Virus record (IMG/VR): IMGVR_UViG_3300037070_003409
Coordinates: 1 to 36,832 of that record
DNA: 36,832 bases
DNA from: a virus
Direction: 5' to 3' (one strand)
Part shown: positions 1-36,832 of the stretch, one piece after another
Layout: the number at the start of each line of letters is the position of its first letter
How positions within the stretch are numbered: position 1 is the first letter of the stretch
Notes under the pieces: model-generated
Database searches by the model: none
What the model saw: the letters and a program-made list of their open reading frames with translations, nothing else
What the model was told of the DNA's origin: nothing
Made by a program: the position numbers and the translations under genes

Positions 1-170
1 GAGACGGCATCGTGGCGGAGAAAAAGTACCCGCGGGAATATAAAGGTCTCGTTGTCAATCGGCGGTCGATTCTTGACACAAAAGCGGTCGAACAGAATTT
101 TGATGACATGTTAGCGACGAAAAAGGAACAGGCTGGAACAGGGTTAGTACAGGGGCCGGAACAGGGTTGA
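1..170 (+). CDS. 3' end of the SF3 helicase gene (continues from 36832)
   Basis: This is the C-terminal tail of the superfamily-3 helicase whose main part starts at 35407. Codons in phase with position 3 read through the shared terminal repeat and on to a TGA at 168-170. The last residues beyond the repeat are QAGTGLVQGPEQG. Joining 35407-36832 with 130-170 gives 489 codons including the stop, so a 488-residue protein. The tail itself is encoded by GGAACAGG-type repeats, so this coding sequence doubles as part of a repeat cluster. The frame is certain. Whether the repeats have a protein function is unknown. Confidence 0.88.
   Translation, partial: DGIVAEKKYPREYKGLVVNRRSILDTKAVEQNFDDMLATKKEQAGTGLVQGPEQG
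4..129. repeat. Terminal direct repeat (left copy); overlap closing the genome
   Basis: Bases 4-129 are identical to bases 36707-36832, while the three bases before each copy differ. The copies lie inside the helicase reading frame, which runs across the junction without a break. This is what a circular or circularly permuted genome looks like when its assembly overlaps itself, with one redundant copy of 126 bases. A true short direct terminal repeat of the virion DNA is possible, but a 126-base overlap inside a coding frame favours an assembly overlap. Confidence 0.9.
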
Positions 171-310
171 AACCTAGTAGGTACAGTACTTTATATAGGT
201 ACTGGGGTATATTATTATATTATATTAGAGAAGGGGGGGGGTAAAGAGAGAGAGTATATTATATAGGCTTAAATGGGCCGGAACACTGTTCTCCCCTGTA
301 CCCCTGTTCC
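125..310. repeat. Cluster of GGAACAGG direct and inverted repeats
   Basis: GGAACAGG(G) occurs at 125-132, 135-143 and 158-166. GTACAGGGG lies at 147-155. GGGCCGGAACA occurs at 153-163 and again at 275-285. The inverse forms follow: GAACA-C-TGTTC is a dyad at 281-291, and CCCCTGTACCCCTGTTCC spans 293-310. The arrangement resembles iterons or operator half-sites flanking an AT-rich stretch. It follows the helicase gene and precedes the first gene of the next block. Origin of replication or multi-site operator are the two readings I consider; neither is proven. Confidence 0.7.
184..272. other. AT-rich tract with G9 run, candidate unwinding region or promoter
   Basis: Between the direct and inverted repeat groups lies an almost pure A/T stretch around 190-228 (runs of TATATTAT), a run of nine G at 233-241, an AG run, and a second TATATTATATAG block at 254-265. 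TAGGTAC is present twice near 178-202. Several hexamers could act as -10 boxes, but no good -35 partner is placed correctly. An unwinding element of an origin or a phage-specific promoter region are both plausible. Bases 171-365 carry no convincing gene. Confidence 0.4.
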
Positions 311-365
311 AAATTCGGCGTGCGATCATACTAAGTATGTGTTTTTCACTTTTTGGAGGCAGAAA

Positions 366-638
366 ATGGGCGAAGTTAAGAAATGGCGAGTTGTGTCTTA
401 TGATATTGGTGCGAAAGTTTTGACCACTACGCGAGACAATGGGCGCTATGAAGATTTTTTTTATTCTGACGACAAGGGCAACGTCGAAGCATACAAACAT
501 TTCGGAGATCATGATTATGATTCCGGTACGACGGTATCCGACGTTCCTGGGATAGGTCTGGCCCAATTAATAAACGCAGCAATAATGTTTCATCACGGAA
601 TGGGCTACACCCCCGGACCCGCAAGGATTCGACTCTAA
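366..638 (+). CDS. Small hypothetical early protein, 90 aa
   Basis: I do not recognise this family. The start at 366 is chosen because GGAGG at 355-359 sits six bases upstream. An upstream in-frame ATG at 273 would run through the repeat cluster and has no ribosome site. The protein starts MGEVKKWRVVSYDIGAKV, has an acidic middle (YEDFFYSDDKGN), and ends in a hydrophobic helix followed by a basic tip. It is the first gene after the repeat cluster and is followed by an intrinsic terminator at 702-735, so it looks like its own short transcript. It could be a regulator acting on the nearby repeats, but nothing in the sequence shows DNA binding. Confidence 0.65.
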   Translation: MGEVKKWRVVSYDIGAKVLTTTRDNGRYEDFFYSDDKGNVEAYKHFGDHDYDSGTTVSDVPGIGLAQLINAAIMFHHGMGYTPGPARIRL

Positions 639-701
639 AGTTTGAATGGACCGGGCCGATAGGTCCGGTGTTGACCATAGGGTAAAACTCCTTGAGACGA
701 A

Positions 702-735
702 CCTCGCGAGCTTTAAGTGGCTGGCGGGGTTTTTT
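702..735 (+). terminator. Intrinsic terminator after the 366-638 gene
   Basis: CCTCGC at 702-707 pairs with GCGGGG at 724-729 (one G-T pair). Inside it AGC at 709-711 pairs with GCT at 720-722. Six T residues follow at 730-735. The hairpin plus T run has the form of a rho-independent terminator for the rightward early transcript. Confidence 0.7.
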
Positions 736-871
736 CTTGCCTGCCTGCGGTAGCCTAAGACGGTACGGCATAACCCGCTGTATCCAGTGGGTCTATTCGT
801 GAGCAACAATCCCCATTAAGTAAATCGCAAAAAGCCCGAAGAGTCTGTATCACCACAAGGAGATACACTTT
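736..871. other. Intergenic leader with a hairpin at 773-792
   Basis: This stretch lies between the terminator and the lipoprotein gene. ACCCGCTG at 773-780 and CAGTGGGT at 785-792 form an eight-pair stem (one G-T) with a TATC loop, without a following T run. A strong ribosome site, AAGGAG, is at 858-863 just before the start at 872. I find no convincing -35/-10 pair, no tRNA T-loop and no small ORF with a ribosome site. A structured leader or small RNA cannot be excluded. Confidence 0.4.
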
Positions 872-1615
872 ATGAAGGCATGCCCATATTGTAAGTCCCA
901 AAACAAAAGTGCGGTTCCCGTAAAGGTCGGAGCTTGGCACTGGATCAGGTGTCTTGGCTGTAAGCACTGGCTGATGCTCTTGGTTCTACTTACCATAACC
1001 GTTGGTTGCGGTACGGCGCCAGGTTCTGAGACAGCCCCCGTCGAGGAGTCGAGTGACCCGGCTACAGAAGAGGCCCCTAGGATCGCAAAAACGACCGTGG
1101 ACGCGTTAGCGGTCACGGACGAGGCCTCGCTACCCCCCTGTGACCGAAACGGCCTCCTGGTGTATATTCTTGACGTTAAAGAGTTTCGCGTGTGTGATGG
1201 TAAGGATTGGGTGGCGATCAATATACAAGGCCCTAAGGGCGACAAGGGTGAGGACGGCGTGGCACAAACTGTAACGACTGTGGCGGAGACACCCCCTGCG
1301 AGTGTGTGGGTTGACGCCATGACGGGCAAGTGGTGGCTTCATTCGGGCGACGGGCCGTATGTGACCGCATCCTGCACAGGGGCCTACCGGGCTGCGACCT
1401 ATGCCGAGATAAAGGCGGCGGTAGCTCACGGGCTTGTTGCAGGATTTAAGGCCAAAGGGTATGCCACTGATGCTTACTGGTACACGACGTGGCCCGACCA
1501 GCCTGGGCCTGACATGGTGCTTTATAACGCGCCGTTCAATGACCCCTATGCTTGGACTACGGCCGAGGTGGCTGCGCTTAGGACGGCGACCCGCGGAAAG
1601 CTGTGTGTGAAATAA
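872..1615 (+). CDS. Lipoprotein with N-terminal zinc knuckle and collagen-like segment
   Basis: The 247-residue protein starts after AAGGAG at a good spacing. It opens with two cysteine pairs (CPYC at 4-7 and CLGC at 27-30). A hydrophobic stretch follows (MLLVLLTITVGC, residues 35-46) that ends in a lipobox-like cysteine, Cys46, then an Ala/Glu/Pro/Thr linker. Around 120-128 there are three Gly-X-Y triplets (GPKGDKGED). The C-terminal 100 residues are rich in Trp and Tyr. The short cysteine-rich region before a lipoprotein signal is odd: a shorter start at 974 would give an ordinary lipoprotein. Its function is unknown. A surface role such as superinfection exclusion or adhesion is inference from the signal alone. 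Confidence 0.7.
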   Translation: MKACPYCKSQNKSAVPVKVGAWHWIRCLGCKHWLMLLVLLTITVGCGTAPGSETAPVEESSDPATEEAPRIAKTTVDALAVTDEASLPPCDRNGLLVYILDVKEFRVCDGKDWVAINIQGPKGDKGEDGVAQTVTTVAETPPASVWVDAMTGKWWLHSGDGPYVTASCTGAYRAATYAEIKAAVAHGLVAGFKAKGYATDAYWYTTWPDQPGPDMVLYNAPFNDPYAWTTAEVAALRTATRGKLCVK

Positions 1616-1827
1616 TGTGGAACCCAGAGCACCTTGATAAGGTCATGCCGGTTGTGCACTTTAGAAAGTGTAAGAAGTGCAGCTGCGGTGCGGTGGATGT
1701 GCAGGCTCGGGAGGCTGTGAAGCTTGAGGGGGTTGTGTATTACAACTGCCCTCGGTGTATGAGTACGCGGGCGTTGCGCGAGGCGGAGACGTATGTCGGA
1801 CCACTGGTGCGTGGAGAAATACCTTGA
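1615..1827 (+). CDS. Small zinc-ribbon protein, 70 aa
   Basis: The ATG at 1615 overlaps the preceding stop by one base (TAATG), so translation is probably coupled to the lipoprotein gene. The protein has a CKKCSCGAVD motif near residue 19 and NCPRCMSTR near residue 45, the two halves of a likely four-cysteine zinc ribbon separated by a beta-hairpin. Such small ribbons are common in phages and mostly have no assigned role. The start codon at 1603 is possible but lacks a separate ribosome site. I cannot assign a function. Confidence 0.65.
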   Translation: MWNPEHLDKVMPVVHFRKCKKCSCGAVDVQAREAVKLEGVVYYNCPRCMSTRALREAETYVGPLVRGEIP

Positions 1828-1853
1828 CGGTTTTGTTGATTAGCGAGGATAAT
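1824..1853 (+). promoter_or_regulatory. Candidate sigma70 promoter for the terminase/structural block
   Basis: TTGACG at 1824-1829 and GATAAT at 1848-1853 are separated by 18 bases. Each box matches the sigma70 consensus at five of six positions. It lies 50 bases before the terminase small subunit candidate, and the -35 box overlaps the stop codon of the zinc-ribbon gene. The next gene has a weak ribosome site (AGGGGA at 1889-1894). Not tested. Confidence 0.5.
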
Positions 1854-1906
1854 GAGAGCAAAGCGTTATGAAATTGTTATGCTGATTTCAGGGGAAATTT
1901 CACCGA

Positions 1907-2293
1907 ATGGCGAACCCTAAAGCCATACCCCCCAAAGAACACTACTTTAAACCCGGCGTGAGCCCCAACCCAGGGGGAAAACCACGCCTCAAAATAACCA
2001 AAAACCGACTCCAAAAGATCATAGATAGTTGCATGGCGATGACCAAAGAAGAGCTCATTGCTGTAGCCTCTGACCCGAAAGCCTCGATGATTGAGCTAAT
2101 GGTTGCGGCGGCGGCAGCTAAGTGCGTCGAGTCTGGGGACTGGAGCAAGTTCGAGTTACCCCTCCAGCGCCACATGGGCAAGGTCGCCGACGAGCTCGTG
2201 ATGCCTCAACCCATGGTGATCAAGCGTCCCTCGGGGGAACAAATCGAGCTGACGACCACAGCAGCACTTGAAGAGGGGGAGGAAAATGAGTAG
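1907..2293 (+). CDS. Probable terminase small subunit (DUF5681-like N-terminus)
   Basis: This 128-residue protein carries the FKPGVSPNPGGKP motif near residue 14. That resembles the KPGxSGNPxGRP signature of the DUF5681 N-terminal region found in many phage small-terminase-type proteins. A helical middle follows (residues 30-75, with LQKIIDSCMAMTKEELIAV), and the C-terminus is acidic. In a terminase the small subunit would recognise the packaging site and load the large subunit. The large subunit gene is at 5725, separated by accessory genes, which is less usual. Family recognition is moderate and rests on the N-terminal motif plus position. A general DNA-binding protein is the alternative. 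Confidence 0.55.
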   Translation: MANPKAIPPKEHYFKPGVSPNPGGKPRLKITKNRLQKIIDSCMAMTKEELIAVASDPKASMIELMVAAAAAKCVESGDWSKFELPLQRHMGKVADELVMPQPMVIKRPSGEQIELTTTAALEEGEENE

Positions 2294-2558
2294 TCTGGCG
2301 CTACTAACCACCTCTGTTGTGAGACTAACTTCGATGAAAAAGCTCTTTTTCGCTATTGCTCTTATCATGAACTCGTGCCAGCACGACTGTCCTCCGCCCG
2401 AGACTGTTCAGGTCCCCACACCACCTGTGTGCGAGGCTGACAAGGCTCAGATGACTGAGGTGTCTAAGTTGAAAGACGAGCTTGCTGCAGCCAAGGCCGA
2501 GCTTGCTCTCGCTAAGTCCGCCCCCAAGCCTGCACCAGCCAAGGCTGGTAAGAAGTGA
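2286..2558 (+). CDS. Small lipoprotein with helical Lys/Ala tail, 90 aa
   Basis: The start at 2286 follows GGGGGAGG closely and overlaps the previous gene by eight bases. An in-frame ATG at 2334 would begin the protein directly at MKKLFFAIALIMNSC, a typical lipoprotein signal with a cysteine at residue 31 of the longer form. After the cysteine come a Pro-rich stretch, a coiled-coil segment with heptad-like Leu/Ala spacing (VSKLKDELAAAKAELALAKS) and an Ala/Pro/Lys-rich end. Exported lipoproteins of this size in phages include outer-membrane spanins (Rz1 type). It lies far from the lysis block, however, so that role is only a guess. Confidence 0.6.
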   Translation: MSSLALLTTSVVRLTSMKKLFFAIALIMNSCQHDCPPPETVQVPTPPVCEADKAQMTEVSKLKDELAAAKAELALAKSAPKPAPAKAGKK

Positions 2559-2647
2559 ACCAAGCCGCTAAACTTATCCGAGAGATTGTCGAGAAGATGC
2601 TTGACAAAATCGAGAGCCTTCATCCGATGACTCCTGAGGAGGACTAA
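2555..2647 (+). CDS. Very small helical protein, 30 aa
   Basis: A GTG at 2555 overlaps the previous stop (GTGA), and the ORF ends in TAATG, overlapping the next start. The peptide (IREIVEKMLDKIESLHPM) is amphipathic and Glu/Lys rich. Tight coupling on both sides and protein-like composition support it, but there is no homology I recognise. It could simply be a translational coupler. Confidence 0.45.
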   Translation: MNQAAKLIREIVEKMLDKIESLHPMTPEED

Positions 2648-3114
2648 TGGGCGTTTCTAGTAATGTCTACACCGTCACGGCGGTGCCAACACTCGACACC
2701 AACGCGTATGCGGCAAACGACCGTGTCGGCTCAATCATGACGTTCACGCCGAATATCGGTATCACCGCACCTGAGTTTACTATCCAGTCCATCGCGCTGA
2801 TTGACGGTGCAAAGCAGAGCATTGAGGCTGATGTGTTGTTCTTCAATGCGAGTCCTACAGTCGCCTCTGCGGACAACGCGGCGATCGACATCTCAGATGC
2901 CGAGATGGCAGCGAAGTTTGTTGGAAGCACCACAATCTATGCTTCTGACTACAAGGCGCTGGCGAACAACTCGGCAGCGACTGTCCGCAACGTCGGGCTC
3001 TCTCTCAAGACTACGGCAAGTAACAGCTTCTACGCAGTACTTGTGACCCGCGGAGCTCCGACCTATGCAGTGGATAGCTTGAAGTTTGTCGTCACTGTTG
3101 TTGCGGACTTTTAA
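2647..3114 (+). CDS. Virion-type beta-rich protein, 155 aa
   Basis: This protein has no charged patches typical of enzymes and is rich in Ala, Ser, Thr, Val and Asn. Its pattern (TLDTNAYAANDRVGSIMTF near the start, then VLFFNASPTVASADNAAIDI, ending APTYAVDSLKFVVTVVADF) is one I associate with small structural proteins found in many phage genomes. Those are often called hypothetical or tail/decoration proteins. It starts on the preceding stop (TAATG) after GAGGAGG at 2636-2642. The next gene, a LamG-type protein, begins at 3114 on its stop codon. The pair may form a surface module of the virion. The virion role is moderate; the exact position is unknown. Confidence 0.6.
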   Translation: MGVSSNVYTVTAVPTLDTNAYAANDRVGSIMTFTPNIGITAPEFTIQSIALIDGAKQSIEADVLFFNASPTVASADNAAIDISDAEMAAKFVGSTTIYASDYKALANNSAATVRNVGLSLKTTASNSFYAVLVTRGAPTYAVDSLKFVVTVVADF

Positions 3115-3869
3115 TGAAACGTAAAAGGATGAGTAGTGGCGGAAGGCCCTCGGTCTTAGACGGGCTTTATGCTTATTGGTTGCTCGATGAAGTGTCGGGG
3201 ACACGCAAGGAGCTCCTTCGCGGCTTCAACATGACCGACAACGGCTCGACTACATCGTCGACTACAGTTGTGAACGGCAACCAAGCGCGCTCGTGCCTGT
3301 TCTCTTCTGGCGGCACGATGTTCCTAAGTCATGACCGTACCGGTATTGGCGACATCTCGCCCGCCAACAAGGCGTTTAGTGTCTCGGCGTGGTACCAGCT
3401 GAGTGCTGCAAGCGGTATCTTGATTATTACTGGTATTTCCGCGGCATCAAATATCGAGTGGCGTCTCTATTGGGCTGCGGGTGGCTCGCAAGATGCTAAC
3501 GTCTTCTTGCTCAGTAATGATGGCTCGTCGACACACTTTGCACTCACCAATACCTCGACAGGTGGAGCGGGATCGACGCCGACAAACACCTGGATTCATA
3601 CTGTTGGGACATGGGACCCTGCGGCTAACGTCATCAAGTGCTATGTTAATGGTGTGGCTGGCACACCAGGTACTAAAGCGGTCAACGCGGGATTTCAAGG
3701 CACAGCGCAGTTTGGTATTGGCGGCGGGGTAGACAGTGGTGGCTCGCAGAGCGCGACGTTCAACGGCAAGGTGTCTAACGTTGGCTATTGGACTAAAGTC
3801 CTAACGCCGGCTGAAGTGCAGTACATTTACAACAAAAATAGAACGTGGCCTTTTTCAACTCCAATGTAG
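3114..3869 (+). CDS. LamG/concanavalin-like jelly-roll protein
   Basis: The 251-residue protein fits the laminin-G-like (concanavalin A-like) fold. It has an opening YAYWLLDEVSGT segment near residue 19, FSVSAWYQLS near 87, WIHTVGTWD near 162, the IKCYVNGVAGTPG strand pair near 174, and the closing FNGKVSNVGYWTKVLTPAEV near 217. Such domains bind carbohydrates or proteins, and in phages they occur on receptor-binding or decorating proteins. The start overlaps the stop of the preceding virion-type gene (TAATG), so the two are probably co-translated. No signal peptide is visible. It is probably exposed on the virion and binds a host glycan; that role is inference from the fold. Confidence 0.75.
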   Translation: MKRKRMSSGGRPSVLDGLYAYWLLDEVSGTRKELLRGFNMTDNGSTTSSTTVVNGNQARSCLFSSGGTMFLSHDRTGIGDISPANKAFSVSAWYQLSAASGILIITGISAASNIEWRLYWAAGGSQDANVFLLSNDGSSTHFALTNTSTGGAGSTPTNTWIHTVGTWDPAANVIKCYVNGVAGTPGTKAVNAGFQGTAQFGIGGGVDSGGSQSATFNGKVSNVGYWTKVLTPAEVQYIYNKNRTWPFSTPM

Positions 3870-3878
3870 GGAATGCCT

Positions 3879-4070
3879 ATGAGCCTCATCGAATTTGATG
3901 GTGTCGACGGACTGAAAGTTTCGCTTGTTTTGTCGTATATTGAAGGGGTAAAACAGGTATCACTAGAAGCCGCTAAAGTTGACGTTATCGTGCAAGATAA
4001 AGCGTACCGCGTTGCGGGAGCGTACGTTGACATTAAGGCTCAGATTGAGAGTGCTCTGAGTCAAGATTAG
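3879..4070 (+). CDS. Small hypothetical protein, 63 aa
   Basis: The ATG at 3879 is chosen because AGGGA at 3868-3872 lies six bases upstream; an ATG at 3873 is too close. The protein begins MSLIEFDGVDGLKVSLVL and is beta-rich with alternating hydrophobic residues, ending in a helix. Its last 30 bases are the first part of a 43-base tandem duplication that also copies the stop codon and the spacer after it. Function unknown. Confidence 0.55.
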   Translation: MSLIEFDGVDGLKVSLVLSYIEGVKQVSLEAAKVDVIVQDKAYRVAGAYVDIKAQIESALSQD

Positions 4071-4125
4071 TTTTCATTTTGTTCAGATTGAGAGCGCTCT
4101 GAGTCAGGATTAGTTTTCATTTTGT
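4040..4125 (+). repeat. Tandem duplication, 2 x 43 bases
   Basis: Bases 4040-4082 and 4083-4125 are the same 43-base unit (TCAGATTGAGAG... to TTTTGT) with two substitutions. The unit covers the last codons and stop of the 3879 gene plus the T-rich spacer. The copy lies downstream of the stop and does not alter either neighbouring protein. It looks like a recent replication-slippage duplication. Confidence 0.9.
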
Positions 4126-4137
4126 TAGGAACTTGTT

Positions 4138-4458
4138 ATGCCACTTCTCGCTTACGACGACTTCGTCAAGGCTCGCGCCAATATGTGGGCCCATCAGGAG
4201 TCGTTCCCCAACCTTTACGTCATCATCGCCGATCAATTTGTATTCAACTTAGCCGCTGAAGCCTGCGGCCCGATGTATCCAGGGCTCAATATCCCGGAGC
4301 CTTGGGTTGCACTGCACATGTCGCATGGGTGTATGCAGAAACTCGTGTCGGGTGTGCTGACGTACGAGGAGTGTGTTGAGCACATTAAGCTTGAGGCTAG
4401 TGATCCGCCGACGTTGCCTAAAGAGTTTGAGGAGTTGATGGAGGATTTCCATGTCTAA
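4138..4458 (+). CDS. Hypothetical protein, 106 aa
   Basis: AGGA at 4127-4130 lies seven bases before the ATG. The protein is acidic and helical with several aromatic clusters (YDDFVKARANMWAHQESFPN, WVALHMSHGCMQKL) and ends in a Glu-rich tail. I recognise no domain. It is followed by a 58-residue ORF overlapping it by eight bases and then by the sugar synthase gene, so all three are probably translated from one message. A regulatory or adaptor role cannot be told from the sequence. Confidence 0.6.
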   Translation: MPLLAYDDFVKARANMWAHQESFPNLYVIIADQFVFNLAAEACGPMYPGLNIPEPWVALHMSHGCMQKLVSGVLTYEECVEHIKLEASDPPTLPKEFEELMEDFHV

Positions 4459-4627
4459 ACCATACGCTGCGCACCGCGAAGAGACCAACTTTGAGCTCTT
4501 TGTCGAGGGCTTGTGTGTAAAGTACGGGGTTGCGAAGCCCGTAGCCGGAGAACGTGTGATGGAAGCTCTCGAAAAGATTCGCGACCTTCTTGAGAAGATG
4601 GATGACATTATCGAGGAACGGCAATGA
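4451..4627 (+). CDS. Small helical protein, 58 aa
   Basis: This ORF begins inside the end of the 4138 gene and ends by sharing ATGA with the start of the sugar synthase gene at 4624. The sequence (MSKPYAAHREETNFELF... then VMEALEKIRDLLEKMDDII) ends in a long amphipathic helix. The tight coupling on both sides and protein-like composition argue that it is real. Function unknown. Confidence 0.6.
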   Translation: MSKPYAAHREETNFELFVEGLCVKYGVAKPVAGERVMEALEKIRDLLEKMDDIIEERQ

Positions 4628-5565
4628 CCTACATCATCGCCGAGGTTGGCTCGAATTTCTCCACCTTCCAAGACTGCTCTCAGTCCATAACAACCGCCAA
4701 GCACTGTGGTGCTGACGCGGTAAAATTCCAGTACTTCACGCAAGAGAAACTCTACGGCTACTCCCATCAAACCGCACCACTCCCGGGCGAGCTGCCATTT
4801 GAGTGGATACCTGCATTATCAGAGAAAGCAAAAGCCGTTGGTATAGACTTCATCATCAGCGTATTTGACCTCGATGACATCGTCCTACTCGCTCCATACG
4901 TGGACGCCTTCAAGATAGCGTCGTGCGAATTTATGTATTTCGACTTGTATGCTGCTATCAAAGAGACGGGAAAGAAAATCATCGCCAGCTGCGGCGCGCA
5001 TACATATTATGAAGTGGAGACGGTGCTAAAAATCGAAGACGGCAGATATGCGCCAGACACCTTAATGTACTGCTGCGTGGAGTATCCATCGACACACCAT
5101 GATTTACGACACATTGAGAAGCTCTCTGTTTTGGCTCCAGGTACTACTATTGGCTACTCTGATCATTCAACAGATGTTTTTGCTGCACCGTGTGCTGCAG
5201 TCAGATACGGAGCAACCGTTATCGAAAAACATTTCAGACTCGATCACATTGTTGGTACGGCAGACTATGGTCATAGTCTTAACCCTATGGATTTTCAGCT
5301 CATGGTTAAAGCCATACGCGGACTCACTCTCGACATGCACGCTTTCCAAAACGATGCTGTTTTAAAGTATAAGCGCAGAATCAAAGCCATTGCCCCAATC
5401 GTCGTGGGCGAGCCGCTTGAGTTCCACGTAAACATCGGCTTCGTGCGGTCTAAAGAGAATGACACGCAAGGGGCGAGCTATTTGGCGCTACCGAAGCTTA
5501 ATGGGCAGCGGGCGAAGAGGGTCTATAGGCCAGGTGATCCCATCAATCCCGTGGATTATCAGTGA
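4624..5565 (+). CDS. neuB-like: NeuB/SpsE-type nonulosonic acid synthase
   Basis: Members of this family condense phosphoenolpyruvate with a six-carbon 2-acetamido sugar to make a nine-carbon acid (sialic, legionaminic or pseudaminic). The TIM-barrel signatures are clear: IAEVGSNF at 5-12, AVKFQYF at 32-38, GYSDHS at 177-182 and ATVIEKHF at 197-204. The two metal-binding histidines fall at His181 and His203, followed by the SLNP motif at 218-221. Residues 247-313 form a short SAF/antifreeze-like domain (AIAPIVVGEPL, then RAKRVYRPGDPI). At 313 residues it is somewhat shorter than the usual 340-350. It overlaps the preceding stop by four bases. It lies far from the other sugar genes at 23508-28160. 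Which of the three acids it makes cannot be told here. Confidence 0.9.
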   Translation: MTYIIAEVGSNFSTFQDCSQSITTAKHCGADAVKFQYFTQEKLYGYSHQTAPLPGELPFEWIPALSEKAKAVGIDFIISVFDLDDIVLLAPYVDAFKIASCEFMYFDLYAAIKETGKKIIASCGAHTYYEVETVLKIEDGRYAPDTLMYCCVEYPSTHHDLRHIEKLSVLAPGTTIGYSDHSTDVFAAPCAAVRYGATVIEKHFRLDHIVGTADYGHSLNPMDFQLMVKAIRGLTLDMHAFQNDAVLKYKRRIKAIAPIVVGEPLEFHVNIGFVRSKENDTQGASYLALPKLNGQRAKRVYRPGDPINPVDYQ

Positions 5566-5732
5566 GCCTTCTTGAGCCGATCCTTACTGCGCACAAGCGC
5601 GAGTGCGGTCGGTTCTATATCCGAGGCAAAGTCACGTCGCAGTACGTCTACGGAGTGTGTTCTAAGTGCGGCAACGTCCTAGAGATGTATAAAAAGGCCA
5701 TTTATGCAGTAAAGGTGCATAAAGTTGAATGA
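5562..5732 (+). CDS. Small zinc-ribbon-like protein, 56 aa
   Basis: A GTG at 5562 overlaps the stop of the NeuB-like gene (GTGA), and the ORF ends eight bases into the terminase start. The protein contains a CGRFYIRGKVTSQY segment and then VCSKCGNVLEMYKK, so it has three cysteines that could form half of a zinc ribbon. Beyond the cysteines nothing identifies it. It is a likely coupled small gene in the packaging operon. Confidence 0.5.
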   Translation: MSLLEPILTAHKRECGRFYIRGKVTSQYVYGVCSKCGNVLEMYKKAIYAVKVHKVE

Positions 5733-7035
5733 GAAAAGACAGTGGGCGCCGCACGGCGTAAAGCAAGACAAGATAGTTTTCTCAGAAGCGCGTCTACTAG
5801 TTGCCGCCACGGGTTTGCAGTTTGGCAAGACCGAAGCGGGTGCCATGTGGATGAAGCTTCAGATGCACACGCACACAGACCCCTCAGATACCTTCATCAT
5901 CTGCTCCCCATCGTTTCCCATCCTTAGACAGTCCACGCTTCCCCCGTTCCTCGAGATAATGCAGGGTCTTGGCGAGTACAATAAGCAAGAGAATTGCTTT
6001 AGGATGCACGGAGGCGGCATCTGCTACTTTCGTACAGGCGTTGACCCGCACAGTGTTGTCGGTATTACGAATGTGCGCTCAATTTTGTGTGATGAGGCGG
6101 GACTCTACTCAGTCTATTTCTGGAACCAAATCGTCATGCGCGCGTCGTTTCGTCAGGCGCCGATTCGAATCGTGACGACACCGTACGCGAGAAATTGGTT
6201 GTGGAAGGACTACGTCAGACCGCACCTCAAAGAGCCTGGCTGCATACCTAATTTCGAACTAGTTCAAGCAACCTCACAGGAGAATCCGTACTTTCCTAAA
6301 GAAGAATTCGAGGCGCGTAAGCGCTCGATGGACCCGCGCAGATTCAGCATGTTTTACTGTGCTGAGTTCGAGCAGATGATAGGCCTTGTCTACGATTGCT
6401 TTCACTACGATGAAAATATGTGCAAGCCGCGGACGCTGCCTGAGAGTACTCGCTTTGTCTCGGGAATAGACTGGGGCACGACCAACCCTTTCGCTCTTGT
6501 TGTGAGGGGCATCACTCTTTCTCAAGAGCATTTCGGTGTAGGCGAGTTCTATAAGTCAGGCATGGCTCTGACCGACATGAAGGCGATTATGAAGCAGTAC
6601 ATGGCGATGTATAATATCGAGACTTTTTTCTGTGACCCATCGGCGGCCGGGTATATTGAAGAGTGCAGGAGAGACGGCATTCCTGTTGTAGCCGCGGATA
6701 ACGACATCGATGTGGGGATACAGGCACACTACGAGCTAATCAAGAGCCGCCGTTATCAGATTTTCGACGGCAAGATGCCTTTTATGCTCGACGAGCTCGA
6801 TACCTACCACTACGCAGACCCTAAGGACGTAAAGCCCGACCAGGACGAAAAAGCTCCGAAGCCCGTGAAGCAGAACGACCACGCGATGGATGCTGAGCGC
6901 TACGTGACGGTGATGACGTACAAGGGGTTTGAGAAGACTAAGCCTCGGGTACCACATGAGAAAAACAAATTGACGGGACCTGCGTATGACCTTAGTATTC
7001 TAAAAAATCGGAACAAAAGAACCGAAGTTATGTGA
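5725..7035 (+). CDS. terL: Terminase large subunit
   Basis: This is the ATP-driven packaging motor with a C-terminal nuclease. The ATPase signatures are VAATGLQFGKTEAG at 26-39 (Walker A, Lys35) and SILCDEAGLY at 119-128 (Walker B, Asp123-Glu124). The nuclease domain starts at SGIDWGTTNPFALVV (246-260, Asp249) and includes FFCDPSAAG and a C-terminal NDHAMDAERY segment. At 436 residues it is on the short side of the usual 430-600 range. The start is TTG at 5725, overlapping the preceding ORF; no better start is seen upstream. The zinc-ribbon and portal genes follow directly, as in other head operons. The family is certain, the packaging type is not. Confidence 0.95.
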   Translation: MNEKRQWAPHGVKQDKIVFSEARLLVAATGLQFGKTEAGAMWMKLQMHTHTDPSDTFIICSPSFPILRQSTLPPFLEIMQGLGEYNKQENCFRMHGGGICYFRTGVDPHSVVGITNVRSILCDEAGLYSVYFWNQIVMRASFRQAPIRIVTTPYARNWLWKDYVRPHLKEPGCIPNFELVQATSQENPYFPKEEFEARKRSMDPRRFSMFYCAEFEQMIGLVYDCFHYDENMCKPRTLPESTRFVSGIDWGTTNPFALVVRGITLSQEHFGVGEFYKSGMALTDMKAIMKQYMAMYNIETFFCDPSAAGYIEECRRDGIPVVAADNDIDVGIQAHYELIKSRRYQIFDGKMPFMLDELDTYHYADPKDVKPDQDEKAPKPVKQNDHAMDAERYVTVMTYKGFEKTKPRVPHEKNKLTGPAYDLSILKNRNKRTEVM

Positions 7036-7054
7036 GTGGTGAAGGGATTTCGCC

Positions 7055-7384
7055 ATAATATATCCTTACCGATGTCCGAGCGACGACTGCGGCCTCGAAT
7101 TCGAGGTCATTAAATCCGTTGCGGAGATGCAAAACGAGGAATTCTGTCCTAAGTGTGATAGAATTTCAGTCAGATATATCTCAAAGACCCACTTCTATGG
7201 CGCTAAAGTTGAAGATTCTTACTTCAACAAAGGTCTCGGCATGATAGTGCGCAACAACAAGCACGCTGAAGCCGAGGCTAAAGCCCGCGGTCTCGAGCCA
7301 GTGGGCAACGCTTGCCCTAATAAAACCTACGAAACAACAACCCGCGACCGAGAAAAACGCATAGCAAAACGCTGGGAAGACTAG
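7055..7384 (+). CDS. FmdB-like zinc-ribbon protein with probable ATA start
   Basis: Reading in the frame that contains ATG 7127, the codons before it encode a typical ribbon start: IYPYRCPSDDCGLEFEV, then NEEFCPKCDR, so Cys-Cys pairs on both sides. That start is missed if ATG 7127 is used. In this frame a stop precedes and no ATG, GTG or TTG lies between, but ATA at 7055 follows a good ribosome site (AGGGA at 7043-7047, seven bases). The protein would be 109 residues. Its C-terminal half is basic. FmdB-like ribbons occur in phage head operons next to terminase and portal, with unknown function. A sequencing error or frameshift is the alternative to a non-standard start. Confidence 0.65.
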   Translation: MIYPYRCPSDDCGLEFEVIKSVAEMQNEEFCPKCDRISVRYISKTHFYGAKVEDSYFNKGLGMIVRNNKHAEAEAKARGLEPVGNACPNKTYETTTRDREKRIAKRWED

Positions 7385-7385
7385 C

Positions 7386-9203
7386 TTGGCAGAAGATACC
7401 CCATATTCCGACTCAGTCGGATTCAATAAGGGCGGTTCTGGCCGCAGCGAAGCGCCCGTCAAGGCGAACGCTGCCTATAACTCGACGCCTGAAGAGCAAG
7501 AGGCGGTGAAGTTAGTCGAGGACCTTTACCGCAAGGCTGCGAATTACCGCTCACGCTACGATGGGCGTTGGATGGACTTTTACAAGTTCTTCCGCGGCAA
7601 GCAGTGGCCGCAAAATCGTCCGAACTATAGAAACTCCGAAGTCATCAACATGGTGTTCCAGCTGATACAGCAGCAGGTCGCTGTGATGACGGATGCGAGG
7701 CCTCAGTTTGGCTTCATCGCAACCGAGCCAGAGGACAGAGAGTTTGCGCAGATTCTTAACGATTTGTCAGACTACGATTGGGATAAAAATAATTGGCTCG
7801 CAGTTTTGATCGAGCTAATTTACGACCTGAAAATATACGGAACATGTTGGTCGTATATGGGCTGGGATCAAGAGGCAAACTACGGCCTAGGCTCACCGTG
7901 CTGGGAATCTCGCGACCCATTCCTGATGTATCCGGATCCCGATGCGCGTCAGGTGGGGGATAAGCATTGTAGTTACGTCGTCGAAGCAGAATATGTGACG
8001 ACGGCGAAATTAAAAGGTAAATATCCCGAGCAAAAAGAATTTCTGTCGCCAGATATGAGCGACGTTTTCTCGATTGAACGCACAAATATCGCGCAAGGCG
8101 CAATTCCCTACATTTTAAACGACAAGTTTTTCTATGACGGCATCAATAAAGGCCTAAATCAAACTGTCGAGAAAACTCTAGTCAAGACGCTCTACTACCG
8201 CGACCCGCAAATCTGCGAAGACGACAATCCTGACAATCCCGAAGAGAAAATCACTAAATTAAAGTACCCGCACGGAAGAAAAATCGTGACGGCGTGTAAT
8301 TTAGTTCTTGAGGACGTGCCGCTCGACGAGAATTTCACGTATCCATTCCAAAAAGGCGTGAATTACGTCTTGCCGCGTGAGTTTTATGGCGTGTCTGAGA
8401 TTGAGCAGGTGGAAAGCCCGCAAAAGATCTTCAATAAACTCGTCTCGTTTGCCCTAGACGTCATGGTGTTCATGGGCAATCCGATTTGGATTGTGGATAA
8501 CGACTCCGAGGTAGACACGGACGGGATTTTCAACCAGCCCGGCCTCATCATAGAAAAAGCTAAGGGTTCTGAGGTGCGTCGCGAAGAGGGCGTGCAGCTT
8601 CAGCCTTATGTTTTGCAATTAATCGACCGAATGGAAGGTTGGTTTAATAATCTTGGCGGCTCTACTGATGTTACGCGTGGCGAGGCTCCTGGTGGGGTCA
8701 CTGCGTCGTCTGCGATTGAGCAACTTCTTGATACTGGCTTTACAAGGATTCGCCTCAATCTTCGCCTTGTAGACATGTACCTCCAGGATGTTGGCAGAGC
8801 TTGGGTTTATAACACCCTGAAGAACCGCACCGCACCGCAAGTGTACCGCATCACGAACGCGCAGGGACTTGAGCAGTATTTTAAATTGAGTGTGTCAAAC
8901 GCCGAAGGCAAGCGCACTGCCACGGTGACGCCAGTAGATGCCCAAAATGGTGTCTCGACCCAGGGTGAAACACGCGTATTCGAGATAAAGGGGAATTTTG
9001 ACGTGAAGGTTCAAACCTTGTCAGGGTTGCCGTTTAGTAAAGAGCAGGCTGAGACCAAGGCTTTTGCTCTCTTTGACCGCGGCCTAATCGACGCCGAAGA
9101 GGTCCTCAAAACTATCGACTATCCAAACCGCGAAGCGGTGTTGGAGCGTTTGCAGCAACAAGCCGCGCAAGCTGCGCAGGCACAACCGCAGGGAGCACAG
9201 TAA
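7386..9203 (+). CDS. Portal protein
   Basis: The 605-residue protein sits between terminase and scaffold, the standard place of the portal, the twelve-subunit ring through which DNA enters the capsid. It has a soluble N-terminal half (residues 65-200, WMDFYKFFRGKQWP, then NMVFQLIQQQVAVMTDARPQ). The central part (residues 300-460) contains the conserved VNYVLPREFYGVSEIEQVE, and a helical stem region follows (DRMEGWFNNLGGSTDVTRGE). The C-terminus is Gln/Ala rich. The overall length and pattern resemble the P22/SPP1-type portal group. It starts with TTG two bases after the previous gene and shares its stop region with the next gene (TAATG). Confidence 0.85.
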   Translation: MAEDTPYSDSVGFNKGGSGRSEAPVKANAAYNSTPEEQEAVKLVEDLYRKAANYRSRYDGRWMDFYKFFRGKQWPQNRPNYRNSEVINMVFQLIQQQVAVMTDARPQFGFIATEPEDREFAQILNDLSDYDWDKNNWLAVLIELIYDLKIYGTCWSYMGWDQEANYGLGSPCWESRDPFLMYPDPDARQVGDKHCSYVVEAEYVTTAKLKGKYPEQKEFLSPDMSDVFSIERTNIAQGAIPYILNDKFFYDGINKGLNQTVEKTLVKTLYYRDPQICEDDNPDNPEEKITKLKYPHGRKIVTACNLVLEDVPLDENFTYPFQKGVNYVLPREFYGVSEIEQVESPQKIFNKLVSFALDVMVFMGNPIWIVDNDSEVDTDGIFNQPGLIIEKAKGSEVRREEGVQLQPYVLQLIDRMEGWFNNLGGSTDVTRGEAPGGVTASSAIEQLLDTGFTRIRLNLRLVDMYLQDVGRAWVYNTLKNRTAPQVYRITNAQGLEQYFKLSVSNAEGKRTATVTPVDAQNGVSTQGETRVFEIKGNFDVKVQTLSGLPFSKEQAETKAFALFDRGLIDAEEVLKTIDYPNREAVLERLQQQAAQAAQAQPQGAQ

Positions 9204-9511
9204 TGGCTGGAGAAATGCCAATGGAGGGCGCACCGCCCGAAGGTGGAGAAGGCGGCGGGGACGCAGGAGCGCTCGGTAAGCTTGTCGACAACGTCGGTCA
9301 AGGTCTGCAGATGATTGCGGATCTAGTGACGAAAACTCCCGACGCACCGCCCGAAGCCGCACAAGCTGCCTCGGCCTTGCTTCAAGGATTTCAAGATTTA
9401 CTTGGCATGATGTCCGGTGGTGGCGCTCAAGGTGGAGCGGCTCCAATGCAGCAGCAGATGCAGGCAAACGCCAATAGCGGCGCCGGTCCGATGCCTCCAG
9501 GGATGGGGTAA
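9203..9511 (+). CDS. Gly/Ala/Met-rich portal-adjacent protein, 102 aa
   Basis: The ATG overlaps the portal stop (TAATG). The protein has Gly/Glu-rich low-complexity ends and a central helical segment (ALGKLVDNVGQGLQMIADLV and ASALLQGFQDLLGMMSG). Small proteins of this kind often lie between portal and scaffold genes and may be scaffold-like or disordered virion components. No enzyme motifs are visible. The minus-strand ORF over the same place is a shadow. Confidence 0.6.
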   Translation: MAGEMPMEGAPPEGGEGGGDAGALGKLVDNVGQGLQMIADLVTKTPDAPPEAAQAASALLQGFQDLLGMMSGGGAQGGAAPMQQQMQANANSGAGPMPPGMG

Positions 9512-9518
9512 TTAGCAA

Positions 9519-10397
9519 ATGGATTTGAGCACAGGTGAAATGATTGCGTCCGTATCACCAGGCGAGCAGAGCCCACAAGGCGAAGCACCTGGCGCGGAGT
9601 CGCAACAACAGGCACCCGCAGACGAATGGGAATATGAGGTTAAGGGCAAGAAAATCAAAGAGCCTCGCGACATGGTCCTTAAAAGGGCCTCGGCTGGCTA
9701 CCACTATGCTCAGCAGATGGAGCAGTACAACAAGGAAAAAGCTGCCTGGGAACAGCAGCGAGACCTTGACCGGCAGAAGTGGGAGGAAGAGCGAAAGGCC
9801 TACGAACCATTTAAAGAAATGGAGACGTTTGGCAGGCAGAATCCTCAGTGGGTAGAATATTGGAAGCGCGCGTACGAGGCCAGGAACAACCCTGTGCCGC
9901 AAGGCGAGGGTGTCCAGACTGAAGGTATCCAAGATATTGCTGCGCACCCGTACGTTAAATCACTAGAAGAACGCGTCAACAAATTCGCAAAGTTCATGGA
10001 AGACCAACAACATCGCGAAGTGCAGGCTAAGACGGAGCAAGAAGATAACACTTATCGTCAAGCAGTCGATGCCGTGCGTAAAGAGTATCCAGAAATAGAT
10101 TTTGATCAAGCCGACGAAGAGGGGAGGTCGCTGGAATATCGGGTATTGCAGCATGCCAGGTTTAACGGCATCCACAATTTCCGATCCGCTTTCAGAGACC
10201 TTCATTTCGATCAGCTTGCAGCAAAAAAGATTGAGAAGGCCAAGGAGGAGGTCGCTCAATCTAGGGTAGCAGATAAACGGCAAGGAATTATTGCACGAGG
10301 AAGTGCTTCAAATCCCGCTGCGCGTATCGACTACCGGAAAACCTCCTGGGAGGATCTCGGGAACCTAGCCAAGAAAGAGGCGATGGGCTCGAGATAG
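9519..10397 (+). CDS. Probable capsid scaffolding protein
   Basis: The 292-residue protein is highly charged and mostly helical. After a disordered Ser/Glu/Gln-rich N-terminus (residues 1-35) comes a long coiled-coil-like region (residues 60-105, HYAQQMEQYNKEKAAWEQQR) rich in Glu, Lys, Gln. More helical segments follow, with a short basic C-terminus. It lies directly before the major capsid gene, the usual place of the scaffold that shapes the procapsid and is later released. I see no protease domain. Assignment rests on position and composition, with good agreement. Confidence 0.75.
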   Translation: MDLSTGEMIASVSPGEQSPQGEAPGAESQQQAPADEWEYEVKGKKIKEPRDMVLKRASAGYHYAQQMEQYNKEKAAWEQQRDLDRQKWEEERKAYEPFKEMETFGRQNPQWVEYWKRAYEARNNPVPQGEGVQTEGIQDIAAHPYVKSLEERVNKFAKFMEDQQHREVQAKTEQEDNTYRQAVDAVRKEYPEIDFDQADEEGRSLEYRVLQHARFNGIHNFRSAFRDLHFDQLAAKKIEKAKEEVAQSRVADKRQGIIARGSASNPAARIDYRKTSWEDLGNLAKKEAMGSR

Positions 10398-10431
10398 CAA
10401 AATTAAATAACGCCACGGCACGGAGGCTAAG

Positions 10432-11361
10432 ATGGCAAATCCAAATACAGACTATGGACAGGTCTCTGCGGTAACGCAGAAGTATTTTGTCCCCAAACTC
10501 GTAGACAACATTTTCGACTCTGACATCATCCTAAAAAAGGCGAAAGCCAACGGATGGTACGAGTCCCACGCTGGCGGTACGGAAATCGTATGCCCGCTCA
10601 ACTACGCTCTAGCAACCGCTTCCGGGTCTTACTCGGGTTCTGCAACGCTAGACACCACTGATAACGACGCCATCTCGGCTGCGGTATTCCAGTGGAAACA
10701 ATACTACGCGTCGATTTCCATCACGGGCAGAGACGAGATGATCAACTCTGGTACAGAGAAGATTATCGATTTCGTGAAGTCCAAGATGAAAATCGCCGAG
10801 AAGTCTTTGAAAGACACGCTCGGCACCGACGTGTACTCGGGTTCGAGCTCAACATCTCTTGTCGGTCTCAACACGGCTATCGCGACGGGTAGCACCTACG
10901 GCGGCATTAGCCAAACGAGTAACTCGTGGTGGAGGGGTAACGTTGATTCTTCGACGACGACGCTCACCATTCCGGCGATTCGTACGCTCTATACCACAGC
11001 GACCATTGATGATGAAGCCCCAACGCTTGGTCTGGCGACCCGTTCGGTATTCAACTCTTATCACGGTCTTCTACAGCCGCAGGAACGTTTCACGGATACC
11101 AAGACTGCCGATGCAGGGTTCTCGAATTTGCTTTTTGCTGGATGCCCGATCGTAATCACTACGAAAGCAAGCACCGGTGACTTGTATTTCTTGAACGAGA
11201 AGTATCTGCACCTCTGGTACCACCCAGAAAGAGATTTCATGTTCACGGGCTTCGACAAGCCAGTGAATCAGGACGTAAAGGTGGCTCAAATTCTTTGGTT
11301 CGGTGCGCTTGGTTCCGATAACAATCGGAAACACGCGGTATTCACCGGCCTCACAGCCTAA
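10432..11361 (+). CDS. Major capsid protein
   Basis: The 309-residue protein follows the scaffold and precedes a decoration-type protein, as expected for the coat. It begins with YGQVSAVTQKYFVPKLVDNI and has the helical/beta pattern of HK97-fold coats: a central ISITGRDEMINSGTEKII helix, a glycine/serine loop region, and the RSVFNSYHGLLQPQERF and SKFE-type later segments. It then has LWYHPERDFMFTGFDKPV and ends in ALGSDNNRKHAVFTGL. The HK97 fold itself is inferred from position and overall pattern. GGAGG is present upstream. The gene is long and uninterrupted, with the Asn/Ser/Thr content usual for coats. Confidence 0.85.
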   Translation: MANPNTDYGQVSAVTQKYFVPKLVDNIFDSDIILKKAKANGWYESHAGGTEIVCPLNYALATASGSYSGSATLDTTDNDAISAAVFQWKQYYASISITGRDEMINSGTEKIIDFVKSKMKIAEKSLKDTLGTDVYSGSSSTSLVGLNTAIATGSTYGGISQTSNSWWRGNVDSSTTTLTIPAIRTLYTTATIDDEAPTLGLATRSVFNSYHGLLQPQERFTDTKTADAGFSNLLFAGCPIVITTKASTGDLYFLNEKYLHLWYHPERDFMFTGFDKPVNQDVKVAQILWFGALGSDNNRKHAVFTGLTA

Positions 11362-11375
11362 GGAGGGCCGTAACT

Positions 11376-11864
11376 ATGACTGCATATTCTATTGGAGTTC
11401 TTTTCGACTCTGTCTCAGGCGTCACGGCGACGATGGGTACTAACGATGCCGAAGTCGGAACTGTTTGCCGCGTTGGCGACGAAGAGTACATCAAGGTGTA
11501 CAACACCGGCGCAGACCGTCAAATCAGTAAAGGCCTCGGAGCCACGTGCTCACTCGTTACCGGTTACTCGGTCACTGTGAGTTCAGTTTCGAATGACGTT
11601 TTTGTCGGAGTGGTTAAACACTCGACTTTGACGACTGGCACTTACGGCTGGCTCGTGCGCAAGGGCTTCGTAAGCGTCAACTTAGGCGCTGACGGTAGCT
11701 GCGCTGCAGGCGCTCCGTTGATGGCAGGCGTTGACGGCGTGTTCCAAGGAAGCGTGTCAACCACGTTTACCTCGGCTCACCTTTTCACCGGTAACACCTA
11801 CGCAAAAGCGATGGAAGCTATTGCTTCCGGAGCGAGTGGTTCGGCGTACATCTCGATTTACTAA
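11376..11864 (+). CDS. Decoration/cement-type head protein (DUF2190-like)
   Basis: The 162-residue protein starts after AAGGAGGGCCG and has a beta-rich, Gly/Thr/Ser/Val-rich pattern. Segments VFVGVVKHSTLTTGTYGWLV near 82 and GADGSCAAGAPLMAGVDGVF near 110 resemble the capsid cement proteins (DUF2190) found next to coats. These sit on the outside of the capsid and stabilise it. It directly precedes the Maf-like gene at 11882, which makes it a candidate substrate. That link is inference. The product is probably surface-exposed on the head. Confidence 0.65.
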   Translation: MTAYSIGVLFDSVSGVTATMGTNDAEVGTVCRVGDEEYIKVYNTGADRQISKGLGATCSLVTGYSVTVSSVSNDVFVGVVKHSTLTTGTYGWLVRKGFVSVNLGADGSCAAGAPLMAGVDGVFQGSVSTTFTSAHLFTGNTYAKAMEAIASGASGSAYISIY

Positions 11865-11881
11865 GTTAGGAGCTTTTGTTC

Positions 11882-12919
11882 ATGGTTAGGAAAGCTGAAG
11901 TTGTTCTCGAATATCAGCCGCTGTTAGATGCGCCCCCGGCTAGTCCAAAGGCTCTTCTGCAGCAGGCGTGCTCGAATGATGACACGACGATAGGTTCTTG
12001 GCTAGATCAGTGGATCGATCAATATCGCGCCAATGCAGCCAAGTACGGACCGTTTAAGGACAGGAGCGTTGGACAGTTGTACGGCAAGTATAAAAACATG
12101 CCTTGCATCATTGCCGGCTCCGGCCCGTCACTTAAGAACAACGCCCATTTGCTCAAAGACCGGGGGCCTAATATGCCCCTGGTTTCTTGTCTACATAACT
12201 TCCATTTCATGGAGGATTTGGAAGCCAATGTAGACCTCTACGTCACTCTCGACGCTGGTGAAATCACTATCGACGAGGTGTGTGAGGGCGGAAAACATCC
12301 GCCGGAGCATTACTGGGAGCTAACCAAGAACAGAACTCTAGCCGCGTATTGCGGGACTCATCCGAAGTTACTTGAAAAATGGCAAGGTGAAATTCTTTTC
12401 TACAACTGCACTATCCCTTCGGAAAAATATATCGAAGCGGTAGAGGAGACAGATAAGTTTTTCACTCTTGTTAGTAACGGCGGCAACGTATTTGGAAGCT
12501 GTCTCTACCTCGCTAAATGTTTTCTCGGATGCAATCCGATAGCGTTTATCGGGGCAGATTTTTCTTTCTCTTACGGTGCTGGCGAAGCAGGTCACCAGTT
12601 TCATCCGTGGGATAGTAAGTACGACCGAAAGCTTGGGGCATACACCAAAGCGGTCGACGTCTACGGAATCCCCGTTAAAACTTGGCCTTCGTATTCAAAT
12701 TTCAAAGCATGGTTTGAATACGTGTCGATGCAGGTTCCGGGCTGTTACATCAACTGCACCGAGGGCGGAACATTGGGAGCGTATCCTGGTGGGAACCTGA
12801 GGTCTTTTGAGTACATGGACCTGGCCCAGTTTCTCGACAGCTACAATGTCATGAGACATGTGAAAAAACAGATCGACACACCAGACTTGTCGCGGGCAGA
12901 GCGGCTTGTCGTATTTTAA
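11882..12919 (+). CDS. Maf-like glycosyltransferase candidate (DUF115/MptE-like fold)
   Basis: DUF115/6-hydroxymethylpterin-pyrophosphokinase-MptE-like proteins include the flagellar Maf family, which attaches nonulosonic acids to flagellin. Clear signs here are IIAGSGPSL at 76-84, VDLYVTLDAG near 118-126, SNGGNVFGS at 198-206, IGADFSFS at 223-230 and INCTEGG at 290-296, then a Gly-rich AYPGGNLRSFE turn. The start at 11882 has AGGAG nine bases upstream; the TTG at 11876 is too close. It is 345 residues, about the size of the single DUF115 domain region, without the long tail of many Maf proteins. It is co-oriented with and just after the capsid and decoration genes. With the NeuB-like and sugar genes it suggests transfer of a nonulosonic acid onto a protein. 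Pterin-type activity is an alternative but less fitting. Confidence 0.75.
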   Translation: MVRKAEVVLEYQPLLDAPPASPKALLQQACSNDDTTIGSWLDQWIDQYRANAAKYGPFKDRSVGQLYGKYKNMPCIIAGSGPSLKNNAHLLKDRGPNMPLVSCLHNFHFMEDLEANVDLYVTLDAGEITIDEVCEGGKHPPEHYWELTKNRTLAAYCGTHPKLLEKWQGEILFYNCTIPSEKYIEAVEETDKFFTLVSNGGNVFGSCLYLAKCFLGCNPIAFIGADFSFSYGAGEAGHQFHPWDSKYDRKLGAYTKAVDVYGIPVKTWPSYSNFKAWFEYVSMQVPGCYINCTEGGTLGAYPGGNLRSFEYMDLAQFLDSYNVMRHVKKQIDTPDLSRAERLVVF

Positions 12920-12934
12920 AAGGAGGCCACTGGG

Positions 12935-13201
12935 ATGGCATACACGGTAGCAATCGACAAGACTACATTCGGTAATAAAAAAGTTCACATCATGAACATC
13001 ATCGCAGATGGTGCAGAGGCTAACTTGACGACAGGCCTCGCGATCATCGACGGTGTTTCGATGTGCAAGAAGAGTATGAACTCTTCCAACATGCACGTTG
13101 AGGTTAACAAAAACAGTACTGCCGCAGTGGCAAACGGCACCATCGGCATCTCGGGATGTACGGCTGGTGACGATTTCTGTTTGGTTGTTTACGGTCATTA
13201 A
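12935..13201 (+). CDS. Small virion-associated protein, 88 aa
   Basis: AAAGGAGG precedes the start and the gene follows the Maf-like gene closely. The protein starts MAYTVAIDKTTFGNKKVH and is beta-rich, with Asn/Ser/Thr/Ala-rich stretches (KSMNSSNMHVEVNKNSTA), cysteines near the end and no enzyme motif. Position between the Maf-like gene and head-completion genes suggests a structural role, possibly a small head or head-tail protein. No family recognised. Confidence 0.6.
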   Translation: MAYTVAIDKTTFGNKKVHIMNIIADGAEANLTTGLAIIDGVSMCKKSMNSSNMHVEVNKNSTAAVANGTIGISGCTAGDDFCLVVYGH

Positions 13202-13221
13202 TTTTATGAAAGGTTAGGAAC

Positions 13222-13629
13222 ATGTTAGTCAAAGTTTGGAATGACGGTGATTTCACGTGGAAAGAGAAGTTTAAAAATCAAGAGATTGTCATTGAGCCGC
13301 ACGGCTACATCATGATGGACCGTGATGAGGCTGTGGATTTCGAGGGTAAGTTTTTTATCCCGAAACTTGATGCCAATCGTCAGATTTTGCCGGAGTCGCA
13401 AAAGCGCATCCGTGTCGAAGGCGCCTACGGACCGCACCTTTACGAGAAAGGTGTATCGAAACAGTTCGTATGCCAAGCCGACGGCAGGGAGTTTCCTACT
13501 AAGCAGGCACTTGACGACTACGTCAAGGCTAACTGGAAGCACGCGCAGACTGAGACGACGACGGAGCCTGAAAACGATGCGCCGAGAAAGCGCGGGAGGC
13601 CCCCAAAACATGTTTCCGAAGGTATATAG
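13222..13629 (+). CDS. Head-tail region protein with RGRPPK tail, 135 aa
   Basis: The 135-residue protein opens LVKVWNDGDFTWKEKFKNQE, resembling small phage structural proteins that begin with a similar Val/Lys/Trp stretch. Its middle contains the FVCQADGREFPTKQALDDYV element, similar to a zinc-finger-like domain with one cysteine. Near the C-terminus is KRGRPPK, an AT-hook-like basic patch that may touch DNA. The gene ends 20 bases into the next gene. A role at the head-tail junction or on DNA is guesswork. Confidence 0.6.
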   Translation: MLVKVWNDGDFTWKEKFKNQEIVIEPHGYIMMDRDEAVDFEGKFFIPKLDANRQILPESQKRIRVEGAYGPHLYEKGVSKQFVCQADGREFPTKQALDDYVKANWKHAQTETTTEPENDAPRKRGRPPKHVSEGI

Positions 13630-14080
13630 CCCAGACGATGAAGTAACGCTTAAAGGCGTTTGGAACATCCAAGTCTATGGCCCCGACGGAGTCTTAAAGA
13701 ACGAGACCGGGGGCAAAAACGTCATCACAACCGTCGGGAAAGAATTCCTTGCGCGGTTTCTGCAGTCGGCGAACACCTCCGGCTCTTGGACGATGAACTT
13801 CCTCGGGATCGGAAGCGACAACACCGCAGCGCTGGTTGGAAATACCGCGTTAGGCACCGAGCTCACGCGCAAAACTGGTTCTGTGACATATACGTCAGGC
13901 GCCATATATAGCGTCGTCGCTACATTCCTTGCGGGGTCTGGTACCGGCAGCGTCATCGAGTACGCTGTGTTCTCGGCGCAGTCAGCAGGCACTATGCTTT
14001 CTCGTTATGTTGATAGCGGTGCGGTGACGAAAGGGGCATCCGACACGCTTCGTGCGGAGGTTCAAATCACCTTCTCATGA
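13610..14080 (+). CDS. Beta-rich structural protein, 156 aa
   Basis: The real start is probably ATG 13610, which follows GGGAGG at 13594-13599. A longer ORF in the same frame reaches back to 13322 but would overlap the preceding gene throughout and reads as basic shadow sequence. The protein begins MFPKVYSPDDEVTLKGVWNI and is rich in Gly, Ser, Thr, Val, with repeated beta strands such as NVITTVGKEFLARFL, a pattern common in small phage tail or fibre-attachment proteins. It shares ATGA with the next start. Function not assigned. Confidence 0.65.
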   Translation: MFPKVYSPDDEVTLKGVWNIQVYGPDGVLKNETGGKNVITTVGKEFLARFLQSANTSGSWTMNFLGIGSDNTAALVGNTALGTELTRKTGSVTYTSGAIYSVVATFLAGSGTGSVIEYAVFSAQSAGTMLSRYVDSGAVTKGASDTLRAEVQITFS

Positions 14081-14505
14081 CGGACTTTAGCGTCACAATT
14101 AGCGAGTCTGTACGGTCGTTTGGCGGGGGGCCGACGTCTAAGTGGGGTGATACGTGGAACGCCTTTAAGTGGGGTTCTAATACCTACAATGTTCTCCACG
14201 ATGTTGAGAAGGTTCTTGCAGAAGCACAAGCTTCGATAGATGCCATTACCTTGGCTTGGGACTTTCAGCGGATCCTATTTGAGACTCAAAGCTCTAGTGA
14301 TGCTGTAACGGTTGCCAGGGACATCGTCCTTGCTGCTCTTGGCAGTAACGACATCGCAATGTCGGACGTATTGACAAGCGTTGGACGCTACGATGGCGCA
14401 GGATACTTGTACACGCGACTTAACGAGTCCACGTATACGGCCGTCTCAGAAAATAACTCGAGTTGGACGGAAGCGGTCCCTAACTCCACGACTTGGAGCA
14501 ACTGA
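14077..14505 (+). CDS. Ser/Thr/Asn/Trp-rich repetitive protein, 142 aa
   Basis: The ATG overlaps the previous stop (ATGA). The protein contains imperfect repeats of the form xxSxDAITxAxD: EAQASIDAITLAWD near residue 49, QSSSDAVTVARD near 72, then GSNDIAMSDVL near 89. It ends in NESTYTAVSENNSSWTEAVP and a Trp-rich tip. Such Ser/Thr-rich repeats are typical of surface or fibre-attached proteins. Because Maf-type transfer occurs on Ser/Thr residues it is a conceivable acceptor, but that is speculation. No known domain. Confidence 0.6.
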   Translation: MTDFSVTISESVRSFGGGPTSKWGDTWNAFKWGSNTYNVLHDVEKVLAEAQASIDAITLAWDFQRILFETQSSSDAVTVARDIVLAALGSNDIAMSDVLTSVGRYDGAGYLYTRLNESTYTAVSENNSSWTEAVPNSTTWSN

Positions 14506-15155
14506 TGACGCCAACTGAAATTTCGACCATGGCTCGCCAAGTTTACAACGCGGTTGGGGACACGTTTTTTCCAGATGTGTTGATGTACAACTTTATGTAC
14601 GGCGCTCAGCTCGAAGCTGCTCGCGAAGCTTTTTGTATCGAAAATGTGTACACGGCAGACAGTGTAGCGGCGCAACAACAATACAGCTTTCCAACCAACG
14701 CGATTGCTATCAAAAATCTGAAGTACGAGAGCAAAGAACTCGACAAGATTTCTCAGCAAGAATACGACTCCATCACCTACGGCCAAACAACCGTCCAGTC
14801 TGGAACGCCTAGAGCCTATTGGCAGTGGGGCGAAAACATCTATTTGTATCCAACGCCAGACACGTCAACTACTGGGGCGATTGAAATATTCACATACGAC
14901 ATGCCGCAAGCTGTGTCGGTATCGTCGACACTCGACATTCATCCTCAGTTTCATATCGACATCGTCAATTACTGCGTGAAGCAGATGTTCGCGATGGACC
15001 AAAATTCAGCGATGATGGACCGCTACCAGGGAATGTGGGATCAGGCGAAACTTGGCATCAAGGAGTGGGCCAAGAAGAAACGTCGCGGCGACAAGATGGC
15101 GCAAGTGCAGCGTGACGATATTCAACCCGTGAGCGCTCGACTTTTTAGGTGGTAG
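14505..15155 (+). CDS. Head-tail adaptor-type protein
   Basis: The start at 14505 shares TGATG with the previous stop. The 216-residue protein has a first helical region (MTPTEISTMARQVYNAVGDT), then the AYWQWGENIYLYPTPDTSTT block near 100, which matches the YxWGxxIxLYPxPD pattern seen in podovirus-like head-tail adaptor proteins. A second helical part is basic (GIKEWAKKKRRGDKM). These connect portal to tail. Its place after the head genes and before the large nozzle-type protein fits. Assignment is moderate to good. Confidence 0.7.
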   Translation: MTPTEISTMARQVYNAVGDTFFPDVLMYNFMYGAQLEAAREAFCIENVYTADSVAAQQQYSFPTNAIAIKNLKYESKELDKISQQEYDSITYGQTTVQSGTPRAYWQWGENIYLYPTPDTSTTGAIEIFTYDMPQAVSVSSTLDIHPQFHIDIVNYCVKQMFAMDQNSAMMDRYQGMWDQAKLGIKEWAKKKRRGDKMAQVQRDDIQPVSARLFRW

Positions 15156-17069
15156 ATGCCTTTCGGACCGCAATCAAAAATCTATCCCGGCAACGGCCGC
15201 GTTCGCTTTAATGGCGGGCAAAACAATAAGTATCACCGTGAAATTATTGCTGACAATGAAAGCCCGGATTGCGCCAACGTACGCTTTACTGATGATTCGG
15301 TAGAAACCCGCGGCGGCTCGACAAAGCTAAATAGCACGACACCCGTCGGGAGCTTTGTTTGTGACGGTCTTTACACAAGACACACAAACGACGGCCAAGA
15401 GAGCATGATTGCTTGGTTTGGCGGGACTGCTCATGTCTACACCGCGCCGAGTTTCATCACCATCCCGAGCGCACTTTCGATTTACACTGCGGGTGTGAGA
15501 GTTGGTGCCGCGGAGCAAGAAAACTACCTCTTTATGGGGAACGGCGGAACACTCGCCTATAAATATAACGGTTATTTCACGCGCCACGGCGTTTATACGC
15601 CTCCGACCACGCCAACGGTCGCGTCAAACAGCACGGGCGTTGTCACTGGTGACGTAAGATACAAGGTTTTGTTTGTAAACAGCGGTGTTGTGGAAGGCGA
15701 CGTAAGTACGGCTACGTCCACGTTTACGGCAACGTCGACTGGGTCGCAGCTGCGCCTGACTTCGCTTCCGGTCGCTCCGACAAGTTGGGGCGTCAACGCT
15801 AGGCGCATCTACCGCGCCGAGGGATCAAGTACAACCTACAACCGCCTTGCAACTATCTCTGACAACACGACGACAACCTACGATGACAACACGGCAATTG
15901 GTACACTTACCACGCCTGCGCCAACAAATAATGGCGTTCCGCCTCTATATAACAGCATCTGTCAGGCAAAAGGCCGGCTGTTTTGCAACGATACGGCGAA
16001 CCTGAACTACGTTTGGTATTCCAACGCTAACGACCCGTATAATTTTGGGGCTGCCAACTTTCTGCGCGTTGGAGACAACACGGCAGATATTGTGCGCGGC
16101 GTCACGACATATAACGACAATATCGTGGTGCTTTGCGACAAGGGCATTTACATCATCTATATTGCAGACCCAACGCCATCGAACTGGCAAGTCATCAAGA
16201 CTAAAAGTCCTTATGGGTGCAAGAGCCCGTACGGAACATTGAAATATAACGACCGCCTGCTGTTTCCGGCGGTGCAGTCAGACAAGTTTGTGGGCTTTGC
16301 CGCACTGTCTGGCGACTCGATTGAGCCTGAGGCCTCGCTTCTTACCGTTTCAACAGCGTTAAGCGAACTAAAGAGCGATCCCATCGAACCTGACATGTTT
16401 AATATCGTCGCCGCGCAGTTATCCTCAATTTATGCACAGGTATACCTCAACCTTGGGTACATCTCAGTACCCTACGGAGTAGGGGTTACAAAGAACACCA
16501 GAATTTACGTCTATGACTTCTCGCTGAAGTCTGGGACTAAACAAGAAAGCCCGGCGTGGTCTCCAGACACCGGAGTAAACGCCAACCAGTTTACGATTTA
16601 TGCCGGTAATATTTACTTCGGCACTGCAAATGCGACAGGCGGGTATGTTCATCAATACGAAACGGCAACATACAATGACGACGGCACTGCAATCGATAGC
16701 TACTACTGGACAAAAGAATTTTCAGGTGGGAAAAACGAGCAAAATTACATAAAGGACTGGCGTCATGTAAATTTGCTCTATGAACTTTCCGGAAGCTATT
16801 ACCTGGAGATGCGCTACCGTGTGGACTCTGACAACGGTGTCGGTAACTCGGCGCTTATTGATGCTACCCCAGGCGGCTCGCTTTGGGGGTTTTTTATCTG
16901 GGGTGTAAATAACTGGGACGTGGGACGTCAAGAAAAAGACCTCAAGCAGTTCCTCGGACAGTTACGTGGCAAGAGAATTCAGCTAAAATTCTCAAATAGA
17001 AATACGGCCAATCAAAAGTTCAAAATCATCGGACTTAACTTCGTATACAACGCTAAGGGGCTAAGATAA
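15156..17069 (+). CDS. Large beta-propeller-like tail nozzle/hub protein
   Basis: This 637-residue protein starts right after the adaptor and is dominated by beta strands with many Gly, Asn, Thr and Tyr residues. It opens KIYPGNGRVRFNGGQNN and continues with a GGSTKLNSTTPVGSFVCDGL segment near 53. A second part around residues 150-250 has Thr/Ser-rich fibronectin-like repeats (VTGDVRYKVLFVNSGVVEGD). The later half is beta-propeller-like, including YNDNIVVLCDKGIYIIYI near 310. P22 gp10 and related nozzle or stabilisation proteins have this general make-up. It closes the portal-adaptor channel and may hold the spike. The assignment rests on position and size. Confidence 0.75.
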   Translation: MPFGPQSKIYPGNGRVRFNGGQNNKYHREIIADNESPDCANVRFTDDSVETRGGSTKLNSTTPVGSFVCDGLYTRHTNDGQESMIAWFGGTAHVYTAPSFITIPSALSIYTAGVRVGAAEQENYLFMGNGGTLAYKYNGYFTRHGVYTPPTTPTVASNSTGVVTGDVRYKVLFVNSGVVEGDVSTATSTFTATSTGSQLRLTSLPVAPTSWGVNARRIYRAEGSSTTYNRLATISDNTTTTYDDNTAIGTLTTPAPTNNGVPPLYNSICQAKGRLFCNDTANLNYVWYSNANDPYNFGAANFLRVGDNTADIVRGVTTYNDNIVVLCDKGIYIIYIADPTPSNWQVIKTKSPYGCKSPYGTLKYNDRLLFPAVQSDKFVGFAALSGDSIEPEASLLTVSTALSELKSDPIEPDMFNIVAAQLSSIYAQVYLNLGYISVPYGVGVTKNTRIYVYDFSLKSGTKQESPAWSPDTGVNANQFTIYAGNIYFGTANATGGYVHQYETATYNDDGTAIDSYYWTKEFSGGKNEQNYIKDWRHVNLLYELSGSYYLEMRYRVDSDNGVGNSALIDATPGGSLWGFFIWGVNNWDVGRQEKDLKQFLGQLRGKRIQLKFSNRNTANQKFKIIGLNFVYNAKGLR

Positions 17070-17731
17070 TGCCGAGCAGATTTGATTTTTATAGAAGCCA
17101 AGCGGCTGGGCGCTCCGACAAAGCGAGCGCAGAGCAAAGAGACGCTATGGAGCGTCGACTCGCGTCGATGGGTGGGCAAAACGGCGGGGCGGCGATTACC
17201 GATGAACGCAAGATGATGGGTGAGGACAATTCGGCACGCGAGCAGGCTCTGGGCGCTATAGACTCGGCAGAGCTTTCTAACCAAGAGCAGATTGCTGAAG
17301 CCGAGAAAAACCGTCAGTTCTCAAAATCCGAACGCGAGGGCTCTCAGAAGTTTGCCAAAGAAGAGCGTCAGCAGTCCCAGGGGTATGCGAGTAAAGAGGC
17401 TGCGGCTGGCCGTCAAACAGCTAAAGATACACAGGCGTATCAAATATTTAACGCAAATAAGATGGCTTCTCGTGACCGCAAGTATCAAATGGGCATCGCC
17501 AAGATGCAGAATGCTCTCGGTCAGCAGACGCTTGATTGGCAAAAGCAGGTTGATCAATTCAACATGGACATGGCCGAAGCGATGGCAAACAAAAAGGACA
17601 CGTTTGGAAGACTCGGTGACTTCGCGACGAAGGGTTACAAAAAAGGCGCAGGAGGCTACAACGCCCACAAGGATGCGCGGTCTTCTGGCGATATCGTCAC
17701 GTTATCAAACCCCGTAGCGGGAGTCTGGTAA
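17069..17731 (+). CDS. Candidate ejection/internal virion protein A, 220 aa (paralogue of 17732 gene)
   Basis: The protein is helical and Gln/Ala/Lys/Glu rich, with MERRLASMGG near 26. Its C-terminal part has MGIAKMQNALGQQTLDWQ, then QVDQFNMDMAEAM and KDTFGRLGDF. The next gene's product shares this same architecture, so the two are paralogues. In P22-like phages, proteins made after the tail genes and rich in helices are ejected with DNA into the host. That role fits the position here but is inferred. The gene overlaps the nozzle gene stop by one base. Confidence 0.6.
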   Translation: MPSRFDFYRSQAAGRSDKASAEQRDAMERRLASMGGQNGGAAITDERKMMGEDNSAREQALGAIDSAELSNQEQIAEAEKNRQFSKSEREGSQKFAKEERQQSQGYASKEAAAGRQTAKDTQAYQIFNANKMASRDRKYQMGIAKMQNALGQQTLDWQKQVDQFNMDMAEAMANKKDTFGRLGDFATKGYKKGAGGYNAHKDARSSGDIVTLSNPVAGVW

Positions 17732-18679
17732 ATGCTAGGACGAATAGATAAAAAAGATATTGAAGAACCAACTAATAAAGGTGGCCAAAGGATAGGACAT
17801 GGCTTGCTTTATGGCCGGATACCTACGACCAATAAGCCGGCTCCGCCGGCTGTAGCGCTAGCCGAAAAATCACGGCCTAAGATGAATATTCCTCACTTTA
17901 ATTACACTAAGGCCATCAATCAAAAAATTCCGGCGGGCAAACCTACGCCGCCACCGCCAAAACCAGTAGAAAAAGCCGCTTACAAACCACAGTTCCTAAC
18001 GTGGAATACTGATATCCCCGAGTTCAAAGAAATAACAAACGACCAGTTTCAAGCCGAAACAGACAAAAAATACGATCCCATGCGCCAGCGTGCATCGGGC
18101 ACCATCGACTCTGAGATGCAGGGACAAAAGGATGCGATTGAACGTCGCTTTGCTATGTTAGGTGGTGGCCCAGCGGGTGCGCAGGAAAAACAAAACCAAC
18201 TCGTAGACCAAGATGGCGCGGGACGTAAGTTCGATACAGTCGGTGCTCTGAACGCCCAGCAAGAAGGCGAAAATCAAAACCTAGCAGAAGCCGCTAAGGG
18301 TCAGCAGTTCCAGACAATGGAGCGCTTTGGTAACCAGGCGTTTGCTGACGCTGAACGGGTTGATCAGCAGAACATTGCCACCATGGAGCGTAAGGCATCA
18401 GACCGCGCTAATAAGCAGATGCTGGAAACTGCCACCATCAACGCTCTCAGAGAGCAAAAGCATACGATTCACAATCAAAGAGCTATTGCGAAAATGGAGA
18501 ATACCCTCGCGAAAGAGGGACTCGAGTGGCAAAAAACGGTCGATGAATTTAATATGAAAATGGCTGAAACCATGGGGAACAGAAAAGACGTGTTCGGTCG
18601 CATGGGTGACAACTGGAAGCCTATAGCAAACATGTACGGCGGTATCGGCGGTTGGGCAGCAACGGCAGCAAATAAGTAG
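17732..18679 (+). CDS. Candidate ejection/internal virion protein B, 315 aa (paralogue of 17069 gene)
   Basis: Compared with the preceding protein it has a Pro/Lys-rich, mostly disordered N-terminus (residues 25-110, containing KPTPPPPKPVEKA) and then shares the same body: DAIERRFAMLGG, later RAIAKMENTLAKEGLEWQKT, then VDEFNMKMAETM and KDVFGRMGDNW. The shared C-terminal block aligns over about 40 residues with high identity, showing a duplication and divergence. The extended N-terminus may be for capsid or membrane contact. It starts directly after the preceding stop. Its function is inferred from position only. Confidence 0.6.
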   Translation: MLGRIDKKDIEEPTNKGGQRIGHGLLYGRIPTTNKPAPPAVALAEKSRPKMNIPHFNYTKAINQKIPAGKPTPPPPKPVEKAAYKPQFLTWNTDIPEFKEITNDQFQAETDKKYDPMRQRASGTIDSEMQGQKDAIERRFAMLGGGPAGAQEKQNQLVDQDGAGRKFDTVGALNAQQEGENQNLAEAAKGQQFQTMERFGNQAFADAERVDQQNIATMERKASDRANKQMLETATINALREQKHTIHNQRAIAKMENTLAKEGLEWQKTVDEFNMKMAETMGNRKDVFGRMGDNWKPIANMYGGIGGWAATAANK

Positions 18680-18688
18680 GGTGAAGTT

Positions 18689-19297
18689 ATGGCAAAAAGT
18701 AGTGTTTTGATGCCGAGTGGTGGCGGTGGGGTAACGAGTCGTCAGGCAGTCCCCATGGCTGCGACTGCGATTGGGAGCTATTTCGGATACCCGCAGTTAG
18801 GCTCTCTAGTCGGAGGCGTCTATGGAAACGCTGCGGATGGCCAAGGTGGTGGCCAGGCAGTTGCAAGCGGCGAAGGCGTTCAACAGCAACCGCAAAAGCA
18901 AGGCATCGCATCAACACTCGGTGGAGCTTTAGGTAATGTCGGTGGCGCCGGCAAAGAACTTGGGGGCGGTGGCGCCGCGCAATCTGGTGATAATACATTT
19001 GCACTACCAAAGCAGGACACCTCGGGATGGCAAGAAGGCATACCAGCTAACGGCTCGACATATGGGCCGGTCGACCAATCTGCTGCAATGGGCCGCCGCT
19101 CAGATGCGATGGACGCAAGCACCGACCACGTCTCGACACTGCAAAGTGCCAAAGACAGTCTAGGCTACATGCCTGACGACATGCGCAAGATGTACGAGCC
19201 AGCAATAGACAAAGCGCTCTACCAAGCGCAGCAGCGTCCCGCAGGTTCAACAGCGCCGACAAATCCATACATTCAAAACAGACGATACGGAGGCTAG
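18689..19297 (+). CDS. Gly-rich candidate ejection protein, 202 aa
   Basis: The protein has two glycine-rich stretches near the start (LMPSGGGGVTSRQ, then YGNAADGQGGGQAV) with a hydrophobic segment between them (AVPMAATAIGSYFGYPQL), a second Gly-rich region near 82-100, and a more ordered C-terminal half (GYMPDDMRKMYEPAIDKA). This looks like a flexible protein with a membrane-touching part, as expected for DNA-ejection proteins, which must cross the capsid portal. No enzymatic motif. The start follows GGGTGAAG. Confidence 0.55.
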   Translation: MAKSSVLMPSGGGGVTSRQAVPMAATAIGSYFGYPQLGSLVGGVYGNAADGQGGGQAVASGEGVQQQPQKQGIASTLGGALGNVGGAGKELGGGGAAQSGDNTFALPKQDTSGWQEGIPANGSTYGPVDQSAAMGRRSDAMDASTDHVSTLQSAKDSLGYMPDDMRKMYEPAIDKALYQAQQRPAGSTAPTNPYIQNRRYGG

Positions 19298-19299
19298 TT

Positions 19300-20247
19300 A
19301 TGCCAGGCGTTTTGATGCCGCAACAAAAAGATACGCTGGGTGACATCGCCAAGGGACTCCAGATTGCTGGGTCTATTTATGGGATTTACACGGATCAGAG
19401 GAAGTTGAATGCGGCGCAGGAAGAGGCGGATGCGAAGGCGGCCGAAGAAAAGATGGCCGCAGGCGGGGGCATAGATTCACGTGGCGAGCAGGCGTTGTTC
19501 GATAAGGGCTACATTCCAGCGAAGCTAGGCACTGGCGAAGTCAAGAGGATCAAATTCGGTCCAAATGGAGAAAAGACCGAGGTTGAGTTTCATCCTCCTG
19601 GTGTGGTGGCGCTACAAAACGCAGAAGAAAACCGGGCGCAGACGAAAGCAACGGCAGACGCTTTAGAAAAATATAGAACTCGTACCTTAGCTCTGCAAGA
19701 GGCTCGCGCTGACAAGGATAAAAAGAAGAGCGAAATCGCTTTGACGCCTCAAGAAAAAATGAAAAAGCTAACGAGCACTGACAAGCAAAGACTTGATAAT
19801 ACCGTAATGGCTACAAAGGCGGTCCACGACATGCAGGACGCGCTGGCCGAAGGTGACTGGACGTTCACCCTTCCAGGTGCAGGTGACAACAAGTTCACCG
19901 ACGCATCCAGGCGTTGGGTTGAGGCCCTTGGTAGATTGCAGTCTGGCGGTCAGATTAGCGGAAAAGAGGCCGAACAGTTTCGAAAGCTAGTCCCTATCGC
20001 TACCGACGACTCGCGGATGCAAAGGCTGAAGCTCGAGAACGCTACCGAAGAGATGTACGGGCGTCTCAGCACGCTCGGGTTTAAACCGGAAGAAATTCCG
20101 AGGATAGCTGACTGGAAACAAGCGGAAGATACTGGTGGTGATACGGCCCTTGCGGCTGGGCTCCCAAAACCTGGCGAAGAGCATGACGGTTATATCTATA
20201 CTGGCGGCGATCCTGCTGATCCCCATAGCTGGGCAAAGAAAAAATAA
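19300..20247 (+). CDS. Candidate ejection protein, 315 aa
   Basis: After an N-terminal hydrophobic helix (GLQIAGSIYGIYTDQ), a long charged helical region follows (residues 30-180), with Glu/Ala/Lys content and many possible coiled-coil heptads (KLNAAQEEADAKAAEEKMAA). The C-terminal third carries FTDASRRWVEALGRLQSGGQ and ends GGDPADPHSWAKKK. It begins three bases after the previous stop and ends overlapping the next start (TAATGG). A virion protein of the ejection set fits position and composition. No family is recognised with confidence. Confidence 0.55.
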   Translation: MPGVLMPQQKDTLGDIAKGLQIAGSIYGIYTDQRKLNAAQEEADAKAAEEKMAAGGGIDSRGEQALFDKGYIPAKLGTGEVKRIKFGPNGEKTEVEFHPPGVVALQNAEENRAQTKATADALEKYRTRTLALQEARADKDKKKSEIALTPQEKMKKLTSTDKQRLDNTVMATKAVHDMQDALAEGDWTFTLPGAGDNKFTDASRRWVEALGRLQSGGQISGKEAEQFRKLVPIATDDSRMQRLKLENATEEMYGRLSTLGFKPEEIPRIADWKQAEDTGGDTALAAGLPKPGEEHDGYIYTGGDPADPHSWAKKK

Positions 20248-21899
20248 TGGCTGGACCGTGGGATAAATATAAAACGAGTGAAGCTCAGGCCGAGGGGCCG
20301 TGGAAGAAATTTCAGCCCCCGTCCAATGTTCCAGTTGAGCAAAAATCTCTAGGCGACAAGGCGTTATCTGCTGCCCAAGAGGTTGGCTCATTCTTCACCG
20401 AAGGGTCAATCGGTGAAAAGGTGCCCATCATAGGGCCGTTGGCGACAAAAGCTGGCGAACATTTTCAGGCTGCCGTTGATTACGGCGTTAATCTTGGCGA
20501 CAAGCCATACTCTCAGGCGCTTTCCGAAGTTCAGGGGCGCGGTAAGGCCGCCGGCGACCAATTCGCTAAGGAACATCCATACGCATCCACCGCACAAGAT
20601 CTTGTTGGCGGTGGGGTCGGTTCTTTGCTGTTACCGATACCCGGCGCTGGGATGACCGGTTTGGCCGGCGCGGCTGCGCGAACAGCCGGAAGCGCTGGAA
20701 TGTCCGCCCTTGATTCATTTACTCGCGGCGACAGCGGCGAGCAGGTCCAGGGCGCAGCGAAACTTTCTGGCGGTATTCAAGCTGTCGCTGAAGGTGTCTC
20801 ACCACTTGTCGGAAAATTCGCCGGACCAATCGCAAAGTCCGTCGATGACTTGGGACGCGCACTCGAAGACTATTCCGCTATTAAGGCGGTCAAACACGCT
20901 TTCGGCAACAACAAAAAAGCATGGAAAGAACTTGGCGATAGGGATGTGTGGCTTGGAAAAGCTGCGTTGTCATCAGCAGAAGATCTTTCGTCAGCTGAAG
21001 TTAAAAAAGTCATAGAGCCCGTTGTGAAGTTTGGACGGTCTGCTGCCCAAACAGAAAAACACGCCGAGGATGCCGCAAAGAAAACATGGGGCGGCGTATC
21101 CAGAATTATGGAAGCCGCTGACAAAGCTGGCGCTCAGGTTAGCGGCAAGTCTGTTGCCGATGACATCATGAAATACGCTGCAAAACTTGACCCCATTTCT
21201 CGCGATAACGAAAAGTTGCAAGAAGAGTTGATGGCAGCTGCAATGAAGTTTGAATCTCGTGGCCAGTTTCGTTTGGCTGAAGCTCAGGACATAAAATCGA
21301 AAGCGTTCTCGTGGGAAAGCAAACCATATGAGAAAAAACTTCAGGATGTTCTTGGCAAGAACGGTAACAACATAATTAACAAATCTATCGGGAACGCGAT
21401 TAAAAAAGCTATCGTCGAATCGAAGGTTGAGAGTGCCGACAAATTTGAGAAACTCTATAAACAGTTCGGCGTCTATGCCGAGCTAAGAGATAAGGCGAAA
21501 AACACAGCGATCGACCTTCAGAAAAACCGCCCCGTTGGACTATTCGATGTAATTATCGGCACAGGCGCTGGAATCGGTGCCATCGTTCAAAACGGCGACC
21601 TAGAAGACGCCGGAATGCGTGCGATAGCGCTCGGGGCTGCGTCAAATCTAATTCGAAAGCGCGGAAGCTCCGCCATAGCAGTTGGCCTCAATAAGCTTGC
21701 CAATGCTATGGTAAGCTCACCTGAAAAAGTTCGTAAGTATTACGATGTTTTCGAGAAGGCGGCAAAAAAAGGCTCCGTTGGTGTCGCTGCCGCTCACGAG
21801 ATGTTGTTGGCGAAGGACCGCCAATATCGCGAGTTGATCGAAAGCGAAAAAGGGCAAAGTATTATGCCTGAAAAAAAGAAAGCCTCAATTTTGCCCTAA
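20247..21899 (+). CDS. Large ejection-type protein with hydrophobic segments, 550 aa
   Basis: It is the largest of the post-nozzle virion candidates. Residues 1-60 are polar. Residues 113-155 contain a Gly/Ala/Leu-rich hydrophobic region (VGGGVGSLLLPIPGAGMTG and on), and a second Gly-rich hydrophobic stretch lies near 430-450 (FDVIIGTGAGIGAIVQNGD). The middle is helical with many Lys/Glu/Ala. The C-terminus ends MPEKKKASILP. In P22-like phages the ejection proteins form a channel across the host envelope, and the hydrophobic stretches would suit insertion. No lysozyme or transglycosylase motif is seen. Confidence 0.6.
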   Translation: MAGPWDKYKTSEAQAEGPWKKFQPPSNVPVEQKSLGDKALSAAQEVGSFFTEGSIGEKVPIIGPLATKAGEHFQAAVDYGVNLGDKPYSQALSEVQGRGKAAGDQFAKEHPYASTAQDLVGGGVGSLLLPIPGAGMTGLAGAAARTAGSAGMSALDSFTRGDSGEQVQGAAKLSGGIQAVAEGVSPLVGKFAGPIAKSVDDLGRALEDYSAIKAVKHAFGNNKKAWKELGDRDVWLGKAALSSAEDLSSAEVKKVIEPVVKFGRSAAQTEKHAEDAAKKTWGGVSRIMEAADKAGAQVSGKSVADDIMKYAAKLDPISRDNEKLQEELMAAAMKFESRGQFRLAEAQDIKSKAFSWESKPYEKKLQDVLGKNGNNIINKSIGNAIKKAIVESKVESADKFEKLYKQFGVYAELRDKAKNTAIDLQKNRPVGLFDVIIGTGAGIGAIVQNGDLEDAGMRAIALGAASNLIRKRGSSAIAVGLNKLANAMVSSPEKVRKYYDVFEKAAKKGSVGVAAAHEMLLAKDRQYRELIESEKGQSIMPEKKKASILP

Positions 21900-21908
21900 G
21901 GAGGGGAC

Positions 21909-23246
21909 ATGGCAGCACCGTCAGTTACATATACGTTTTCAAACGGCACGACCGCAGATGCGACGCAGGTGAACCAGAATTTCACAGATGTTATCAACGG
22001 GTTATCTGACGGGACGAAGGACCTTACCGTTTCGGCCCTCACGGCGTCAGGAACCATTAGTTTCACGGGGTCTACAATTTCTCTTGGGAATGCGGTAAGT
22101 GATGCGCTGAATATCATTGCGGCCACGACACTGAGCGATACTAACTTTACGCAGACATTGACGACGGCCGATCGAAAACACACGATTACGCAGTCGGGAG
22201 GTTCAACAACGGCTACAAATGCTCCGCTAGTGGTACAGCTGACAAATACGGGCAGTTCCCTATCTCCGGCAGGGTATTTTGAGAGTCGTTCGGATTCGGG
22301 AAACGGCGTTTTGCATGCCTATTCAAAAGCTACCAGGTCAGGGACAAGCGCGGCTATTTACGCCGCCGGTGACGGGACTGGAGGAAGCATACTTCTCGCG
22401 CAAAACAGTAAAGATTCGACCCCAATTGACATTTTAAACCTACTTGGAACAGGCGCTATTACAGTCGGCACAACCGCGGCGACAAACAATAACCATACAT
22501 TTAGATCAGGCGCGCAAACCATATTAGCAGTTGATGCTGCCGTTACCAGCGATTCCGTTCTTAGATTTTCGAAAGCTGGCACGGCAAAACACTCTATCTA
22601 CGTGCCGACAAGCTCAAATTCTCTTAGCTTTTACTCGCACGGATCAGCAAACGCTGAAGTTGGCTCCTGTACCGAGGGAGGCGCATGGACGTTCGGGAGG
22701 GCTGTCAACGTTGTGGCCGCTACGGTTACAAATGAGTCCACATCAACCGGTGGCTATGCGTTAGTTGTTCAAAACACCTCGACCAACGTCGGATCTCGCG
22801 ACGTTGCTGTGATGAAAATTCAAAAAGGGTACGCCGACGTCGCCAACAACCAGTGGTATCTTGAATTTCTAGACAACGCAGGCGGAACTAATCACGGATA
22901 CATTGGCAACGCGAGTGCAACTACTGTCTCTCTTCATGCTTCGTCTGACAGACGAATCAAAAAGAACATCAAGACCCTAACCGGGGCGTTAGAAAAAATA
23001 TGTGCCATTAGACCTGTTGAATTCGAACTCAAAAGTAACGGCGAAAAGGATGTCAGATATGTTGCGCAGGAATTGGCTGAAGTTTTTCCCAATTTAGTTA
23101 CGAAGAGTGACGATGGGTTAGGAGATGACGTACCCGAAGGTGTGAGGCCGTGGGCAGTAACCGATGGGCCGTTAATTCCGTATCTCATTACCGCAATCAA
23201 AGAACTCAAAGCCGAATTCGACGCCTACAAAGCTTCGCATCCTTAA
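21909..23246 (+). CDS. Tail spike/fibre with C-terminal S74 intramolecular chaperone
   Basis: The first 340 residues are Ser/Thr/Gly/Ala-rich repeating beta sequence, typical of a trimeric beta-helical spike or fibre. The last 100 residues are an intramolecular chaperone auto-processing (peptidase S74) domain. It starts at SDRRIKKNI with Ser346 and the conserved lysine positioned for self-cleavage, continues with IRPVEFELK, RYVAQELAEVFPN and a Pro-rich turn, and ends in a helical tail (LITAIKELKAEFDAY). In this family the chaperone folds the trimer and then is cut off before the serine. The gene is preceded by AAGGAGGGGAC. The receptor, which could be a glycan, is not identifiable. Confidence 0.8.
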   Translation: MAAPSVTYTFSNGTTADATQVNQNFTDVINGLSDGTKDLTVSALTASGTISFTGSTISLGNAVSDALNIIAATTLSDTNFTQTLTTADRKHTITQSGGSTTATNAPLVVQLTNTGSSLSPAGYFESRSDSGNGVLHAYSKATRSGTSAAIYAAGDGTGGSILLAQNSKDSTPIDILNLLGTGAITVGTTAATNNNHTFRSGAQTILAVDAAVTSDSVLRFSKAGTAKHSIYVPTSSNSLSFYSHGSANAEVGSCTEGGAWTFGRAVNVVAATVTNESTSTGGYALVVQNTSTNVGSRDVAVMKIQKGYADVANNQWYLEFLDNAGGTNHGYIGNASATTVSLHASSDRRIKKNIKTLTGALEKICAIRPVEFELKSNGEKDVRYVAQELAEVFPNLVTKSDDGLGDDVPEGVRPWAVTDGPLIPYLITAIKELKAEFDAYKASHP

Positions 23247-23253
23247 GAAAATC

Positions 23254-23282
23254 TTGACGTAAACGTATGGCCGTGGTCTGAT
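23254..23282 (+). promoter_or_regulatory. Candidate sigma70 promoter before the sugar operon
   Basis: TTGACG at 23254-23259 and TCTGAT at 23277-23282 are 17 bases apart. The -35 box matches five of six consensus bases, the -10 only four. It lies just after the spike gene and upstream of the first small gene of the sugar operon at 23296. The -10 box overlaps the hairpin at 23267-23303. Plausible, not proven. Confidence 0.4.
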
Positions 23283-23303
23283 TAGCCTCAGAACCATGGC
23301 CAT
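23267..23303. other. Strong hairpin spanning the start codon at 23296
   Basis: ATGGCCGTGGTCTGA at 23267-23281 pairs with TCAGAACCATGGCCAT at 23288-23303, with a single bulged base and one G-T pair around a TTAGCC loop. The right arm contains the ATG of the 71-residue gene. No long T run follows, so it is not a clear terminator. If transcribed from upstream it would bury the start codon; if transcription starts near 23289, only the right arm would be made. A regulated junction between virion and sugar genes is inference. Confidence 0.6.
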
Positions 23304-23511
23304 TTATGTTGTGACTTTGTTATGTATTTTTAATGTAGCTATTTTTGCTGCCTCAGCCTTTCTTTACTATAAATCCAAACAAAAAAAGATCGAACGCATA
23401 CCTGACAAAGACGCTTTGGAAGTCTTAGCCGATCTGCAACGTGGCGGTGCCATTTTGCGCATTCATCATGTGCCCGGAGACAGCGTCTACATCAGGAGTC
23501 CGCGTCAATGA
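23296..23511 (+). CDS. Small membrane protein, 71 aa
   Basis: The protein starts MAIYVVTLLCIFNVAIFAAS with one N-terminal transmembrane segment (residues 3-25), followed by a basic stretch (YKSKQKKIERIPDK) and a short cytoplasmic-like tail. No ribosome site is visible before its ATG, which lies inside a hairpin, so leaderless or coupled translation is possible. It shares ATGA with the dehydratase start. A membrane anchor or sugar-operon regulator is a guess. Confidence 0.55.
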   Translation: MAIYVVTLLCIFNVAIFAASAFLYYKSKQKKIERIPDKDALEVLADLQRGGAILRIHHVPGDSVYIRSPRQ

Positions 23512-24368
23512 CAGCGCTTATCGCGGGCGGCACGGGAACTCTCGGAACGACGCTGATGAAAAGGCTTGTGCAGCGCGGGACTCCCGTGATTTGCTTTTCT
23601 CGCGATGAGCAAAAACAGCAAGCCCTAAAAAAGGAGTTCCCAAGTGTTCGATTTATTATTGGGGACATTCGTGATCGGCGCGCTCTTGATCGGATCATTG
23701 ACCGTGTTGACGTTGTATTTCACGTCGCCGCCCTAAAGCACGTTGACGCCCTCGAGGAGAACGAGGATGAGGCTATTCAGACGAATTATTACGGCACTCG
23801 TAACCTTGCTTACTGGGCTATCGAGCGTGGCGTACCTCAAGTCGTCTTTTCGTCAACTGACAAAGCGGTCAACCCGTTCAATATGTATGGGATGTCAAAA
23901 GCGCTCGCTGAAAACCTGCTATTTCGTCTTAACCGGGAACAAAAAGTTACAAACTTTTCTGTGTTTCGATGGGGCAATGTGCTGGGCTCTCGGGGGTCGG
24001 CAATTCATACGTTTGTCAAGACGCTGATGGAAGATGGTTCGATTGGGATCACGGACCCCGCAATGACGCGCTTTTGGATTTTGATCGAAGATGCCGTAGA
24101 TTTCATGCTCTCAAGTTACCGCACACCGAAAAACGCTCCCAAAATCCCAGAAATGAAGGCAGCGCTCACAACTGAAGTTGCCGCAGCTGTAGCCAAAGCT
24201 CTTAACGTTGAGGCCTACGAGACACGCATCATCGGTACGCGTCCTGGTGAAAAAATTCATGAATGTATCTTTTCAAGCCACGACTTCTGCATCCGAAGCG
24301 ACACCGCGGAACGGTTCACCGACGAGGAGCTCCTCGACACCGTAAAAAGGGCTCTCAATGTTAAGTAA
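23508..24368 (+). CDS. pseB-like: UDP-GlcNAc 4,6-dehydratase (PseB/LegB/FlaA1-like)
   Basis: This is a short-chain dehydratase of the family that makes the UDP-4-keto-6-deoxy sugar beginning the pseudaminic and legionaminic acid routes. Evidence: GGTGTLG at 7-13 for NAD(P), AALKHVD at 75-80, the STDKAVNPFNMYGMSK catalytic block (Asp118, Lys119, Tyr127, Lys131), RWGNVLGSRGS at 154-163 and GTRPGEKIHE at 243-252. These are typical of the PseB/FlaA1 branch rather than plain epimerases. At 286 residues it is shorter than the usual 320-340. It overlaps the small membrane gene by four bases and the next gene by eleven. The exact stereochemistry of the product cannot be read from sequence. Confidence 0.88.
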   Translation: MTALIAGGTGTLGTTLMKRLVQRGTPVICFSRDEQKQQALKKEFPSVRFIIGDIRDRRALDRIIDRVDVVFHVAALKHVDALEENEDEAIQTNYYGTRNLAYWAIERGVPQVVFSSTDKAVNPFNMYGMSKALAENLLFRLNREQKVTNFSVFRWGNVLGSRGSAIHTFVKTLMEDGSIGITDPAMTRFWILIEDAVDFMLSSYRTPKNAPKIPEMKAALTTEVAAAVAKALNVEAYETRIIGTRPGEKIHECIFSSHDFCIRSDTAERFTDEELLDTVKRALNVK

Positions 24369-25008
24369 AATCTACCTTGTCGGTGCTAACGGCAACATGG
24401 GAAGGCGCTACCAAGCAATCCTGAAGTGGATACGCGTTCCCTACAAAACCTGCGACATCGACCACGATGAGGGCCTCGACGGTTGCGACGGCGTTATCAT
24501 AGCGACTCCCACGTACACGCACGAGGCTCTTGCCGAGCGCTTCATGCACACGTACCCGACGCTGTGTGAGAAGCCTATTTGGACACAGCGATACAATTTC
24601 TACACGCGCTTTACTCGCGACGACGAAGGCATGTGGATGGCAAAGGATTTTCGAGACTACAGTAAGCTCAGGATGGTAAATCAGTACCGCCGAGTGCTCG
24701 ATGTAGCGAAAGACACGCGCGCCACCAACACCTTCTATAATTTCTACAAACATGGAAGTGATGGTCTTATTTTCGACTGCATCGGCATTTATGGAAACAT
24801 GAAATCTTTTGACACAAGCGCTCTGGAGCTCAGAGAAGATAGTCCTGTGTGGTCATGCTGTATCGATGGGAAAATTTTAGACATCGCCGACATGGACCAA
24901 GCCTATGTTACAGAGATTTTTGAATGGGTGAAAAATCCAACTGGTAATTTGCATTATATGTGCGAAGCGCATCACCGTGCTTTTCAACTACAAGAGCAGT
25001 TTCAATGA
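24358..25008 (+). CDS. Short Gfo/Idh/MocA-type oxidoreductase-like protein
   Basis: The N-terminal Rossmann part is clear: IYLVGANGNMGRRY at 5-18, then DGVIIATPTYTHEALAERF and PTLCEKPIW with the EKP catalytic-type lysine. The family usually has 320-350 residues with a large C-terminal domain. Here it ends at 216, with a shortened second half (DGLIFDCIGIYGNMKSF, then DMDQAYVTEIFEWVK). It sits in a sugar operon where such NAD(P)-dependent enzymes often reduce or oxidise ketosugars. It may be a reduced but working form or a non-catalytic partner. The eleven-base overlap with the dehydratase suggests coupled expression. Confidence 0.75.
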   Translation: MLSKIYLVGANGNMGRRYQAILKWIRVPYKTCDIDHDEGLDGCDGVIIATPTYTHEALAERFMHTYPTLCEKPIWTQRYNFYTRFTRDDEGMWMAKDFRDYSKLRMVNQYRRVLDVAKDTRATNTFYNFYKHGSDGLIFDCIGIYGNMKSFDTSALELREDSPVWSCCIDGKILDIADMDQAYVTEIFEWVKNPTGNLHYMCEAHHRAFQLQEQFQ

Positions 25009-25706
25009 CCGAAGTTTTACTCGCAATCCAAGCGCGCTCCACAAGCTCTAGGCTCCCCAATAAGGGCTTTGCGATGATTGGCGCTTCCACGATGACGGAA
25101 AAAGTCATCACCGCGGCCCTTAACTCGGCCAAACACTGCGGCGACCGCCGGGACTACAAAGCAGACGTGGCGGTTGCGCTTCTCATCCCCAAAGGCGACC
25201 CCCTCAAGATGTACGAGAACGTCGTGGACATTGTGGAGGGTGACGAGCATGACGTGCTTTCTCGCTATCACGCAGCATTCGCGAAGCACAACCCGAAGTA
25301 CATCGTGAGGCTCACCGGCGACTGCCCGGACATCAAACCTGCGATGATCACAAAAATCATCGATACGGCGCGTTCAAAACAGGCCGACTACGTGTCAAAC
25401 TGTGGTGAAGAATGGCGTACCTCGGCAGATGGGCATGACGTGGAAATCATGTCAGCTCGGATGTTCCTCTGGAACTATGAAAACGCCGAGACCCCAGAAG
25501 AGAGAGAACACGTCACCATTGCCATCAAACGCCGGGCTCCAAAGTGGGCCGTACGCGGCGCATGCCTCTACCAAGTTGACAACTCCGACCAGAAGTGGAG
25601 CGTAGACGAGCCTCAGGACTTGGCGATACAACGCGAACGTGACGCCAGGATGGTTCAGAAGACGAAAATTGCAAAGATGACTCATAACTTTGTGGTGTGG
25701 TTTTGA
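25005..25706 (+). CDS. SpsF/NeuA-type cytidylyltransferase
   Basis: This COG1861-type nucleotidyltransferase would activate an acidic sugar by CMP transfer. Motifs are IQARSTSSRLPNKGF at 8-22, the EGDEHDVLSRYHAAFAKH block, RLTGDCPDIKP and the late WSVDEPQDL. The start at 25005 shares ATGA with the previous stop; an upstream start at 24960 would only extend backwards over the previous gene. It is 233 residues, close to the usual 230-250. It fits a pathway in which NeuB makes the acid and this enzyme makes the CMP-sugar donor for a Maf-like transferase. SpsF proteins have also been named spore-coat or glycosyltransferase in annotation, so the donor type is inferred. Confidence 0.85.
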   Translation: MTEVLLAIQARSTSSRLPNKGFAMIGASTMTEKVITAALNSAKHCGDRRDYKADVAVALLIPKGDPLKMYENVVDIVEGDEHDVLSRYHAAFAKHNPKYIVRLTGDCPDIKPAMITKIIDTARSKQADYVSNCGEEWRTSADGHDVEIMSARMFLWNYENAETPEEREHVTIAIKRRAPKWAVRGACLYQVDNSDQKWSVDEPQDLAIQRERDARMVQKTKIAKMTHNFVVWF

Positions 25707-26272
25707 CAGAAAAAAGATGCAGAAAATGTTTAGCAACTAAGCCATTTTCGGCATTTCATCGTGATAAGTACAAAAAAGACGGTAAAAATAACCGTTGTAT
25801 CACTTGCGTTTATACTAAGGTGAAAGACCCTAAGCCTCCTGGTCGCAAGAAGAGTCCTGAAAAAAAATGTCCGCGCTGCCTGGTGATTAAAACTCGCAAT
25901 GATTTTTATGATAACAAGGCTGGTATATCCTGGCTGTGCAAACTGTGCGTAAAAGACTACCGGCAAGATGGGAATGGACACGAAAGTGTTCTAAGGGCCG
26001 CAAAAAAATTCCGCGATAGCCCAGCTGGTAGAGAATATCGGCGATCATACATGCGGAAATTTGGAGCCAAATACCGCGAAAAATATAAGGCCGAAGGAAA
26101 AATTAAAGCCCGTTCTTTGGCTCGGTACCATGTAAAAAAACTCCCATGTAAGGTGTGCGGAGATAAGAAAACGCAAGCTCACCATCATGACTACTCCAAA
26201 CCGTTAGACGTGACATGGCTTTGTTCAAAACATCACAGCGAGACGCATCATGGATTCGCCCCTCTGGACTAG
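25697..26272 (+). CDS. HNH-type zinc-finger protein, 191 aa
   Basis: The protein has three cysteine modules: RCRKCLATKPFSAFHRD at 7-23, KCPRCLVIKTRNDFYDN, and a C-terminal CKVCGDKKTQAHHHDY followed by WLCSKHHSETHH. The last resembles the His/Cys core of HNH-type endonucleases commonly seen as small phage zinc proteins. The start is GTG 25697 (TTG 25703 is the alternative), overlapping the cytidylyltransferase end by ten bases and the next gene by 23. The sequence is more AT-rich and Lys-rich than its neighbours. This suggests an inserted homing-type gene, or one involved in DNA packaging or recombination. Confidence 0.7.
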   Translation: MVLTEKRCRKCLATKPFSAFHRDKYKKDGKNNRCITCVYTKVKDPKPPGRKKSPEKKCPRCLVIKTRNDFYDNKAGISWLCKLCVKDYRQDGNGHESVLRAAKKFRDSPAGREYRRSYMRKFGAKYREKYKAEGKIKARSLARYHVKKLPCKVCGDKKTQAHHHDYSKPLDVTWLCSKHHSETHHGFAPLD

Positions 26273-27455
26273 GTACCAAAATGTTATAAGTCAAGGTTGC
26301 CTTACGAACAGTAAGCACCCGCGTAGCCATGTTTATGGTGTGTATCCACAGGTCATAAAGAGAGCAATCGGCACCGTTCTTTATGATGAACACGACAATT
26401 CATACATAGATTTTTGTGGCGGTCTCGGAACTAATTTGCTCGGGTATGGAAATAGTGCGATCGCTAAGCGCGTCGGCGAATTCCTCCACCTTGGGCTCTG
26501 TCCAAGTTTCGGAACTGAGGCCGAGGTAATCGCAGCCGAGAAATTGGCAGCGTTATTTCCGTTCACTGAAAAATTCAAATTCCTGAAGTCAGGTTCGGAG
26601 GCATGCAGTGCTGCCATTAAGATTGCAAGGGCTCACACTGGTAGATCTCTTGTTATTTCAGAGTCTTACCACGGTTGGCATGACCCTTTTGTTAACCTCA
26701 CAGAGCCGGCTATTGGTGTCGATCGGACGGTTAATACTAGGTCTCTTGCTAATTACGATGGGGATTTTTCTGACGTTGCGGCTGTCATCATTGAACCAAT
26801 CGTAACTGACACAGGTCAAGAACGCCTGGAGTGGCTCCGTGCGCTAAGAGAGAAATGTACGAAAGCTGGAGCAATGCTTATCCATGATGAGATTGTGACA
26901 GGCTTCCGCGTGCCTAAATTCTCTATGTCTAATTACTACGGTATTGAGCCTGATCTTATAGTGCTCGGCAAAGCTATGGCCGGAGGTTTCCCTCTTGCGT
27001 GCGTGGGTGGTAAGGCCAACGTTATGGACGGTAAGTTTTTCGTCTCCTCCACCTACGCCGGCGAAATCCTAAGCCTCATCGCCTGCTCTGAAGTCATCAA
27101 CCAACTCACACGCGGCACCTACAAGCTAGAAGAGTTGTGGAAGCAAGGCGGGGCATTCCGCGATGAAGTCAACGGCCTGTGCGACGGCCTCATCACGTTT
27201 AACGGGTACAATACGCGCGGCACAATCACAGGACGTGATGACCTCACCAAAGCACTCTTCTTCCAAGAATGTTGCAAAGCCCGCGTGATTTTCGGCCCGT
27301 CGTGGTTCTATAATTTCCAACACGAGCAGCACAAGGATGCGGTGCTGGCAACGGTGCGGCATGTGATAGGGAAAATCAAATTGGGTGCGGTGAAGCTTGA
27401 GGGTGAGATGCCTCGGGTCGCGTTCGCACAACAACAGAGAGAGGCAAAAGCATGA
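26250..27455 (+). CDS. HemL-like class-III aminotransferase
   Basis: Similar to glutamate-1-semialdehyde aminomutase, a PLP enzyme of the class-III fold. Motifs: SGSEACSAAIKIAR at 114-127, YHGWHD at 140-145, IHDEIVTGFR at 211-220 (Asp213) and VLGKAMAGGFPL with the PLP lysine at Lys241. It is 401 residues against about 430 for HemL, and lies in a sugar operon, so tetrapyrrole synthesis is unlikely. HemL-like enzymes are known beside SpsF, NeuB and Gfo/Idh genes in bacterial surface-sugar clusters, where they presumably aminate a ketosugar. It overlaps the HNH gene by 23 bases. PseC/LegC-type aminotransferases are a different fold, so the pathway is non-canonical. Confidence 0.85.
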   Translation: MDSPLWTRYQNVISQGCLTNSKHPRSHVYGVYPQVIKRAIGTVLYDEHDNSYIDFCGGLGTNLLGYGNSAIAKRVGEFLHLGLCPSFGTEAEVIAAEKLAALFPFTEKFKFLKSGSEACSAAIKIARAHTGRSLVISESYHGWHDPFVNLTEPAIGVDRTVNTRSLANYDGDFSDVAAVIIEPIVTDTGQERLEWLRALREKCTKAGAMLIHDEIVTGFRVPKFSMSNYYGIEPDLIVLGKAMAGGFPLACVGGKANVMDGKFFVSSTYAGEILSLIACSEVINQLTRGTYKLEELWKQGGAFRDEVNGLCDGLITFNGYNTRGTITGRDDLTKALFFQECCKARVIFGPSWFYNFQHEQHKDAVLATVRHVIGKIKLGAVKLEGEMPRVAFAQQQREAKA

Positions 27456-27649
27456 GCGACGACATTTCAAAGTTAGACGAGCTAAAGACCGACAGCATGA
27501 GGCTCATGGAGCTTCAGCAACAGGTGCTCAACAAATGTAAAGAGATTACGGGATTTGACAATAAGCCAGTGACTCCCATCCAAGTCATCGAAATCGTCCG
27601 TCACGCTTTTGGAATAGAGCCTAAGTGCAATGAAACTCCGAAGGCTTGA
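27452..27649 (+). CDS. Small helical protein, 65 aa
   Basis: The start shares ATGA with the aminotransferase stop. The 65-residue protein is helical (LDELKTDSMRLMELQQQVLN and IQVIEIVRHAFG), with no cysteine pair or domain I recognise. It ends 20 bases into the GNAT gene, so it sits inside the sugar operon between two enzymes. A carrier, adaptor or subunit role is possible. Confidence 0.55.
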   Translation: MSDDISKLDELKTDSMRLMELQQQVLNKCKEITGFDNKPVTPIQVIEIVRHAFGIEPKCNETPKA

Positions 27650-28160
27650 GCCTAGAGATTTAGAAGATACGTTTGCTTGGCGCAATGATCCCGAGGTGTG
27701 GATTTGGTGCCGGCAATATGCGCCGCTTCACCGTGAGAAGCATGTGGAATGGTACGATTGGCAGGCAAAAGACCCTGCGGTATCGATGTTTGCGATTACG
27801 GTAGCATACGATGAGCCGAGACTGGTAGGCGTCTGCGGCCTCACGTCAATCGACCACGTCAATGCCAGGGCCGAGTTCTCCTGCTATATAGCTCCAGAGC
27901 ATCGCGGAAACCGTTACGCCGAACGGGCCCTGCAGGGGCTATTTAGTCACGGTTTCGACTACCTTAACCTAAACTCCATTTGGGGCGAGACCTTTGAGGG
28001 AAACCCAGCTAGCGGCCTGTTTTTAAAGCTCGGCATGACCCATGATGGGATTAGGCGAAATGGGTACTACCGCGGCGGTATGTATATCGACGCCCACCTT
28101 TACTCTCTACTCAAAAGCGAGTACTTGGAGTTACCATGGAAATCGCACTTCTTGTTCTAA
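27630..28160 (+). CDS. GNAT acetyltransferase (PseH/RimJ-like)
   Basis: A 176-residue GNAT-fold protein that would transfer an acyl group from acyl-CoA to an amine. Features: LRRLEPRDLEDTFAWRNDPE at the start, VGVCGLTSIDHVNARAEFSC, the APEHRGNRYAERAL acetyl-CoA loop (about 90-103) and SIWGETFEGNPASGLFLKLG. It overlaps the preceding gene by 20 bases and the next by 25. In pseudaminic acid synthesis PseH acetylates the 4-amino group of the sugar; this similarity plus the operon makes that a reasonable role here. RimJ/RimL-type protein acetylation is the alternative. Confidence 0.82.
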   Translation: MKLRRLEPRDLEDTFAWRNDPEVWIWCRQYAPLHREKHVEWYDWQAKDPAVSMFAITVAYDEPRLVGVCGLTSIDHVNARAEFSCYIAPEHRGNRYAERALQGLFSHGFDYLNLNSIWGETFEGNPASGLFLKLGMTHDGIRRNGYYRGGMYIDAHLYSLLKSEYLELPWKSHFLF

Positions 28161-28345
28161 ACCTCATAGCGTCTTTGGCATCTTTTGCTGCGAGCTTTTA
28201 TGTTGGCTCAAAGCTTATTAGCTTCTCTCCTAGCGGCCCTGTCCTTGGCGCTCCGCGTATCGTGTTCCCAGACAAGAGACGCAAGCCTAAAGTTCCTAAA
28301 GAGCCTGACACCGATGGTTTACAGGCGCGTCCGCCGTTGATATAA
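28136..28345 (+). CDS. Small membrane protein, 69 aa
   Basis: It begins MEIALLVLNLIASLASFAAS with a single hydrophobic helix (residues 3-28), then a polar, Pro/Lys-rich tail (FPDKRRKPKVPKEPDTDG). It overlaps the GNAT end by 25 bases, and the lysis promoter starts within its last codons. It could belong to either the sugar operon or lysis. A small signal-anchor is all that can be said. Confidence 0.55.
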   Translation: MEIALLVLNLIASLASFAASFYVGSKLISFSPSGPVLGAPRIVFPDKRRKPKVPKEPDTDGLQARPPLI

Positions 28346-28346
28346 T
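28318..28346 (+). promoter_or_regulatory. Strong sigma70-like promoter before the lysis block
   Basis: TTTACA at 28318-28323 and TATAAT at 28341-28346 are separated by 17 bases, close to the ideal sigma70 arrangement (five of six and six of six). Transcription would start near 28353, just before the hairpin at 28381-28412 and then the lysis genes. It overlaps the end of the 28136 gene. The best promoter-like sequence I find in the window. Confidence 0.75.
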
Positions 28347-28380
28347 TAGAGCAGATCATTTTCTACACTCCTTATAGGGG

Positions 28381-28412
28381 GCCTCCGCGTTTAACTTCTC
28401 GGGGGCTTTCGT
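28381..28412 (+). terminator. Terminator-like hairpin in the lysis leader
   Basis: GCCTCCG at 28381-28387 pairs with CGGGGGC at 28400-28406 (one G-T pair), followed by TTTCGTCT. It lies between the TATAAT promoter at 28341 and the first lysis-block gene at 28415. As drawn it would end transcripts from that promoter as well as reading from the sugar operon. It may be a regulated terminator or only an end-of-operon hairpin. Confidence 0.6.
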
Positions 28413-28414
28413 CT

Positions 28415-28642
28415 ATGCATGAACTTCTTTTGGAGCTCAAGTCGCCTATCGCTTTCGCGATCATCGCACTTGTGTCCCTTCTTCTGAAGAGATTCCTCAA
28501 GGGCGAAATCGAAACGCACGTGGCTCCTCTCGCCAAAGAAACGAGAGAGAACACGACGCAGATAGCCGTCATGCAGCGCGAAATGCAGGCCCTGTGGCGG
28601 TACCATGATGAGCGCAACAAACCGTGCGACGAGGAGGAATGA
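28415..28642 (+). CDS. Small membrane protein of the lysis block (holin or spanin candidate), 75 aa
   Basis: One transmembrane segment (ELKSPIAFAIIALVSLLLKRF, roughly residues 7-27) is followed by a charged helical tail (IETHVAPLAKETRENTTQIA, then ALWRYHDERN) that could form a coiled coil. A single N-terminal membrane segment with an extended charged tail is found in class-III-like holins and also in inner-membrane spanins. The endolysin lies two genes downstream, which supports a lysis role. It ends with TGATG shared by the next start. Confidence 0.55.
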   Translation: MHELLLELKSPIAFAIIALVSLLLKRFLKGEIETHVAPLAKETRENTTQIAVMQREMQALWRYHDERNKPCDEEE

Positions 28643-28815
28643 TGTCAACGCTTGTTCAGCAGCTTCTATTCAACATCGGTATGTCTCTTGTGAAGAAATG
28701 GCTCTCGCCAGAGAAAAGCTCGGAATTTATTTACGTGACGTTGAAGGCATGGGCTGACAGCGATGGAGATATGAACGACTGGGACAGTAAAGTCGCCGAG
28801 CTTCTTAAGCCATGA
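28642..28815 (+). CDS. Small protein between holin candidate and lysin, 57 aa
   Basis: The ATG at 28642 follows AGGAGG at 28632-28637 and shares TGATG with the previous stop. The sequence has a hydrophobic amphipathic start (VQQLLFNIGMSLVKKWL) and an acidic, Trp-containing C-terminus (WADSDGDMNDWDSK). It overlaps the lysin start by four bases. A short amphipathic peptide in a lysis block could be an antiholin, a second holin-like factor or a pinholin partner; the sequence does not decide. Confidence 0.5.
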   Translation: MSTLVQQLLFNIGMSLVKKWLSPEKSSEFIYVTLKAWADSDGDMNDWDSKVAELLKP

Positions 28816-29324
28816 TCGAACAGCCCAACCGAAGTCTAAATTTACTCTACCCCCCATTTGCGGAAAAAGTGCAGCAGGGACTACTCCTGGCCGAAAAAGT
28901 CGGTCTCCATGCCGCTGTCTTCGAGGGGTGGCGGTCTATCCAGCGTCAGGGGGCTCTTTTCGCCCAAGGTCGTACCACCCCGGGAAAAATCATCACCTAT
29001 GCAAGACCTTGGCAGTCCCTCCATCAATACGGAGTGGCAGTGGACATCGTCTTTGATGGCGATGAGAAGCCCGGTGTTCAATGGAGTTGGGAGGGGGACT
29101 ACGCCGACGGGAAAAAGGACGACTACGCCCAGCTTGCAGTCATCATGAAAAGTCTCGGCTTCGAGTGGCTTGGCGATAAGAATATCGAACGAGCACACTT
29201 CCAACTTTCCTACGGGATGTCCGTGATGCAGATGGCCAGAATCAGCGAGGACCGCGGCCTTTTGGGTCTGTGGTCTGCTTTTGATTCAATTCTTGCGCAA
29301 CCCAAGAAAACTGCGACCGCATAA
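28812..29324 (+). CDS. Endolysin, M15 (VanY/L-Ala-D-Glu type) peptidase
   Basis: The 170-residue protein has the M15 metallopeptidase core: FEGWRSIQRQ at 37-46, SLHQYGVAVDIVF at 69-81 with zinc ligands His71 and Asp78, and ERAHFQL at 126-132 with His129. Such enzymes cut the peptide stems of peptidoglycan (L-alanyl-D-glutamate or D,D type) and are common phage endolysins. No signal peptide is present, so release through a holin-formed opening is expected. It ends opposite a convergent gene, overlapping it by 83 bases. High confidence for family, moderate for exact bond. Confidence 0.9.
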   Translation: MIEQPNRSLNLLYPPFAEKVQQGLLLAEKVGLHAAVFEGWRSIQRQGALFAQGRTTPGKIITYARPWQSLHQYGVAVDIVFDGDEKPGVQWSWEGDYADGKKDDYAQLAVIMKSLGFEWLGDKNIERAHFQLSYGMSVMQMARISEDRGLLGLWSAFDSILAQPKKTATA

Positions 29325-29469
29325 GCACAAGATCTTTTTGGATGAGCTCCAAGACGTCATTGAGTTGCTGCACGAGCGCAGACAAGGCGTTGCGCTCCAT
29401 GAGCAAGATAGCGTTTTGCTTCTTTAGAGCCGCTATCTGTTGAGTCGTGTCTCGTCGCTTTGCTGCCAC
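29242..29469 (-). CDS. Small coiled-coil protein, 75 aa
   Basis: It reads leftward from a GTG start preceded by GGAGAAGGGGC. The sequence is a basic start (MAAKRRDTTQQIAALKKQN) followed by a long heptad-repeat region (AILLMERNALSALVQQLN, then VLELIQKDLVLMRSQF) and a polar tail. Its 3' end lies opposite the lysin 3' end with an 83-base overlap. Coiled-coil small proteins of this kind in recombination/early blocks are often regulators or replisome adaptors. Function unknown. Confidence 0.55.
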   Translation of the reverse strand: MAAKRRDTTQQIAALKKQNAILLMERNALSALVQQLNDVLELIQKDLVLMRSQFSWVAQELNQKQTTDPKGRGPR

Positions 29470-29508
29470 GCCCCTTCTCCAATAAACACGTTAGCCCACA
29501 GTTTCTTT

Positions 29509-29886
29509 TCAAGGTCCGAATGGAATGGAGTCGTCCTCAATAGGCGCCCGAGCAAATGTCTCAGCCTTGTTTGCAGCATCGCGAGGGCTTTTAGGAAGTT
29601 TGGCGACTGAGTAGGCGATGATATCCGTGGAGTAGACTTTTTGCCCATTTTTCTCGTACTCCCCGTAACTAATCTTGCCGCGCAAAATGATGCGGTCGCC
29701 TTTTTTGATATCTTTGACACCCTGGACACCATAGCCGAATACTTTGACGCGGTGCCATTCTGTCTTTTTTTTATCGTCCTTGCCCTCCGAGGTGGCAATT
29801 GATAAGGTAGCTATGTTCAACCCGCCTTGAGTCGTGGTCACCTCGCAATCCTTACCACTGTGGCCTTCCAGCAGGACCTGATTCAT
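29509..29886 (-). CDS. ssb: Single-stranded DNA-binding protein (SSB)
   Basis: The 125-residue protein has the OB-fold SSB pattern: MNQVLLEGHSGKDCEV, then LSIATSEGKDDKKKTEWHRV, the KGDRIILRGKISYGEY strand pair and DIIAYSVAKLP. It ends in an acidic tail with the DDSIPFGP tip, close to the DDDIPF protein-interaction tip of bacterial SSBs. It protects single strands in replication and recombination and recruits partners by the tip. It is preceded by AGGAGA and overlaps the stop of the 49-residue gene by four bases. It sits in the leftward recombination cluster next to an annealing-type protein. Confidence 0.9.
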   Translation of the reverse strand: MNQVLLEGHSGKDCEVTTTQGGLNIATLSIATSEGKDDKKKTEWHRVKVFGYGVQGVKDIKKGDRIILRGKISYGEYEKNGQKVYSTDIIAYSVAKLPKSPRDAANKAETFARAPIEDDSIPFGP

Positions 29887-30032
29887 GATTTTCTCCTAAG
29901 TCTGGCGACCTTTTTCGCCGCATAATAGCTGCTCGGCGCACATTTAATTCTTCGGCATGCTTCGATGATACTAAGTCCCTTTTCCTTCGCCAACTTGTCC
30001 ACTCTCTTCGCGTTGTCTGCCATTGCGCCCAT
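29883..30032 (-). CDS. Small helix-turn-helix-like protein, 49 aa
   Basis: The leftward ORF begins at ATG 30032 with GGAGG seven bases upstream, and ends sharing TCATGA with the SSB start. The protein (MGAMADNAKRVDKLAKEKG, then LSIIEACRRIKCAPSSYYAA) reads like a small helix-turn-helix, resembling transposase/Cro-type N-termini, and ends in a basic patch. It overlaps the 3' part of the next gene upstream by 62 bases in another frame. It is a plausible DNA-binding regulator of the leftward genes. Confidence 0.6.
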   Translation of the reverse strand: MGAMADNAKRVDKLAKEKGLSIIEACRRIKCAPSSYYAAKKVARLRRKS

Positions 30033-30282
30033 ACTTAACCTCCGGGTTGGGGATAAAAACTAGACCCCGTGGGGTCTCTACTTCTAATTGGATAGGTAGT
30101 CCAGCATATTCTTCGCTACCCAGTAGGCCGCGTCTGTCGGCCTGTTCGTCAAGAAGCGTGGTAAGACACTTCTTTGTCGGACGCTGCATTGCGAGTTGTC
30201 TATATACCTTTGGAGTGACGTCAATCTCGAAAGGGAACTTGGCGTTTGCTGGGATTGCTGCCAGAAGGTGCCCGAGATTCAT
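29971..30282 (-). CDS. Hypothetical protein in recombination cluster, 103 aa
   Basis: AAGGAG seven bases before the start supports it, and the start overlaps the stop of the annealing-type gene by four bases. The protein begins MNLGHLLAAIPANAKFPFEI, has KVYRQLAMQRPTKKCLTTLL in the middle, then GLPIQLEVETPRGLVFIPNP, and ends in a Gly/Arg/Glu-rich tail. The last 20 codons overlap another gene in a different frame. It sits between annealing protein and SSB, suggesting a recombination or replication role, but I do not recognise a domain. Confidence 0.6.
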   Translation of the reverse strand: MNLGHLLAAIPANAKFPFEIDVTPKVYRQLAMQRPTKKCLTTLLDEQADRRGLLGSEEYAGLPIQLEVETPRGLVFIPNPEVKYGRNGRQREESGQVGEGKGT

Positions 30283-30947
30283 AACGACATCTCCTTAATG
30301 ATGGCATCAAGGCGAGCTGTGGGTTTGCCGGCAAGGGCCATCCCAATATCATCCCAACAATCGGTTGGGATCTTCCTTTCTTCAAGTTTTCTGATGAGGG
30401 CATCTTGGTGCTTTTTGTTTTGAGGGTCATAAAAAACTTCCTTTATGGCGGCGGTAGTCTTGTGCTCGACGCCGTCCATTTCTTCGGCTGGGGTTGCCTC
30501 ATAGCCTGCCATTTTGATAATCCAGGAGAAGGCCAATCGATAAGCTTTTCCCGTTGCCCTTGTCACTGCCATGCTGCGCCTTGCGTATTTGTCGGCTGAG
30601 GACCAACGTTTTTCTTCAATGGAGCAGAGCGATGAAGCGCCCGCCACGACCCTGCCAGAATCGTAACGGACTAGCTCCACTTCAGCGACGAAGCTACTGT
30701 CAGAGAGCTCCATCACCGACTTCTCTCGCGGCAGAATTCCTAGTAAGGTTCCTAGTGTGGTCCAGCCATCAACTTGAACGTGTTTTTTACCCTGGATGAT
30801 TGTATAGAGCTTTTGTTTTTCGATGACGTCCTTTAGAACGTTCGCCATCTCGGTTACAAACTTGACCTTCTCGGTAGGCGCCATGTCGAAGAGTGCCTGA
30901 CGCGTAACTGCTGATGGGGTATCAATTAACGTGATTTCGTCAACCAT
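30279..30947 (-). CDS. Single-strand-annealing/recombination-type protein
   Basis: The 222-residue protein has a pattern I associate with phage and actinobacterial proteins linked to recombination: LYTIIQGKKHVQVDGWTTLG at 47-66, a beta-rich middle (FVAEVELVRYDSGRVV), and the SMAVTRATGKAYR and WIIKMAGYEATPAEEM segments near 125-155. The K-Y/L-x-x-Q-G-K-x-x-V-x-x-G-W pattern with the later GYEATPAEEM block is reminiscent of Rad52/Erf-like single-strand-annealing proteins. The presence of SSB three genes downstream supports that. The exact family name is uncertain. Its RBS is GGAGG ten bases upstream. It is the first of the five leftward genes. Confidence 0.65.
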   Translation of the reverse strand: MVDEITLIDTPSAVTRQALFDMAPTEKVKFVTEMANVLKDVIEKQKLYTIIQGKKHVQVDGWTTLGTLLGILPREKSVMELSDSSFVAEVELVRYDSGRVVAGASSLCSIEEKRWSSADKYARRSMAVTRATGKAYRLAFSWIIKMAGYEATPAEEMDGVEHKTTAAIKEVFYDPQNKKHQDALIRKLEERKIPTDCWDDIGMALAGKPTARLDAIIKEMSL

Positions 30948-30962
30948 TTTATTTAGGCCTCC

Positions 30963-30982
30963 ATTGGATTGGACAATTGGAT
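30963..30982. promoter_or_regulatory. Divergent control region with repeated TTGGAY motif
   Basis: Between the leftward annealing gene and the rightward early gene at 31024 lie ATTGGAT (30963-30969), TTGGAC (30969-30974) and ATTGGAT (30976-30982), including a CAATTG palindrome. This is the only divergent intergenic region, so it must hold both leftward and rightward signals. No clean -35/-10 pair is visible. The repeated motif may be an operator. Confidence 0.45.
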
Positions 30983-31023
30983 AGCACGGTGATAGATAGG
31001 TGGCAAGCCAAAAAGAGGGTAAA

Positions 31024-31437
31024 ATGGATAATCAAAAATGCACAACTTGCGGCGCCAAGGCTATTAGAGAACTGTACGACTACTCGGGTGTGATGAATGC
31101 GTACACCTGCGGGCAGCATGACGAGACGTTGACGGTCGAAAGTATCCTGACAGAAATCAGACTTCGCATTACGTGGGACGCGGCGCTCAAGAACAATGGG
31201 CTTGTTTACCGCCCAATGGGAACCCTTGAATCTCTAAGAGACTGGATCATCGAGCACATGTCTAGCAGTGATACTCTTGTGAAATTAGAAGACGGAATGA
31301 GCAACAAGACTATTGAAGGACCTATGAGCGACGCTTACATCGCAGAGCATCAGAAAGCTGCAATTGCAGATTTAGAGCCACCGCAGGACTTGGCGGAGCA
31401 GATATTCAATGCGGAGTTTGGGAAGGGGGAAGGATGA
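31024..31437 (+). CDS. Zinc-ribbon-containing early protein, 137 aa
   Basis: The ATG at 31024 follows AAGAGGG, while a GTG at 31000 lacks one. The protein opens MDNQKCTTCGAKAIRELYDY with a cysteine pair, then NAYTCGQHDETLTVES, so a C-x2-C plus C-x2-H finger is possible. The rest is helical and acidic. It is the first of a rightward run of small, tightly overlapping early genes. No function is recognisable. Confidence 0.65.
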   Translation: MDNQKCTTCGAKAIRELYDYSGVMNAYTCGQHDETLTVESILTEIRLRITWDAALKNNGLVYRPMGTLESLRDWIIEHMSSSDTLVKLEDGMSNKTIEGPMSDAYIAEHQKAAIADLEPPQDLAEQIFNAEFGKGEG

Positions 31438-31637
31438 GTGACTTGATGACCACAGATGAAGTTCTTCTTCACCTCTCAATGGGGGAAGGCCACAAGGCAA
31501 TGGGCTCGACATATCTGATGAACCCCGCACAGTATCAGATACTCAAGAAATCACTGGAAGAACACGTAGCAAGTGGGACGCTAGTTTTAAACGAATTCGG
31601 GACGTATTCAAAAGCTACCGAGCGGAGTGAGGAATGA
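31434..31637 (+). CDS. Small early protein, 67 aa
   Basis: It starts on the ATGA overlap with the previous gene and is helical (MTTDEVLLHLSMGEGHKAMG, then YQILKKSLEEHVASGTL). The C-terminus TERSEE is encoded by a repeated cassette that also occurs at 32567-32583 and carries the ribosome-site region for the next gene. No domain is recognised. Confidence 0.6.
   Translation: MSDLMTTDEVLLHLSMGEGHKAMGSTYLMNPAQYQILKKSLEEHVASGTLVLNEFGTYSKATERSEE
31617..31633 (+). repeat. Repeated gene-junction cassette, copy 1
   Basis: ACCGAGCGGAGTGAGGA at 31617-31633 matches ACCGAACGGAGTGAGGA at 32567-32583 with one difference. Each copy encodes the C-terminal TERSE(E/D) of one small gene and supplies the purine-rich ribosome-site region to the next start. 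This looks like a copied gene-end module. Confidence 0.7.
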
Positions 31638-31654
31638 CAACACAGGAGACAGCT

Positions 31655-31759
31655 ATGAATTTTGGAATGACAGCAGTGAGCGGATTTTTATTCGGCAGCG
31701 GGATGATCATCGCAGCGTTTTTGTTTAAGGCTTTATTGAAAATAGGATTCTGTGGGTAA
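31655..31759 (+). CDS. Very small single-pass membrane protein, 34 aa
   Basis: AGGAG lies six bases before the ATG at 31655; an upstream ATG at 31634 has no proper spacing. The peptide (MNFGMTAVSGFLFGSGMIIA, then AFLFKALLKIGFCG) is almost entirely one hydrophobic helix with a basic interruption. The stop overlaps the next start (TAATG). A small membrane peptide among early genes may be a host-directed toxin or membrane factor; its role is unknown. Confidence 0.5.
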   Translation: MNFGMTAVSGFLFGSGMIIAAFLFKALLKIGFCG

Positions 31760-31962
31760 TGACCAAACCAAAACGCAGGGTGAGGAGGCCGAGCCTGTTT
31801 AGTGCCAAAAACGTTTTCATGTTTTGTGACTACGATGATGGAGCGTGCCTTTATGCCGGTGAGCAAATAATTCTCGGAGCAAAAGAGATACTTCCATTTA
31901 TCAAGTCGCTTCAAAAGTATCTTGCCCACTTAGAGAGATACCTCGAACAGCAGGAGAAGTGA
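31759..31962 (+). CDS. Small early protein, 67 aa
   Basis: Starts on the preceding stop. It has a basic N-terminus (MTKPKRRVRRPSLFSAKNVF), a cysteine-containing acidic middle and a helical C-terminus (LPFIKSLQKYLAHLERYLEQ). The basic start may bind nucleic acid. No recognised family. Confidence 0.55.
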   Translation: MTKPKRRVRRPSLFSAKNVFMFCDYDDGACLYAGEQIILGAKEILPFIKSLQKYLAHLERYLEQQEK

Positions 31963-32165
31963 TGTGGTTTGAACCTGAACATAAAGAGCAAGCTAGGGAG
32001 CTTTACGTCACGCTCCGTGAAGAAATAACACAGCGTCACCCAGGCGTTGCCTTTTTAGCTTTGATGGGATGTCTTGGCGACATTATGGACTCTACTCACA
32101 CGAAGAAGGAATTCATCGATGCGGTCGTGTCCGGACTCAATATGAAGCTGGAGCAACACCAGTGA
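31962..32165 (+). CDS. Small helical early protein, 67 aa
   Basis: The ATG at 31962 overlaps the previous stop (TGATG) and lies five bases after AGGAG; a GTG at 31959 is too close to it. The helical sequence (MWFEPEHKEQARELYVTLRE, later FLALMGCLGDIM and FIDAVVSGLNMKL) shows no known motif. It shares GTGA with the following start. Confidence 0.55.
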   Translation: MWFEPEHKEQARELYVTLREEITQRHPGVAFLALMGCLGDIMDSTHTKKEFIDAVVSGLNMKLEQHQ

Positions 32166-32593
32166 CCATTGACCTCGAAAAACTGAAAGAGCTTTGCGAG
32201 AAGGCGCCAGTCGGGCCCTGGCATATCGGCCACTTAGATGAAAACCTAGATCACGCCGACATCGATGCGGCAGATGGCGAGCACGTTGCTGTGGTGTTCC
32301 CCCGCAGTGCCCAAGCACTTATCTGCGAAGCAAGGTCTGCGGTTCCACAGCTGATAGCTCAATTAGAGCAGACAAATGCGCTGTACGAATCTTACAGAGA
32401 AGAAATGGCGAGATATGACGCCGAAATCCGTCGGCTACGTTCGGTACTGCTTTACTATAGCGGCGCTGACTACTCGAACCGTGTGAACGCAACAAATCAC
32501 GTGACTCTAGATAGTGGCAAACGTGCCCGTGAAGCGCTGGCAGGCCCTGCGCCTGCGGTAGCTAATACCGAACGGAGTGAGGATGAAGATTGA
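32162..32593 (+). CDS. Ead/Ea22-like early protein, 143 aa
   Basis: The start is GTG 32162, coupled by GTGA to the previous stop. A longer reading frame back to 32069 only runs through the preceding gene. The protein begins MTIDLEKLKELCEKAPVGPW, with HADIDAADGEHVAVVFPRSA in the middle and ARSAVPQLIAQLEQTNALYE, a layout resembling lambdoid Ead/Ea22-type proteins with the typical GPW opening and A-x-x-x-VPxLIxxLE helix. A coiled-coil region follows. It ends TERSED, part of a repeated cassette. Those proteins have no firmly known role. Confidence 0.65.
   Translation: MTIDLEKLKELCEKAPVGPWHIGHLDENLDHADIDAADGEHVAVVFPRSAQALICEARSAVPQLIAQLEQTNALYESYREEMARYDAEIRRLRSVLLYYSGADYSNRVNATNHVTLDSGKRAREALAGPAPAVANTERSEDED
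32567..32583 (+). repeat. Repeated gene-junction cassette, copy 2
   Basis: ACCGAACGGAGTGAGGA at 32567-32583 is the second copy of the element at 31617-31633. It spans the TERSE-encoding end of the Ead-like gene and the GGAG ribosome site of the gene starting at 32583. Confidence 0.7.
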
Positions 32594-32807
32594 GGATCTG
32601 AGAAAACACCTAACCGAGCGCCTCGAGACTCAGACGACTGTCGTCATGGAGATTGAGCAGGTGATGACGATGATTGATGTGTGTGACCTGGCGAATGGTA
32701 TCGCAACCAAGCGCGACCCAAGTGGTCCTATGGACTATCCGCACAACTTCGAAAAGAATTGGTATGCCCTACAAGACGCGTTGAAGCGCCTGGAGGAAAC
32801 GAAGTGA
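32583..32807 (+). CDS. Small early protein, 74 aa
   Basis: The ATG at 32583 follows GGAG by five bases (in the repeated cassette); a GTG at 32577 is too close. The protein begins MKIEDLRKHLTERLETQTTV and is helical and charged, with a later YPHNFEKNWYALQDALKRLE segment. It ends within the start region of the next gene. Function unknown. Confidence 0.55.
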   Translation: MKIEDLRKHLTERLETQTTVVMEIEQVMTMIDVCDLANGIATKRDPSGPMDYPHNFEKNWYALQDALKRLEETK

Positions 32808-33007
32808 GCCTAGAAAAAACGATCGATGCTGAGCTTCTATTATTAAGGAACCTTGCTACGGCTTATGGTCATTGCCGTCAGTTGTCATTGGGTGTTAGTC
32901 CGTCAAGTCTATCTACCATGAGTGCTGAGCAATACTTATTGGAACTCGATACCTATATGCACGCTTGGGTCGCCCATATTCAGAAAAATGGTGACGTATA
33001 TAAGTAA
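32804..33007 (+). CDS. Small early protein, 67 aa
   Basis: The GTG at 32804 is placed seven bases after GGAGG at 32792-32796 and shares GTGA with the stop of the previous gene. The helical protein reads MSLEKTIDAELLLLRNLATA, then SPSSLSTMSAEQYLLELDTY. No known domain. It is one more member of the tiny coupled early genes. Confidence 0.55.
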   Translation: MSLEKTIDAELLLLRNLATAYGHCRQLSLGVSPSSLSTMSAEQYLLELDTYMHAWVAHIQKNGDVYK

Positions 33008-33067
33008 GATCGAACACAGGCACGATGGTCTTACGTCCATAGATTTCCCACTGCTGGAGAGAGAGAA

Positions 33068-33274
33068 GTGAAAAAAGACACCTCCATGCTCACCATCATC
33101 AACTGGAAAATCCGCGGTGCGGTGCGCTATTTCTTCCGCGACCTGTTCAAGCTGATGCTCATCCTCGTCGGGTTCGCGATGGTGATGGGCGTGATCGCTG
33201 CGGTGAAGTTTGCGGCGTGCTATTACGGGGATGATGTTAAACTTGTGAAGTGGGAGCAATGCTTTCGGAGATGA
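33068..33274 (+). CDS. Small membrane protein, 68 aa
   Basis: Start is GTG, after GAGAGAGAAG. A basic N-terminus (MKKDTSMLTIINWKIRGAVR) precedes a long hydrophobic helix (LFKLMLILVGFAMVMGVIAA), so it is a single-pass membrane protein, probably with the N-terminus inside. A role in host takeover or lysis timing cannot be judged. Confidence 0.6.
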   Translation: MKKDTSMLTIINWKIRGAVRYFFRDLFKLMLILVGFAMVMGVIAAVKFAACYYGDDVKLVKWEQCFRR

Positions 33275-33310
33275 CAGACCTGATGCCGTGTGTTAGCGTC
33301 TCTCCTAAGA

Positions 33311-34009
33311 ATGAAGAAAAAATGCTTAGTATGTAACAAGACTCTCCGCCGGTCGGAATACAAACCGACGCGCGATGACTACTGGGCCAACCGTAAATTC
33401 TGCGACACTCGATGCCAAAGAAAATTCCATTATTACAAAAGTGATCGTCGCGCTGCTCTTTTGAGCAAACCGAACTTTAATGATCTAGTTGCCGATCTTC
33501 TCGCAAAAGATGAAGCGCGCATATACGACAAAGACTACGCGATAACAAGGACCGGCGAAGTATACTCGCGCGCGCAACTTGGCGGCCAAGTTGGGGCGCG
33601 ACCTTGGCGCATTATGAAACTCACCACGCATTCTCAGGGATACAAAACGGTGATGTTGCGCAGAAAAGGGCCAGTATACGGCGTGCATCGTCTCGTCATG
33701 TTTGTTTTCGTCGGTCGGCAGCGCCGAGGAATTCAGGTCCGTCACCTTGATGGAAACCCTGCGAACAACAACTTATCGAATCTGCGCTATGGGACACCAA
33801 AAGAAAATGGCGAGGATACGGTAAGGCATGGGCGAAGTCCTCGCGGCCAAAAACAACATCTCAATAAGCTAACTCCCGAGCAGGTGTTAGAAATCAGGCG
33901 GCTTGCCGAGAGTCGCGTTAAGCCGCAGCGCGCAATCGCACGACAGTTCGGTATTACACAGACGACGGTGCGTGACGTCATGACGCGTAAGTCATGGGCC
34001 TGGTTATAG
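33311..34009 (+). CDS. HNH endonuclease with zinc finger and helix-turn-helix
   Basis: The 232-residue protein has an N-terminal finger (CLVCNKTLRRSEYKPT, then KFCDTRCQRKF), a YAITRTGEVYSR segment (NUMOD4-like) and the HNH_3 core. The core reads VHRLVMFVFVG then VRHLDGNPANNNLSNLRYGT, with His/Asn/His-type residues and the closing ENGEDTVRHG. Its C-terminal helix-turn-helix is QRAIARQFGITQTTVRDVM. That layout is typical of free-standing homing endonucleases that use the finger and HTH for target choice. The start at 33311 is chosen over an upstream GTG because the ribosome site is weak for both. It lies between the small early genes and the replication enzymes. Confidence 0.85.
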   Translation: MKKKCLVCNKTLRRSEYKPTRDDYWANRKFCDTRCQRKFHYYKSDRRAALLSKPNFNDLVADLLAKDEARIYDKDYAITRTGEVYSRAQLGGQVGARPWRIMKLTTHSQGYKTVMLRRKGPVYGVHRLVMFVFVGRQRRGIQVRHLDGNPANNNLSNLRYGTPKENGEDTVRHGRSPRGQKQHLNKLTPEQVLEIRRLAESRVKPQRAIARQFGITQTTVRDVMTRKSWAWL

Positions 34010-34492
34010 ATGGCGCATAAGGACCTCAGGTACGAGGACCTAATTGCAATTTCGGACAGCCGCGAACAGCGGCCACTAGACTTGTCTCCGCTTAGAACTG
34101 AGGTGGGCACTCTCACCACTGGAGATTATTCTATAAAAGGCTGCGAGCATTTCATCGCAGTGGAAAAAAAATCGAAGGACGATCTCATAGCTTGTGTGGG
34201 CCGAGAGCGCGATCGTTTCGAGCGCGAAATACAACGCCTCCTTGCATACGAGTGCCGCGCGATTATTGTCGAAGCCACCTGGTCGCAATTTCAAACACAA
34301 ACATGGCGTGGTCAAATCACACCGAACCAAGCGCAGTCTGCAATATTGAGTTGGCAGGCGCAAGGCGTTGGAGTCTTCTTCTGCGACAACCATACTCTCG
34401 CTGGACAAACCGTCGCACGCCTGCTCTTCCTTGCGGCGCGTAGGCGTTGGCGGGAGCTGCAATCTTTTCTGCCCGCCCTCAAGATCGGGTAG
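34010..34492 (+). CDS. ERCC4/XPF-type nuclease domain protein
   Basis: A 160-residue protein with the ERCC4 nuclease core: AISDSREQRPLDLSPL at 13-28 (the DSREQ segment with the catalytic Asp), TLTTGDYSIKGCEHFIAVEK with the D-Y-S-I turn, and then VEKKSKDDLIACVGRERDRF carrying the family's E-K/R-K-x-x-x-D signature. ERCC4-type nucleases cut branched or 3'-flap DNA. It directly follows the HNH gene and precedes the primase gene by a short promoter-bearing gap. A replication-fork or recombination-junction role is likely. Small size means it acts alone or with a partner. Confidence 0.82.
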   Translation: MAHKDLRYEDLIAISDSREQRPLDLSPLRTEVGTLTTGDYSIKGCEHFIAVEKKSKDDLIACVGRERDRFEREIQRLLAYECRAIIVEATWSQFQTQTWRGQITPNQAQSAILSWQAQGVGVFFCDNHTLAGQTVARLLFLAARRRWRELQSFLPALKIG

Positions 34493-34528
34493 TGCTGTCA
34501 ACAAGAACTCTCTCGCATATGTAGCGTC

Positions 34529-34557
34529 TTGACCGCTCCCTTACGGGCGCGTAATGT
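34529..34557 (+). promoter_or_regulatory. Candidate promoter before the primase-helicase operon
   Basis: TTGACC at 34529-34534 and TAATGT at 34552-34557 are 17 bases apart (five and four of six matches). An inverted repeat CTCTCGCA at 34510-34517 and TGCGAGAG at 34585-34592 surrounds them, so an operator or a stem in the leader is possible. The primase starts at 34601. Confidence 0.5.
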
Positions 34558-34600
34558 TTTCTTCACCTAAAGCACACTACGTTTTGCGAGAGTTTGGAAA

Positions 34601-35410
34601 ATGTTATCCATTAATGAGGCTACCGCACTTGGCCCGGTGCGAAGCCATCCCGAACGCGGCTGGAGCGCTGTCGATACCGACGACGTTCACTACATCGCAG
34701 AGCTTATCTGCCGATACTCCTGGTGCCCCGCCACATTCAAGACAGACCACAGAGTTGACGTTGACTTTGTCTGCGCTGACTTCATCGGCCTTGACTTCGA
34801 CGAGGGGTTTAGTCTCGACGACGCGCACGATGAGTTCAAAGACTACACGCACGTCATTGGCACCACCCATTCTCATCAGGTATGGAAGAAAGAGCATCCG
34901 CCGGCAGACAGGTTTCGCGTCCTGCTGAAACTCGAAAGGCGCTGCGATGATGGCCAGGCTTTCCGTGCCACCATGGAAAATCTTGTCGCCACCTACCCCG
35001 TTGACTCAAACACCATTAATGAGAGCAGGCTGTATTATCGCTGCAAGGATATTGTTTCGGTTAACGACTCGGGCCTGACCTTACCTATCGAGTGCCCGCG
35101 TCCTCCTCGAAAATATGCGCCACCCCCGTCGAGAGGTTCTAAAATAGTCCCACCTTTTGTGCGGAGTCGGCTGACAACGTTCGTGCCACGAGGCAGGCGT
35201 ACGCGTGGACTTTGTTGGCAGGTGTCGATGGACTTGTTTAAGGCTGGTTACACCGTCGATGAAATCGAGGGTCTCCTGTCGAATAGCAAGACTTACCGCG
35301 TGGACGGTCTCGACGCGGATGCCCGAACGAAATTGCGAGATGCCATCCGTTCCGCGGCTAAACGGAACGGTATTGACATACCTAAAACTTACTGGAGAGC
35401 GGAAAAATGA
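34601..35410 (+). CDS. Archaeo-eukaryotic-type primase/polymerase
   Basis: The 269-residue protein resembles phage AEP-superfamily primases. The metal-binding hhDhD motif is CADFIGLDFDEGF around 58-70 (Asp65 and Asp67). It is followed by HVIGTTHSHQVWKKEHPPAD with the sxH residues, RFRVLLKLERRC, and TINESRLYYRCKDIVSV near 138. The C-terminal part (from 165) is a basic, partly disordered linker ending in a small helical region (LFKAGYTVDEIEGLLSNSKT). It makes primers and possibly some DNA. The adjacent SF3 helicase gene shares ATGA, so the two form a split primase-helicase. Start chosen by the overlapping promoter and a purine-rich GGAAA. Confidence 0.82.
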   Translation: MLSINEATALGPVRSHPERGWSAVDTDDVHYIAELICRYSWCPATFKTDHRVDVDFVCADFIGLDFDEGFSLDDAHDEFKDYTHVIGTTHSHQVWKKEHPPADRFRVLLKLERRCDDGQAFRATMENLVATYPVDSNTINESRLYYRCKDIVSVNDSGLTLPIECPRPPRKYAPPPSRGSKIVPPFVRSRLTTFVPRGRRTRGLCWQVSMDLFKAGYTVDEIEGLLSNSKTYRVDGLDADARTKLRDAIRSAAKRNGIDIPKTYWRAEK

Positions 35411-36832
35411 GTGGAAGCGGACACGATGGCGATCAGGGCAAGATTGTAAACATTAGCGACGCAAAAGAAAAGAAGAAAAATAAAGAGACTAAACATAGTA
35501 GTGATAGTGATGAGAAAATCAACAAGTTGTTGATTCAGCAAACCGTCATCGACATTATTCAGGGCCACTTAATTGTTGGGTTGGATAAGCCATTCCCTTA
35601 CGAATACGCCGCTTACCGCCTCTCCGAAGTCGCCGTCGGCTACGCCTTCAAAAACCACGCGGGTGGCCTCACGTTCACTGACGTGGGCGTTATCGCCGAC
35701 CACATTACACAATACTGCCAAGAGCGCTACAGGGAGACCTCGAGCCTTGCGTGGGCACTCTCGCGTCGTGGGGCATTAGTTATTGCCGAGACCGTCTTGG
35801 CCTGCCTCGAGATAAAGCCGCACCCACGGTTTGTTGGGCAGCAATCTACCAAGGGCGACTGCATACATCGCCTACCGTTCGATGTGGTGCGGTCTCCGCG
35901 GGACGAGGACTGGGCCAAGACAAAGAAGTTTATCGAGAACCTTGCCGGCGATAACTACGACGCCCTCTTGAGGTGGTTCGGGAGTTTGTTCGATGAGAAG
36001 AGGCATACGCAACAGTACGTATGGGTTCATGGCGAGGGGGATGATGGGAAAGGCACGCTCATTAATCTTCTTCAGTCGCTGTTTGGCCCTGTATTTGCCG
36101 TCGGGACGCCGCCCCACGATGGGGCCAGCCACTGGTCCTCGTCCTTACTCCACAAGCGGTTGGTGGTGTTCCCGGACTGTAACCAAATGCAGTTTGTCAC
36201 GAGTGGTCTATTTAAAAGCTTAACGGGTAATGACCCCCTTCAAGTGGACTGTAAATTCGGGAAAATCTTCACTCACCGCTTTAATATCCAAACAATTATC
36301 ATGAGCAACAATAAACCCATGGTGACAAGCGCTCATCACGACATGCGGCGGATCATTTATTGCCAAGCGAAAACAATTAATAAGTCAGACATTGTGGCTG
36401 ATTACGACAAAGTTCTATTGCCTGAGGCTAAATATTTCCTGGGCGCTGCAATTGATGCTTATGAAGGTTCGGGTGGTGGTCGAATTGTCGTTAAGGAGTC
36501 AGATGATTTAAACGAGTTGGTCTTCGAGAATGAGTCGCACTTCAACACCCTTGTTGCTGCGTGGTTTGAGTTGGATGCGGGCAATAAATTTCAAGACAAG
36601 GCTTGGGCACGGCCTTGGCAGATAACGGCGGCCCTTCAGCAGCACTTCAACGGTAAATATACCGCCTATCTTCAGCAGGATTTCAAGAAATGGCTGAAGC
36701 ATCATCACGGCATCGTGGCGGAGAAAAAGTACCCGCGGGAATATAAAGGTCTCGTTGTCAATCGGCGGTCGATTCTTGACACAAAAGCGGTCGAACAGAA
36801 TTTTGATGACATGTTAGCGACGAAAAAGGAAC
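35407..36832 (+). CDS. Superfamily-3 helicase (D5-like), 5' part; ends at base 170 after closure
   Basis: After a disordered Lys/Ser-rich N-terminus (1-40) and a helical D5-N-like region (45-150), the AAA+/SF3 core carries Walker A GEGDDGKGT at 209-217 (Lys215), Walker B RLVVFPDCN at 251-259 (Asp257), SLTGNDPLQV at 271-280, and sensor TIIMSNNKP at 297-304 with an arginine in MRRII. These proteins unwind DNA at origins, next to AEP primases. It begins by ATGA overlap with the primase. The reading frame is open to the window edge, in the first base of codon 476, and continues at base 130. The whole protein is 488 residues. I see no DNA polymerase gene in the window. Confidence 0.9.
   Translation, partial: MSGSGHDGDQGKIVNISDAKEKKKNKETKHSSDSDEKINKLLIQQTVIDIIQGHLIVGLDKPFPYEYAAYRLSEVAVGYAFKNHAGGLTFTDVGVIADHITQYCQERYRETSSLAWALSRRGALVIAETVLACLEIKPHPRFVGQQSTKGDCIHRLPFDVVRSPRDEDWAKTKKFIENLAGDNYDALLRWFGSLFDEKRHTQQYVWVHGEGDDGKGTLINLLQSLFGPVFAVGTPPHDGASHWSSSLLHKRLVVFPDCNQMQFVTSGLFKSLTGNDPLQVDCKFGKIFTHRFNIQTIIMSNNKPMVTSAHHDMRRIIYCQAKTINKSDIVADYDKVLLPEAKYFLGAAIDAYEGSGGGRIVVKESDDLNELVFENESHFNTLVAAWFELDAGNKFQDKAWARPWQITAALQQHFNGKYTAYLQQDFKKWLKHHHGIVAEKKYPREYKGLVVNRRSILDTKAVEQNFDDMLATKKE
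36707..36832. repeat. Terminal direct repeat (right copy)
   Basis: Identical to bases 4-129. It lies in the helicase coding sequence and marks where the two ends of the molecule meet. Confidence 0.9.

Follow-up and report, generated by a model that had tools for sequence, protein, structure and literature searches.

On balance, the tailed phages described here, a large and uncultured lineage, seem to synthesize CMP-nonulosonic acid themselves and, by means of a Maf-type transferase encoded in the head module, to cover their capsids with sialic-acid-like sugars. The gene in question lies at 11882-12919 of the window, as we call the whole stretch of DNA analyzed here, and its product is very probably a nonulosonate transferase. 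The 36,832 bases of the window are the size of the virus contig IMGVR_UViG_3300037070_003409, and because a direct terminal repeat of 126 bases is found at both ends (4-129 is the same as 36707-36832), the contig is probably a complete genome. The Maf-like gene is surrounded by those for a terminase, a P22/SU10-type portal, the major head protein, and an SU10-type adaptor:

5725..7035, plus strand: terminase large subunit (phrog_10250, E=1.7e-27)
7386..9203, plus strand: P22/SU10-type portal protein (PF16510, E=1.1e-29)
10432..11361, plus strand: major capsid protein (MCP), a candidate acceptor (phrog_9953, E=3.9e-58)
11376..11864, plus strand: capsid decoration protein, a candidate acceptor (AlphaFold2 model with pLDDT 83, fold matches)
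11882..12919, plus strand: Maf-like (PF01973) protein of 345 aa, a predicted minimal nonulosonate transferase (Pfam, AlphaFold2 model)
12935..13201, plus strand: g88, a conserved 88-aa open reading frame directly behind the Maf-like gene, a candidate acceptor or partner

A sequence-only reading of this DNA had placed the Maf-like gene directly behind the major capsid and decoration genes, and this is borne out by the phrog match of the MCP and by the fold of the 11376-11864 product. The label “decoration” is supported by the predicted fold: the model resembles the capsid decoration or stabilization proteins of HFTV1, FCWL1, Sf11, T1, and TW1, together with the base of the phi29 head fiber (Z 9-13). 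The same product has no Pfam match and, by tblastn against INPHARED, no match in a named phage. Elsewhere in the window, 15156-17069 encodes a conserved 637-aa tail-region protein, the C-terminus of which matches an amidase phrog (E=3e-11), and an ERCC4-type nuclease domain protein (34010-34492) adjoins an HNH endonuclease gene (33290-34009).

The Maf-like open reading frame begins with an ATG at 11882, nine bases downstream of the ribosome-binding site TTAGGAG. Its translation carries the motifs AGSGPSL (78-84), IGADFSF (223-229), and NCTEGG (291-296), and PF01973 (MptE-like, formerly DUF115) is the sole Pfam domain above cut-off (E=1.1e-20; 74.5 bits against a curated cut-off of 34.6); the frame, the motifs, and the family are thus all as the sequence-only reading had described them. 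The NCBIfam model for PseD (flagellin modification) matches residues 68-297 weakly (E=0.0011, below its curated cut-off). Across 62 Maf-like sequences the catalytic-domain motifs are invariant or nearly so, and among close relatives dN/dS is 0.04-0.07 (about 0.05); the gene is under purifying selection.

For the fold, the same number of sequences (62), translated from the window and related viral contigs, was used as input for AlphaFold2, which returned a model with a mean pLDDT of 95.4. Comparison with Maf crystal structures had been named beforehand as a check on the family assignment, with a mismatch as grounds for refutation, and the best match of the predicted model in the PDB (Foldseek and VIA-align) is indeed the Magnetospirillum Maf 5MU5 (Z 22.5, rmsd 3.1, 242 residues). 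Archaeal MptE comes second (8sd5, Z 14.7), and the CMP-sialic-acid transferases ST8SiaIII (5bo9, Z 9.3) and CstII (1ro8, Z 9.2) match more weakly. A profile search of the PDB with the protein again found 5MU5 (E=0.00012). The alignment pairs model residues 34-322 with no more than 239-514 of 5MU5 (345 versus 632 aa). By this alignment and by Pfam, the protein lacks the Rossmann-like N-terminal domain and the helical C-terminal domain of a full-length Maf. Since only Maf 239-514 has a counterpart, we call the protein a minimal Maf which, judged by the model, consists of the central catalytic domain alone. The identification as Maf therefore stands for the catalytic domain and not for the flanking domains of the flagellar enzymes. 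MptE-like proteins of other uncultured phages were also found in a viral structure library.

The second part of the argument is the sugar pathway, which the earlier reading had placed in the same genome. Its genes are as follows:

4624..5565, plus strand: NeuB-family nonulosonate synthase, just upstream of the terminase (PF03102, E=4.6e-45)
23508..24368, plus strand: PseB-like UDP-GlcNAc 4,6-dehydratase (PF02719, E=6.9e-72; 2gn4, E=1.7e-52)
24358..25008, plus strand: short Gfo/Idh/MocA-type NAD-binding protein (PF01408, E=2.9e-05)
24960..25706, plus strand: cytidylyltransferase, presumed CMP-nonulosonate synthase (PF02348, E=2.6e-13; 6oew, E=3.1e-11)
26250..27455, plus strand: class III (GSA-type) aminotransferase, presumed sugar aminotransferase (PF00202, E=1.1e-39)
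27630..28160, plus strand: PseH-like GNAT acetyltransferase (PF13302, E=2.3e-23)

NeuB matches SpsE and the sialic acid and pseudaminic acid synthases of the PDB (aligned to 1vli, 6ncs, and 8h2c), and its synthase motifs are conserved across 17 phage copies. The other five genes lie downstream of a tail-fiber gene with an S74 chaperone domain. Against the pathway-specific models, the PseB-like dehydratase (TIGR03589, E=4.7e-67) and the GNAT protein (TIGR03585 PseH, E=3.5e-13) both fall below the curated cut-offs. What the earlier reading called a nonulosonate pathway is thus present as NeuB, PseB-like dehydratase, CMP synthase, aminotransferase, and acetyltransferase; the UDP-sugar hydrolase is the missing part, as neither PseG (TIGR03590) nor NeuC (Epimerase_2, PF02350) was recognized in any of 18 genomes (the window genome and 17 relatives). 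The aminotransferase of the classical pathway is of the DegT type, and its place is occupied here by the class III aminotransferase and the short Gfo/Idh protein. Together with the lack of a recognizable hydrolase, this possibly marks an unusual nonulosonate route.

On four viral contigs of 30-75 kb (L258, L259, L274, and L276), genes of the Gfo/Idh, class III aminotransferase, PseB-like, and NeuB kinds occur together, with no terminase or Maf-like gene of the window family in the retrieved stretch; this co-carriage supports the view that the phage sugar genes form one pathway. Upstream of NeuB, 3114-3869 encodes a Concanavalin-A-like LamG/pentraxin-domain protein, possibly a lectin-like virion part, with a relative in only one (L004) of the first 85 loci.

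How widely is this arrangement shared? An alignment scan found 137 relatives of the Maf-like protein in total, and we examined 85 viral loci in which it is 46-56% identical to that of the window. The gene is on the head-gene strand and in the same position in all 85, and the order portal, scaffold, MCP, decoration, Maf-like, g88 is kept wherever the contig reaches. g88 itself is present in 82 of them, with a median gap of 10 bases from the Maf-like gene. Because it recurs in so many loci with proteins this divergent, the arrangement is a trait of the lineage and no chance placement.

So that loci would be chosen independently of the Maf-like gene, a search based on the MCP was also run. It yielded 68 newly fetched loci (some on contigs already seen), with the Maf-like gene in 63 and four too short to tell, which leaves L162 as the exception among the 64 counted as long enough. 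The L162 contig stops some 200 bases past the matched MCP, the room having been measured from an earlier MCP match. Searching from the sugar side, the single window NeuB found no related loci, and an alignment of NeuB found 330 relatives; among the best 80 of these, 65 viral loci have a terminase of the window family. Thirty-two NeuB loci with the terminase have no match to the Maf-like protein, and most of them end short of the position where the gene would be.

In the near-complete genomes, NeuB, the CMP synthase, and the GNAT gene are each present in 17 of 18, the PseB-like and Gfo/Idh genes in 16 of 18, and the aminotransferase in all 18 (one copy degenerate). Neither NeuB nor PF01973 was found in the ten named phages nearest by MCP (NeuB 17/18 versus 0/10, Fisher p ~1e-6, with the caveat that related genomes are not independent). 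One MCP-related phage, L131 (MW202825.1), has an annotated endo-N-acetylneuraminidase (8784-8870, cut) downstream of its head genes. The Maf-like protein had no tblastn match in INPHARED at E 0.01, so no cultured member was found. When one genome each of 84,980 species was scanned, a single 3.5-kb contig matched, from an Actinomycetota metagenome-assembled genome, which is too little for naming a host.

The exception among the near-complete genomes deserves attention. G004 (L014, L088, L089), a complete relative, keeps an intact Maf-like gene and lacks NeuB, the CMP synthase, the PseB-like gene, and Gfo/Idh; its aminotransferase is the degenerate one, with the conserved lysine motif GKAMAGG changed to GAANACG. 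This phage may rely on a sugar made by its host; otherwise the Maf-like protein must do something more. Of all the observations, G004 speaks most strongly against a simple model.

An enzyme that depends on a phage-made sugar should diverge in step with the pathway that supplies it. Partial Mantel tests on 26 non-redundant loci, controlled for portal, terminase, adaptor, and g15156, link the divergence of the Maf-like gene to that of NeuB (r=0.39, p=0.0005). In 16 near-complete genomes, with the MCP controlled in addition to the backbone genes, the gene tracks NeuB (0.52), CMP synthase (0.48), aminotransferase (0.54), and GNAT (0.54), with p values of 0.001-0.004, and does not track the PseB-like or Gfo/Idh genes. 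The other structural genes tested in these genomes show a weaker link to the nonulosonate genes or none; terminase falls in between (0.29-0.41 with three of the nonulosonate genes), possibly an effect of its position next to NeuB. Many pairs were tested and the Mantel test is liberal, so the contrast between genes should be given more weight than any single p value. By that contrast, divergence of the Maf-like gene follows the four sugar genes more consistently than does any other structural gene tested.

The best explanation of these findings is, we think probably, that the Maf-like protein acts as a CMP-nonulosonate-dependent protein glycosyltransferase on a virion protein, a candidate acceptor being encoded close by. 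The phage would supply most of the CMP-sugar synthesis (PseB-like dehydratase, class III aminotransferase, GNAT, NeuB, and CMP-sugar synthase), with the UDP-sugar hydrolase step probably coming from the host or from an unrecognized gene. Working in the cytoplasm, the minimal Maf would use the CMP-activated nonulosonic (sialic-acid-like) sugar as donor and attach the sugar to Ser/Thr residues on a virion protein, either ahead of head assembly or in its course. There is bacterial precedent: flagellin is bound by Maf and receives nonulosonate from the CMP-activated form while still in the cytoplasm, prior to export (PMC4065374); Maf is also promiscuous toward donors, with no acceptor sequon known (PMC11339370). 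Head assembly in phages is likewise cytoplasmic, so capsid subunits could be modified in the same way with no need for secretion. We infer the donor, the protein nature of the acceptor, its place in the virion, and the benefit, which might be, for example, particle stability or surface charge. The suggestion of the earlier reading that the phage glycosylates its own head or tail is partly supported.

As for the acceptor, the target would most likely be the decoration protein or the MCP, the products of neighboring genes. The decoration protein is rich in Ser and Thr, and several of its columns are Ser/Thr in more than 90% of relatives, which is suggestive only as a hint of glycosylation. A mirror-tree search for acceptors gave no link between the Maf-like gene and either the decoration protein or g88, and a link to the MCP in only one of two data sets (the 26 loci); no acceptor is therefore named with confidence.

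Other explanations must be weighed. The leading one, which we consider unlikely, is that the transferase and the sugar genes act on the surface of the host (capsule, O-antigen, flagellin, or pilin), for instance as a barrier to superinfection. Bacterial Maf does modify flagellin (PMC4065374), and EpaA/EpaB of Acinetobacter prophages alter the pseudaminic acid of the capsule (PMC12053666). However, that known example is a prophage altering a sugar already made by its host, and a long-lived lysogen is unlikely here because no integrase was recognized among the larger window open reading frames scanned with Pfam and only the one 3.5-kb contig matched among 84,980 species. Moreover, the gene lies between head genes in every locus, where timing and dose would suit virion parts.

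It is more doubtful still that the virion contains the Maf-like protein as a structural or accessory part, namely a lectin-like capsid factor that binds nonulosonate and is inactive as a transferase. Its constant position beside the decoration gene would fit, as would its retention in G004 despite decay of the sugar pathway, but a protein of that kind would not account well for catalytic-domain motifs that are nearly invariant over 62 sequences, nor for co-evolution with the biosynthesis genes, which is as expected of an enzyme tied to its donor.

Modification of phage DNA with the nonulosonate we regard as very improbable: phages often glycosylate their DNA through dedicated transferases (PMC12619734), but the known targets of Maf and sialyltransferase folds are proteins or glycans (PMC11339370), the gene belongs to the head module, and no base-hypermodification gene was recognized among the open reading frames scanned. 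An MptE-type pyrophosphokinase of pterin metabolism can be all but dismissed, for although PF01973 carries the MptE name and 8sd5 is the second-best fold, Maf is clearly the better match and is joined by the weak PseD profile match, the gene is tightly linked to nonulosonate genes, and no pterin or folate genes were recognized among the larger open reading frames scanned with Pfam.

The preferred reading, a Maf-type transferase that serves the virion, can now be set beside known systems. The Maf flagellin glycosyltransferases (Magnetospirillum 5MU5, Campylobacter PseD/PseE, Aeromonas Maf1, and Clostridium CbMaf) share with the phage protein the PF01973 catalytic domain and fold, the GSGPS motif, and a nonulosonate pathway in the same genome; the phage gene differs in lying in a head module, in its length of about 345 aa without N- or C-terminal accessory domains, and in the presumed acceptor, a virion protein, no flagellin having been recognized in the window. 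The GT42/GT29 sialyltransferases (CstII, ST8SiaIII) have a related fold (Z about 9) and use CMP-sialic acid as donor, but they extend glycans; Maf, to which the phage protein is more similar, modifies protein. Archaeal MptE, a 6-hydroxymethylpterin diphosphokinase of the same Pfam family and fold, is smaller (about 216 residues) and belongs to a pterin pathway without a link to sugar genes.

Among phages, virion glycosylation is described for mycobacteriophages Che8 and Rita (Freeman et al. 2023, via PMC11256854 and PMC12619734), where phage glycosyltransferases are thought to glycosylate capsid or tail proteins. The putative transferases of Maravista, by contrast, lie near the 3′ genome end, and the accessible portion of the source mentions no nonulosonate or Maf (PMC11256854). 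EpaA/EpaB are phage-encoded nonulosonate enzymes too, but they change a capsule sugar made by the host, and the accessible text has no mention of a Maf or a virion target (PMC12053666). In the open-access literature, preprints excluded, we found no account of Maf-type enzymes or of a nonulosonate pathway serving a virion. This suggests that, virion glycosylation and flagellar Maf being already known, what would be new is a Maf and a nonulosonate pathway in the service of the phage virion.

Few phages are known to glycosylate their virions, and the open-access literature presents Maf as a modifier of flagellin. In the lineage described here, with hundreds of detected relatives, the nonulosonate pathway and the Maf-like enzyme are near-core. 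The enzyme would make a naturally minimal Maf domain available for enzymology and would offer an answer, open to test, on the purpose of virion sugars in phages outside animals. If our reading is true, bacterial viruses would possess a self-contained system for the sialylation-like modification of their virions, and protein sialylation-like chemistry would be a standing part of virion biology.
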